Virus record (IMG/VR): IMGVR_UViG_3300044732_000574
Span: 1-39,779 of that record
Strand: one strand, 5' to 3'
Length of the DNA stretch: 39,779 bases
Source of the DNA: a virus
Within the stretch, counting starts at the first letter, position 1. Each line of letters starts with the position of its first letter. The position numbers and the translations under genes are program-made. Of this stretch, positions 1 through 39,779 are shown piece after piece. Below the pieces are notes generated by a model, which worked only from the letters and a program-made list of their open reading frames with translations, was not told where the DNA came from and did not search any database.

Positions 1-168
1 GAAATGTACAGGATTGAAAATGCCACGGTCACGCAGCATCTCCAATGTATACTCTTCCTCGTCAACACTGCGACCAGTGATAATGTGATCATGTACACCT
101 GGGAACACACCTGTTAGATCTGATCCCAAGTAAATCACACCATCGATATCAAAGGTATTTATTATCAT
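1..168 (-). CDS. HAD-like hydrolase, N-terminal part (cut by window edge)
   Basis: The first 56 residues of a protein that runs off the left edge. It begins MIINTFDIDGVIY; the hydrophobic strand followed by DIDGV is the HAD superfamily motif I, whose first Asp is the nucleophile and second Asp the acid/base. It starts at 168 with an ATGA overlap on the stop of the upstream HNH gene, so it is translationally coupled and lies in the same leftward unit as the inositol phosphate synthase. A phosphatase acting on a small metabolite or nucleotide is the family expectation. A role in dephosphorylating inositol phosphate is only a guess from position. The cap domain and remaining motifs are outside the window. 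Confidence 0.6.
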   Translation of the reverse strand, partial: MIINTFDIDGVIYLGSDLTGVFPGVHDHIITGRSVDEEEYTLEMLRDRGIFNPVHF

Positions 169-671
169 ACTCTTATCATTCCTTTCGAAAATCCTTCTCC
201 TGGACATGTAGCGGATCTCTTGTTTACTACACCATTATTCCACCACGGTAGCTTGCCAGACACCTTACCTCCTAGTTTAGATATATTTTGCAATCTTCCA
301 CTAGTAACGTTGGATTGTCCTCCTAGAGACTGAACCTTGCCCCAGAAACCAGAGTCTCTGTTCTTAGGTCCAGTTACTTTACCTCCAACCTTACCACCAG
401 CACTAGGAGATCTAACTTTGGCTAGGTGCCCTGTTTCAACTGCCCATTTACCGAGTCTTTTTCCGTTTTGCAATGACACTGTCTCGAGCATCTCTTCTTT
501 TCCTATCAGTCCGCTTAGCATGTTGTATGCTAACTCGTCTTGCCATCTGCCATATTTCTGGAAAAGTTCTTTATGAGCTTCTGCGTGTTCTTGGATACTA
601 AGCTCAACTAGATTTGAAGCATCATCAGTTCCACCAGCGTGGCGTGGAATTATATGATGTTTATGCTTCAT
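165..671 (-). CDS. HNH endonuclease, probably a free-standing homing-type nuclease
   Basis: 168 residues. The N-terminus (residues 3-35) has the HNH beta-beta-alpha-metal signature: HKHHIIPRHAGG, then NLVELS and EHAEAH, with paired His as general base and metal ligand. The C-terminal two thirds holds repeated short Gly-Gly-Lys motifs (GGKVGGKVTG, LGGKVSG), as in the DNA-binding tails of phage homing HNH proteins. It overlaps the 3' end of the inositol phosphate synthase gene by 11 bases and the next gene by 4. HNH genes of this kind often invade phage operons, so it may be a selfish insertion and not part of the neighbouring pathway. Target unknown. Confidence 0.8.
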   Translation of the reverse strand: MKHKHHIIPRHAGGTDDASNLVELSIQEHAEAHKELFQKYGRWQDELAYNMLSGLIGKEEMLETVSLQNGKRLGKWAVETGHLAKVRSPSAGGKVGGKVTGPKNRDSGFWGKVQSLGGQSNVTSGRLQNISKLGGKVSGKLPWWNNGVVNKRSATCPGEGFSKGMIRV

Positions 672-1941
672 AGTCTGTCTTTCCAGCTTGGAATGTATAT
701 GCCAAGTCTCGAGCTTTCGGCTTGTTGATAGAACGTTGAACTTCTGTCAGGTCTGTGTAAGTTCTGCGAGCTAATGCGTCGCATTCCCACTTTGCATCTT
801 CAGTCTTCAACTGTAGAGGACTAGTCTTCTGTGTCCAACTTGACGGACCACGCAAGAATCCTACGATGCCCATCTCCGAAGCGACTTTACAGAATCTGAT
901 AGCTGATACTACAACACCTCCAGAGTTTGGAGAGTCCTGTACAGACAATCGAGCAGTGAGTTCGTAGCGTGCGCCACCGAAACCATATGCTACGATATCT
1001 AGATTGGCAATCTTGTTGTCAGATCCAACATACTCGCCACCTGGCTTTTGGAGCACGGTGAGAGAAGGACCAGCATATAAAGTCATGCCAGCTGTAGACT
1101 CATCACGAACAATGTTCTGTCCCTTGAGTACGTTCTCTTTCGATACGTGCTTGCTGTGGAGACGCTCTTGCTTCGCCATGTTCAGGAAGTCAGTGTTAGC
1201 TGTGCGACCTGTGCGAATGTTCTCTTGACCTTGTGTAGAGCCACACGCCATGTTCATCTGAATATGCTGAGTTACCATGAGACCAGAGTCTAACATAGCA
1301 CCTTGCAATACTTCAGACAATCTTGACGCACCCCATGCAGATCGCATATCGCTACCTACAATGGTCAGACCCTTGTCGATAAAGAGCTGTTCGACACGCA
1401 TAGTTTCTTTGGTCTCAATCACGGTTGGAATACAGTTCACAAAGTGAACACCAGCTTCCAATGCAACTTCAATCCAGAATTGCGTAGCCTTCTCTGAACC
1501 AACAGGTAAATAATTTACTAGAACATCAACTTTAGATTCTTTCACTTTCGTGACAATCTCGTTGAAGTCTAGAGCAGTAGCCGCACCAACTCTGAATGAT
1601 ACTTCACTAGGGAAGTCTAACATGTGTGGAGCTAGACCATCCATCGTAGGTGCAGAGTACACCATTGAACCTTTAGGAATGACGGTGTCATCTAACTCTT
1701 TGACATGATCCATTGCGCAGTTTGGTTTTGCACGCAATGCTTCAGCGAGAGGTTTGTTGACTTTGCGACGATCAATATCAAACCCAATGACAAAGTTAAG
1801 ATCACTGGCTAAATATCCGCCAATGCTTTCATACATGAGACCAACTTTATCTTCAGGATTTTGACTATAATACTGACAGCCCTCTACTAGGGACTTCGCA
1901 CAGTTACCAACACCGATAATTCCTACATTAATTCTATTCAT
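661..1941 (-). CDS. myo-inositol-1-phosphate synthase (INO1 family, prokaryotic type)
   Basis: 426 residues. The family converts glucose 6-phosphate to 1L-myo-inositol 1-phosphate by an NAD-dependent oxidation, aldol cyclisation and reduction. The N-terminus has the Rossmann motif GIIGVGNCAKSLVEG. Diagnostic blocks are NYLPVGSEKATQF near residue 145, IVGSDMRSAWGASR near 195, TDFLNMAKQERL near 250 and VQDSPNSGGVVVSAIRF near 335, all resembling the short actinobacterial and archaeal synthases more than the about 530-residue eukaryotic ones. The start follows an AAGGA site. Its leader begins at the cleavage site of the hammerhead at 2008-2061. Inositol synthesis is unusual cargo for a T7-like phage; linkage to the DNA-modification genes just upstream suggests the product feeds a modified base or a glycoconjugate, which is inference. 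Confidence 0.88.
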   Translation of the reverse strand: MNRINVGIIGVGNCAKSLVEGCQYYSQNPEDKVGLMYESIGGYLASDLNFVIGFDIDRRKVNKPLAEALRAKPNCAMDHVKELDDTVIPKGSMVYSAPTMDGLAPHMLDFPSEVSFRVGAATALDFNEIVTKVKESKVDVLVNYLPVGSEKATQFWIEVALEAGVHFVNCIPTVIETKETMRVEQLFIDKGLTIVGSDMRSAWGASRLSEVLQGAMLDSGLMVTQHIQMNMACGSTQGQENIRTGRTANTDFLNMAKQERLHSKHVSKENVLKGQNIVRDESTAGMTLYAGPSLTVLQKPGGEYVGSDNKIANLDIVAYGFGGARYELTARLSVQDSPNSGGVVVSAIRFCKVASEMGIVGFLRGPSSWTQKTSPLQLKTEDAKWECDALARRTYTDLTEVQRSINKPKARDLAYTFQAGKTDYEA

Positions 1942-2007
1942 ACTTTTCCTTCAAGTTATTTCAGTTTAGAGACATTGACCACCACGGGATTGTGATGGAG
2001 TAGGTCT

Positions 2008-2061
2008 GTGTAAGACCACCTGTGACGGTGGTTTCGTCCATTGAGGACTCATCAGTTACAC
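2008..2061 (-). ncRNA. type I hammerhead ribozyme 1
   Basis: Read on the minus strand: stem I GTGTAA/TTACAC, core CTGATGA, stem II GTCC/GGAC with loop TCAAT, core GAAA, stem III CCACC/GGTGG with loop GTCACA, then a GUC cleavage triplet. Predicted cut between 2014 and 2013. All invariant core positions are present, and A15.1-U16.1 can pair. Stem I begins in the last base of the TAG stop of the gene upstream. Cleavage leaves a leader of about 72 bases with AAGGA for the inositol phosphate synthase mRNA. Confidence 0.9.
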
Positions 2062-3314
2062 TAATGTAATACTGGTACTGGCGCACCCATCTGTCTCAGA
2101 TAATCTAAGTTCAGATTTGGGTCTTTCCAACTAGGATGATCTGCATCTTTCCATTTGAGATACTGTACAGGTCTGTACTTATCTCTTACAGCTGTCTGCT
2201 GATCTTTTGTATAGAAACTATCCCAATCAGAATCTAACAATTCAATGCTGTCAGACTTTGCTTTGAACAGATCTAACTCCACATGAGCGTTTGGTTCGTC
2301 TTTGTAGAGATGGTGAGTGTTCAAGTTCATGCCTTGATGCATCACAACTTTGAAGTAGTCTGTGTGATATCCATAGTCGTGCAGAGCAGGACCCTTGGCC
2401 ATCAGACCAGTTACGTATGGCTTCCAGTCGATAGCACCACCAATGTCATTGTAATCTGACCAGTGGTTCTTCAACATTTGATACTGATCTGCCAATTCAT
2501 TACTCGTCCAGAATGTGAACTCTTTAGGCTTGCCGTTGTTACCTTGGGCAGTCTTTCTGTATTCACACTCTACAGATTCGAAGTTATACACATCTGCATG
2601 AAAGGGAATTCTCTTGTTCATGTATGTGAGCAATTCGACAGTATTCTCTTCCATCATTCTGATCTCTGTGTCATTCACCTTATACTCTGGTGCACATAAA
2701 TCTTCACGGTTGAATAGATAGCACATAGCTTTGAACTGAGACCACGTTCCAGATCGATCATACAGTTGTTGATCCCAATGATCGATGTCCCAGTCAAAGA
2801 ACTCGTATAGAGTTTGCTGAGCGAGCCAACCTGTCATCCGACCAATACCATAAAACTCAGTGATGCCACGGTTGAGACGATAGTAGTTATCTCTCGTATT
2901 CCCTTGGTTCGCTAGGTCTCCTAGATATTGATACAGACTGCCATTGCCAATCTTAGATTTGATACTCTTGATAAATGCTGGGAACTTCTTCAGTCCCCAC
3001 TTAGTGTCTTTAGAGTATTTCATCCTTTGCCAGTTTCTATTATGCCACTCCTGTAGTACTTCGTCAGGTGTGTTCAACAGATCTGGGAAAGTCTGCATCG
3101 TGATCATCGCAACATGGTTACGGTAAGACTGACCAAAGATCATAGCATACAGAGCTTTGTTGTCATTGTCCATGCCTAGCATGTCAGTGATCACTTTGCC
3201 TGTGTGGTGATGATCTAAGTCTCCCTCAACACTGCGAGCAGCATAGATTCGAGAGAAGGCTTCGAGACGGTTCTCTGGCAGACGCCAGTCTCTAGCTTGG
3301 ATAATATTTGACAT
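2061..3314 (-). CDS. amino acid:DNA transferase-like / alpha-glutamyl-putrescinyl-thymine pyrophosphorylase family protein
   Basis: 417 residues, mostly helical by composition. Residues about 10-60 (RLEAFSRIYAARSVEGDLD, then LYAMIFGQSYRNHVAMI) and about 140-190 (FYGIGRMTGWLAQQTLYEFF, followed by a GTW turn) recall the helix-hairpin-helix, glycosylase-like enzymes that displace pyrophosphate from 5-hydroxymethyluracil pyrophosphate in phage DNA to install amino groups. I recognise this by pattern only. The start at 3314 is preferred to an in-frame ATG at 3338 because GGAG lies 6 bases before it. It overlaps the upstream glycosyltransferase gene by 23 bases. The combination with a thymidylate-synthase-like enzyme, a P-loop kinase and a glycosyltransferase supports a base-hypermodification role. 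Alternative: an unrelated helical phage protein. Confidence 0.5.
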   Translation of the reverse strand: MSNIIQARDWRLPENRLEAFSRIYAARSVEGDLDHHHTGKVITDMLGMDNDNKALYAMIFGQSYRNHVAMITMQTFPDLLNTPDEVLQEWHNRNWQRMKYSKDTKWGLKKFPAFIKSIKSKIGNGSLYQYLGDLANQGNTRDNYYRLNRGITEFYGIGRMTGWLAQQTLYEFFDWDIDHWDQQLYDRSGTWSQFKAMCYLFNREDLCAPEYKVNDTEIRMMEENTVELLTYMNKRIPFHADVYNFESVECEYRKTAQGNNGKPKEFTFWTSNELADQYQMLKNHWSDYNDIGGAIDWKPYVTGLMAKGPALHDYGYHTDYFKVVMHQGMNLNTHHLYKDEPNAHVELDLFKAKSDSIELLDSDWDSFYTKDQQTAVRDKYRPVQYLKWKDADHPSWKDPNLNLDYLRQMGAPVPVLH

Positions 3315-4188
3315 CTGCTTCTCCGAATGGTTGCTCATAGATTACGTGCTTCACTTGATCCTTCAGATGTTTCTTTAGTTGAACTATAGTTTTCATCTTT
3401 ACAGACCACATCCCAGTTTGTCTGGTTAGCGACGGTTGGTTGTACCATTTAGACATCTCTCTGACATTCGCATACATTTCTTCAGTTTGAACTCGAGTTA
3501 TGTCTGTGGCTTCCGATTTCTCACCACGGTCGCCTGATGCTTGCATGCCACCAGGTCGTTTACCATAGCCACCAGCATCTCCAACGACTACACCATGGAA
3601 AAGTAGGATTGCTCCATCTCGTTCCAACACTTGAGATGTCCGACATACATCATCGTTATGTTTCAACCACGGTGGAACTTTATGATGCTCCTGTGGGAAA
3701 CATCCCCAGACTTGACTCATGAGAAATGGTTTGATCTCAGCGAAAGCATCCTTCTTCCATAGCATGTTACCATCTATAGAAAACGAACAGGCTGTGAGAC
3801 CAAACTTCTTCATCTCAGTAGCAGCAAAGTCAACATACTTTTGGAAATCCATAGGTACTGGAGACTTTGCATTGTCTAGATATGGAGGATGGAAAGTGCC
3901 CTTGTAGGAGACATCATCATCGAATTGGAACAGAAGCATATCCTGTCCCATGTAATAATCGACAATAAAGTTTCCTACAGCAGCATTACCGATCACACCA
4001 ACTACAATATCTTTGACCTCGAAATCTCCAGTCAAAGATTGCTCATACAATTGCTTCTCTTCTTCATTCGCAACAAAAACTACAACGTTGTCTTTGAGAG
4101 AAACTCCCATCTTACACAATGAAGATAGGGCTTTCTTCTTTATCAGATCGTATCGTTTGTAGCTCTTGATCGCTATAATGTAATCCAT
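3292..4188 (-). CDS. GT-A glycosyltransferase, TET-associated glycosyltransferase (TAGT)-like
   Basis: 298 residues. It starts MDYIIAIKSYKRYDLIKKKA, then VVVFVANEEEKQLYE, the opening nucleotide-sugar-binding strands typical of GT-A enzymes, and has an acidic metal-binding triad in LFQFDDDVSYKG near residue 95. The IAI.SYKR opening and DDD motif match my memory of phage TAGT proteins that sugar-modify hydroxymethylated pyrimidines in DNA. The start at 4188 has GAGGAG upstream; in-frame ATGs 12 and 15 bases earlier lack a site. The first 77 bases overlap the end of the exonuclease gene in another frame, a tightly packed arrangement. The donor sugar cannot be inferred. Confidence 0.65.
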   Translation of the reverse strand: MDYIIAIKSYKRYDLIKKKALSSLCKMGVSLKDNVVVFVANEEEKQLYEQSLTGDFEVKDIVVGVIGNAAVGNFIVDYYMGQDMLLFQFDDDVSYKGTFHPPYLDNAKSPVPMDFQKYVDFAATEMKKFGLTACSFSIDGNMLWKKDAFAEIKPFLMSQVWGCFPQEHHKVPPWLKHNDDVCRTSQVLERDGAILLFHGVVVGDAGGYGKRPGGMQASGDRGEKSEATDITRVQTEEMYANVREMSKWYNQPSLTRQTGMWSVKMKTIVQLKKHLKDQVKHVIYEQPFGEADVKYYPS

Positions 4189-4951
4189 AATGCTCCTCAT
4201 CATGTTCTGGTGACCAATGTTTCACGGTTGCAGTTTCTTCGTCGTATAGGGAATGATCTAGAATCTTGGCCATGCGTGCCATTCGCAACGCATACTCCTC
4301 ATCCAAACCAGCGTTCACATACGCTTCGACAACTGTGTTCCAATTGATGCCACCTTTCTTCAAGATTCCTTCGGCACGTTTACCACCGACACCAGGGATG
4401 CCATCGTAGCCATCAGTCTTGTCACCCATCAGAGTTTGCATGTAGAACCACTTACGAGCATCTTCAATGTTGATTTGATGCATCTCATCTTTGGGACCAT
4501 TGATCCCAAGTTTGAAGAATCGTCCTGGAACACCCATCATGTCCTTATCTAGCGATACAATAATGTACTTACCAGGATAGCGTGTAGCGAGAATTCCCAT
4601 GCAATCGTCCGCCTCTAAACCTGGTCGAACGTAGTGTGGGTACTTATCCATAGCCCACTCTTTCAGAGCTGTGTATCCTAGTGGTTTGCGACCCTTACGG
4701 TTAGACTTATAGTCTGGATTCAAATCCTTCCTAAAGTTTCTACCATGTGTAAAACATAGTGTGAATTTCTCCACACCTGTTCCATGTTGATACTTCTTCA
4801 GAAGTTGTTCGAATATAGCTTTAGCAGCTTTCAGATCTGTGTCAAGAGTCCAAAGATCTCTGTCCCACTCGATCTCTACTTCAGATGAGATACACGCTTG
4901 GTAGCATGTGATATCTGCATCAATCAGTAGTTCGTCATAAGTTCCGTTCAT
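4112..4951 (-). CDS. 5'-3' exonuclease (FEN/T7 gp6-like)
   Basis: 279 residues. The order of acidic motifs fits the structure-specific 5' nuclease family: LLIDADI at the N-terminus, LEADDCMGILA near residue 113, VSLDKDMMG near 135, and GDKTDGYDGIPGVGGKRA near 180, which is the acidic cluster plus helix-three-turn-helix DNA clamp. It would remove RNA primers and degrade host DNA as T7 gp6 does. The start is ATG 4951, which shares one base with the upstream TGA stop. A TTG one codon earlier is less likely. It belongs to the packed series of genes between hammerheads 2 and 1. Confidence 0.9.
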   Translation of the reverse strand: MNGTYDELLIDADITCYQACISSEVEIEWDRDLWTLDTDLKAAKAIFEQLLKKYQHGTGVEKFTLCFTHGRNFRKDLNPDYKSNRKGRKPLGYTALKEWAMDKYPHYVRPGLEADDCMGILATRYPGKYIIVSLDKDMMGVPGRFFKLGINGPKDEMHQINIEDARKWFYMQTLMGDKTDGYDGIPGVGGKRAEGILKKGGINWNTVVEAYVNAGLDEEYALRMARMAKILDHSLYDEETATVKHWSPEHDEEHYGLHYSDQELQTIRSDKEESPIFIV

Positions 4952-5217
4952 CAATGTAATCCACCTTTCAGACCTTCGGTCTCTAACTCAAGCTCTCTTG
5001 CGATGTTCCTGAGTGTTGCTATTAGAAGAATTGTTTCTTCTCTATATTGAGGATCCAAACTAGAGTCGTGTTTATTACGACGGTAGTCTAAATATTCTTC
5101 GAACACTTGTTCCAATCGCTGAGCAACTGGTGAGACTGGCACTCCATCAATATTGATATCGATTACCAGTTCACCTTCTTCAACGAAAGGCATAATGTGG
5201 ACGTGCTTGATTTCCAT
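4951..5217 (-). CDS. hypothetical protein, 88 aa
   Basis: Not recognised. It starts MEIKHVHIMPFVEEGE after an AAGGA site and is acidic at the N-terminus, with a predicted amphipathic helix (VAQRLEQVFEEYLDYRR) in the middle and a leucine-rich helical C-terminus (ATLRNIARELELETEGL). No signal peptide or membrane segment. It stops with a one-base overlap on the exonuclease start, suggesting co-translation. A small partner or regulator of the exonuclease is possible but unsupported. Confidence 0.75.
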   Translation of the reverse strand: MEIKHVHIMPFVEEGELVIDINIDGVPVSPVAQRLEQVFEEYLDYRRNKHDSSLDPQYREETILLIATLRNIARELELETEGLKGGLH

Positions 5218-5219
5218 AT

Positions 5220-5630
5220 TTATCCTTGGTTAGTATACCGACGGTCGGCTTCCGCAGCGAAATCCATCTCCCACTGTGCTACTGTTCCAGTCGTGAATCC
5301 ATCATCGCTGATTTGTCTACGCAGAACTTCGTTCAGTGTGGCGAATGGAACATCTCCACCATGGAATCTAGACTTGTAGTCCGCCTGTTCAGCAGCTTTG
5401 GAGGCTTCGATCACTAACAGCTCACGCTTCTTCGCTAGATAGTGCATCGCTTTGTCAAGATCCTCTATTGCCTTCTCAGGACCTCCCTTACGACCGAGTC
5501 GCCAGAGGTATTTAGTTGCATTACCTAGCAGATAGTCCCAACCCATGCCAACAACGATATCCCAATGATCTGGTAATCCGTTGGCATTCTTGTAATGGGC
5601 ACCACCGACTTGTTTATCGTTAGCACTCAT
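5220..5630 (-). CDS. DUF3310-family phage protein
   Basis: 136 residues. The N-terminal half carries the DUF3310 pattern: VGGAHYK near residue 8, then HWDIV, LLGNATKYLWRLGRKGG and AIEDLDKAMHYLAKK. In this family the motif stretch is followed by a variable tail, here Ala- and Glu-rich. The function is unknown; annotations as a nucleotide kinase are not supported by any P-loop here. It is placed between the MazG-like gene (TAATG overlap) and the 88-residue protein, in the nucleotide-metabolism part of the arm. Confidence 0.8.
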   Translation of the reverse strand: MSANDKQVGGAHYKNANGLPDHWDIVVGMGWDYLLGNATKYLWRLGRKGGPEKAIEDLDKAMHYLAKKRELLVIEASKAAEQADYKSRFHGGDVPFATLNEVLRRQISDDGFTTGTVAQWEMDFAAEADRRYTNQG

Positions 5631-5938
5631 TATCGATTGTCTCCAGATCCTGATAGCACGGCTCGCTTCATACGACTAGCGAGTTTGTCTAAGTTCATCT
5701 GAGCGACTTCTTCAAGAGTGAATCCTAATTCTTGCGCTGCTAGAGTTACGCACCAGAGTACGTCTCCGAGTTCTTTAGCGACTTCTACACGATCAACTTC
5801 GGTATTGTCACGGACTGCTTTAGCATACTTACTGGCAATCTCACCAGCTTCGCCTGCGATATTCAACACTGCATATGTAATGTCAGCTGTTGGTAGTTTA
5901 GTGCTCATAGCACCTAATTGATACTCATTAAGTTTCAT
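5630..5938 (-). CDS. MazG-like nucleotide pyrophosphohydrolase
   Basis: 102 residues starting MKLNEYQLGAMSTKL. It has the all-alpha NTP-PPase metal motifs: EAGEIASKYAKAVRD (EExxE-like) near residue 30 and KELGDVLWCVTLAAQEL (ExxD) near 56. The family hydrolyses (d)NTPs to NMPs and would adjust the nucleotide pool, for example removing an unmodified dNTP or supplying dUMP to the thymidylate-synthase-like enzyme. The start at 5938 has CAGGAG six bases upstream. An open frame extending to 5971 would begin inside hammerhead 2 and is rejected. Confidence 0.85.
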   Translation of the reverse strand: MKLNEYQLGAMSTKLPTADITYAVLNIAGEAGEIASKYAKAVRDNTEVDRVEVAKELGDVLWCVTLAAQELGFTLEEVAQMNLDKLASRMKRAVLSGSGDNR

Positions 5939-5959
5939 GTACGACTCCTGTAATAGGTT

Positions 5960-6018
5960 GTGTAAGACCACGACTCTCCCGAGTGGTGGTTTCGTCCATT
6001 AGGACTCATCAGTTACAC
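5960..6018 (-). ncRNA. type I hammerhead ribozyme 2
   Basis: Minus strand: stem I GTGTAA/TTACAC, CTGATGA, stem II GTCC/GGAC with a four-base loop, GAAA, a 9-position stem III CCACCACTC/GAGTCGTGG with one internal C-C mismatch and a GGGA loop, then GUC. Cut between 5966 and 5965. It starts in the TAG stop of the thymidylate-synthase-like gene and ends 22 bases before the MazG-like start. Stem III is nearly identical to that of copy 4, suggesting recent duplication. Confidence 0.9.
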
Positions 6019-7070
6019 TATTGCGTTACTGTGTCTGGATTAGTCAGATCTTGACCATGTCCAATGATTTGCTCTGGTGTCTTCAGACGACGTTGCAACC
6101 ATTCAATGGATGCTGTCTTGAAGTCACACTGTGACATATACTTCTGTAACAAGTTGATAGCACCAAAGGTGTCACCAGACTTGTGTTGTGTATATGCAAA
6201 GTACAACGGTTGAGCTACTCTAGTAAATGATTGATTAGAATAGTTCTTTGCTGTACTGTCAGGATACTCACAGAAATGTGCACACTCCGATAAGAATGTA
6301 TCCGCATCGTTCACGAGTGGGAACGGTTGGTTGTCTATCTCAGTGTAAGGATCGTTGACTCGGATCGCACCTAACATCACATCGTGACGGTATCGCTCTA
6401 CAAGTTTAGTCCAAGCTGGAAGATCAGTGTACACATGCATGCAATTGGAAACTTGATAGTAGTGTCCTACTTTCACTCCAACTGCTGCTGCGACATACTC
6501 TTGAATCATAGAGAAGTGGCTCTTGTTCGCACCTAGAGCTCCCCAGATCAAGTCGTTGCTACGGTTGAACACTGTCAGATGTAACTTACCACCACGAATC
6601 TTGAAGACCATTTGCGTATTGCAAGCCTTGTCTTTCGTGACTTTGTTTAGATCTAGTGTACACCATAGTTGAACAACTGCCTGACGAGTGTCGTGATTCT
6701 GACGCAACTGGTTGACAACCTCTCTCAACTGGTCGAATCCGAAATGATTTCTCATACGGAATCCATACGCAGCATTGAAAGTCTTACCATCGTCACTGAA
6801 GTTTGCCATATTCTTGACAATCTTTGCGAGGAACGATAAGTCGTTTCTACCAGCTAGCATCCACAGTCCTTCAAGATAATTGAAGAATGGATTCTCATCA
6901 CGAATTGGACAGAAGATCTGTCGTTCGAGAGGCTTTAGATATTCAATGGTTGTGATGCCATCAAACTCTAATGTAGGACCATTACGAGATGCCTGTGGAA
7001 AGCCACTGTCCAACGCATGGTTGATCATTAGTGGCAATCCGACATGGGCATTCTTAACTGATACTTGCAT
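6018..7070 (-). CDS. thymidylate synthase-family enzyme (dTMP synthase or dUMP hydroxymethylase)
   Basis: 350 residues, longer than the 264 of E. coli ThyA. ThyA landmarks: DTRQAVVQLW near residue 127, the catalytic Cys in DKACNTQMVFKIRGG near 150, VFNRSNDLIWGALGANKSHF near 167 (the Asn after GA matches the pyrimidine-selecting Asn of uracil-specific enzymes; cytosine-specific relatives have Asp) and YYQVSNCMHVYTDL near 205. Substrate is therefore probably dUMP. Family members either methylate or hydroxymethylate C5. The upstream P-loop kinase gene overlaps its 5' end by 17 bases and DNA-modification genes lie downstream, which favours hydroxymethylation; sequence alone does not decide. Confidence 0.85.
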   Translation of the reverse strand: MQVSVKNAHVGLPLMINHALDSGFPQASRNGPTLEFDGITTIEYLKPLERQIFCPIRDENPFFNYLEGLWMLAGRNDLSFLAKIVKNMANFSDDGKTFNAAYGFRMRNHFGFDQLREVVNQLRQNHDTRQAVVQLWCTLDLNKVTKDKACNTQMVFKIRGGKLHLTVFNRSNDLIWGALGANKSHFSMIQEYVAAAVGVKVGHYYQVSNCMHVYTDLPAWTKLVERYRHDVMLGAIRVNDPYTEIDNQPFPLVNDADTFLSECAHFCEYPDSTAKNYSNQSFTRVAQPLYFAYTQHKSGDTFGAINLLQKYMSQCDFKTASIEWLQRRLKTPEQIIGHGQDLTNPDTVTQ

Positions 7071-7650
7071 TGCAGAACTCCTTCACGAGGTTGTCTACAT
7101 AGGTGTTGCAGTTATCACGGTCATCGTACAATACATTCATACGACTATCCCACTCACGCCAAGTTGTGCTTTGCTTCTTCACAGTGCGGAAATAATTCTG
7201 CCTGTCAGCGATCTGCTGTTCTGTGAATGGCTCAGTACGACCTGTGCGAGCAATGGCGGATTCAATCATAACGTCGACAGAAGTGTTCAACAACACCATG
7301 TGACAATCATGACCAGCATCCAACTGTGGCTTCAAGAATTCCTTCCAAGGCTCTATCGAACCTGTAGCACGGACTCCCTCGCAGATAACATTACCTTTCG
7401 GTAATAACTCTGCAACCAAACGTTGTGTCTCTTCTTTACTCTCGAGAGAGTCGAGACCGCCATAGATAACTCGATACGAACCTAAGATGTAGGTGTTGAT
7501 CTTTGGTAGATAACTGTACAACACACGCTCAGTCTTAGACCGTGCTGGTCGTAAAGTGTCTACTGTAGGACCATACTTCTCGATCAAGTTACGGATGATT
7601 GTAGTCTTACCAGAGGCATTTCCACCTCGAATTTGTACAAATGTGCTCAT
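7054..7650 (-). CDS. P-loop kinase, possibly 5-hydroxymethyl-dU DNA kinase-like
   Basis: 198 residues. A Walker A motif GGNASGKT at 9-16 follows strand FVQIR. The later segment YRVIYGGLDSL near residue 63 and CEGVRATG near 95, then HMVLLNT, follow the order seen in small phage nucleotide or DNA-base kinases. The QIRG.N.SGKTT opening and the GG.D motif resemble phage 5-hydroxymethyl-dU DNA kinases as I remember them, but a deoxynucleotide kinase is an equal alternative. Start preceded by GGAG. It is co-translated with the thymidylate-synthase-like gene, consistent with successive steps on a pyrimidine. Confidence 0.65.
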   Translation of the reverse strand: MSTFVQIRGGNASGKTTIIRNLIEKYGPTVDTLRPARSKTERVLYSYLPKINTYILGSYRVIYGGLDSLESKEETQRLVAELLPKGNVICEGVRATGSIEPWKEFLKPQLDAGHDCHMVLLNTSVDVMIESAIARTGRTEPFTEQQIADRQNYFRTVKKQSTTWREWDSRMNVLYDDRDNCNTYVDNLVKEFCNASIS

Positions 7651-7651
7651 A

Positions 7652-8191
7652 TCAAATCTCCAAATTTACTGTTCTGAAAGTTAGCGAATATCTCATACTA
7701 CTGTCGTTAGATAAAGCTGGGACATCGTGTTGCATCAGACTGTTAGCATTACCATCGAACAGGATTATTTCACCATTCTGAGTTATGTAATGATCTACCA
7801 TATCATCGCTATTCCATTTCACTCTAAACAATCTAGGTGATCCGAAACTTAGATTAATAATTAGATCATCTGGACCTGTTATCTCATCGACATGATAGGG
7901 AATTCCTAGCTTGCCGTCTGGGTACTGTCCGATTAACACATACTCAACTTTGATGTTGAATCTGTCCTCAATGTCTTTCTTGATTGCACTCACCACTGGA
8001 GAGGTCTCCCACGGTGAACACTTCAGAGTCTTACCAGCGTAGTAGAAATCTGAGGTTCCAAAACCTTTGGTTGGTCTTCCGATCAACTTACGGTTTGTCT
8101 TTGGATCCCAACGTTCAACTGGAGGATCAAACTCGAAGTCTGGTACAAATTGAAAATCTGAAGGATAAAACTTAAGATGTTGTAGTCTCAT
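7652..8191 (-). CDS. AlkB-like 2OG-Fe(II) dioxygenase
   Basis: 179 residues. The double-stranded beta-helix metal triad is visible: H100-x-D102 in GIPYHVDE and H155 in LMQHDVP, with the paired 2-oxoglutarate and substrate arginines R167 and R173 in MRYSLTFR. This arrangement (HxD, H, RxxxxxR) is the AlkB pattern, used to oxidatively remove alkyl groups from DNA or RNA bases. In a phage it may repair methylation damage or oxidise a base as part of modification. Two bases separate it from the kinase gene downstream and it directly follows the DNA polymerase gene. Confidence 0.85.
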   Translation of the reverse strand: MRLQHLKFYPSDFQFVPDFEFDPPVERWDPKTNRKLIGRPTKGFGTSDFYYAGKTLKCSPWETSPVVSAIKKDIEDRFNIKVEYVLIGQYPDGKLGIPYHVDEITGPDDLIINLSFGSPRLFRVKWNSDDMVDHYITQNGEIILFDGNANSLMQHDVPALSNDSSMRYSLTFRTVNLEI

Positions 8192-8200
8192 AATTTCTCC

Positions 8201-9940
8201 TCAATGAGTTTCGTACCAGTCGTTTCCAATCTTAGCTTCCGCTGCGACAGGAATACGAACACCAAGAAACTCTCCAGCTTCTAGTGCAGAGTCTACAGCA
8301 ATCTTGGATACCAACTCAGCATGTTCCTCTTTGACGGTGATCTGTTGCTCGTCGTGAACAAACGCTGAAATCCAAAAGTCTTTGCCGTTTACTAGTCCCG
8401 CTTTCTCACAGTTCTTCTCAGTAGTAACTACCCACTGTTTAGCTATGATAGCTGCGGCACCTTGAAGTAGACTGTTGATCGCACCATGACCAGATCGAAC
8501 TGGTAACTTACGACCATCTAAAGCAAGAACATAACCACGCTCTGAAGCCTTCTTAACTTTCTCTGAGAACGTACCAAATGCTGGCAAACTTGTGAAGAAT
8601 TTCTGCTTCATCGATTTACCTTCTTTGGTTCCACCACCTACGATGGCTCCCATCTTAGCATCGCCTGCTCCATATAGGAGTGCGTATGTGAAAGTCTTAG
8701 CTACGTCGCGGGACGGTAGACCTGCTGCTTCCATTGTGCGTGTGTGTACATCACCATGCATAATCTCATTGGCATAATCACCATTGTCATATGCTGCTAG
8801 ATAATGTGCCAAGCAACGCAATTCGATACCAGACAAATCCACACCAACTAGTTTGTAACCACCAGGTACTGTGAACAACTGACGGATCTCTTTGCCGTAT
8901 GGTTTACGAACAGAAGGAATCTGTGCCATGTTAGGATAGCTATGAGTAGCACGACCTGTATGTGCACCATTAACATTCATACGACCATGGATGCGACCGT
9001 TGCGAACTAAACGCAACCAAGCATTAGAACCTTCACCTAACATACCAATACGCTTCTCTAACATAAAGTAGACAGCAAGCTTCTTGGCTTCGGGATAGTC
9101 GAGAGCGTTTAGAATTTCTTCGTTGATCTCAGCTTTCCCACTAGGTGTAAATTCTGTAGGTTTCCAGTCGTAGTTCTTCTTGAACCAGTACGCAATGTGA
9201 TCTCGAGATGACGGATTGAACTCAATGACTTGGTCTTTGAGTGGTTTGCCTGTCTTCTCAGATGTGCGTTTGATAGTTCGAGTAGGGAACACTGTCACGA
9301 GACTCTTGCGAATCTCCTCGCGTTGTTCTGCCAGATCGGCATACATTTCGGAGGCAGCTTTCTCGTTGAATGTGAAACCATTAATCTCCATGCGAACAGC
9401 TGTCTGTTGCATCTTAGTTTCAATCTCGAGTGCTTTTGGTGATATGTTCTGAGACACTAGATACTTATACAGTTGTACAGTGGTCTTGTTGTCTTGAATA
9501 CAATACTCTAACATTTCAGGGGAGTAAGTTTGCCAGTCTCCAGCATCGAAGTCGCCTTTATGCTCTCCGATCCTTTGACCCCAAGCCTTCAGTGTGTGCG
9601 AACCATACATTGCTGGTTCTAGACCTACAGGCTTTACTCTGAAGTCGTGATTCCTGATATCTTGATATGCTAACTTCGCCATAATCAAAGTGTCGCTAAG
9701 CTTCACTTCGGGATTTGGCTCCCACTTGAATAGTTTGTTTAGAACAGGGATGTCATAGTCAATAATGTTATGACCCACTAGTTCTTCTGCTTGTGATAGC
9801 AGTTTGAGACCTTCTTTGATCTCCATGTCACCAACATAACTATTAATCTCGTCAGTGTCCACGTTATGGATTACCATACAGTGTGCTTTTGTCACCTGTA
9901 GATATAATCCATTAGTCTCAATGTCAAATGCTAATTTCAA
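8201..9940 (-). CDS. family A DNA polymerase with 3'-5' exonuclease
   Basis: 579 residues, shorter than T7 gp5 (704). Exonuclease motifs: DIET at 6-9, GHNIIDYDIPVL at 56-67, YCIQDNKTT at 146-154. Polymerase motifs: A GVDLSGIELR at 366-375 (D368), B RDVAKTFTYALLYG at 411-424, C FVHDEQQ at 527-533 (D530). The start codon is TTG at 9940, with AGGAG six bases upstream and no better ATG, so translation may be kept low. T7 gp5 recruits host thioredoxin through an insert in the thumb; the region between residues 210 and 300 is short here and no such insert is evident. It follows the primase-helicase gene by 28 bases. Confidence 0.95.
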   Translation of the reverse strand: MKLAFDIETNGLYLQVTKAHCMVIHNVDTDEINSYVGDMEIKEGLKLLSQAEELVGHNIIDYDIPVLNKLFKWEPNPEVKLSDTLIMAKLAYQDIRNHDFRVKPVGLEPAMYGSHTLKAWGQRIGEHKGDFDAGDWQTYSPEMLEYCIQDNKTTVQLYKYLVSQNISPKALEIETKMQQTAVRMEINGFTFNEKAASEMYADLAEQREEIRKSLVTVFPTRTIKRTSEKTGKPLKDQVIEFNPSSRDHIAYWFKKNYDWKPTEFTPSGKAEINEEILNALDYPEAKKLAVYFMLEKRIGMLGEGSNAWLRLVRNGRIHGRMNVNGAHTGRATHSYPNMAQIPSVRKPYGKEIRQLFTVPGGYKLVGVDLSGIELRCLAHYLAAYDNGDYANEIMHGDVHTRTMEAAGLPSRDVAKTFTYALLYGAGDAKMGAIVGGGTKEGKSMKQKFFTSLPAFGTFSEKVKKASERGYVLALDGRKLPVRSGHGAINSLLQGAAAIIAKQWVVTTEKNCEKAGLVNGKDFWISAFVHDEQQITVKEEHAELVSKIAVDSALEAGEFLGVRIPVAAEAKIGNDWYETH

Positions 9941-9968
9941 TACGTTCTCCTAAAAGAGTAACTGTTGT

Positions 9969-11579
9969 CTAAAATCCATCTATAGAATCTACTGCTACTG
10001 TGTAGTTTGAGAGTCGTCCAGAGAATGGGTCGTATGACATCTTGCCACACTTACCTACTTCGCCTGTGAATCGATTCTTCAACACACGGATGGTTGTTAC
10101 GTTTGCATCTCCATTGTCTGATTGTTGATTTCTTTCGAGACCAATCACCATGTCTGAGAGCTGTCCAATCGCTGCTGATCCTCGCAGTTGAGACAAAGAA
10201 GTCTCAGCTCCGTTCTCATGCCCTTCGCCCATAGGTCTGCGAAGATGTGACACCAGAATCAATCCGATACCTGTCTCTTCAACCAATGTGCGTAACATAG
10301 TCATAGCGTTGTCAATCATGCGTCGTTCGTCGCCATCACCTAAACCAGAAACTAGAATGGACAAGTGATCTAGGATCACCCATTTACACTCTAAACCTCT
10401 AGCCATGAATCGAACTTTGTTCAACATGTTCTCAACTTCAGATGAACCGAAGTGATCATACATAAACAAATTGTCGTTGGCGATGATCTTGTCGTATGCC
10501 TTACGGAATTCCTCAGGAGTGACACCTGCACGACTGATATGTAAAGGTCTGTTCAACTCAATACCCATCAATCCTAAAGCTGTCCTACGAGGATTCTCCT
10601 CTAGCATAATCATGCCGACCTTCTCTTCTTTCTTGATGAGGTGACATGCTAACTCACGAACGAATGCAGATTTACCTACACCCGAACCAGCAGTTACAGT
10701 GACAAGTTCTCCCTGTCGTAAACCACGGGTTATTCTGTTGAGTCCTTCGAATGGGTAGTCGACGGTGGAGATTACATCTTCTCTACTGACAACGTCCCAC
10801 AGATCTTTACCAGACACAATTCCATCTGGTCTGTAGGATTGTGCACCCCACATTGCATCTTGAAGATCCTTGACTCTACCAGCCATGAGCATCTCATTCG
10901 CATCTTTCATAGGCAAATGAGCAATCTTACATGTACCAGGTTTCAGAAGTTCTGCGCATTTCTTTGCAGCTTCTTGACCAGGTTCATCCATGTCGAACAT
11001 GATAATGATTTCTTCAAATCGCTCAAGCCAATCTAGATTCTGACGAAAACATCTGACAGCTCCCTGTGCACCATTAGGTACAGAGACAACTGGCCACTTG
11101 TTTCCTTGAACCTGCGACATAGACAATGCGTCGATCTCACCTTCAGTCACAACGATCTTACGACCGATCAACTTTTGGTTCTGACCGAAGAATGGTAACT
11201 TAGCACCATTACCGATGATCTCAAAGTTCTTCTGTTGGTCTTTCAACTTGACAGCGATCAACTCGCCATCTTTGTAGTATGGGAACGCTTGTACGACTTT
11301 GCCGTTGTGCTTCCCTACTTTAACTCCAAACTTCTCTGCTGTCTCCAATGAAATGGATCTGGCAGATAGAGGCTTCACTGTCCACTCTAAGAATGGCTTC
11401 AGTGATTTCTCAACTTCTTTCTTTGATGCTGCTTTCTCTACGCCACCTGTAGCATTTTTATGGATGCCACAAGCGAAACAGTAGGTGTGCTGATCTGCAT
11501 ACACAGCGTTAGCGTCTGAACTCCCACACGCATCACACGAGGTGTGGTGTAGAAATTCTGCTTGTTCTTTATCTTGCAT
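9969..11579 (-). CDS. primase-helicase (T7 gp4-like)
   Basis: 536 residues. The N-terminus has a zinc-binding module (C15, C18, C34, C37). The TOPRIM primase core shows KIVVTEGEIDALSM and IIMFDMDEPGQEAAKKC. The C-terminal RecA-like DnaB helicase has Walker A VTAGSGVGKSAF, Walker B CKWVILDHLSIL and SHLRRP. It would unwind DNA 5'-3' and lay down RNA primers for the adjacent polymerase. Start ATG has GGAG upstream. All domains needed for both activities are present. Confidence 0.95.
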   Translation of the reverse strand: MQDKEQAEFLHHTSCDACGSSDANAVYADQHTYCFACGIHKNATGGVEKAASKKEVEKSLKPFLEWTVKPLSARSISLETAEKFGVKVGKHNGKVVQAFPYYKDGELIAVKLKDQQKNFEIIGNGAKLPFFGQNQKLIGRKIVVTEGEIDALSMSQVQGNKWPVVSVPNGAQGAVRCFRQNLDWLERFEEIIIMFDMDEPGQEAAKKCAELLKPGTCKIAHLPMKDANEMLMAGRVKDLQDAMWGAQSYRPDGIVSGKDLWDVVSREDVISTVDYPFEGLNRITRGLRQGELVTVTAGSGVGKSAFVRELACHLIKKEEKVGMIMLEENPRRTALGLMGIELNRPLHISRAGVTPEEFRKAYDKIIANDNLFMYDHFGSSEVENMLNKVRFMARGLECKWVILDHLSILVSGLGDGDERRMIDNAMTMLRTLVEETGIGLILVSHLRRPMGEGHENGAETSLSQLRGSAAIGQLSDMVIGLERNQQSDNGDANVTTIRVLKNRFTGEVGKCGKMSYDPFSGRLSNYTVAVDSIDGF

Positions 11580-11634
11580 TTAATTCTCCAAGTTAGAAAC
11601 ACTCTAACCCACTCGTAAGAATGGGCTAGGTAAA

Positions 11635-12051
11635 TCAACTTTTCTTTGGTTCCAACAGCCATGCATCTGGAATAAATCTATCAGCATATAAGAATCCGTG
11701 CTTGTCGCACCAATCCGCATATGTAGTCTTAGAGGCTTTGCTGATCTTAGATCGAGAGCCTGTGAATACAAATCTGATATCTAAGTCTGGATGCTGTTCC
11801 TTGATCAGAAGGTGCTTCTGACGGTCATCGACCATAAAGCGACCCTTCGTCTCAATTATAATGCCATTGTGAAGGACAAAGTCTGGAGTGTAACGACTTG
11901 CTTTCGCTGGCTTTAGATACTTGATAGTGATGTTCTCATACTCAAATGGGATTTCCATCTGTGTCAATTGCTCAGCTATCTTCTCTTCAAGTCCAGAGCG
12001 AAATCCATATCGCACTCCAATTTGCTTAAAACTCTGCTTCTTCGCCTTCAT
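11635..12051 (-). CDS. endonuclease I, Holliday junction resolvase (T7 gp3-like)
   Basis: 138 residues, close to 149 in T7. The PD-(D/E)XK residues appear in order: E in RSGLEEKIAEQL, D in RYTPDFVL, and E-x-K in IIIETKGRF, followed by the usual basic region. The enzyme resolves branched DNA and in T7 helps degrade host DNA. The gene overlaps the end of the single-strand-binding protein gene by 26 bases, the same gene order as T7 (2.5 then 3). Confidence 0.93.
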   Translation of the reverse strand: MKAKKQSFKQIGVRYGFRSGLEEKIAEQLTQMEIPFEYENITIKYLKPAKASRYTPDFVLHNGIIIETKGRFMVDDRQKHLLIKEQHPDLDIRFVFTGSRSKISKASKTTYADWCDKHGFLYADRFIPDAWLLEPKKS

Positions 12052-12580
12052 TCAGAACTTCCTTCTTGGTGGGAGTGCTATCAACGTCATCTTCTACTGT
12101 GAAGCCTTCGCCTTCATCACCAAACAAGGACTTATTGCCGAACTCTACGAGCTCGATAATCTGAACAGCGTTCAAGTACAGTGCGACACCTGTGTTGATG
12201 CCTTTGTCGTATGGGTTGATACTAGCGTTCACCTTGACGATAGAACCGCCACCAATCTTCAAGTCATCCGTATTCTTGATCGGTTGACCTTTAGAGTTGA
12301 ACAGGCGAGGTAGGTTCTTAGATTTGAAGGTGATAATCGTGTTACCCTCTTCGTCTTCTTTGAATGGGAAAATTGCTTTTGCAATCTTCTTGTTCCCAAA
12401 CTCATCTGTGAACTTCTCTCGAACCTTGTCACAGAACTCTTGCACTTCTTTGTCATCACTGGGAACAGATAATGAAATCTTATAGACTCCCTCAGGACTC
12501 CATTTAGTATCTGGTCGTGTAAGCCATGGGTACATTGCAATGCCCTTGGGCGATGTGATTCTTTCCAAACGATCTGCCAT
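12026..12580 (-). CDS. single-stranded DNA-binding protein (T7 gp2.5-like)
   Basis: 184 residues. An OB-fold-sized N-terminal domain with alternating strands (ERITSPKGIAMYPWLTRPD, GVYKISLSVP, GGGSIVKVNASINPYDKG) is followed by a strongly acidic tail ending in EEAEF. A terminal aromatic after an acidic tail is the hallmark of gp2.5, which docks onto polymerase and helicase. The gene lies just after a leftward terminator and before endonuclease I. Confidence 0.92.
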   Translation of the reverse strand: MADRLERITSPKGIAMYPWLTRPDTKWSPEGVYKISLSVPSDDKEVQEFCDKVREKFTDEFGNKKIAKAIFPFKEDEEGNTIITFKSKNLPRLFNSKGQPIKNTDDLKIGGGSIVKVNASINPYDKGINTGVALYLNAVQIIELVEFGNKSLFGDEGEGFTVEDDVDSTPTKKEVLNEGEEAEF

Positions 12581-12611
12581 TTATTGATTTCCTCTCGAAT
12601 AATGGTAAAGC

Positions 12612-12648
12612 ATAAAAAGCCCAACCTAGTCGTTAGTTAGGAAGGGCT
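12612..12648 (-). terminator. intrinsic terminator, leftward
   Basis: On the minus strand AGCCC...GGGCT encloses an inner CCTAA/TTAGG pairing and is followed by TTTTT. It lies between the 92-residue HTH-like gene and the single-strand-binding protein gene, so it would reduce leftward host-polymerase transcription into the replication block. Read-through by the phage RNA polymerase would separate early from middle genes. Confidence 0.75.
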
Positions 12649-12653
12649 GTGGA

Positions 12654-12932
12654 TTAAGCAAACAGTTGACGAAGCTGAACAGCTGTCTCTAAGTTTGCTC
12701 GTTGAACGCTAGTTAGTTTAGCTTCTTGGTCTCGTGTACCAAACGGTAACGAGTAGAATGCCTTACCACCACGCATTGTAGTGAACACTTTATGACCACG
12801 CTCACGAAGTTGAGATACAACTTGTGGGACATGCTTCACATTGTATTTCTCAGCGATCTCACTGGCTGTTACACCGATGACTGGGTCTGCACCCATGATA
12901 GCTTTGATTACGAAGTGTTGATTCTGTGACAT
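12654..12932 (-). CDS. small winged-helix/HTH-like protein
   Basis: 92 residues. The central part (GVTASEIAEKYNVKHVPQVVSQLRERGHKVFTTMRGG) reads as a helix-turn-helix followed by a beta wing, as in small DNA-binding regulators; the sequence ends with a leucine-rich helix. It is the last gene before a terminator. Start supported by GGAG. A transcriptional regulator acting on the phage or host genome is plausible; the target is unknown. Confidence 0.75.
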   Translation of the reverse strand: MSQNQHFVIKAIMGADPVIGVTASEIAEKYNVKHVPQVVSQLRERGHKVFTTMRGGKAFYSLPFGTRDQEAKLTSVQRANLETAVQLRQLFA

Positions 12933-12976
12933 AGTATTACTCCATTTCAGGTTGAGACGTATACACCATGTATGTT

Positions 12977-13028
12977 GTCTAATACCGCATCTCTGCGGTT
13001 TCGTCCATTGAGGACTCGTCAGTTAGAC
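12977..13028 (-). ncRNA. type I hammerhead ribozyme 3
   Basis: Stem I GTCTAA/TTAGAC, core CTGACGA (C at the variable seventh position), stem II GTCC/GGAC, GAAA, stem III CCGCA/TGCGG with a GAGA loop, and a GUA cleavage triplet in place of the usual GUC. Cut between 12983 and 12982. The TAA stop of the 116-residue gene upstream is the UAA of stem I. Confidence 0.88.
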
Positions 13029-13373
13029 TAGGGGTGGGCGATCGATCACGATGTGTGAACCAGCACCAGCTACGACGGTAGAATCTGCTTGGGCAGTTGT
13101 CGAAGTGGTGGTAGTAGAGTTGTTGTTATCATCGTCCTCGTCAGAGCTCTTCATGCCTGTGTAATCAGTTTTGAAGTGCTTGTTCAGAGCATCAAGTTTG
13201 CCTTGATATTCATCGACGATTTTGAGTTCTTTCTCAATCGCGTCCATAAGATCAGCATGATCGGGAATCGAAAGAGGATTCGACAGAATAACTTCCACAT
13301 TCATGGCATGTTTTCTGATGTGTGCGTCGTAGTGTGCACGACTCGCGAAAATTAATTTATTTCTTATACTCAT
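13023..13373 (-). CDS. hypothetical protein, 116 aa, acidic/Asn-Thr-rich linker
   Basis: Not recognised. A helical N-terminal domain (about residues 1-75, ending FKTDYTGMKSS) is joined to a low-complexity linker of Asp, Asn, Ser and Thr and a hydrophobic tail ending RPPLV. The tail's last codons and stop are encoded by stem I of hammerhead 3. Preceded by AGGAG. It is the first gene after the leftward promoter at 13531 and hammerhead 4. Confidence 0.75.
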   Translation of the reverse strand: MSIRNKLIFASRAHYDAHIRKHAMNVEVILSNPLSIPDHADLMDAIEKELKIVDEYQGKLDALNKHFKTDYTGMKSSDEDDDNNNSTTTTSTTAQADSTVVAGAGSHIVIDRPPLV

Positions 13374-13442
13374 AGTGTTAACTCCTAAAGGATGTTAAAC
13401 TACAGGAGGATTCGACTCAGGATATCGATATAGTTTGATTGT

Positions 13443-13502
13443 GTCTGAGACCACGACTCTCCCGAGTGGTGGTTTCGCCTATTGAAGGCTCTTCAGTCAG
13501 AC
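13443..13502 (-). ncRNA. type I hammerhead ribozyme 4
   Basis: Stem I GTCTGA/TCAGAC, core CTGAAGA, stem II GCCT/AGGC with loop TCAAT, GAAA, stem III CCACCACTC/GAGTCGTGG, GUC. Cut between 13449 and 13448. Unlike most copies it does not touch a stop codon: it lies about 45 bases after the RNA polymerase gene and just downstream of a phage promoter, so it would trim an 81-base leader from that promoter's RNA. Confidence 0.88.
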
Positions 13503-13510
13503 TGATAAAT

Positions 13511-13529
13511 GAGAAGGATGTACCTTCTC
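13511..13529 (-). other. 5'-terminal RNA hairpin at promoter start
   Basis: GAGAAGG (13529-13523), loop TACAT, CCTTCTC (13517-13511): a perfect 7-bp stem beginning at the first transcribed G of the adjacent promoter. A stem at the extreme 5' end commonly stabilises phage transcripts. Here it would become part of the leader released by hammerhead 4. Confidence 0.7.
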
Positions 13530-13546
13530 TTAACTGAGGCGTCAGA
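13525..13546 (-). promoter_or_regulatory. candidate phage RNA polymerase promoter, leftward
   Basis: The minus strand reads TCTGACGCCTCAGTTA (13546-13531) followed by AGAGAA. The same 16 bases occur in four intergenic places only, each followed by a purine-rich start; the CCTCA then short AT step then G/A-rich start recalls the T3 promoter (CCCTCACTAAAGGGA). It lies directly after the RNA polymerase gene stop and drives the 116-residue gene and the replication block. Confidence 0.72.
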
Positions 13547-13547
13547 G

Positions 13548-15932
13548 CTATGCGAATGCATAGTGAGACTTAGAGGTATTTCGTAGGTCTAGCGATCCTC
13601 GTTTGGGAGGAGGTAGAACCTTCGATCTCTTGTTCTCTGGCAATGCTGCAAGAACTCTGTTGTGCAAATCTTGGAGTGGGTCCCAGTTCTCATAAAGTTC
13701 CACGAATGTATCCTTTACGATAGCGGAGAATTGCTCCATGTCGGACGGTAGGCAACTGAACGAATCGTGAATCAATAGGAATTGGTGTATTCCAGATTCT
13801 TTCGCTGTCAGTGCTGCCATCTGCAAGTGAGTTGCATCACAACTGTGTACAAAGTTCGGAGACATAGATGTTCTTTGTTTACTTGGAACTAACTTATCCG
13901 TATAACCATAAACAAATCGATTGCGAATGCGTCTACCTTTTACAGTGACATTCAACTGAGTTTCCTTCACCTTATAGTAGGCATTGTAGACTGGGAACGA
14001 CAACGGTGTGAACCATGTGATAGGAAGATTCTCCTTCGCCATAATTCCTGCCAAATGCTGTAACCAATCCATAACTTCCATAGGTTTAGGAGCAATCTGT
14101 CTCAATACAGTGTCCAAGTGGTTTGCTAGATAGACTGCAGATTTAATTGGATTCTCGAATTTGTGCTTCTTCTCAGAAATCACATCCGACATCAATTGCT
14201 CTGCCCATCCAAACAATTCCATCTTGTTCGTACTGTTAGACTTTGTGACACCACCCTTACGGGAGCCATAGCAAATTGTCATAGTTGAACGTTTGGTCGT
14301 CTTTCGAGTGATACCAAAGTCCAACCATTCAGTTGCTAGTTTCTGCGTAGCCTCATCCGCATTCTTCAGATCATCCTTTAGAATTTCTATGAGGATTTCT
14401 GCGGCATCACGGTAAACGTCCTCTGGTTGTTCGCCAGGAATGAGGTTCACTCGTTTGCCTGTGGTATCATCTCGGAGCATAGCACTGAAGTGCTGTAATC
14501 CAGAGTTACTACCATCGATTGCAACTGGCAGATGACATATGTAAGAGGAACCTTGAAGTTGCCACTTACGATATTCAATGCATGCTGCTGCAAACAAGAA
14601 TGGCTCAGATGCACCATCTTTACCATCTTCCCCATAGAACCACTCAGGATCTGCAAATGGATCTGCACCGAACGCCATGATTCTGTCATGGTTATCGTCG
14701 ACCCACTTGACTCGATTCTCGAATGATGCTTTGGAAATCTTATCGAAGTCACCAGTGTTAGCTAGGTGAATCTTCAACCAATCTCCAGCTTCTTTAGTTT
14801 CAATGGACTTGCCATCTGCGAACATCCAAAGCGATTTCATCCAATCTGCTGCTTGATGATTTAGCGATGGGATCGCGTAGACTCGACCACGGAAATCCAA
14901 GAATGCTGGTAGGAACATGCGTTCCTCGTTGGTCATAGACCGAGCTTCAGTCAAATCTGACAGGAATGTTGCCTGTAACGACTTGTACTGATAGCCTTCT
15001 TTCTTGCTTAGTCCCTGTGGTAGGGAGCTCGGTGGAATCTTTCTGAACTTTCTCACATGCTCACCCTTGTCAGTTACCGAGAGATGATTAATCTCATAGG
15101 CACGTCTAATGATGTGAACTAGTTCAGTGTTGATCTTGAGTGGAACGCTTTGAATAGCATTCACAGCATCAACCCACCGAGCACCCAAGACAGCAGACTC
15201 GCGTACCACTGCTTTGTGATCACGGTTCCAAGTCTTCACCAATCGCACTTTAGATGCGACACGTTCATCGTAGTAACTACCTTCGAGAATCGACTTTGGT
15301 TCAGACAACATTGGAGAGAACACAGGTTTAGATATACGTTGATTGTCATAGATATCGTCCATGTGTTTCAGTGCACTATCAGTTAGTACTACTCTTGTGG
15401 CTTCATTGCTTATACCACCAGCGTTCTCAGATCTAATGATCACAAACGCAGGATCCGACATAGCGCATACAGTTTCAATCAGGTTCGAACCGAGCACTAA
15501 TGCTCTGCGTTTGAATTCGAGTTGATCTGTAGGTTTGTCTTCAATTTGATCATAGCACATAACTCCAATTTTACTTGCGAGTGCTGTGTATGAAGATTTA
15601 TCACTAGTCCCTCCTCGAGACTTGTGCTCACCTGTTGTGTTAGAACTTCCCTTGCCCATGTTGAATAGGACTTGGTATGCGAAGATAACGCAAGGTGCCG
15701 CACCAATCTTCTGTGCGTCTAACTGCCAATCCATCATAGGACGGTGTGGCTGGTTAGTTGTAATTACTTCTTCGAAGGCACTAATAGTGTCACCTGTCAG
15801 GTCCTTCATAAAACTAAATTCTGGTGCTGTCATTCGACCAGATGCTTGAGCAGATACAAACTTACGATCATATCTATCTACACCTTTATCGAACATGCCA
15901 GATTCATGGAACTTTTCTAAATGTTCGTTCAT
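13548..15932 (-). CDS. single-subunit DNA-dependent RNA polymerase (T7 RNAP family)
   Basis: 794 residues (T7: 883). Landmarks: DFRGRVYAIPS; motif A VAIDGSNSGLQHFSAMLRDD near residue 480; motif B RKTTKRSTMTICYGSRKGG near 575 (R, K, Y and G at T7 spacing); motif C LIHDSFSCLPSD near 720; C-terminus HYAFA, like the FAFA foot of T7 RNAP. Start at 15932 chosen because GAGG lies eight bases upstream; the frame stays open to 15956. It would transcribe from the 16-base elements described here. The mRNA leader starts at hammerhead 5's cleavage site. All catalytic residues are present. Confidence 0.97.
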   Translation of the reverse strand: MNEHLEKFHESGMFDKGVDRYDRKFVSAQASGRMTAPEFSFMKDLTGDTISAFEEVITTNQPHRPMMDWQLDAQKIGAAPCVIFAYQVLFNMGKGSSNTTGEHKSRGGTSDKSSYTALASKIGVMCYDQIEDKPTDQLEFKRRALVLGSNLIETVCAMSDPAFVIIRSENAGGISNEATRVVLTDSALKHMDDIYDNQRISKPVFSPMLSEPKSILEGSYYDERVASKVRLVKTWNRDHKAVVRESAVLGARWVDAVNAIQSVPLKINTELVHIIRRAYEINHLSVTDKGEHVRKFRKIPPSSLPQGLSKKEGYQYKSLQATFLSDLTEARSMTNEERMFLPAFLDFRGRVYAIPSLNHQAADWMKSLWMFADGKSIETKEAGDWLKIHLANTGDFDKISKASFENRVKWVDDNHDRIMAFGADPFADPEWFYGEDGKDGASEPFLFAAACIEYRKWQLQGSSYICHLPVAIDGSNSGLQHFSAMLRDDTTGKRVNLIPGEQPEDVYRDAAEILIEILKDDLKNADEATQKLATEWLDFGITRKTTKRSTMTICYGSRKGGVTKSNSTNKMELFGWAEQLMSDVISEKKHKFENPIKSAVYLANHLDTVLRQIAPKPMEVMDWLQHLAGIMAKENLPITWFTPLSFPVYNAYYKVKETQLNVTVKGRRIRNRFVYGYTDKLVPSKQRTSMSPNFVHSCDATHLQMAALTAKESGIHQFLLIHDSFSCLPSDMEQFSAIVKDTFVELYENWDPLQDLHNRVLAALPENKRSKVLPPPKRGSLDLRNTSKSHYAFA

Positions 15933-15962
15933 TTCTGTTCCTCGTATAAATAACACATCATT

Positions 15963-16044
15963 GTGTAAGACTCTGGGAGCCTCGCCTGCAGAGCGTGCGA
16001 GAATAAGCCCAAAGTTTCGTCCATTTAGGACTCATCAGTTACAC
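15963..16044 (-). ncRNA. type I hammerhead ribozyme 5 (long stem III)
   Basis: Stem I GTGTAA/TTACAC, CTGATGA, stem II GTCC/GGAC, GAAA. Stem III is long: CTTTGGG/CCCAGAG with a G-U wobble, enclosing CTCGC/GCGAG. Cleavage triplet GUC, cut between 15969 and 15968. The last ten codons of the upstream gene (ending VTDES) run through stem I, the core and stem II, and its TAA stop is in the stem II loop, so translation would unfold the ribozyme. Confidence 0.9.
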
Positions 16045-16360
16045 TGATTTCTACTTTCTTGAAGATTAGACCTGCTTTATCGGCTTCTTCTTTGTAAGTG
16101 TTGAACACTCCGCGACCATAGCCATGCATGCCTTTAGATTGTTTGTGACAGAAATACACTGAGCCACTGTGGTTGGTGACTCGATATGCATTTCCTACAT
16201 CTTCAACTTTTGTGATACCAGAAGACATTCGCCAGCTGTCACTGCCGTTATATCCTCCGTACCAACAACCGAAGACTTTCTTCAAGTCCTCGCCAATTTG
16301 TACTATCTCCCATAGGTCTGGGGCATAGTCATAATCTTTACTGTAATCATAAGATTTCAT
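16025..16360 (-). CDS. hypothetical protein, 111 aa, aromatic- and Gly-rich
   Basis: Not recognised. Tyr-rich start (MKSYDYSKDYDYAPDLWE), a central beta-rich segment (CWYGGYNGSDSWRMSSG, YRVTNHSGSVYFCH) and a helical end. Its final codons and stop lie within hammerhead 5, showing that the ribozyme and gene end evolved together. Soluble, no signal peptide. Upstream of RNA polymerase in the early region, hence possibly a host-takeover protein. Confidence 0.72.
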   Translation of the reverse strand: MKSYDYSKDYDYAPDLWEIVQIGEDLKKVFGCWYGGYNGSDSWRMSSGITKVEDVGNAYRVTNHSGSVYFCHKQSKGMHGYGRGVFNTYKEEADKAGLIFKKVEISVTDES

Positions 16361-16379
16361 ATTTATTCTTTCATAAAAT

Positions 16380-16976
16380 TTAGGTTTGTTGTATCCAACT
16401 TGGTTGCTCTCGTTTCTTCCACGAGAACATTCTTGATTTGTCGCCTATGTAATAATTCTGATAGGACAACATAGAGTTACCAGGCACCTTGTGATGCTCA
16501 GGCATCGCTGGTGTAGGTTCTGTGAATAAGCCCACAGGAATGTTGGTTGGTAGTCTGTTCTTCAACATATCTACTAGACCAATCGCCTGTGTCTTGTGAA
16601 CTTTACCATAGCGATATGTATACTCTTCACATAGCTTCTCTAGAAGATCAGCTAGCCACATGTAGTTCTTGTCGCTTGCTCTAGTCCACACTGCTGACGG
16701 ATGGTTAGCATGTGTACATGAGTACATAAGTTCGTTACGGTCGTCAGGTAAATTCCAAGTCTTCTTCTTTCGTCCGAGACTTGAGATTCTAATTCCTTCA
16801 GTACCATCTAAAAGTCGATGAGTAGTTGAGAGCAACTGCGCATACTCCAATATCATTTTTACGCAATGCTTGTCCACATGCATCTCTGCACATGTCTTCG
16901 TGTCGTTGTCTAAATAGAATATGTTCAATTGATCCCACTCCTTCTCTTGATAAAATGCCCACGGTGGAATATACAT
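16380..16976 (-). CDS. conserved phage protein of unknown function, 198 aa
   Basis: Contains NIFYLDNDTKTCAEMHVDKH and VKMILEYAQLLSTTHR (about residues 18-54), a pattern I recall from uncharacterised proteins in marine phages and giant viruses, and a C-terminal block AMPEHHKVPGNSMLSYQNYY with a basic tail. Conserved Cys, His and Asp suggest metal binding or catalysis, but no reaction is known to me. The ATG overlaps the TAA of the 41-residue gene upstream. Confidence 0.75.
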   Translation of the reverse strand: MYIPPWAFYQEKEWDQLNIFYLDNDTKTCAEMHVDKHCVKMILEYAQLLSTTHRLLDGTEGIRISSLGRKKKTWNLPDDRNELMYSCTHANHPSAVWTRASDKNYMWLADLLEKLCEEYTYRYGKVHKTQAIGLVDMLKNRLPTNIPVGLFTEPTPAMPEHHKVPGNSMLSYQNYYIGDKSRMFSWKKREQPSWIQQT

Positions 16977-17101
16977 TATAGTAGTTCCCTGTGTTTCTGT
17001 TTGCGACTCTTCAGTTTATCTTTCTTACTGAGAATCTTCTTGGCTTTCTGAAATCGCAGTGCGTACTTTTGCACTAGATTCCTCTTCCTTCTGTTTGTCA
17101 T
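16976..17101 (-). CDS. small very basic protein, 41 aa
   Basis: A short gene mostly embedded in another frame within the end of the 116-residue gene. It starts MTNRRKRNLVQKYALRFQKA and ends KQKHRELL, with about 40 percent Lys or Arg. GGAG lies seven bases before the ATG, and its stop overlaps the next start as TAATG, both signs of real translation. A nucleic-acid-binding or host-inhibitory peptide is possible; no homolog recognised. Confidence 0.6.
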   Translation of the reverse strand: MTNRRKRNLVQKYALRFQKAKKILSKKDKLKSRKQKHRELL

Positions 17102-17375
17102 AATGTTTCTCCTCTAACATAGCGAAGAACCATCTACATTGATTGTCAGGAAAATTAAATGTATACTTGTCCATTTCATTTCTCAACGTGGTGTAGAAAA
17201 TATCCTCACTTTTGAAAAAAGCAACCCACTTAGTGAGTTGCGTTAGATACTTTTCTTGCATGTAGCTTTTGACTTCGTTGAAGTATACAGTGCTGACTGG
17301 TCTGTTGTGATTGGGAACAGGATACCTGTCACCGAACTTAGACTTTGTCTGAGATGTTGCCTGTGGACCTGCCAT
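17025..17375 (-). CDS. hypothetical protein, 116 aa
   Basis: Not recognised. A polar N-terminus (MAGPQATSQTKSKFGDRYPV), an aromatic-rich helical middle (VYFNEVKSYMQEKYLTQLTK) and an acidic Ser/Gln-rich tail. It has the strongest ribosome-binding site in the arm (AGGAGGT) and is the first gene after the leftward promoter at 17400, so high expression is likely. No Cys-His or catalytic motif stands out. Confidence 0.75.
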   Translation of the reverse strand: MAGPQATSQTKSKFGDRYPVPNHNRPVSTVYFNEVKSYMQEKYLTQLTKWVAFFKSEDIFYTTLRNEMDKYTFNFPDNQCRWFFAMLEEKHYDKQKEEESSAKVRTAISESQEDSQ

Positions 17376-17393
17376 GATACCTCCTAGTTGTGA

Positions 17394-17415
17394 ACGTCTT
17401 AACTGAGGCGTCAGA
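17394..17415 (-). promoter_or_regulatory. candidate phage RNA polymerase promoter, leftward
   Basis: TCTGACGCCTCAGTTA (17415-17400) followed by AGACG. It begins directly after the TAG stop of the 59-residue gene and lies 25 bases before the strong ribosome-binding site of the 116-residue gene. It would let the phage polymerase amplify its own gene together with four upstream cistrons. Start region less purine-rich than the other three copies, so perhaps weaker. Confidence 0.68.
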
Positions 17416-17595
17416 CTACTTGCGTCGCTTTAGGACTTTCTTCCAGTCCGCTACTTCATAGATCTGGGCGAGCCAGTCTTGAGGCAATTTCTTGCGCAGA
17501 ATCGAGATTTCGATCTGTGCCTCCTCTAGAGTGTTAACTTCGACCTCAACGGTCTCCTCAAGATCGGGTGCAATTTTAGTTACGATGAATGCCAT
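17416..17595 (-). CDS. small acidic/basic hypothetical protein, 59 aa
   Basis: Starts MAFIVTKIAPDLEETVEVEV, followed by LEEAQIEISILRKKLPQDW and a basic end KKVLKRRK. A beta-alpha layout like small phage regulators, but no family recognised. AGGAG eight bases upstream fixes the start at 17595; the frame is open further upstream but that part overlaps the previous gene. Its start shares a TAATG junction with that gene. Confidence 0.75.
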   Translation of the reverse strand: MAFIVTKIAPDLEETVEVEVNTLEEAQIEISILRKKLPQDWLAQIYEVADWKKVLKRRK

Positions 17596-17741
17596 TACTT
17601 TGGCTCCTTTACTTTGCGTGGTGGAACAACTTTCTTGATGATCGTCATGCCTTCGTTGTACTGCGCCATCTCTCGTGCTTCTTTGAGAGTCTTGAAGTTG
17701 AAATCTTTGCCGTTTATTGTGAATTGCCAATATGGTCTCAT
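17595..17741 (-). CDS. small hypothetical protein, 48 aa
   Basis: Short gene starting MRPYWQFTINGKDFNFKTLKEA and ending KVVPPRKVKEPK. A beta-hairpin then an amphipathic helix, with a basic proline-rich tail. Coupled on both sides: ATGA overlap with the gene upstream, TAATG with the one downstream. Unknown function. Confidence 0.7.
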   Translation of the reverse strand: MRPYWQFTINGKDFNFKTLKEAREMAQYNEGMTIIKKVVPPRKVKEPK

Positions 17742-17920
17742 GTAGTTACCTTTCGTTTATATTGTGTCAGTGCTCCAATTCTGTCATCCCAATGATCTTT
17801 GTGTTCTAAATCCTCTCGAATAAAGTCGCCGATCAATATGGGTGGCAATCCTTTACGTGCTCTGTAAAGGTTGTGGAGTTTTAGTGCTAGTGCTACTTCA
17901 AATGATAACTTCTGGTTCAT
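17738..17920 (-). CDS. small hypothetical protein, 60 aa
   Basis: Starts MNQKLSFEVALALKLHNLYR and ends LTQYKRKVTT. Likely a helical protein. Frame stays open to an ATG at 17968, but that would overlap the preceding gene by 38 bases with a poorly spaced GGAG; ATG 17920, eleven bases after the previous stop, is preferred with modest confidence. No family recognised. Confidence 0.65.
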   Translation of the reverse strand: MNQKLSFEVALALKLHNLYRARKGLPPILIGDFIREDLEHKDHWDDRIGALTQYKRKVTT

Positions 17921-17930
17921 TTCGTTCCAA

Positions 17931-18299
17931 TCAAAAGTTATGATCGTAGTATGCGTATGCGTGGTCATCGATATAGAATCTCCTACCTTTGTGAACCCAA
18001 CGTGTTGGATTACGCTTGCTACGACGGATAGTTATGATGTCTCCTTTAGGATCTTCTGTGATAATCCTTGGACCACCAGTGTCTACGCAAATCGCAGAGA
18101 AGCCACCAGGTATAAACTTGGGTGGTTGTTCTTTGTTATTCTCGTGACGCATCTCTTGAATCTGAAGTGTGATCTCAGATACAACTTTGAGAACCTTGTA
18201 TGGGTTCACATCGCTGTAAGCCAAATGCATCGCGAACAGTTTATTATCCTTGTGCATTTCTGTGAGTTGTTCTTTCGTGTAAATTACTTCTTCTTTCAT
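17931..18299 (-). CDS. hypothetical protein, 122 aa
   Basis: Starts MKEEVIYTKEQLTEMHKDNK with AGGAG six bases upstream. A helical N-terminal half (VSEITLQIQEMRHENNKEQ) is followed by a basic, beta-rich C-terminal part (DIITIRRSKRNPTRWVHKGR, RFYIDD). Not recognised. The frame extends upstream through hammerhead 6 but no start is supported there. The mRNA 5' end is defined by cleavage at 18333/18332. Confidence 0.75.
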   Translation of the reverse strand: MKEEVIYTKEQLTEMHKDNKLFAMHLAYSDVNPYKVLKVVSEITLQIQEMRHENNKEQPPKFIPGGFSAICVDTGGPRIITEDPKGDIITIRRSKRNPTRWVHKGRRFYIDDHAYAYYDHNF

Positions 18300-18326
18300 A
18301 TAGACTCCTTTCATAAAGTTTATGTT

Positions 18327-18376
18327 GTCTAAGACCTCTCCCGAGGTTTCGTCCAATTAGGACTCATCAGTTAGAC
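18327..18376 (-). ncRNA. type I hammerhead ribozyme 6 (minimal)
   Basis: A compact 50-base copy: stem I GTCTAA/TTAGAC, CTGATGA, stem II GTCC/GGAC, GAAA, stem III CCTC/GAGG with a GGGA tetraloop, GUC. Cut between 18333 and 18332. The upstream gene ends QSN-stop, where the stop TGA is part of the CTGATGA core itself. Followed by the TATGAAAGGAG leader shared with other copies. Confidence 0.92.
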
Positions 18377-18603
18377 TGAACTTTGTCGCAATAGGCTAGT
18401 ATCACATACTTCGCCTTGTTGATGAGCTTGCGTGCTCTTTCAGGTTCATCGTTCTCTAGCATGTACTGTGCATCGCTGAGAATGCCGACGGATAGTTCTA
18501 AAGATCCTGTCTTTAGACGCATGTTGTCTGCTCTGAGAATCATTGTGTCGATCTCCTCAGACAAACATCCGAACATTTCGATATCAACTTTTGCCTTATT
18601 CAT
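18367..18603 (-). CDS. hypothetical protein, 78 aa
   Basis: Starts MNKAKVDIEMFGCLSEEID, with GGAG six bases upstream and an 8-base overlap with the previous gene. All-helical pattern with heptad-like leucines (ILSDAQYMLENDEPERARKL). The last residues QSN and the stop come from hammerhead 6, so the native C-terminus was overwritten or extended by the ribozyme. Function unknown. Confidence 0.75.
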   Translation of the reverse strand: MNKAKVDIEMFGCLSEEIDTMILRADNMRLKTGSLELSVGILSDAQYMLENDEPERARKLINKAKYVILAYCDKVQSN

Positions 18604-19039
18604 CGCTATCTCCATAGTAGTCGTCAAAATAATCTTCATCTTCTTCGACAACGTCGCCAGTTTCAATAGCAACCTTGCCAAAGTAAATGATGTCACCAAC
18701 TTTCTCACAAACAAATCCAGATTTGAACTCTATGATTTGTCCGCCCTCGATACTGTTAGGTGCTTCGTCAATTTGACTCATGAGGACACAACCAATGCCT
18801 CCAGAGTCAACACCATACTCGCGTGACTCTGCGTCTCTGTATGTACCATCTCCGTATGTTGTGGAGAATGACACAAATTCAGTTCCGTCTGCCAATCTAA
18901 ATCCGCCATCAAGGACACCATTGTCCCAGATTGTTACTCGGCATACTTCATCCCAACGGTCGCTGAGAACGTAACACAAATCGCCTACATAGTAGGTACC
19001 AGGTTCCATGTACACCTGTGGATTATTCTTAATTTTCAT
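18596..19039 (-). CDS. conserved phage protein with GDLCYVL motif, 147 aa
   Basis: Starts MKIKNNPQVYMEPGTYYVGD, continuing LCYVLSDRWDEVC. This PG.Y.VGD.CYVL opening, the central GDGTYRD and the later VDSGGIGCVL are shared with uncharacterised bacterial and phage proteins I have seen; the function is not known. It is beta-rich with a strongly acidic tail (EEDEDYFDDYYGDSDE), as in DNA-mimic or SSB-like tails. AAGGA site in the leader after hammerhead 7. Confidence 0.78.
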   Translation of the reverse strand: MKIKNNPQVYMEPGTYYVGDLCYVLSDRWDEVCRVTIWDNGVLDGGFRLADGTEFVSFSTTYGDGTYRDAESREYGVDSGGIGCVLMSQIDEAPNSIEGGQIIEFKSGFVCEKVGDIIYFGKVAIETGDVVEEDEDYFDDYYGDSDE

Positions 19040-19063
19040 GCTGTACTTCCTTTCATAAGATTT

Positions 19064-19115
19064 GTCAAAGACTGCCTCGCGGCAGTTTCGTCTATAGAAG
19101 ACTCGTCAGTTTGAC
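19064..19115 (-). ncRNA. type I hammerhead ribozyme 7
   Basis: Stem I GTCAAA/TTTGAC, a base change compensated on both strands relative to the other copies; core CTGACGA; stem II GTCT/AGAC; GAAA; stem III CTGCC/GGCAG with GCGA loop; GUC. Cut between 19070 and 19069. The stop TGA of the 72-residue gene is inside the core. Confidence 0.92.
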
Positions 19116-19324
19116 TGTTGAAATCCGATAGGATCGCTATCGGTTAGTGGTGTGAACTTACGACACAATGCGTTCTTTAGCTTTGCCATCTTCTTGCCGA
19201 TCTTGGATGTCGCATTTTTCTGCGTTCCCTGATCGATCAACTTTTGGATTTGTGCTACGCTCATCGCTTTGAGACGTGGGTTGCCATTCTTGGTTAATAG
19301 TGAATTAACTTTCTTCTTGCTCAT
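19106..19324 (-). CDS. small basic hypothetical protein, 72 aa
   Basis: Lys-rich: MSKKKVNSLLTKNGNPRLKA, then MSVAQIQKLIDQGTQK and SKIGKKMAKLKNALCRKF. The middle could be a short helix-loop-helix. C-terminus QQSN-stop is encoded by hammerhead 7. AAGGAG before the ATG. Basic charge suggests nucleic acid or ribosome binding; unproven. Confidence 0.75.
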   Translation of the reverse strand: MSKKKVNSLLTKNGNPRLKAMSVAQIQKLIDQGTQKNATSKIGKKMAKLKNALCRKFTPLTDSDPIGFQQSN

Positions 19325-19333
19325 AAATACTCC

Positions 19334-19594
19334 TTAGGTTGTGAATGAGAATTGTTTGCCAAGTGGCACACTGTTTGCTACTACATAACATCTTGAGTTT
19401 GCTACACGATCACGAATAATCTTTTCGTAATCTGGATACTGAACTTGATAATAATCATCAACTTCCGCTGTGATCATTCGTACTACTTGATCGTCATCTT
19501 TAGCCACCCATCCCTCGATACCTCCATACTCGGAGGAAGGGAACGGTAACCAATAGTCAACAATGTATAGAATACTGTTGGTGTCTTGTCCCAT
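19334..19594 (-). CDS. hypothetical protein, 86 aa
   Basis: Starts MGQDTNSILYIVDYWLPFPS after AAGGA. Aromatic and acidic, one domain, with a likely beta-alpha layout and no membrane segment. Ten bases separate it from the 72-residue gene, thirteen from the previous one. No family recognised. Confidence 0.72.
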   Translation of the reverse strand: MGQDTNSILYIVDYWLPFPSSEYGGIEGWVAKDDDQVVRMITAEVDDYYQVQYPDYEKIIRDRVANSRCYVVANSVPLGKQFSFTT

Positions 19595-19607
19595 GTTATC
19601 CTTTCAG

Positions 19608-19829
19608 TTATAGTTCGCAGATGTCTTCGCAGTCATCTACCATGTTCATCTCATCATCGAACACTTGGCAAACTCCGCCATCGATAATTACGATGTACTT
19701 GTCTTCGAATTCTGCTATCAGTGGAACTGGTGATTGAACACCAGCGAATCCATAATAGTCTGTGTCACTGAATGGTCTAAACTTTAAATTCTCTAGGAAT
19801 TCTCTAGTTATCATATAGAAATTGCTCAT
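19608..19829 (-). CDS. small acidic hypothetical protein, 73 aa
   Basis: Starts MSNFYMITREFLENLKFRPF, then beta-rich VPLIAEFEDKYIVIIDGGVC and an acidic tail with three Cys-containing acidic turns (VDDCEDICEL). GGAG upstream. Directly downstream of DNA ligase in the same unit. Not recognised. Confidence 0.72.
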   Translation of the reverse strand: MSNFYMITREFLENLKFRPFSDTDYYGFAGVQSPVPLIAEFEDKYIVIIDGGVCQVFDDEMNMVDDCEDICEL

Positions 19830-19845
19830 AATGTTTCTCCTAAAA

Positions 19846-20766
19846 TTAACTCATATCCGCAGGATCGCGGAAACCAATGAACGTTGGAAAGCGTGGTGCT
19901 TCCTTCACTCCGACGGCAAAGTATTTATACTTCACTACTTTACCTAGCAAGAGTTTGGGCTTATTCCACAGCAATTCGCGTTCTTCTTTCTTGAAGCCAC
20001 TGCCGACTCCGAACTCGGCACCAGTCTTGAGGTCTCGAACCAATAGTTTACCTAAAGTTCCTTTGCCTTTGCCTGTGCCTTTGCCTGTTGGACGGTTCCA
20101 TTCGCCATTGATATCTTTTACTTTCTCGAGATGGGTGTTAGTCATCTCTTCTTCGTATCCAATTACAATAGCTTCTGCGTCAGCGAAACGCTTCACTTTC
20201 AACAGAGTCTGTTCTGTTGCAGTTGCGCGACCTTGCTTATACAATCCATCGGGACAACGAAGCATTGCTCCCTCGTATCCGATATCTAAGAATCGCTTCT
20301 CGAAGTCATTGAGATCCTCTTCGTCTGCCACGTGGTAATGTGGGACTAGTGTGAGGAACTCGAGACCGAACTTGTCGATTGTCTCTCCTGCTTTATCCAA
20401 GCGATCAACGAATTTGTGTTTCGCATGGAAACGATCGAACACGTGGAAACGGAAATCTGGTTCACCATCCTCTGACATCACACCAGAAGTGGATGCTCGG
20501 AATGCGTCATCGGCAGTTGCACTGCCAACGATTAATTCTCCGTCTAATCCTTCAAGCTTCTTGCTAGATAGAATACTTGCAATGAACTTGTTACGGATGG
20601 GTTTCATGTTACGACTTACAGCAATACCGTTCTGAATTACACAACGGATGCCATCTAATTTTGGAGACGCCATCTTAGGGTATCTCATCTTGCCAGGTTT
20701 AACTGACTCATAATTGCTAGCCAACATTGGACTAAATACTTCTGCTACTTTCTTGGTTATTGCCAT
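19846..20766 (-). CDS. ATP-dependent DNA ligase
   Basis: 306 residues, a compact phage ligase. Nucleotidyltransferase motifs: I SPKLDGIRC with the adenylated Lys near residue 36, III GLDGELIVG near 75, IIIa FHVFDRF near 110, IV YEGAMLR near 165, V LLKVKRF near 190, followed by an OB-fold domain (LGKLLVRDL, FGVGSGF). It seals nicks during replication and recombination. Unusual Gly-Lys-rich loop GKGTGKGKGTLGK before the OB domain. Starts five bases before the stop of the 74-residue gene upstream. Confidence 0.95.
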   Translation of the reverse strand: MAITKKVAEVFSPMLASNYESVKPGKMRYPKMASPKLDGIRCVIQNGIAVSRNMKPIRNKFIASILSSKKLEGLDGELIVGSATADDAFRASTSGVMSEDGEPDFRFHVFDRFHAKHKFVDRLDKAGETIDKFGLEFLTLVPHYHVADEEDLNDFEKRFLDIGYEGAMLRCPDGLYKQGRATATEQTLLKVKRFADAEAIVIGYEEEMTNTHLEKVKDINGEWNRPTGKGTGKGKGTLGKLLVRDLKTGAEFGVGSGFKKEERELLWNKPKLLLGKVVKYKYFAVGVKEAPRFPTFIGFRDPADMS

Positions 20767-20770
20767 AGTT

Positions 20771-20995
20771 TTACTCTCTTTCTAATAATTGTTCGTTTGT
20801 GTTGTTTAGTATTTCTTCGTGAAATGCTAGGAAATCACGACATAAGTTGCGCATGCGTAAGAACGCACTACGCTCATGTTCGTTCATATCTAAGCAATCC
20901 ATAGTGGATGCTTCGCTCATTGCGTCTACGCATTGCTCAAGTGCACTTTCGGTGTTCTCGAACATACAGTAGGACATGTTTGGTGTGTTGCTCAT
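20771..20995 (-). CDS. hypothetical protein, 74 aa
   Basis: Starts MSNTPNMSYCMFENTESALE; acidic and Met-rich, apparently all helical, ending NNTNEQLLERE. It is the first cistron of the mRNA created by hammerhead 8, which also carries DNA ligase; its leader has the shared TTATGAAAGGA sequence. Function unknown. Confidence 0.72.
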   Translation of the reverse strand: MSNTPNMSYCMFENTESALEQCVDAMSEASTMDCLDMNEHERSAFLRMRNLCRDFLAFHEEILNNTNEQLLERE

Positions 20996-21017
20996 AGTTT
21001 ACTTCCTTTCATAATAT

Positions 21018-21067
21018 GTGTAAGACGTCTCCCGACGTTTCGCCTATTGAAGGCTCTTCAGTTACAC
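21018..21067 (-). ncRNA. type I hammerhead ribozyme 8 (minimal)
   Basis: Stem I GTGTAA/TTACAC, core CTGAAGA, stem II GCCT/AGGC, GAAA, stem III CGTC/GACG with GGGA loop, GUC. Cut between 21024 and 21023. The TAA stop of the EcoRI-like gene is the end of the 5' strand of stem I. Confidence 0.92.
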
Positions 21068-21511
21068 TTGTTGCAGTTCATACTGCATGATAGCTCTAAT
21101 CTGTTTCTTTGAGAAACCATCTGCAGACAAATAACAAACAACTTTGCCGTTGAATACTTCATGTAGAGTTATTGCATGCTTATCTAACACGTTTCCACGT
21201 TTGGCACCTTCACCAGTCATGAACAATACGTACCTTTTCAGGTTGTGTCCTAGAATTCCAACAGTAACGTTATTCCATCCTCTTTCAATTGCATTTCCGC
21301 TGTTGCCTTGATGCTTTGCTTCAAATGCAATAACTGGAGTTTCACCATCGTAGAACACTCCGCCATCTGGAGCTAGTCCTGTTTGAAGTTTACTAGTCGT
21401 TGGTATCTTTGATCGCCTTTCTAGAAGAGTGGTGAATTTCTCTTTAGATATGTTTCTTACATCTTGATCTAGCTTCTTTGATTTTACTGTAGTTGCTGTA
21501 TTGCCATTCAT
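21062..21511 (-). CDS. EcoRI-like PD-(D/E)XK endonuclease
   Basis: 149 residues, about half of EcoRI (277). The core LAPDGGVFYDG, IAFEAKHQG (residues 47-69) and GNAIERGWNNV (72-82) followed by YVLFMTG closely matches the EcoRI segment PDGG, AEAKHQG, GNAIERSHKN, YVLFLEG. The catalytic Asp, Glu and Lys (D49, E64, K66) and the EcoRI base-contacting Asn, Ala and Arg in GNAIER (N73, A74, R77) are all kept. The loop between EAKHQG and GNAIER is shortened. No methyltransferase is next to it. It may attack host DNA while modified phage DNA is spared, or be a degenerate repair or packaging nuclease. Confidence 0.82.
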   Translation of the reverse strand: MNGNTATTVKSKKLDQDVRNISKEKFTTLLERRSKIPTTSKLQTGLAPDGGVFYDGETPVIAFEAKHQGNSGNAIERGWNNVTVGILGHNLKRYVLFMTGEGAKRGNVLDKHAITLHEVFNGKVVCYLSADGFSKKQIRAIMQYELQQV

Positions 21512-21543
21512 AATATTTCCTTCGTATTAATCTATACAAAATT

Positions 21544-21623
21544 GTATAAGACTCCTCACAAAGCATACTCGTATGCGAGCATACTGCGTGGAGTTTCGGA
21601 TATTAAATCCTCATCAGTTATAC
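21544..21623 (-). ncRNA. type I hammerhead ribozyme 9 (branched stem III)
   Basis: Stem I GTATAA/TTATAC (compensated change), CTGATGA, stem II GGAT/ATCC, GAAA, stem III CTCCAC/GTG-AG-GAG with a two-base bulge and an inner hairpin GCATAC/GTATGC, GUC. Cut between 21550 and 21549. The TAA stop of the 72-residue gene is the UAA of stem I. Confidence 0.88.
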
Positions 21624-21836
21624 TTGTGATAGCACAAAGCTGCCGAAGCACTCTTCGATCCAATCGTACGGATCGCCTGTGCGTGCTTTGGCAACACCAT
21701 ATGGCATTTCGCCTGTGCTGCAATAGTACGAGAATAATGACTCGTACAATCGTTCAGTGAGACCTTCGCCTTGTTTATACTTGGCTACGTCTTCACTGTA
21801 TACTGCTAGTAATTCTTTATATGCTTCTGGTTTCAT
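21618..21836 (-). CDS. hypothetical protein, 72 aa
   Basis: Starts MKPEAYKELLAVYSEDVAKY; helical, Tyr- and Glu-rich, with a CSTGEMPYG turn and end FGSFVLSQV. The final QV and stop arise from hammerhead 9. ATGA overlap with the gene upstream. Not recognised. Confidence 0.72.
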   Translation of the reverse strand: MKPEAYKELLAVYSEDVAKYKQGEGLTERLYESLFSYYCSTGEMPYGVAKARTGDPYDWIEECFGSFVLSQV

Positions 21837-22249
21837 AATGTGTCCTCTATATTTGGATATGTGCCGTTCTCTCGTCCGCTCAGTTCTAATTCGAATGTGA
21901 TGCGAAGTTGTCCTTGCACTTGTTGCTGTGTGTCTAAGATGGCACGGATGTGATCGTTGCTCAGATTGCAGAGCGGAACATAGCGTTTCGGTTGGTCACC
22001 GTTCTTGCCATAAGTTCCCCAATGTAGATTCTGACGGATCACTTCGTGAGTGTCATCCATGTAAATTGAGATTTCCTCGAATGGAGCATCCTCATGAATG
22101 TTCCTACGTAGATACTCTGTGCCACCATCTACCATGTATTCTTTGCCATTGGCATCGACATATGTGCGGTAGTCATGACGGTGTAAGGATCGCAGCACTG
22201 TCCCATCTGGAGTGCGGATCTGATTCAATACAATGAATCTTTCTGTCAT
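21833..22249 (-). CDS. hypothetical protein, 138 aa
   Basis: Starts MTERFIVLNQIRTPDGTVLRS with AAGGAG upstream. The first half (HRHDYRTYVDANGKEYMVDGG) looks like a small beta domain common in uncharacterised phage early proteins; the second half has a short helix and ends in ELELSGRENGTYPNIED. No catalytic motif assigned. Confidence 0.75.
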   Translation of the reverse strand: MTERFIVLNQIRTPDGTVLRSLHRHDYRTYVDANGKEYMVDGGTEYLRRNIHEDAPFEEISIYMDDTHEVIRQNLHWGTYGKNGDQPKRYVPLCNLSNDHIRAILDTQQQVQGQLRITFELELSGRENGTYPNIEDTL

Positions 22250-22259
22250 GTATTTCTCC

Positions 22260-22520
22260 TTAGATTTCGTAAACGGATGCGCGACCAGGATTTACCCATT
22301 CTGCGAATAGTCCGTGGTCTCGAAGAATCTTACACAATAGTCCAGATTTACCAAACTCTGGATTCTCAAGATATGAATCTCCATCGTAATAGTTCAACCA
22401 TGTGTCTGATTTAAAATCTTCAGCAGAAATGCTAAAGTTACCATCGTCATCGTAGTGCTCGTAAACTGGACAGCCAAGTTTGGCTAGTTTGTTGTATGCT
22501 TTAATGTATGCTCGTTTCAT
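22260..22520 (-). CDS. hypothetical protein, 86 aa
   Basis: Starts MKRAYIKAYNKLAKLGCPVY after GGAG. Acidic centre (EHYDDDGNFSISAED, YYDGDSYL), C-terminal helix and AEWVNPGRASVYEI. Likely a single small alpha-beta domain. A long upstream frame extension would pass through hammerhead 10 and is not used. Function unknown. Confidence 0.75.
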   Translation of the reverse strand: MKRAYIKAYNKLAKLGCPVYEHYDDDGNFSISAEDFKSDTWLNYYDGDSYLENPEFGKSGLLCKILRDHGLFAEWVNPGRASVYEI

Positions 22521-22571
22521 AATGTTTCTCCTTGTAAAATGTTGCGAGAATAAGGCAAAATTTAAATGCCT

Positions 22572-22668
22572 GTCTAATACCCTATGCCTTCCTGTCACGG
22601 ATCGGTGCATAGTAATGCCATCTGGGGCATCCATAGGGTTTCGTCTATTGAAGACTCATCAGTTAGAC
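22572..22668 (-). ncRNA. type I hammerhead ribozyme 10 (largest)
   Basis: Stem I GTCTAA/TTAGAC, CTGATGA, stem II GTCT/AGAC, GAAA, stem III CCCTATG/CATAGGG closing a 40-base insert with at least one inner hairpin (ATGCC/GGCAT), and a GUA cleavage triplet. Cut between 22578 and 22577. The upstream gene ends QSN with its TGA stop in the core. The extended stem III may host a binding site or simply tolerate insertion. Confidence 0.88.
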
Positions 22669-22910
22669 TGAGATGTAACTTTTACTGCTGTGGTTCCTAG
22701 AGCAGTCTCATAGAATTTGGTTTGCTCAGAGTCTGACAGACAATTGCTTGTCATATCCATGAATCTATCACGGATCTCATCTAAACGATTCTCTAAAACT
22801 GACATGTCACCATTGCCAACTTCGAACCAAATCTCATATGCTCGATATAAATCTCTGTGAAGTTGATCTAATGCTATGTTAACCATAGCTTCTTTTAATG
22901 TAATAGTCAT
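22659..22910 (-). CDS. hypothetical helical protein, 83 aa
   Basis: Starts MTITLKEAMVNIALDQLHRD; helical heptad pattern throughout (YRAYEIWFEVGNGDMSVLEN, RLDEIRDRFMD). The last residues SQSN are ribozyme-encoded. Preceded by AAGGA in the tail of the small membrane-protein gene. Unknown function. Confidence 0.73.
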   Translation of the reverse strand: MTITLKEAMVNIALDQLHRDLYRAYEIWFEVGNGDMSVLENRLDEIRDRFMDMTSNCLSDSEQTKFYETALGTTAVKVTSQSN

Positions 22911-22919
22911 AATAATTCC

Positions 22920-23030
22920 TTATAGTGGTAGTGAAAATCCAAAGAACAACAATGCGAAGAAGACGGCAAACATGATAATCCAACCTAGGATTTCTCCAAA
23001 GCTGGGTTTATCGTTGAATCGATATTTCAT
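22920..23030 (-). CDS. small membrane protein, 36 aa
   Basis: A short gene: MKYRFNDKPSFGEI, then one hydrophobic segment (LGWIIMFAVFFALLFFGF) long enough to span a membrane once, with a positively charged N-terminal side. AAGGA ribosome-binding site precedes it, and it is packed between two genes with 1-9 base gaps. Could be a host membrane effector or holin-related; not assignable. Confidence 0.65.
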   Translation of the reverse strand: MKYRFNDKPSFGEILGWIIMFAVFFALLFFGFSLPL

Positions 23031-23031
23031 G

Positions 23032-23307
23032 TTAGTAATTTCCTTTCGAATTGCGTGGATCGGGAATTGGATCGATATCTTTATTGCTAAAGCTAACTTT
23101 CCGTTTGAATCCTACAGACGGTTCGTCGTCGAACATCAATGTAGCACGTTGTGTAATTGGCATAACCATATTCCACTGGTCTACAAATGAGTCCAATAAA
23201 CCATCCGAGTAAATACTCAGACTTATGTCGTTGTATTTACATAGTGTTCTGAATTCCTCAGAACTGTAATCTTTATCGTTGATTAAAACGCTTAAACTGT
23301 GTTTCAT
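23032..23307 (-). CDS. hypothetical protein, 91 aa
   Basis: Starts MKHSLSVLINDKDYSSEEFR; a start five codons further upstream lies in the conserved leader TTATGAAAGGA and is rejected because that sequence is the ribosome-binding region. Mixed alpha-beta pattern with a Pro-rich basic end (DPIPDPRNSKGNY). Not recognised. Confidence 0.72.
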   Translation of the reverse strand: MKHSLSVLINDKDYSSEEFRTLCKYNDISLSIYSDGLLDSFVDQWNMVMPITQRATLMFDDEPSVGFKRKVSFSNKDIDPIPDPRNSKGNY

Positions 23308-23331
23308 AATAGATCCTTTCATAATAATTTA

Positions 23332-23380
23332 ATCTAAGACTGGTTTCCCAGTTTCGTCGTTACCGACTCATCAGTTAGAT
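23332..23380 (-). ncRNA. type I hammerhead ribozyme 11 (minimal)
   Basis: Stem I ATCTAA/TTAGAT, CTGATGA, stem II GTCG/CGAC with loop GTAA, GAAA, stem III CTGG/CCAG with GAAA tetraloop, GUC. Cut between 23338 and 23337. It belongs to a second subfamily (GTCG stem II, ATCTAA stem I) with copies 12 and 14. It lies two bases after the stop of the 56-residue membrane protein. Confidence 0.92.
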
Positions 23381-23382
23381 GT

Positions 23383-23553
23383 TTAGAACCATCCTAGGAT
23401 TGCTCCTAGTGGGAATATAAATATTCCACAAGCTCTTGCAATAGTTTTTCCGCTCACATCCAATTGTGAGAACAGTTTAACTATATTTGCGATGTAGCCA
23501 AGTACAGCAGCTATCACCACAATAACAAATACAATAGTAAACGCTAATTCCAT
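23383..23553 (-). CDS. small membrane protein, 56 aa
   Basis: Starts MELAFTIVFVIVVIAAVLGY: a hydrophobic N-terminal segment of about 20 residues, then IANIVKLFSQLDVSGK and a second hydrophobic stretch (ACGIFIFPLGAILGWF). Two probable membrane passes. AAAGGA upstream. Neighbours another small membrane protein, so the pair may act on the host envelope. Confidence 0.68.
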   Translation of the reverse strand: MELAFTIVFVIVVIAAVLGYIANIVKLFSQLDVSGKTIARACGIFIFPLGAILGWF

Positions 23554-23561
23554 ATAGTCCT

Positions 23562-23711
23562 TTATTTCGCTAGTAAATATAAACCAATGTTACTAAATGC
23601 GTAACCAGTGTACACTATCAAGTTTGGTAGTGATCCTTTGAAGTATTGGTCTAAGCCAATTCCAAAGTACACTAAGCCGATGATGATAATAAGATATTTC
23701 ATTTCAAACAT
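23562..23711 (-). CDS. small membrane protein, 49 aa
   Basis: Starts MFEMKYLIIIIGLVYFGIGL, then a short polar loop (DQYFKGSLPN) and a second hydrophobic segment (LIVYTGYAFSNIGLYLLAK). Two likely membrane helices. AAGGA site. Eight bases separate its stop from the next start. Function unknown. Confidence 0.68.
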   Translation of the reverse strand: MFEMKYLIIIIGLVYFGIGLDQYFKGSLPNLIVYTGYAFSNIGLYLLAK

Positions 23712-23723
23712 TTTTAATTCCTT

Positions 23724-23981
23724 TCAATAATTTTCTAATTCTTTCCCTACATACCAAAACCAATTACGGAAATGGCCAGGGAACATATCACAGTCAGACT
23801 GAGCACGATCTCGAGCTTTGTCGTATAGACGTTGTAAGTCCATATAACAATCGACAAGTATCGCTACTTCGTTCAACTGCTTCATAAGTGTGTTTGCCTT
23901 TTCTTCAGAACAGTGTTTCTCCATGTCTGTAGTATTAGCATAGTAAACCGCAAGTAATGCGGAGGTTTCTAAATAGTTCAT
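23724..23981 (-). CDS. hypothetical helical protein, 85 aa
   Basis: Starts MNYLETSALLAVYYANTTD; GAGG lies eight bases upstream in the end of the previous gene, from which it is separated by one base. All-helical (EKANTLMKQLNEVAILVDCY, MDLQRLYDKARDRAQ), aromatic C-terminus FRNWFWYVGKELENY. A longer upstream frame overlaps the preceding gene and is rejected. Confidence 0.72.
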   Translation of the reverse strand: MNYLETSALLAVYYANTTDMEKHCSEEKANTLMKQLNEVAILVDCYMDLQRLYDKARDRAQSDCDMFPGHFRNWFWYVGKELENY

Positions 23982-23982
23982 A

Positions 23983-24153
23983 TTATAGATCCTCTGCTGC
24001 AAGCATATTTGGATTGCCTGCAAAGATTTCTTTGAAAGCTTTGATGAGTTCTTCATCATTTAGCTTATAAGTGAAACTTGAAGTGTCACACTCCATATGT
24101 ATGGCACTAACCATACCCCCACGGTTAAACCCGTTGTATATAATTTTATTCAT
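23983..24153 (-). CDS. small hypothetical protein, 56 aa
   Basis: Starts MNKIIYNGFNRGGMVSAIHM and continues with KLNDEELIKAFKEIFAGNPN. The beta-hairpin then amphipathic helix pattern fits a small single-domain protein. AAGGA ribosome-binding site directly after hammerhead 12. It was chosen over an overlapping frame because of this site and the tight spacing to the next gene. Confidence 0.68.
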   Translation of the reverse strand: MNKIIYNGFNRGGMVSAIHMECDTSSFTYKLNDEELIKAFKEIFAGNPNMLAAEDL

Positions 24154-24178
24154 AATAATTTCCTTTCAATAATAAATA

Positions 24179-24229
24179 ATCTAAGACTAGGTTTCCCTAG
24201 TTTCGTCGTTACCGACTCATCAGTTAGAT
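24179..24229 (-). ncRNA. type I hammerhead ribozyme 12
   Basis: Stem I ATCTAA/TTAGAT, CTGATGA, stem II GTCG/CGAC, GAAA, stem III CTAGG/CCTAG with GAAA loop (compensated against copy 11), GUC. Cut between 24185 and 24184. A small AAGCA/TGCTT hairpin precedes it at about 24249-24262, between the gene stop and the ribozyme. Confidence 0.92.
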
Positions 24230-24266
24230 GTTGCTATTTTCAGGTTCAAGCATAGCTGCTTATGGA

Positions 24267-24590
24267 TTAGTTAACAATACTAACAGAACCATCGTGATTC
24301 ACATGAAAAGACATCGTCAATAAATCAGCACGATTTTGACAATACTGTCCAGGTTGAATAACTTTAGTTGCTACCAGATACTGCTTCAAGGCATAGTCCT
24401 TGATAGTTAGATCGCAAGTTCGAACTACGATTTCCTTCAGTTGTTCGCCAGTGTAAACTGACAAACCACATTTGGAAAGGAAACTCAACATTTCAGTTGT
24501 AGGTTCCCAATTCGCACTTTCGGAGTGACCTTTTACTTTGGACACTTTGCTTTCGTTGGTAATGCTTGTGAAGCGGAAATTCGCTTTCAT
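24267..24590 (-). CDS. hypothetical protein, 107 aa
   Basis: Starts MKANFRFTSITNESKVSKVK with GGAG before the ATG. The centre (EMLSFLSKCGLSVYTGEQLK, TCDLTIKDYALKQYLVATK) resembles a helix-turn-helix or small helical bundle; the end VNHDGSVSIVN is beta. The reading frame continues upstream across hammerhead 13 to 24776, but the leader and site favour 24590. Not recognised. Confidence 0.7.
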   Translation of the reverse strand: MKANFRFTSITNESKVSKVKGHSESANWEPTTEMLSFLSKCGLSVYTGEQLKEIVVRTCDLTIKDYALKQYLVATKVIQPGQYCQNRADLLTMSFHVNHDGSVSIVN

Positions 24591-24617
24591 ATAATACTCC
24601 TTATAATAAATAATAAA

Positions 24618-24667
24618 TCTGTTTCGTCGTTTCCGACTCATCAGTGTGGAACACATCCACATACAGA
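24618..24667 (-). ncRNA. type III hammerhead ribozyme 13
   Basis: The only copy with an open stem III. Order on the minus strand: stem III 5' strand TCTGT, GUA cleavage triplet, closed stem I TGTGGA/TCCACA with loop TGTGT, core CTGATGA, stem II GTCG/CGAC with GAAA loop, core GAAA, stem III 3' strand ACAGA. Cut between 24662 and 24661. Stem III has only 5 pairs including U16.1-A15.1, so activity may be weak. Core and stem II match the neighbouring type I copies, suggesting circular rearrangement from one of them. Confidence 0.75.
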
Positions 24668-24780
24668 GCACCTTGTTTGCGGCACAAGATGCAAAAGCCC
24701 TCGCTAGGATTGGATAAAGGGATCCAATAATAGAGAGTGTTCGATTCGCCATAAAGGCATGCTCTCGAACTCGCATTATA

Positions 24781-24850
24781 ATCTAAGACTACCATGCCAG
24801 TGTTTCTGGTCTTATTGATAGTTTCGTCGTTACCGACTCATCAGTTAGAT
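24781..24850 (-). ncRNA. type I hammerhead ribozyme 14
   Basis: Stem I ATCTAA/TTAGAT, CTGATGA, stem II GTCG/CGAC, GAAA, stem III CTATCA/TGGTAG (one U-G pair) with inner hairpin CCAG/CTGG, GUC. Cut between 24787 and 24786. Starts one base after the TAA of the Ala-Lys-rich gene. Together with copy 13 it bounds a 125-base RNA. Confidence 0.88.
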
Positions 24851-24851
24851 G

Positions 24852-25394
24852 TTATGCTGCTTCCAATTCTTTGACGGTCTCTTCGACAGTCTCAACGGTT
24901 GCAACTTTTGCCTTATTCTTCACAGAATTGGCTTTCAATGCTAATTTCTCAGCTTTTACACGAGCTTTCTCAGCGAGTTTGGCTTCGTGGTTCAATTGGC
25001 GAGAAACTAATTTCTCAGCTTTCAATTTGGCACGAGCTTCCGCACGTTCAAGTTTGGCTTGATTCCATGCGGCATCCTTCGCTGCTTTGCGTAGAGCACG
25101 TTCTTCAGCTTTGGCGAGTTTCGCACGTTGATATGCGGCATCCTTCTCGGCTTTAGCGATTGCTTTGGCTTGAGCTTTCTCTTCTTTGATACGAGCAATG
25201 TCAATATCAATGAATCGTAATGCTTCTTCAGAGAACTTTACATTCTTGAAGCCCATCTCACGAACTTTGTCTCCAAGTTCATAGCGATCGGTGAATTTAC
25301 CGATTTCCTTTTGTTGTACTACTTGAATGTTGCGAACTAATACTAATTCGTTGTTTACAAGTGTAACTTCTAATGGGATAAATTTCTGTTTCAT
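24852..25394 (-). CDS. Ala/Lys/Glu-rich helical repeat protein, 180 aa
   Basis: First gene of the leftward arm. Residues 1-65 form a possible small domain (MKQKFIPLEVTLVNNELVLV, then KEIGKFTDRYELGD). From about residue 70 onward it is a charged single helix with repeated AKAEKDAA, LAKAEERALRKAAKDAA and AEKLA units, probably a long coiled coil or nucleic-acid-binding arm. Leader GAAAG site only. Such proteins are hard to classify; a host-directed early protein or structural scaffold is possible. Confidence 0.78.
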   Translation of the reverse strand: MKQKFIPLEVTLVNNELVLVRNIQVVQQKEIGKFTDRYELGDKVREMGFKNVKFSEEALRFIDIDIARIKEEKAQAKAIAKAEKDAAYQRAKLAKAEERALRKAAKDAAWNQAKLERAEARAKLKAEKLVSRQLNHEAKLAEKARVKAEKLALKANSVKNKAKVATVETVEETVKELEAA

Positions 25395-25416
25395 ATGTTT
25401 CTTTCATAAAGTTTAA

Positions 25417-25441
25417 ATAAAAAAAGTCCTTGTTAGGACTT
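25417..25441 (-). terminator. intrinsic terminator or attenuator, leftward
   Basis: On the minus strand AAGTCCT, loop AACA, AGGACTT followed by TTTTT: a perfect 7-bp stem plus U-tract. It lies only 23 bases upstream of the first leftward gene, so leftward RNA must read through it or start inside the short gap. This suggests attenuation of early transcription or insulation from the repeat region. Confidence 0.75.
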
Positions 25442-25930
25442 GGGTTGATTGTTCCAGTTGAATAGGACATTCACATAGTTCCAGTTCTTCTCTTGCGAGA
25501 ATCTTCAGTTGCTTTTCACACTAACTATGAGTAATCTTCTTCATTCAGTCTACTTTCGTAGCTAACAATGAATAGGTGGAAGTTTTACAGATCTTCCAAC
25601 TGGTTGAGTTCGATTTATTATTTATAGACTCCATCTGTTCAACTCTGGACTAGGTCTTTACTACAGCGAGATTATTTGGATCGCAAATCCATTTGTAAGA
25701 TTGAGGATTACAACTCCTTGATTCGCTAAAGGGAATCACTCTTTTGATTCGCTAACGAGAATCACTCGGATAGAAACGATTTCTCCATTTCTTTCTAAGG
25801 GGCTCTGAGCGATTCCTAAGCCCTCGTAATACCTCGTTTCTTGGTAAGCCCTCGACAGGAGAGGGAAATCACGTCGTAAAATGGGTCTCCAAAGCCTACT
25901 GCAAGAGCTTTTGTATCTTAGATAAAACAT
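25442..25930 (+). other. non-coding stretch upstream of leftward arm
   Basis: No credible gene; frames are short, lack ribosome-binding sites and have unusual composition. It has inverted segments (GGAAG/CTTCC near 25577-25596), two copies of GTTCCAGTT, and a direct repeat at 25720. Host promoters for the leftward early genes are expected here, but I could not point to a convincing -35/-10 pair. Confidence 0.5.
25720..25767 (+). repeat. two-copy direct repeat, 22 bp at 26-bp spacing
   Basis: GATTCGCTAA followed by two variable positions and GAATCACTC occurs at 25720-25741 and 25746-25767. The arms GATTC and GAATC are inverted, so each unit is also a hairpin-capable or protein-binding dyad. 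Confidence 0.75.
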
Positions 25931-25981
25931 CCGCAAACCTTAGAATCACCTCGGAAAATTACTAAACACCTCGTCCTCAGA

Positions 25982-26003
25982 GCGACCCTCGTCCTGCCTC
26001 GTG
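25982..26003 (+). repeat. boundary direct repeat, left copy
   Basis: GCGACCCTCGTCCTGCCTCG plus TG, 22 bases, is repeated exactly at 28914-28935, with a shorter third version at 28960-28978. The two copies enclose most of the repeat region and are GC-rich in an AT-rich setting, as recombination or packaging junctions might be. Confidence 0.8.
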
Positions 26004-26086
26004 GAGATAACGAATTAAACACTGTAGGAGCGAGTAGATGCGAGGAAAGGATTTTGCCTTATTACACAAACCTCGACAGGACTCGT

Positions 26087-26203
26087 GGAGATAACGCATG
26101 GAGATAACGCATGGAGATAACGCATGGAGATAACGAATGTAGATAACGCATGGAGATAACGCATGGAGATAACGCATGGAGATAACGAATGTAGATAACG
26201 AAT
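26087..26203 (+). repeat. 13-bp tandem array, 9 units
   Basis: Nine head-to-tail units of GGAGATAACGCAT, with GTAG and CGAAT variants in units 4, 5, 8 and 9 arranged in a repeating pattern (units 1-4 resemble 5-8). One isolated unit lies at 26002-26014. The arrangement suggests a higher-order duplication of a block of units. Iteron-like protein-binding sites are a reasonable reading. Confidence 0.9.
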
Positions 26204-26320
26204 AAATATCCTCTGGAAGCTTGCTTACGAGGCTAGGACTGTTGACGGTGGCCATCTATTCGAGTCCGATTGGAATTTATCGTGACGGTGGAACTTTCTC
26301 CAAATTGAGAATTTTATGCC

Positions 26321-28013
26321 GACTTACTCAAACACTAGGAGTGGGTCTGTGAGCATAAGCAGTACGTGCGTAAATTGAACATTTATCCTCAGATTACTCA
26401 GTGTCAGAGAGACAAATGAATATTTGATGCGAAGTTACTCAAACAGAGAGAATCGGTCTTCACCCCTAAGGAGCAGATGCTTAAATTGAGAACTTCAATC
26501 GGACTTTGTCAATATTTGGTGACAGCTTTCTGTGAAATTACTCAAACAGAGAGAATGGCTCTTAAAGCCTAAGCAGTGTGTGCTTAAATCGAGAACTTCA
26601 ATCAGACTTGCTCAATATTTGGTGACAACTTTCTGTAGACTTACTCAAACAGAGAGAATGGGTCTGTGTAGATAAGCAGTAGGTGCTTAAATCGAGAATT
26701 TATCCTCACATTACTCACCAAGTGAGCATTATATGTAGACTTACTCGAACAGTTAAAATGGGTCTGTGGAGATAAGCAGTTGGTGTGTAAATTGAGAATT
26801 TTGAATTCCGCACGAGCATTTTTATGTGACGGTGGCGATGTAAATTACTCAATATTCTAAAATTGGTCTGTAAGGCTCGCCAGTAGGTGCTTAAATCGAG
26901 AACTTCAATCAGATTTACTCGGTCTATTGTTGACGGTGGCTTCTAAACCTTAGAATACAAAAGGATTATTCTTTGGTACAAACCTTAGAATACAAAAGGA
27001 AATTTCTTACAGTCTGCCCCTATGCAAACCTTAGAATCTAAAAGGAAATCCTAAAACCATCCTAAACCTTTGAATCTAAAAGGAAATAAAACAGTCTGCC
27101 CCATCGCAAACCTTAGAATTCACTCAGGAAATTCCTATCTAGAGTTCCGTCTGCCCCATCCTAAACCTTAGAATCTAAAAGGAAATTTCTGTAAAATCTA
27201 CCATTTCTGGACAGTCTGCCCCTGTGCAAACCTTAGAATTACCTCGTGATTTCTCTAAGCACTGTAACGACCAACGTATCTGAAAGGCAACAAGCATATG
27301 CAAGCCTTTGAATCCGAAGACTAAATCACTCAGTCTGTAGGCTTGTGAAATTCCTAAGGAATAACGACAATTCACATTTCTGTGCCGACTTGCTCGAATA
27401 CTAGGAGTGGGTCTGTGTAGATAAGCAGTAGGTGCTTAAATTGAGAAATTTCCGATTCCGCACTGCCATTTTTATGTGACGGTGGCATTTGGACTTACTC
27501 GATACGTGGAAATTGCTTTGAAAGCCTCTTGAATAGGTGCTTAAATTGAGAACTTCAATCGGACTTTGTCAATATTTGGCTTTGGATTGTTGACGGTGGT
27601 TCTCTAAATTACTCAAAAATGTAAAATTGCTTTGAAAGCCTCTTGAATAGGTGCTTAAATTGAGAACTTAAATCAGACTTTGTCATATTTGGTGACAGCT
27701 TTCTGTGAAATTACTCAATATGGTAAAATGGGTCTGTCGCAATAAGCAGTAGGTCCTTAAATTGAGAACTTCAATCAGACTTTGTCAAATGCTAATCCAT
27801 TTATCGACAACTATTTGTAGACTTACTCAATATGTTAAAGTTGCTTTATCGCCCTCTTGAATAGGTGCTTAAATCGAGAACTTCAATCAGACTTTGTCAA
27901 TATTTGGTGACAGCTTTCTGTGAAATTACTCAATATGGTAAAATGGGTCCTAGACCCTCTTAAATAGGTGCTTAAATCGAGAACTTCAATCAGACTTTGT
28001 CAAATGCTAATCC
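26321..28013 (+). repeat. dispersed long repeat family, about 12 units of 100-115 bp
   Basis: Units begin near 26321, 26432, 26535, 26638, 26738, 26842, 27387, 27492, 27606, 27708, 27820 and 27923. Each has a TTACTCAA box, a variable AT segment, often GGGTCTGTG then ATAAGCAGT, the constant AGGTGCTTAAATTGAGAA, and commonly CTTCAATCAGACTTTGTCAA and GGTGACAGCTTTCTGTG. Unlike CRISPR, the conserved part is most of the unit. Coding is absent on both strands. The block is split by a second repeat family at 26.9-27.25 kb. Confidence 0.9.
26945..27240 (+). repeat. AAACCTTAGAAT repeat family
   Basis: Seven copies of AAACCTTAGAAT (one with TTTGAAT) start at 26945, 26980, 27026, 27064, 27108, 27163 and 27228, usually followed by CTAAAAGGAAAT, so that TTAG-AAT-CTAA makes a small dyad. 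GTCTGCCCC recurs between them four times. One further copy sits at 25935, outside the block. Confidence 0.88.
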
Positions 28014-28019
28014 ATTTCA

Positions 28020-28040
28020 TCTGACGCCTCAGTTACGGGG
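28020..28040 (+). promoter_or_regulatory. candidate phage RNA polymerase promoter, rightward 1
   Basis: TCTGACGCCTCAGTTA followed by CGGGG at the end of the repeat block, same 16 bases as the two leftward elements but on the plus strand. Predicted start at the first G. It faces the terminase and late genes. Confidence 0.72.
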
Positions 28041-28091
28041 AAGTAATGAATCTTACCCTCTTCCAGCGAGGAAAGGAAACCTTAAATTTCC

Positions 28092-28112
28092 TCTGACGCC
28101 TCAGTTATGGAA
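28092..28112 (+). promoter_or_regulatory. candidate phage RNA polymerase promoter, rightward 2
   Basis: TCTGACGCCTCAGTTA followed by TGGAAAGG, 72 bp downstream of the first. Both are followed by the AT-rich tract; tandem phage promoters followed by AT-rich DNA is the architecture of the T7 primary replication origin. Confidence 0.72.
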
Positions 28113-28199
28113 AGGAAAATGCCATTTATGGCTTTATTACCATCCCATAGTCTGACGGTAGAACCTTTATGTGTTCATCTATGACTCTGCAACCCTCTA

Positions 28200-28760
28200 T
28201 CTGTGAGTGCCTAATTCCTTAGTTTCCCTATTAGCATTAGTCTCCTCACTACTTACTTTGAATAAGCTTACCCTCATGTCTCCGCCCAAGCATGAATGTG
28301 TATTGCTGTATGCAACTTATTCCCTGTAAGCTCCTTATTTGGTGCTCATCCTCCTGGTGAGTATCCTTAGGGCGATCAATCCCTTACTCATTTAATTAGG
28401 TTTAATCCTTAGTTATTATCTTGTTGTGTCGATAAATAAAGGCATTAAGCCTAAGGATCTTATGAGTCCCTAACACTAAGCTGCTTAGGTCCCTAAAGTT
28501 ATCATTAAGATTATAATTAGGATTAATAGCTTGTGAGCTTAATCTTAGCCTAACCTGCAGACCTTCTCAAGACCATTCTTTAGGTTACTAGCGCATCTTA
28601 TTAAGATTATCATTAGGTTATTCTTTAGTTAATTACTTTAGTTAATTCCTTAGGATTATCACTTTAGTTTTAATTCCTAAGGAATAAGCATAATGCTAAT
28701 TCTAATTCGAATTACTAAGGTTAATCCTTAAGATGGGCATGTGCATAGCGAGCTGCTGCC
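28200..28760 (+). other. AT-rich tract, TTAG/CTAA-rich, putative origin region
   Basis: No gene. The stretch is dense in the words TTAG, CTAA, CCTAAGG and ATTAAG, giving many overlapping short inverted repeats, for example ATTCCTAAGGAAT near 28670. It lies downstream of the two rightward promoters, where transcription could open the duplex. An origin role is inferred from the T7 comparison only. Confidence 0.5.
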
Positions 28761-28813
28761 TCGTTCGTGAATTGGGATTACTAACATCCTTACGAGTGCT
28801 GCTTAGGTCCGCA

Positions 28814-28836
28814 GGATTGGTTGGGGGGTGGGTCGG
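28814..28836 (+). other. G-rich tract with quadruplex potential
   Basis: Four G-runs (GG, GG, GGGGGG, GGG) in about 20 bases on the plus strand, the only such run seen in this AT-rich hub, followed by a GGAAAAATCGG segment and, at 28896-28911, a perfect CTGGAG/CTCCAG hairpin. Could pause polymerase or mark an end; function unproven. Confidence 0.5.
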
Positions 28837-28913
28837 AAAAATCGGCTCACTGCCCCGTGCCGCACCTGGGCATTTTTAAGCAACCTCTAACGTTCCTGGA
28901 GACCCCTCCAGAG

Positions 28914-28935
28914 GCGACCCTCGTCCTGCCTCGTG
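28914..28935 (+). repeat. boundary direct repeat, right copy
   Basis: Exact second copy of the 22-base element at 25982. The immediate flanks differ, so the identity is confined to the element, which argues for conserved function or recent transfer and not a larger duplication. Confidence 0.8.
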
Positions 28936-29146
28936 AGCAAACCAAATAGTTGCCCTGCAGCCCTCGTCCTGCCTCGTTCCCCTCAGGGAGCGTTTTTCTA
29001 AATGCGTTTTTCATCGTGACGGTGAAATTCATTTAAATTCATTTGAATTAGTTTTAATTCTGAATTATTCTTTAAGTTAATCGCGCGAGTGCTCCTGCGC
29101 ACGTGAGAATTTAAACAATACTTTAACCCAATACAGAGAGATGATT

Positions 29147-29596
29147 ATGACTACCAGAGTTGACTCAGTCGATGGCAAAATGGCCATGTATGAATCCCTG
29201 CAAGCTCTCAAACCTCAGATTGAAGCCCAGAAACAAGGTTTGCCCCTTCCTGCACAGGATATTTTCGATTCTTTGGTACCTCTTCGACCTGCCAAGTGGT
29301 GGGAAGAGACCTACCTTATCCAGCTACGACAGTTGTCTATGTCGATGTACTTGGTGTCGTTCTATCAACGCAAGGAAGCAGACTACGCACACAAGGGTGA
29401 CATGGCAGAGGCACGGAAGTACTCTTCTCAAGTCCAAGCCAACATGGTAGTGGTGAAGCATCTACAAGGATTACTTCAACTCACCCCATCCCAAGTCAAG
29501 GGAGAGTCACGCAAGCATCTTGGTGCCTTGGACATTGACGCTGAGATTCGTTCTGTGGATGACCTTCAAGATGGCTTAAACTTGTATTCACACTAA
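29147..29596 (+). CDS. terS: probable terminase small subunit
   Basis: 149 residues, first gene of the rightward arm. The assignment rests on position (two genes before the large terminase) and on size and helical composition; the N-terminal part is acidic and the middle (WWEETYLIQLRQLSMSMYLV, EARKYSSQVQANMVVVKHLQ) is helical. The small subunit recognises DNA and oligomerises for packaging. Start at the second ATG (29147) because GAGAG lies six bases before it; the first ATG at 29141 directly abuts the site. Confidence 0.55.
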   Translation: MTTRVDSVDGKMAMYESLQALKPQIEAQKQGLPLPAQDIFDSLVPLRPAKWWEETYLIQLRQLSMSMYLVSFYQRKEADYAHKGDMAEARKYSSQVQANMVVVKHLQGLLQLTPSQVKGESRKHLGALDIDAEIRSVDDLQDGLNLYSH

Positions 29597-29602
29597 GAAA
29601 TC

Positions 29603-29899
29603 ATGTCAAAAACAGCTAATCCCTTCTATAATTCTACGATTTGGAAGCAACTCAGACTCAAAATACTGGCTAGAGATGGTTATACTTGCGTAAGATGCAA
29701 GCTGACCCTCGCCAGTAAAGATCTGCAGGTTGATCATATAGTACCCATGTCAACCCACCCACAGTTCGCACTTGAACCAGGAAACTTACAGACCCTATGT
29801 CGACGGTGCCATACTCGCGCACCCACATCTATGGGTAGAAACTCAGACTATCGTGAGAGACCCTTTGTCGGTCTAGATGGTCTTCCAGAAGGATGGTAA
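29603..29899 (+). CDS. HNH endonuclease of the packaging cluster
   Basis: 98 residues, a complete small HNH protein: FYNSTIWKQLRLKILARDGY, a CVRC zinc pair, LQVDHIVPMS with the catalytic DH, and TLCRRCHTRA closing the zinc site. HNH proteins next to terminase genes take part in specific genome cleavage during packaging in HK97-like systems, so it is probably functional in packaging and not a homing element. Six bases after the small subunit gene, six before the large one. Confidence 0.9.
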   Translation: MSKTANPFYNSTIWKQLRLKILARDGYTCVRCKLTLASKDLQVDHIVPMSTHPQFALEPGNLQTLCRRCHTRAPTSMGRNSDYRERPFVGLDGLPEGW

Positions 29900-29905
29900 A
29901 TATAA

Positions 29906-31531
29906 ATGATTCTCACCAAAGATTGGCAAGAGTTCCCAGAACATTGTAAATCTGCTGTCAGATGTGGTTGGATTCCACTTGACAGAGACTATGATAAGAT
30001 TAAACCCAAGGATTGGACACGTGCTGAACGAGTAATGGCGTTCATTGAGAAGGAGTGTAAGGTCCCAGAGGGTTCCCAAGTCGGTAAACCTGTGATTTTA
30101 TCACCATTCCAAAGAATGTTCATCAGAGCAGTTTACGACAATCCCAATACAGCAACACGTCGCGCAATTTTATCTATCGCCAGAAAAAATGGCAAGACAG
30201 GTTTGATTGCTCCACTAGTGTTAGCACACATTATAGGTCCAGAGGCTAGGAAGAACTCCCAGACAGTCTCTGGTGCTATGAACAGACAGCAAGCTGGCAT
30301 CGTCTTTGACGCCATGGCTAAAATGATTAATTTGAACACCAACATGACAGCTAGAGCTGCTGTGGTCCCGTCGCAGAAATCAATTAAAGGGATCACCACA
30401 GGTGTTACATATAGAGCATTGGCTAAAGATGGCGCAGGAGCCCAAGGATTATCACCAGCAGTCGCAGTTTTGGACGAAGCTGGTCAGATTGTAGGTCCTA
30501 CAGACGCATTCTTTGATGCGATCACGACCTCCCAAGGTGCTCACGACAACCCTCTACTTTTAGTGATCTCCACTCAAGCAGCTTCTGACAGTGATCTCCT
30601 GAGCATCTGGATTGATGACGCTCAGAGGTCCAATGATCCATCCACGGTGTGCCACGTTTACGAGGCAGACAAGGATAGCGATCTGATGGACGAGAATCAA
30701 TGGTACAAGTCTAATCCCGCTTTGGGAGTATTCCGTAACATTGAAGACTTGAGGACACAGTTGAGTCGTGCTGCCCGAATGCCTACTGCCGAACCATCAG
30801 CAAGAAACCTCTTGTTAAATCAAAGAGTATCACTTCTGACTCTGGCAGTTGCACCTTCGGTGTGGAAACTTAACGGAGCGGAGCCAAACGACGAGTTATT
30901 CTACAGTTATCCCGTTCACTGCGGTCTCGACCTATCTGCTAGGAATGACTTGACAGCCTGTGTGTTGTCAGTTTTAGATCCTGAGACAGGTCTGGTTCAC
31001 ACCAAGCCTATTGTATTCACACCTTTGGATAACATTGAGGATAGAGCTAGACAAGATAGAGCACCATATGATACATGGGCAAAGTCTGGTCACATGATAG
31101 CTCTACCAGGTAGACATCTAGACTACGGTATGATAGCCGAAGAACTAGCTAAACAAACAAAAGGAATGACTATAGCCAGTGTGCAGTTTGACAGGTGGCG
31201 TATAGATGATTTCAAACCTCGCGCAGATGAGTTTGGATTTGCCGCAGAAAGTGAATGGATCCCAGTAGGTCAAGGCTTCAAGGATTTCTCACTTCGTGTC
31301 GATGGACTTGACAGTCTGTTGCTACAAGGTAAGATCAGACACGGTATGCATCCCCTATTGAACTTAGGTGCTGCTAACGCTGTGGTCGTCACTGACCCAT
31401 CTGGTTCCAAGAAATACGATAAATCCAAATCCTCCCAACGTATAGACACACTAGTTGCTCTTGCAATGTCTGTGTATCCTTTATCTGACGGTGTGTTTGA
31501 TGAGATTAATATAGATTCAATGATAGTTTAG
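29906..31531 (+). CDS. terL: terminase large subunit (HK97-like)
   Basis: 541 residues. ATPase domain: ILSIARKNGKTGLIAPLVLA (Walker A variant) near residue 90, VAVLDEAGQ (Walker B with catalytic Glu) near 187, VISTQAASDSDLL near 213 (coupling motif). RNase H-like nuclease domain: HCGLDLSARNDLTACV near 342 and later acidic residues (FDRWRIDDF). It pumps and cuts DNA during packaging. The motif set resembles phage terminases of the HK97 type more than T7 gp19, a mosaic feature. Start lacks a strong ribosome-binding site. Confidence 0.92.
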   Translation: MILTKDWQEFPEHCKSAVRCGWIPLDRDYDKIKPKDWTRAERVMAFIEKECKVPEGSQVGKPVILSPFQRMFIRAVYDNPNTATRRAILSIARKNGKTGLIAPLVLAHIIGPEARKNSQTVSGAMNRQQAGIVFDAMAKMINLNTNMTARAAVVPSQKSIKGITTGVTYRALAKDGAGAQGLSPAVAVLDEAGQIVGPTDAFFDAITTSQGAHDNPLLLVISTQAASDSDLLSIWIDDAQRSNDPSTVCHVYEADKDSDLMDENQWYKSNPALGVFRNIEDLRTQLSRAARMPTAEPSARNLLLNQRVSLLTLAVAPSVWKLNGAEPNDELFYSYPVHCGLDLSARNDLTACVLSVLDPETGLVHTKPIVFTPLDNIEDRARQDRAPYDTWAKSGHMIALPGRHLDYGMIAEELAKQTKGMTIASVQFDRWRIDDFKPRADEFGFAAESEWIPVGQGFKDFSLRVDGLDSLLLQGKIRHGMHPLLNLGAANAVVVTDPSGSKKYDKSKSSQRIDTLVALAMSVYPLSDGVFDEINIDSMIV

Positions 31532-31541
31532 AGGAGTTTCT

Positions 31542-33428
31542 ATGAATAAATTAAAGAGTATCCTCGATACTATCGTTGAAAAATACACTGTTGGTCAACT
31601 TAGAGACCGAACTGGAAAGTTTGCCGAGACAGGTGCTGGTAACGGTGGTGGAGGTGGCTCAGGTGGTAAAGGTGGAGGTGGTGGTGGTGGAGGTGGTGTA
31701 GACTACCCATATCAAACCACTGCCACGGTGAAACGCATGACAGTTGATCAGTTTGGTAAGGATGCTGGAAAGAGCACTCACAACAAACAAGCAAGACAAA
31801 TAGTTATCGGTGCTATCAACGGTTCAAGTGGTGGCGGTTCTTCCCTTTCCTCTGTTTATGCCAGTGTCTCTCATGCTACAGGAATCCCTCAGAGCAGAGC
31901 ACTCGCAGATGCCGTAAATTCTCATCTAAAAAACATGGATAGAGATGGTCAAATTAAAGTCAATCGCGAAACAACGATCATGCGACACGGCTCTGACGCT
32001 GGTGTCAAGGTTGGCAAGGTAAAGTGGGAACGCAATGCTGATGGCGACTGGCAGGTTTCTCAGATGGAAACATTTAGAATCAGTGTCATTGATAAAAAGT
32101 TGGCAGCTACAGGCTCCAACATTAAGTCTCCTCACACACTAGGTCCTAGAGCCGCACGTTTCGATCCAAAAGTTGGTGGTCAAGCTGACGAAGCTCTAGC
32201 ATTTAGACGTAAAGAATACTCTGACACTAGGCTTGCTCCTCAAGGTCGCTATCACAGTTCAGACAGAAGTGCGCCAGAAATGATGTATGGTGACACACGA
32301 GCTGAGCTCCTTGAAAAGGGAAAGATTACTCCCAAAGAAGCTGCTGGAAAAGTTGGAGAGCCAGTAGGTGGTGATAAAAATGGAGTTGGTGGTAAGTATA
32401 TTCGTAAAGAAGCATTTACCGATCGTAAGATAGACTTCTATGACGCAACCTCTTCAGTTACTGCGCACATTGGTGTGATGACTGGTGATAGAAAGTCTCT
32501 TGAGATGTCTAAGTTACTTCCTTCTAAAGGTCTTCCTGCACATCATACACTGGCTACTAAAAGACTCGGTGTTTCTGAAAGTAAGAGTGGAAGTCCATAC
32601 TTTAGTGTGTTGTCTGGGTCTAAAGGATCTTTAACGGATGCCGATTTCAAAGGTTTCGACGAAAAGAAAGCCAGCATCAAAGAAATTGCTAAATCTATTT
32701 GGACACCTGGCTCCTACGGCTCTGCTCCAAATATGGCTGGCTATTCTAGCATGGGTGTGAAAGTTACTGAAGGTCTTGTAAAAGGTGGAATGAAACCAGA
32801 ACTAGCCAAACAGACTGCACAGAAGATGTTAAACAATTTTAAAGAAACCTCACTAGCAAAGTTTTCTAAAGGTTTCACGAAGATTATCGGAGAGGCTCCA
32901 GAGAATTTTGTGTATGAGAACCCAATGTCTGGGTATCGGATGTCTTTTAACAAGCACAACACCGAGAAAGTTTATTTAACTCTTGGAACTAATAGAAGAT
33001 CCAGTGGATCGTCCTCTTCTCAAAACGAGGCAGTAAAGTTACGTGCGGATGTGCCAACTACAACGAACTCTAGAAAGACACGATCAGGTGCTGCGGCTCT
33101 GTTTGTTCAAAACTGGGATTCTGCAGTTATGTCTGATTTGATGCTGAAGCAGAGATCACCATATACCGTTCACGATGCTATAGGTGTCAAGAAGAGTATG
33201 GTTGGAAGATTGAATGCCAACGTCGCAAAGTCCATGATGACAGCTCAGAAGTATAAACCTCTAGAAGACTTGTCGAATCAAATTATGAAGCAACACGAAA
33301 AGAATGGTGCAAGTCCTACATTCCTAGCAAAAACTAGAAAGGATTTAGACTTGGCAATCCAACAGATTAGAAAGTCAGATGAGCAGTTCACATTCTCAGC
33401 TCAGAATAATCATTTCGCACTAGAATAA
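31542..33428 (+). CDS. second single-subunit RNA polymerase-like protein with Gly-rich and winged-helix N-terminus
   Basis: 628 residues. N-terminus: RDRTGKFAETG (21-31), a long polyglycine linker (31-52), and a winged-helix-like segment (about 84-145). The C-terminal half has T7-RNAP motifs at near-T7 spacing: DTR then QGRYHSSDR (228-242; DxRGR-like), motif A YDATSSVTAH (D301, H309), motif B KEIAKSIWTPGSYGS (K380, K384, Y392, G393, matching RxxxKxxxxxxxYG), FVQNWDSAV (521), motif C VHDAIGV (H544, D545). D301 to Y392 is 91 residues and Y392 to D545 is 153 (102 and 173 in T7). Position is where a portal gene is expected. It may be a virion-carried or late polymerase, or a degenerate relative. 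GAGGAG precedes the ATG. Confidence 0.6.
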   Translation: MNKLKSILDTIVEKYTVGQLRDRTGKFAETGAGNGGGGGSGGKGGGGGGGGGVDYPYQTTATVKRMTVDQFGKDAGKSTHNKQARQIVIGAINGSSGGGSSLSSVYASVSHATGIPQSRALADAVNSHLKNMDRDGQIKVNRETTIMRHGSDAGVKVGKVKWERNADGDWQVSQMETFRISVIDKKLAATGSNIKSPHTLGPRAARFDPKVGGQADEALAFRRKEYSDTRLAPQGRYHSSDRSAPEMMYGDTRAELLEKGKITPKEAAGKVGEPVGGDKNGVGGKYIRKEAFTDRKIDFYDATSSVTAHIGVMTGDRKSLEMSKLLPSKGLPAHHTLATKRLGVSESKSGSPYFSVLSGSKGSLTDADFKGFDEKKASIKEIAKSIWTPGSYGSAPNMAGYSSMGVKVTEGLVKGGMKPELAKQTAQKMLNNFKETSLAKFSKGFTKIIGEAPENFVYENPMSGYRMSFNKHNTEKVYLTLGTNRRSSGSSSSQNEAVKLRADVPTTTNSRKTRSGAAALFVQNWDSAVMSDLMLKQRSPYTVHDAIGVKKSMVGRLNANVAKSMMTAQKYKPLEDLSNQIMKQHEKNGASPTFLAKTRKDLDLAIQQIRKSDEQFTFSAQNNHFALE

Positions 33429-33437
33429 GGAATTAAC

Positions 33438-35099
33438 ATGAATGTTCAATCATACTCTACATTGGAGTTCAATTTAAAGGATGCTGCTGATTCAATCATT
33501 GAAGAAGCCACAGCCAACGAACAGATGTCAAATGCTGGGTATGATCTTGGAGATGAACAGATTGCTGTGTTTGAGATCCGACAACTGGATGACGAGACTT
33601 ATTATTTTAAAGAGTCTTTGTATGATGGTGACATTGTATATGTAGATGACGACACTGAAGGCGAGTATGACTACTTCACAATGGTGGAGTATATTACAGC
33701 TCGCTTACAGATTTTAGATCAAGTTACCGATTATCCACGCATGCCAGAGTCTAAGAAATCTGCTATTGAGAAAGCTTTGGCTCTCGTCGGTATAGAGAAG
33801 TACAGAGCATCTCAACGTAGAGATCGATCTGGCAAGTTCGGCGAAGAAGGTCTTGGTGGTCCTGGTGCTGGTGGCGGTCGAGGACGAGGTGGTGCTTCTG
33901 GAGGAACTCCAACTGGCACTCTCAGAGTTTCTGGATCTGGTCTGACGGTGGGACCATCTGGAAGAAGTTCTAGATATATCCGCACAGGTGCTGGCGCTAA
34001 ACCTGCGACTGCTGCTAAGCCTACTGCTGCCAAACCTTCTTCTAAGCCTGCTGCTAGCACTAAACCTACAAAACCATCTTCAACTTCAGGTGTCGGTGCT
34101 GCTTTCTCGAGAGATAAGGACAGTCAAAGAGACATTAAGATAGATGATAGTAAACTCAGAGCTGCTGGTGGTAAGAACAGAGATGCGGATAGAAAAACAG
34201 TTTTGGATGTATACGCAGCGAGAGTTAAGAATTTTGATCCATCCTACACCATAGGTGCCGACGGTGGCGCTGTCTATGGTAAGGGTCCAAAAATACTTGC
34301 AGCAAAACCTGCTGGTTGGCCAGCCAACACTCCTTACAATCCTCGTAAGATGACAAATAAAGAAGGTGACTGGAAAACGCAATATCCAGCAACCTTCTCA
34401 AAGAAAGACACGTTGGATTGGATGAACCAAGGCGACGAAGGTGCTCGTAAAGCCCAAGTTGCTATTGCGGAAATCTACGAATTTGCTCGGAGAAGGCAAG
34501 GAAACGGACTTAATAATTCGGATTACAGCATCAAAGAGAATTCTCTAGGAACTACTCCTAAGAGTGTGAACAGATTCCTCGAGAAGGCAAAACTTGCTGG
34601 GTTTGATGTCGATATCCATCACATGATTCCTGCGTCTATGGGAGGTTCCAATCTAGGTCCCAATCTTGTGGCTCTAACACCAAAAGAGCATGCTATGGTT
34701 CACTCGTTAGAGTGGTCTGCTGCTAGGGTCTATAAGAAAGATGGTTCAGTAGCAAAACAAGGTAAATGGGGTGGCACACAGGCGACATTTGAAGCTACAG
34801 GTGCGAACATTAAGGCTAACAACATTTATCGTGCTGTTACACAACAAACAACTGCTGCAACACGTTCTGGTAATGTTAAAGCGTATTATAAAACTCTAAA
34901 TAGCACACCATCTCGTAAACAAGCAGCATTTGCCGCACAAAAAGCTGCTAATGAACTGTACAGGATGAAATTACTTCCAACTAACAAGTTAGAAGACTTA
35001 AAGCTGGACAAGGAAGGGAAACCTCTCTGGTCTAATGCCAAATCTAAGAATGAGTTAATCACAAAACTTGAGAATAATATAGTGAAAGAGACTACATAA
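33438..35099 (+). CDS. modular protein with C-terminal HNH nuclease domain
   Basis: 553 residues. Residues 1-120 form an acidic, helical domain; 127-140 carry RRDRSGKFGEEGLG, the same tag as in the preceding protein; 140-220 are Gly-, Ala-, Pro- and Lys-rich linker with AKP/SKP repeats; 230-380 is a mixed domain; 392-425 has the HNH signature DIHHMIPASMGGSNLG, NLVALTPKEHAMVH; then a basic helical tail. This layout (tag, linker, toxin-like nuclease) resembles polymorphic-toxin or injected virion nucleases. It could cut host DNA at entry or act in packaging. Confidence 0.75.
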   Translation: MNVQSYSTLEFNLKDAADSIIEEATANEQMSNAGYDLGDEQIAVFEIRQLDDETYYFKESLYDGDIVYVDDDTEGEYDYFTMVEYITARLQILDQVTDYPRMPESKKSAIEKALALVGIEKYRASQRRDRSGKFGEEGLGGPGAGGGRGRGGASGGTPTGTLRVSGSGLTVGPSGRSSRYIRTGAGAKPATAAKPTAAKPSSKPAASTKPTKPSSTSGVGAAFSRDKDSQRDIKIDDSKLRAAGGKNRDADRKTVLDVYAARVKNFDPSYTIGADGGAVYGKGPKILAAKPAGWPANTPYNPRKMTNKEGDWKTQYPATFSKKDTLDWMNQGDEGARKAQVAIAEIYEFARRRQGNGLNNSDYSIKENSLGTTPKSVNRFLEKAKLAGFDVDIHHMIPASMGGSNLGPNLVALTPKEHAMVHSLEWSAARVYKKDGSVAKQGKWGGTQATFEATGANIKANNIYRAVTQQTTAATRSGNVKAYYKTLNSTPSRKQAAFAAQKAANELYRMKLLPTNKLEDLKLDKEGKPLWSNAKSKNELITKLENNIVKETT

Positions 35100-35275
35100 T
35101 GCTTACAACAACTCGCTGGTTGGAAATCTTTGATGAAATCGTTGGTTCTGCTGAAGAGTTTCCATACGACTTTATAAACTACCAACAAAACGTAACGGAC
35201 GATGCTACTGAAGAAGAGGCAATAGCCTTTGCTAAGATTATTAAAGAAGCAATTGAAGAATCGCCTTACGAATAA
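35099..35275 (+). CDS. small acidic protein, 58 aa
   Basis: Starts MLTTTRWLEIFDEIVGSAEE and ends AKIIKEAIEESPYE. Very acidic (15-17 Asp/Glu against about 3 Lys/Arg). It overlaps the stop of the HNH-domain gene as TAATG, so the two are produced together. Size and charge are what an immunity or inhibitor partner of a DNase would have; no homology seen. A 38-base gap with AGGAG then leads to the radical SAM gene. Confidence 0.68.
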   Translation: MLTTTRWLEIFDEIVGSAEEFPYDFINYQQNVTDDATEEEAIAFAKIIKEAIEESPYE

Positions 35276-35313
35276 CATTAAAAATTTAAACTATTGATAC
35301 ATAGGAGAGCAAA

Positions 35314-36768
35314 GTGGCAGTATTTGAAATTTTAGCTGAGAAATCAGCAAACGACCAACGAACATTCTTTTACGATAACATGACAAACGTGTTGACTGAC
35401 GAGACTGGCGTTTTGTATGCGTTTCCAGATAAACGTGCAGACAATTCTGAACCTGCCACGATATTCAGCAAAGAGATCCCATTGAAGAAGTCCAAAGAAA
35501 TTGGATTTCTAAAGATTCAGTTAGGTCTCGGTTGTAATTACTCTTGTGATTACTGCTCTCAAAAGTTTGTTGAGCGAGCTGATTCCACATCTCCAAAGGA
35601 TATCGCTGACTTCATGGCAAAGTTGGACAAGTTAGATATCAATGAGGCAAAGGGTCTGAAGGTAGAATTCTGGGGTGGCGAACCACTCGTCTACTGGAAG
35701 ACTCTGAAACCACTCGCCGAAGCAATTCGCGAGAAGTACAAACACTGGGAGCGAAAACCAGCGTTCGCTATGATCACCAACGGTTCCATCCTCACAGATG
35801 ACATGATCGATTGGCTCATGATGATGGACTTTGCAGTTTCTATCTCACATGATGGTCCTGGTCAAGCTGTTCGTGGTCCAGACCCATTCGACGATCCTGA
35901 GACAAAGAAACGTTTACTCGGTTTCTATCGTATGATGACTCGTCTAAACAAGAATATTAGTTTCAACTCTATGTTGTCTGCTAAGAATAAGAGTCGCAAA
36001 GAAATCTCAGACTGGTTCCGAGAGTTGACAGGCGATCCTAACATCTCGCTAGGCGAAGGTGGTATTGTAGATGCTTACGACGAAGATGGTATTACTAACT
36101 CTCTGATCACTAAACAAGATCACTTTGAGTTTCGTCGTTTAGCTTTCTCGGATATCTTCACTACCGACGGTGACATTGCTTTCAAGATGCAGTTGAATAA
36201 GATCAACAGCTTTACTACTGATGTATTGGCTCAGAAGCATGCGTCAACTCTTCCACAGAAATGTGGTATGGATCAAGACGATGTTCTTGCTGTCGATCTT
36301 CACGGTAATGTGATCACCTGTCAGAACGTCTCTGCTGTAGAGACATCCAAGAACGGTGAATCTCACCTAGCTGGAACATTAGACGCATACGATGATGTGT
36401 CGATCACTACATCAGCACATTGGTCTACTCGTGAAGAGTGTCCTAAGTGCCCAGTGCTCCATCTCTGTAAAGGTGCGTGTATGTTCTTGGACAATAAGTT
36501 CTGGAAGATCTCGTGCGCCAACGCTTACTCAGATAACGTAGCACTATTCGCATTGTCATTTGTAAAGATGACTGGATACATTCCTATCCACATTAAAAAT
36601 GATGACTTACCTTTGGAACGTCAAGATGTATTTGGTACGTTGTTTGAGCACAAAGAAGAGTCCGTTCGTAAAGTTATCCCTATTAAAATTGTGAATCATA
36701 TCACAGAAGTAGTTGATAACGTTCCTATCTACTCTAAATCGGAGGTCGCCTATGACAATCCAATCTAG
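35314..36768 (+). CDS. radical SAM/SPASM maturase
   Basis: 484 residues, GTG start after AGGAG. The radical SAM cluster motif is GCNYSCDYC (C74, C78, C81), with GLKVEFWGGEPL (the GGE that positions SAM) near 105 and AMITNGSIL near 145. The C-terminal SPASM region has CGMDQDDVLAVD, HGNVITCQN and CPKCPVLHLCKGAC for two auxiliary iron-sulfur clusters, as in anSME and peptide-modifying maturases. Substrate is likely a peptide or protein; the Cys-rich protein translated in overlap with it (17 bases) is the prime candidate. Confidence 0.92.
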   Translation: MAVFEILAEKSANDQRTFFYDNMTNVLTDETGVLYAFPDKRADNSEPATIFSKEIPLKKSKEIGFLKIQLGLGCNYSCDYCSQKFVERADSTSPKDIADFMAKLDKLDINEAKGLKVEFWGGEPLVYWKTLKPLAEAIREKYKHWERKPAFAMITNGSILTDDMIDWLMMMDFAVSISHDGPGQAVRGPDPFDDPETKKRLLGFYRMMTRLNKNISFNSMLSAKNKSRKEISDWFRELTGDPNISLGEGGIVDAYDEDGITNSLITKQDHFEFRRLAFSDIFTTDGDIAFKMQLNKINSFTTDVLAQKHASTLPQKCGMDQDDVLAVDLHGNVITCQNVSAVETSKNGESHLAGTLDAYDDVSITTSAHWSTREECPKCPVLHLCKGACMFLDNKFWKISCANAYSDNVALFALSFVKMTGYIPIHIKNDDLPLERQDVFGTLFEHKEESVRKVIPIKIVNHITEVVDNVPIYSKSEVAYDNPI

Positions 36769-37651
36769 TGGGCCAATTGCTTTCAGTAATGTCAGCACCG
36801 AAATAGGACAGGCTCCGACTTATACAACATCACTTAGCTTCTTGAACAGCCAGGTTAAGCCTGCTGTTCGACCAGCTATTCCAAATATGTCAGTGTTTTA
36901 TGGCATGAGTTATTTCCAAAACACAACTGAAGGTAACTGCGCAAACGGCAACTGTACTGCAGACTGTAACTGCGGTAATATTCAATGTACCAACTGCGTT
37001 ATTACTGGTGGCGTCGATTGTGTAAACTGTGACCCACAACCGTACTTACAACTAGGTTCTAACTGCGCTTGTACCTACAACTGTACATCAGGTGAAACAT
37101 CATACAATTGTAACTGCGCATGTAACTGCTCTAAGATTATCTGCTCTAAACTCTACGACATCGGTGCGATGGCTCCTGCAATCTTTGCAGCAGACCAAGC
37201 CTACGGTAAGTGGTTGTTCAAGAACGACAAGGTAGTCTATCGTGGCTACATCCGTTGGGCACGCATTGTTACTGCTTGGATGGACGGCAAAGGTCCAGAC
37301 TTTATGTTCTGGATTCGGGACAAAGAGAAACGTGTAGAAGCTCAGAAAGAACTGACTCGCAAGATGGCTACCAAGATGGGTATTCCATGGGCAGAGCATA
37401 TGGCTTTCAAGATGGGCGCATTACGTGAAGACAATCTCCACGGTAAAGTTCTCATGTCGATCGGTGTTCCTATCTGTAGATTCCTAGACAAGTTACCTCG
37501 CGTACGTGAGCGTGATCGTCGCCACCGTTTGCCAGTTCTCTTGGCAATGTGGGCAGCATTCTACGGTAGCCATTGGACTGCGTCTGCTGTTGTCCGTGCC
37601 AATAACGTTGTAAGTAAAGTTTCTACCATGCTAAAGAGAGCGGTGGTATAA
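36752..37651 (+). CDS. Cys-rich Asn-Cys-repeat protein, putative virion protein and radical SAM substrate
   Basis: 299 residues, start fixed by GGAGG. Residues 1-55 (SGPIAFSNVSTEIGQ, then MSVFYGMSYF) match a domain I recall at the N-terminus of phage structural proteins. Residues 60-131 contain 16 Cys, ten of them in Asn-Cys pairs. Residues 134-299 are a helical basic domain (LYDIGAMAPAIFAADQAYGK, RGYIRWARIVTAWMDG) also known from marine phage structural proteins. The gene lies inside the 3' end of the maturase gene and is followed by oxygenases, so the Cys/Asn segment is probably modified (thioether formation, Asn hydroxylation) on a tail or head decoration. Confidence 0.7.
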   Translation: MTIQSSGPIAFSNVSTEIGQAPTYTTSLSFLNSQVKPAVRPAIPNMSVFYGMSYFQNTTEGNCANGNCTADCNCGNIQCTNCVITGGVDCVNCDPQPYLQLGSNCACTYNCTSGETSYNCNCACNCSKIICSKLYDIGAMAPAIFAADQAYGKWLFKNDKVVYRGYIRWARIVTAWMDGKGPDFMFWIRDKEKRVEAQKELTRKMATKMGIPWAEHMAFKMGALREDNLHGKVLMSIGVPICRFLDKLPRVRERDRRHRLPVLLAMWAAFYGSHWTASAVVRANNVVSKVSTMLKRAVV

Positions 37652-37652
37652 C

Positions 37653-38315
37653 ATGGAACGATCTAACTGGTGGTTGAGCCCAGTTTGGGAGTACCAGTCT
37701 CCATTCGATGCCGAGTTCAATAAAGCACTTCTGCAAGAGGTGTACGAGATTGGACAAGGCATTTCTAAGCATGGTACATACGGTAAATTAAGTTTATGGG
37801 ACTACGACAAACCACACCTAAACACTTTAAAAGAATATATCCTTGCTAAGTGCTATCAAGCAGTCTGTGGAGACATCTCTGAAGTGAATGAGCTTAATCT
37901 CAAAATGGATTTTGCAGGCGGTTGGATTAATGTCAAAGGTCCTGGCGAAGGTATCGAAGCTCACGCTCATAACGACTGTTCATTAACCGCAACTTATTAT
38001 GTACAAGCTGAAGAGACAAGTGGCGACATAGTGTTTATGTTACAGGGAGATCAGATCAACTCTGATGGCTCTTTTATCAACAATGACTATTCAACTTTAC
38101 CACATAAGCATATAACTCCAGTTGCTGGTAAGTTGGTAATATTTCCTGCATATATTATACACGAAGTTCAGAGTAATCGTTCAGATTCCCTTCGCATCTC
38201 TATTTCAACGGATTTACATCAAATAGTTGATAAAGATGCACCCAACGCTATGATTATCAAAAGCTGGTGTGATAGCATGCTAAGACTAAAAAATGTTTGT
38301 GAACCGAAAGGATAA
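37653..38315 (+). CDS. 2OG-Fe(II) oxygenase A
   Basis: 220 residues. Beta-helix core with EAHAHNDCSLTATYYV (H106-x-D108), a glycine turn, then KLVIFPAYIIHEVQ (H170) and RSDSLRISISTD (R181 or R176 for 2-oxoglutarate). The pattern matches the putative 2OG oxygenases of phage structural clusters. Starts one base after the Cys-rich gene's stop, so the two are made together. Probable protein hydroxylase; substrate inferred to be the Cys/Asn-rich segment. Confidence 0.83.
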   Translation: MERSNWWLSPVWEYQSPFDAEFNKALLQEVYEIGQGISKHGTYGKLSLWDYDKPHLNTLKEYILAKCYQAVCGDISEVNELNLKMDFAGGWINVKGPGEGIEAHAHNDCSLTATYYVQAEETSGDIVFMLQGDQINSDGSFINNDYSTLPHKHITPVAGKLVIFPAYIIHEVQSNRSDSLRISISTDLHQIVDKDAPNAMIIKSWCDSMLRLKNVCEPKG

Positions 38316-38320
38316 AAATT

Positions 38321-38725
38321 ATGAATACTGTATTTAGGGTTGGTTCTAAACCACCTGCAAACTTTAATGTTACAGATTATAACAACAACATCAAGTACTT
38401 TCTTGATAGTGAAGTAGCAGCCACATTCACGACTTTGACTCAAGCTGAGTTGGATAGTTTCTTTGAGATGGCTCAGAAATATCACGCAGTATTTGCTAAA
38501 GTATATTTATTGCCAGGCGATCCTCTGATTAATTATATCGTATATGGTAATGAATTCTACGACGCATTGAAGGATCCACATGAAGGCATCGACTACACTC
38601 CAAGTTGGGTTGTAGCCAAGTACAAAGAGTGGGCAGCGAAGAAAGGTCTTCCAGTTCCTAAGGATATGGTTGCAGCCGAAGGCATCAGCACTAAACCTAT
38701 GGTGGACTTTCAGAGCAAGCTATGA
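38321..38725 (+). CDS. hypothetical protein, 134 aa
   Basis: Starts MNTVFRVGSKPPANFNVTDY. No Cys. A mixed alpha-beta N-terminus, a central IVYGNEFYDALKDPHEGIDY and a helical Lys/Glu-rich end. Sits between two oxygenase genes with an ATGA overlap downstream. It could be a peptide-recognition or accessory component of the modification cassette, or a virion protein. Not recognised. Confidence 0.72.
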   Translation: MNTVFRVGSKPPANFNVTDYNNNIKYFLDSEVAATFTTLTQAELDSFFEMAQKYHAVFAKVYLLPGDPLINYIVYGNEFYDALKDPHEGIDYTPSWVVAKYKEWAAKKGLPVPKDMVAAEGISTKPMVDFQSKL

Positions 38726-39282
38726 ACCCCTACTTCACGAAGCTAGATAGTATCAGTCCAAGTTTATACAAGGACTTCAAGAATCTAGGTGAGCAGCATA
38801 GTTGTGGTGGAGGTTGGACTAAATACTACAAGACGGATCTGAGCAGGAACATTCTCCTTCCAAATCACTTGAAGAATTATTTCAACCTGTCTTATATGAC
38901 ATTTATTGGCGACAGTGCGTCTCCACACGTTGACATGGGCATTGGTTGTCGAATTAATCTTTACCTTTCTGAGAACAATGCTACTACGCAGTTCTTCTCT
39001 GTGAAAGCTAGAGAATTGGACAAGCCAAAGCCTGTGACATGTGAAGGCTGTACACCAGAGCGTTTCTGTGCTGGCGATTGTGCCTGTGGAATGAAGGTGG
39101 AGAATCTAGTTCTAGAAGATCAGTTTGTGGCGAAGCGCCATGACATATATCTTTTGAATGTCTCTAAACCACACGGTGTAGAGGGAATTTCTAGAGAAAA
39201 CTACAGACAAGCACTGTCCTTTACTACAGATCTTCCATATGAAACTGTATACCAATCATTGAAAGAGTATGGTTCATTCTAA
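38722..39282 (+). CDS. 2OG-Fe(II) oxygenase B, aspartyl/asparaginyl hydroxylase-like, with Cys insert
   Basis: 186 residues. Metal triad H69-x-D71 in SASPHVDMG, H151 in SKPHGVEG, and R162 in YRQALSF, the geometry of aspartyl/asparaginyl beta-hydroxylases. It has an unusual insert CEGCTPERFCAGDCACG (C107-C122, five Cys) between the metal motifs, which may bind zinc or mimic the Cys-rich substrate. Asn hydroxylation would suit the Asn-Cys repeats. Confidence 0.78.
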   Translation: MNPYFTKLDSISPSLYKDFKNLGEQHSCGGGWTKYYKTDLSRNILLPNHLKNYFNLSYMTFIGDSASPHVDMGIGCRINLYLSENNATTQFFSVKARELDKPKPVTCEGCTPERFCAGDCACGMKVENLVLEDQFVAKRHDIYLLNVSKPHGVEGISRENYRQALSFTTDLPYETVYQSLKEYGSF

Positions 39283-39779
39283 TGTTTAAGAAACTTGCTG
39301 TTGACACCATCATAGACTTTAATGTTCATGACAAGCGCATAGAATTTGATCTCAACGAAGAAGGAAAGAAGATACAATATTTTAATGTTTCTTCTCCTTA
39401 CTTAGATGATTTGATCTCGTCGTTTGGTTCTTATAGTAAACACTTTCACACGTCTTTCGTTATGATAGGAGCAGATGTTCCTCCTCACACAGACATTGTT
39501 GATAGTGTAAATATAAATTTTTATGTAGATGCTGGAAACTTCACAACAAACTTTTACAACAGTAAAGACAACAGCCATAGATCAACATATGCTGATCACG
39601 GTGATGGACATGTCTATAAGATTGATGAATTGGAAAAGTTAGGATCTTTTATAGCTCAAACTGGAGATGTGTACATTCTAAACGGTAAAGTTATTCACGG
39701 AGTTAGTTCTCCTGTGGGTTCCAAGTCCATTAGAAAAGTTCTTCAAGTTTCTTCTAATGATTTAGAGTATGAGAAAGTT
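39282..39779 (+). CDS. 2OG-Fe(II) oxygenase C, partial
   Basis: First 166 residues; cut by the right edge but with the complete core. H69-x-D71 in PPHTDIVD, H139 in NGKVIHGVSS, R151 in SIRKVLQVSS. Same spacing as oxygenase B, so the two are likely tandem duplicates that diverged. TAATG overlap on oxygenase B's stop. Lacks the Cys insert. Confidence 0.78.
   Translation, partial: MFKKLAVDTIIDFNVHDKRIEFDLNEEGKKIQYFNVSSPYLDDLISSFGSYSKHFHTSFVMIGADVPPHTDIVDSVNINFYVDAGNFTTNFYNSKDNSHRSTYADHGDGHVYKIDELEKLGSFIAQTGDVYILNGKVIHGVSSPVGSKSIRKVLQVSSNDLEYEKV

Follow-up and report, generated by a model that had tools for sequence, protein, structure and literature searches.

A probable second, divergent single-subunit RNA polymerase encoded beside the terminase gene of a mosaic phage genome

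The virion RNA polymerase (RNAP) of phage N4 is carried in the particle and transcribes the early genes (PMC4496689). This protein, gp50, is a divergent single-subunit RNAP of 3,500 amino acids with large N- and C-terminal domains; it is encoded with structural genes, in a phage that possesses a further RNAP. N4 RNAPII, composed of gp15 and gp16, is a minimal T7-type RNAP, a two-subunit enzyme of the middle genes that is neither late nor packaged. Multidomain (polyvalent) proteins that are injected with the genome occur commonly among phages that use portal-terminase packaging (PMC5512222). There is already one precedent for a T7-like phage with two T7-like RNAPs: Vibrio phage Peru-2 encodes its second such enzyme, P2_30, between its metabolism and structural modules, and this protein is not named among the virion proteins identified by mass spectrometry (PMC13320782).

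The locus described here lies in a window of 39,779 nucleotides, which is the whole stretch of viral DNA analyzed (IMG/VR record IMGVR_UViG_3300044732_000574). As had been claimed, the terminase gene is followed by an ORF for a 628-residue protein, P0001, at 31542-33428 of the plus strand; it starts with ATG, has no internal stops, and is preceded by a good ribosome-binding site, AGAGGAG. On the late strand, P0001 is flanked by the large terminase subunit TerL (29906-31531, plus strand), which is HK97-like (52% to the HK97-group TerL, with Pfam TerL domains), and by an HNH-nuclease protein of 553 residues (33438-35099, plus strand; phrog_655, E 1.1e-8 here and 7.5e-13 in the related contig L001), at spacings of 10 and 9 nt, respectively. 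A radical SAM protein and modification-type genes follow, and in the homologous contig G001 a prohead protease, the major capsid protein, and the portal are found further along the strand of P0001. P0001 is a gene of the late operon. The phage's own T7-like RNAP of 802 residues is encoded separately on the replication arm (13548-15956, minus strand; PF00940, E 2.4e-86; phrog_414, E 8.7e-160), which bears out the earlier distinction between the two genes. The presence of a T7-like RNAP on the replication arm and of HK97-like TerL and head genes indicates that the window combines two arms of different types, a T7-like one for replication and an HK97-like one for packaging, so that the designation "T7-like phage" holds for the former but not for the packaging and head module. 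Like Peru-2, this phage has a second T7-like RNAP near the structural module and a standard one as well; this likeness is drawn from the description of Peru-2, and Peru-2 differs in the gene position and in its T7-type head and packaging.

P0001 is a remote member of the T7-type RNAP superfamily. A profile made of ten T7-like RNAPs matched its residues 501-593 (33042-33320, plus strand), a region homologous to the C-terminal part of these enzymes, with an E value of 6.1e-7, and the same region of its two full homologues, in contigs L001 and L002, with 1.7e-6 and 4.9e-6. As controls, 2000 shuffles and unrelated real ORFs were used; none of the shuffles reached the score of P0001, nor did any unrelated member of the real-ORF set (n = 667, including some RNAPs used in the profile and copies of P0001). 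For comparison, the same profile gave 25.2 bits for P0001 and 1.1 bits for the N4 mini-vRNAP, whose membership is proven and whose structure has been solved. The RNA polymerase family phrog_414 matched residues 502-614 of P0001 (E 8.8e-7) and gave no match in L001 or L002, while the Pfam RNAP model gave no match in P0001 and a weak one, at the right place, in L001 (E 0.048). Significant profile similarity is confined to residues ~500-614 of P0001, and the core is only ~16-20% identical to T7-like RNAPs. The profile of the gp16 family (N4 RNAPII) produced non-significant E values of 0.08-10, with motifs A and C aligning in register.

These data bear on the possibility that P0001 is not a polymerase but a head-associated or effector protein that resembles RNAPs in its motifs by chance. 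Such an explanation would agree with the silence of Pfam for P0001, the non-significant N4 RNAPII profile, and an uninformative structural model of the family, but it is very unlikely given a T7-type profile match of E ~1e-6 over ~93 residues in three homologues, by a profile that gives the N4 vRNAP 1.1 bits, an independently significant motif A, and a motif C that is in register in all alignments. Membership in the T7-type superfamily is supported by the profile and by motifs A and C, and it is highly probable from the sequence that P0001 is a divergent second single-subunit RNAP. Like the T7-like RNAPs (PF00940, phrog_414), it has a C-terminal region that includes motif C and a motif A placed in the same order, and its catalytic blocks are spaced as theirs are; it differs in having no recognizable T7-type N-terminal, promoter-binding domain, in carrying a tag and a glycine linker instead, and in its degenerate DxxGR block. 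No significant match to the N4 mini-vRNAP was found with hhalign, which, together with the profile scores of 25 bits for P0001 and 1.1 for the mini-vRNAP, places P0001 nearer the T7-like RNAPs than the N4 vRNAP. Judged by its unlike size and this missing sequence match, P0001 is not a giant vRNAP of the N4 type; what it has in common with gp50 is a high divergence, a position among late genes for packaging and structure, and a further RNAP in the same phage.

An AlphaFold model based on three family members alone was uninformative (pLDDT 38, pTM 0.27), and a fold search with it returned no matches. When five rows of T7-like RNAPs were added to the alignment, a second model was obtained with a pLDDT of 52 and a pTM of 0.55; all of its 31 best PDB matches were single-subunit RNAPs, although this model is biased by its alignment. 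In VIA-align, this biased model gave Z scores of at most 13.8 with the mitochondrial and T7 RNAPs, 10.6 with N4 RNAPII, and 6.6 with DNA polymerase I. Because RNAPs were present in the alignment, the second model is only consistent with a polymerase fold and is not independent proof of it.

The preliminary description had recognized three polymerase motifs in order. The strings DATSSVTAH, KEIAKSIWTPGSYGS, and VHDAIGV are present, and their order and spacing were reproduced in 4 of 200,000 core shuffles, for a pattern chosen after the fact; motifs A and C proved significant, whereas motif B is contested. Motif A (D301-H309, with the catalytic Asp D301; 32442-32468, plus strand) is the best match in P0001 of a scoring matrix derived from known RNAPs, at a score attained by 6 of 2000 shuffles and by no real decoy (n = 541). 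It was placed in register by hhalign over residues 285-330 (P 0.003), and it aligns as DATSS...TGDR with N4 RNAPII, to whose motif A it is strikingly similar. Motif C (VHDAIG, with the catalytic Asp D545; 33168-33185, plus strand) lies within the significant HMM match, and its H544-D545 pair was in register in all 48 alignment settings; motif A was usually so.

Motif B as originally read (KEIAKSIWTPGSYGS, residues 380-394, with K380, K384, and Y392; 32679-32723, plus strand) follows the pattern [RK]x3Kx3Tx3YGS, the same form as in N4 gp50 (RGIAKNPLTITIYGS), and this pattern occurs at 9.5e-5 per shuffle. Its register was matched by most MAFFT settings, but it does not rise above chance with the T7/N4-RNAPII scoring matrix. 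A rival register, obtained with hhalign and with the global settings of MAFFT, lies 30 residues upstream at residues 346-366 (ESKSGSPYFSVLSGSKGSLTD; 32577-32639, plus strand) and is devoid of the catalytic Lys and Tyr. Its A-to-B spacing of 53 falls outside the observed 57-124, whereas for the original reading the A-K (83) and Y-C (153) spacings are within the observed ranges and the Y-P spacing (69) is just below 73-91. We favor residues 380-394 over 346-366, with the activity of P0001 remaining a prediction; catalytic competence would depend on which of the two registers holds. The DxRGR-like block of the preliminary description corresponds to a strongly conserved stretch (residues 217-250; 32190-32291, plus strand), but one that is degenerate: it reads A-P-Q-G-R at 232-236, with the Asp missing, versus T-x2-G-R in the N4 vRNAP, and stays at chance level with the scoring matrix.

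P0001 might then be a polymerase-derived head or ejection protein in which catalysis was lost and the fold serves DNA binding or structure. The rival motif B register, the missing Asp of the DxxGR block, and the replacement of the conserved Gly and Gln of motif A could all be read in this way. However, although the alleles differ at one position in three, D301, K380, K384, Y392, G393, H544, and D545 never vary, and conservation is highest at the catalytic blocks, with an invariance of 85-90% at the DxxGR-type (85%), motif A, pre-C, and motif C blocks versus 66% overall. Since motif B as originally read also fits the A-B spacing better, we regard a loss of catalysis as quite unlikely and an active enzyme as the reasonably probable case.

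Relatives of P0001 in IMG/VR comprise two full homologues (L001 and L002, 66-68% identity) and a partial one (L039). The order TerL, RNAP-like gene, and HNH protein is kept in the L001 and L002 contigs; in L039 the contig ends within the RNAP-like gene, next to which lies the HNH protein. A tblastn search of P0001 against 50,697 phage records gave no match at E<=1, and protein and alignment scans of viral contigs detected no homologues beyond L001 and L002, nor did one scan of genome contigs detect any. Most matches of a pattern scan with motif C were family-A DNA polymerases, the others being the same lineage and the partial copy L039; a scan with motif B retrieved the same lineage and two chance matches only. 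The profile of the P0001 family (A1) revealed nothing new in related replication-arm contigs, which are fragments.

Between the window and L001, TerL is 99.6% identical, versus 66-70% for P0001 and the HNH protein. In the codon analysis, dS amounted to 0.02 for TerL, 1.42 for P0001, 1.15 for the HNH protein, and 0.39 for the radical SAM gene, and the dN/dS of 0.20 for P0001 shows that it is under purifying selection. A hypervariable island under diversifying selection is ruled out for P0001 by its high dS (1.4 versus 0.02 for TerL) and its dN/dS of 0.2; these values point instead to a long-standing pair of alleles within a mosaic genome. HNH98, TerL, and a gene for 220 amino acids (window 29603-31531 and 37653-38315) have a dS of 0.01-0.05 relative to L001 and L002, versus 0.3-1.4 for their neighbors, which suggests very recent exchange, and a small HNH nuclease adjoins TerL in the exchanged stretch. 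Marker exclusion by the HNH protein against rival RNAP-like alleles was considered only as an analogy, with the PhiPA3 intron endonuclease (PMC11620839), and set aside.

Several other features of the window were recorded. On the replication arm, fourteen hammerhead-ribozyme cores (CTGANGA...CGAAAC) were identified by the core pattern, every one of them on the minus strand and most within or next to intergenic gaps, at 24821-24844, 24621-24644, 24200-24223, 23351-23374, 22638-22662, 21593-21617, 21037-21061, 19085-19109, 18346-18370, 16014-16038, 13472-13496, 12998-13022, 5989-6012, and 2031-2055. A stricter pattern gave 12 matches versus 0.4 expected, and Rfam Hammerhead_3 and Hammerhead_1 scored 47.8 bits at 24616-24669 and 36.2 bits at 18327-18376, respectively. 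Cores were also present in the relatives L138-L142, and the late arm yielded none. In line with a proposal made for prophages that carry several hammerheads (PMC3088659), RNA transcribed from the T7-like arm may cleave itself at gene borders, and this array is possibly of more interest than the RNAP-like gene. The divergent arms are separated by 3.7 kb with few ORFs (25395-29140), a possible origin or promoter region. This gap contains a ~103-nt repeat in roughly nine or more diverged copies (26.3-28.0 kb), a tandem array of the 13-nt GGAGATAACGCAT (26055-26216), and CAAACCTTAGAATC in nine copies (25934-27314). In L141 (IMGVR_UViG_3300043444_000184) a ~900-bp intron-like insert at ~2925-3825, with its own ORF that is GIY-YIG-like by eye, splits the replication-arm RNAP (50% identical) exactly inside motif A. 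An amino acid:DNA transferase-like protein (PF18724, E 2.9e-7) and two genes that by eye resemble those for a thymidylate-synthase-type enzyme and a nucleotide kinase (2061-3338, 6018-7070, and 7054-7650) make it probable that thymidine in the phage DNA is hypermodified. The stretch 35314-37651, with the radical SAM protein, a protein rich in N-C repeats (NCANGNCTADCNCGNIQCTNC...), and several proteins that are oxygenase-like by eye, might be a peptide-modification cassette. The gene at 661-1941 has a weak match to myo-inositol-1-phosphate synthase (PF01658, E 1.4e-8) and belongs to phrog_33138 (E 1e-108), of unknown function. In contig L011, a phage protein of 937 amino acids (1541-4354, reverse-complement strand) carries SGADFDGDQVVVIPTN, the signature of the double-psi beta-barrel in RNAPs of the multisubunit or YonO-like type.

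Upstream of its core, P0001 carries an N-terminal tag at residues 10-34 (TIVEKYTVGQLRDRTGKFAETGAGN; 31569-31643, plus strand) and a polyglycine linker at residues 34-53 (31641-31700, plus strand), the latter conserved and longer in L001 and L002. Both had been noted in the preliminary description, together with a winged helix; this last element, residues 54-185 (31701-32096, plus strand), is H15-like by eye only, and its reading as a winged helix or linker histone was dropped, as neither Pfam nor PHROGs supports it even at E<=10, where the PHROGs match is at chance level. The tag recurs in one other protein, the adjacent HNH protein, at residues 120-141 (EKYRASQRRDRSGKFGEEGLGG; 33795-33860, plus strand): in the window, G001, and G002, the form Y...RDRxGKFxExGxGG with a glycine-rich stretch is exclusive to these two proteins. 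Their family profiles (A1 for P0001, A2 for the HNH protein) cross-match at the tag with E values of 1e-5 to 1e-9, partly inflated by glycine composition. This shared tag suggests a common address, and both proteins would most likely be incorporated into the head. With their common leader, the two nucleic-acid enzymes side by side in the packaging operon look like cargo.

In this respect P0001 resembles the polyvalent, genome-injected proteins, in which late-encoded enzymatic domains, nucleases and polymerases included, stand behind a presumed packaging segment (PMC5512222), but it differs from them in that no MuF, portal, or other recognized packaging domain was found in it. Because of this, and because searches for relatives of the tag in known phages and virion proteins yielded chance-level matches only (E>=2), packaging is something we infer, from the late operon and the tag shared with the HNH protein, and we rate it as evenly balanced. 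P0001 could instead be an active second RNAP that is produced late, stays out of the virion, and works within the infected cell, for example on late genes or on primers for replication. The profile, matrix, and hhalign evidence for a polymerase serves that explanation equally well, and the second RNAP of Peru-2 is not named among its virion proteins (PMC13320782); nevertheless, a joint role in assembly is suggested by the location next to TerL and by the tag that P0001 and the HNH protein share, and a standard T7-like RNAP is already encoded by the phage, so that we hold an exclusively intracellular enzyme to be unlikely.

We tentatively prefer an explanation in which P0001 would be a divergent T7-superfamily RNAP reduced to a palm and fingers core (~residues 190-628), to which the polyglycine linker attaches an N-terminal address tag. 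The protein would be produced late, from the packaging operon, incorporated into the head together with the HNH nuclease during assembly, and enter the cell alongside the DNA. On the incoming DNA it would make RNA, either as early transcription, before or alongside the host RNAP and ahead of the phage's T7-like RNAP, or as primer RNA. Taken as a whole, this tagged, head-packaged, and co-entering RNAP core has somewhat less than an even chance of being correct. That P0001 is at once a second RNAP, active, packaged, and endowed with an early role is slightly more doubtful still. These likelihoods, like those for its identity, activity, and packaging taken singly, are judgments. In its most specific form, the proposal is that a phage with packaging of the HK97 type and an ordinary T7-like RNAP also carries in its virion a miniature RNAP with a ~440-residue core, packaged together with an HNH nuclease by way of the N-terminal tag common to both; in this form it is rather unlikely.

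Even if it is not packaged, P0001 represents a very divergent branch of T7-type RNAPs that is absent from the phage records searched. If packaged and active, it would provide a far smaller "bring your own polymerase" route than the N4 enzyme of 3,500 residues, and one outside the N4 group. The address tag shared with a nuclease would then look transferable, and phages with modified DNA and a T7-like RNAP could begin transcription independently of the host.

Follow-up and report, generated by a model that had tools for sequence, protein, structure and literature searches.

A putative phage maturation cassette links a radical SAM–SPASM enzyme and oxygenases to Asn-Cys-rich, tail-fiber-like proteins

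Results

Organization of the cassette

The window, by which we mean the whole stretch of DNA analyzed here (39,779 bases, a complete IMG/VR record), ends in a cassette whose genes lie on the plus strand, from the terminase onwards, with neighbors overlapping or sitting a few bases apart (Table 1). An initial annotation had described a maturase, a Cys-rich protein, and three oxygenases as one unit; this observation as a whole was confirmed, in that the anatomy was found and the pairing of the Asn-Cys protein with the radical SAM enzyme is far beyond chance. The gene at 38321–38725, which lies inside the unit, was absent from that annotation.

Table 1. Features of the cassette and their positions in the window.
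Feature	Position	Strand	Remarks
Radical SAM–SPASM enzyme	35314..36768	+	GTG start, 484 aa, PHROG 1802 family; CX3CX2C and seven-Cys SPASM set
Ribosome-binding site GGAGG of the Asn-Cys protein	36741..36745	+	From sequence; inside the end of the radical SAM gene
Asn-Cys protein, 299 aa, proposed substrate, tail-fiber-like	36752..37651	+	Likely start ATG 36752
Asn-Cys region, residues 58–127, 15 Cys	36923..37132	+	70 residues; predicted disordered when unmodified
All-helical C-terminal domain (SKIICxKL...)	37130..37651	+	Occurs also behind Gly-rich linkers, in phages without the radical SAM enzyme
2OG-Fe(II) oxygenase PF13759/TIGR02466, 220 aa	37653..38315	+	62.3 and 69.2 bits, above cut-offs
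134-aa protein, function unknown	38321..38725	+	Also adjoins Gly-linker homologs
Oxygenase-like protein 2, 186 aa	38722..39282	+	Invariant HxD...H...R; double-stranded beta-helix model
Oxygenase-like protein 3, paralog of protein 2	39282..39779	+	Cut off by contig end

The first gene product meets both profile thresholds expected of a radical SAM–SPASM enzyme, scoring 36.8 bits against PF04055 (cut-off 29.5) and 31.8 bits against the SPASM model TIGR04085 (cut-off 27). In an alignment of 17 members of its family (alignment A2), the cluster-motif cysteines CX3CX2C are invariant, as are the CX13GX4C, CX2CX5CX3C, and final cysteine elements of the SPASM domain. None of the 17, the window's enzyme included, reached an NCBIfam equivalog cut-off. 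The PapB ranthipeptide-maturase model NF047865 matches all 17 weakly, with the best E-value belonging to the window's enzyme, whose 81.2 bits do not meet the equivalog cut-off of 340. TIGR03942 and solved structures of anaerobic sulfatase-maturating enzymes (anSMEs) are among the recognized relatives, and the family member of the cultured phage JWF is deposited under the name anaerobic sulfatase-maturating enzyme.

The Cys-rich protein starts inside the end of the maturase gene, as originally described, with an overlap of 17 nt, and its cysteine content was counted correctly: 16 of the 17 Cys lie no further than residue 131, and ten Asn-Cys pairs are present. The predicted structure comprises an ordered N-terminal part, a mostly disordered Asn-Cys region, and an all-helical C-terminal domain; residues 58–93 and 103–128 have a pLDDT below 50 in this unmodified model. 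Within the Asn-Cys region, Cys columns (conservation 0.86) and Asn columns (0.83) stand out from the remainder of the region (0.64) and from the flanking domains (0.62). Because Asn directly precedes 75% of all cysteines, and 76% of isolated ones, we regard the Asn-Cys pair as the repeated unit. An NxxC spacing was rejected as the recognition unit, since only 16% of isolated cysteines have Asn at −3. No family match was obtained for the protein, tail-fiber families included, and a fold search returned only phage proteins without described function. At 299 residues, and at up to 709 in the fibers of relatives, the protein is too long to qualify as the short leader-and-core precursor peptide of a RiPP pathway.

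The three proposed 2OG-type oxygenases rest on unequal ground. The first meets membership of PF13759 (62.3 bits against a Pfam cut-off of 27), and its second iron ligand varies in the family alignment (A6). The other two are oxygenase-like by motif and fold, without a Pfam match: H69, D71, H151, and R162 are invariant across their 40-member family, and a structural model (pLDDT 87) adopts a double-stranded beta-helix fold, with OkaE and cupins as top fold matches at a TM of about 0.4. Oxygenase activity of this pair is thus inferred, from the motif and a modeled fold. The initial proposal that the two resemble Asp/Asn hydroxylases was half right. They are not PF05118 members, giving no profile match, and a PDB sequence search yielded nothing useful; relatives do encode a true PF05118 enzyme, immediately beyond the point corresponding to the window's end. 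In one of these (L006), the next genes after that for oxygenase-like protein 3 encode a desaturase-like protein and a PF05118-family Asp/Asn beta-hydroxylase, a homolog of which in a second relative (L031, positions 4525–5307) matches PF05118 at 41.2 bits against a cut-off of 22.6. With these two genes, the cassette of the nearest relatives extends past the point where the window stops. A core role of the desaturase-like gene is unsupported, given its presence in 0 of 43 Asn-Cys loci in the C-terminal-domain comparison described below.

Linkage in viral and bacterial genomes

Much the same set, consisting of the radical SAM enzyme, the Asn-Cys protein, the 134-aa protein, and oxygenases, occurs in about 50 viral contigs, in all of which the radical SAM gene is adjacent to the Asn-Cys protein and the Asn-Cys region is conserved. 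A scan of IMG/VR viral contigs for the motif NCNCxCNC, which ignored homology, returned at least 120 loci. We required a real open reading frame of at least 100 aa containing the motif, and scored the radical SAM family as present at 200 bits or more, whether the match lay within the locus or in another part of the record. Among the matches listed, the enzyme accompanies 48 of 60 motif reading frames and 2 of 60 chance frames (Fisher 3e-19); several of the 12 frames without it are on truncated contigs or have a weaker radical SAM match. In most of the proteins among these listed matches, the Asn-Cys run forms the end, for example NCNCNCDCYC or NCNCACNCNC.

The association also holds in reverse. 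A search with alignment A2 identified 80 radical SAM relatives in bacterial genomes, many from Limnohabitans, Polynucleobacter, Burkholderia, and Rhodobacteraceae, with the proviso that the names of metagenome-assembled genomes are unreliable as hosts. Within the stretch searched around the 63 that have at least 3.2 kb of upstream DNA, a same-strand reading frame with an Asn-Cys run lies near the enzyme in 53, while the same expression matched 1 of 7208 reading frames further away. For the remaining 10, mostly lower-scoring, no Asn-Cys protein was found nearby. PF13759-like genes occur in these bacterial genomes only from −2 to +1 kb of the radical SAM gene (25 of the 40 loci with good coverage). 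Not every locus has the oxygenases: a PF13759 gene is present in 138 of 218 radical SAM loci and is absent from the fetched DNA of the cultured phages JWF and 2-1 and of many other Asn-Cys loci. JWF and 2-1, the only members of the known-phage library with a close radical SAM homolog, both pair it with the Asn-Cys run NCNCDCNC(NC)SC. The loci share ancestry and are not phylogenetically independent. The linkage, whose absence had been named beforehand as refuting the proposal, is near-absolute and recurs in unrelated phages.

A natural experiment is provided by the C-terminal domain of the Asn-Cys protein, which we sought alone in viral contigs regardless of Cys content, obtaining 80 loci and one known phage; one of these is cut by its contig start. 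The radical SAM gene is present in 43/43 loci in which the linker is rich in Asn-Cys and in 0/37 in which it is Gly-rich or of another kind, corresponding to 24 and 29 of 53 sequence clusters, respectively. The PF13759 enzyme (40/43), oxygenase-like proteins 2/3 (38/43), and the PF05118 family (39/43) are likewise confined to the Asn-Cys loci, each occurring in 0/37 of the others. On the domain tree, the Asn-Cys state changes about three to four times, each time together with the radical SAM gene; three of the changes fall on well-supported branches, giving three independent pairs (p 0.25, a small test taken alone). The gene for the 134-aa protein is found in 40/43 Asn-Cys loci and in 9/37 of the others, so it goes with the fiber's C-terminal domain, and we rejected it as a component of the chemistry. 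No other gene tracking the enzymes was found across the loci. The Asn-Cys stretch, the radical SAM enzyme, and the oxygenases thus come and go as a set, an indication that the fiber undergoes a dedicated chemical finishing step, apparently one not yet described.

Proteins that carry the Asn-Cys run

The initial annotation took the target to be a phage structural protein. For the window's protein, which lacks a family match, support for this comes from relatives: their Asn-Cys proteins contain collagen repeats, matches to tail-fiber PHROGs, S74 domains, or Hint domains. The runs either end collagen-like or other tail fibers or precede a Hint or S74 domain, and they lie at the ends of tail-fiber proteins within tail-gene neighborhoods. 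In JWF and 2-1, a Hint domain follows the run, and the gene concerned lies two genes upstream of that for the radical SAM enzyme. Grouping unrelated carriers gave two large and five small groups, a count limited by repeats that chain tail fibers together.

Discussion

Taken together, our analyses support the interpretation put forward initially, with virion modification and its chemistry remaining inferences. We consider it probable that the cassette is a dedicated maturation system for a phage tail-fiber protein, with the radical SAM enzyme and the oxygenases acting on the Asn-Cys stretch; the role of this stretch as substrate and the presence of the fiber in the virion are deduced rather than demonstrated. 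We propose the following model. The radical SAM–SPASM enzyme would abstract a hydrogen within the Asn-Cys stretch, and the sulfur of a Cys would be joined to a carbon of a neighboring residue, most likely Asn. Such links may stiffen a linker or tip that is otherwise floppy and rich in Cys, making it a rigid covalent element insensitive to redox conditions; this mechanical role is likewise inferred. The PF13759 enzyme, the HxD...H...R pair, and, in relatives, the Asp/Asn beta-hydroxylase would hydroxylate the same region, probably at Asn or Asp; hydroxylation has not been shown, and we hold it to be reasonably likely. Hint and S74 domains cut themselves off, and in fibers that carry them, a self-cleavage that we infer would leave the Asn-Cys run at the mature C-terminus.

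What reaction does the radical SAM enzyme catalyze? Thioether formation is the most likely one, on the grounds of the Asn-Cys unit, the weak PapB match in 17/17 members, and the precedent of NxxcA and freyrasin, in which SPASM enzymes form beta-thioethers between Cys and Asn or Asp (PMC8326336). In the absence of biochemical or mass-spectrometric data, we lean towards this assignment only slightly. A point against it is that the known Cys-Asn link is of the NxxC type, whereas Asn is at −1 here.

Anaerobic sulfatase maturases oxidize Cys to formylglycine. It is conceivable, if unlikely, that the radical SAM enzyme of the cassette similarly oxidizes Cys, or else epimerizes Asn, yielding a reactive or beta-helical tip with the oxygenases acting on the same stretch, as the anSME structures and TIGR03942 among the relatives and the deposited name of the JWF enzyme would suggest. 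Yet the best-matching family model is that of PapB, a thioether maturase; the Asn-Cys region contains no CxPxR motif; and Cys oxidation alone would leave unexplained why Asn is conserved as strongly as Cys. Many cysteines packed into a short region could also bind metal, and tail tips with metal sites exist, so that the stretch might be mainly metal-binding or disulfide-bonded while the enzymes serve another phage substrate. We regard this as improbable, given that homologous fibers lose the Asn-Cys stretch and all these enzymes together and that no other gene was found to track the enzymes across loci. Least credible of all is a small-molecule or RiPP-like product built on the stretch and then released, with the fiber as carrier: a radical SAM–SPASM enzyme with 2OG enzymes does resemble natural-product maturation, but no peptidase or exporter was recognized among the conserved neighbor clusters (none was sought by profile), and the runs sit at tail-fiber ends in tail-gene neighborhoods.

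Returning to fiber maturation, we find it plausible, on balance, that the process is widespread, with phages of diverse lineages each devoting a radical SAM enzyme, in many cases accompanied by as many as four oxygenases, to the cross-linking and hydroxylation of poly(Asn-Cys) stretches located at fiber ends or close to them. We know of no counterpart to such virion chemistry. If the model is correct, tail fibers would be built in part by radical chemistry whose known examples are mostly natural-product peptides, along with a small number of enzymes. Many genes now annotated as hypothetical, both in phages from freshwater and in Burkholderiales and Alphaproteobacteria prophages, would also be explained. 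The cassettes would further offer self-contained enzyme–substrate pairs for protein stapling, and tail-fiber function could be tested by removing single enzymes; two cultured phages, JWF and 2-1, carry the system.

How does the cassette relate to known systems? In the open-access literature, we found no account of the whole system, no description of a radical-SAM-linked Asn-Cys stretch on tail fibers, and none of PF05118 enzymes linked to a radical SAM enzyme and an Asn-Cys protein. A study of pelagiphages noted radical SAM cassettes in the host-recognition region without tying them to a substrate (PMC7029224). Among characterized enzymes, the PapB-type maturases (NF047865) and NxxcB, with its substrate NxxcA, likewise place a radical SAM–SPASM enzyme beside a Cys-rich substrate and are known to form Cys-to-Asp or Cys-to-Asn beta-thioethers (PMC8326336). 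The family described here differs in scoring at most 81 bits against the PapB cut-off of 340, in having as its proposed substrate a phage fiber, roughly 100 to more than 700 aa long, rather than a small precursor peptide, and in its Asn-Cys unit, as opposed to CX3D or NxxC. QhpD (TIGR03906), the maturase of quinohemoprotein amine dehydrogenase, is a radical SAM–SPASM enzyme that makes thioethers on a protein subunit. Its model matches 17/17 members weakly (72.7 bits; cut-off 453), and the context here is that of phage tails, with no amine dehydrogenase genes noticed. Besides 8vpo, the nearest solved relatives by sequence are the CteB/SCIFF maturase (TIGR03974; PDB 5wgg) and the anaerobic sulfatase maturase (4k36–4k39), but the family falls far under their cut-offs and the substrates differ. 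The Asp/Asn beta-hydroxylases of PF05118 have a genuine member in the cassette of relatives, outside the window, and known types of phage tail-fiber protein, with collagen-like, S74, or Hint domains, carry the Asn-Cys run in those relatives.

Possible Further Substrates and Accessory Genes

At three loci, more distant genes for the radical SAM-SPASM enzyme (rSAM; 117–123 bits) adjoin genes for Cys-Gln repeat proteins (CQxCQ...) that end in NCNCDCNCNC or a similar run, possibly representing another substrate class. Small proteins of 67–82 residues, measured stop to stop and ending in a CNCNCNC run, are found at two other loci, which hold two to four distant rSAM genes.

In siphophage-type loci, a conserved protein of unknown function sits between the Asn-Cys-rich (NC) fibre and rSAM (L300, L237 and 95 loci); the C-terminus of one member weakly matches bacterial Ig-like domains. 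Some relatives carry a membrane desaturase-like gene within the cassette (a PF00487 match in L071), placed either 3' of oxygenase 3 or between rSAM and the NC protein.

In the locus fetched for Synechococcus phage SynMITS9220M01, which has no rSAM gene, a long stretch of poly-Pro and a run of Arg take the place of Asn-Cys ahead of the helical C-terminal domain known from the NC protein.

Other Features of the Window

The hammerhead ribozyme match, at 36.2 bits, exceeds the gathering score of 34. Residues 389–424 of a 553-residue protein weakly match HNH/homing endonucleases. The 628-residue protein behind the terminase matches the final 114 positions of PHROG 414, the phage RNA polymerase family to which the window's own RNA polymerase belongs.

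Features in the window and in loci compared from other records (L-numbers)
Record	Position	Strand	Feature
Window	13548-15956		RNA polymerase
Window	18327-18376	-	Hammerhead ribozyme type I match
Window	31542-33428		628-residue protein
Window	33438-35099		553-residue protein
L105	2386-2784		Cys-Gln repeat protein
L143	214-600		Cys-Gln repeat protein
L205	9360-10013		Cys-Gln repeat protein
L120	11426-11671		CNCNCNC-ending protein
L133	2435-2635		CNCNCNC-ending protein
L300	9132-9974		Fibre–rSAM intervening protein
L237	8547-9413		Fibre–rSAM intervening protein
L006	10942-11652		Desaturase-like
L071	4532-5251		Desaturase-like
L002	6669-8519		SynMITS9220M01 protein with C-terminal domain
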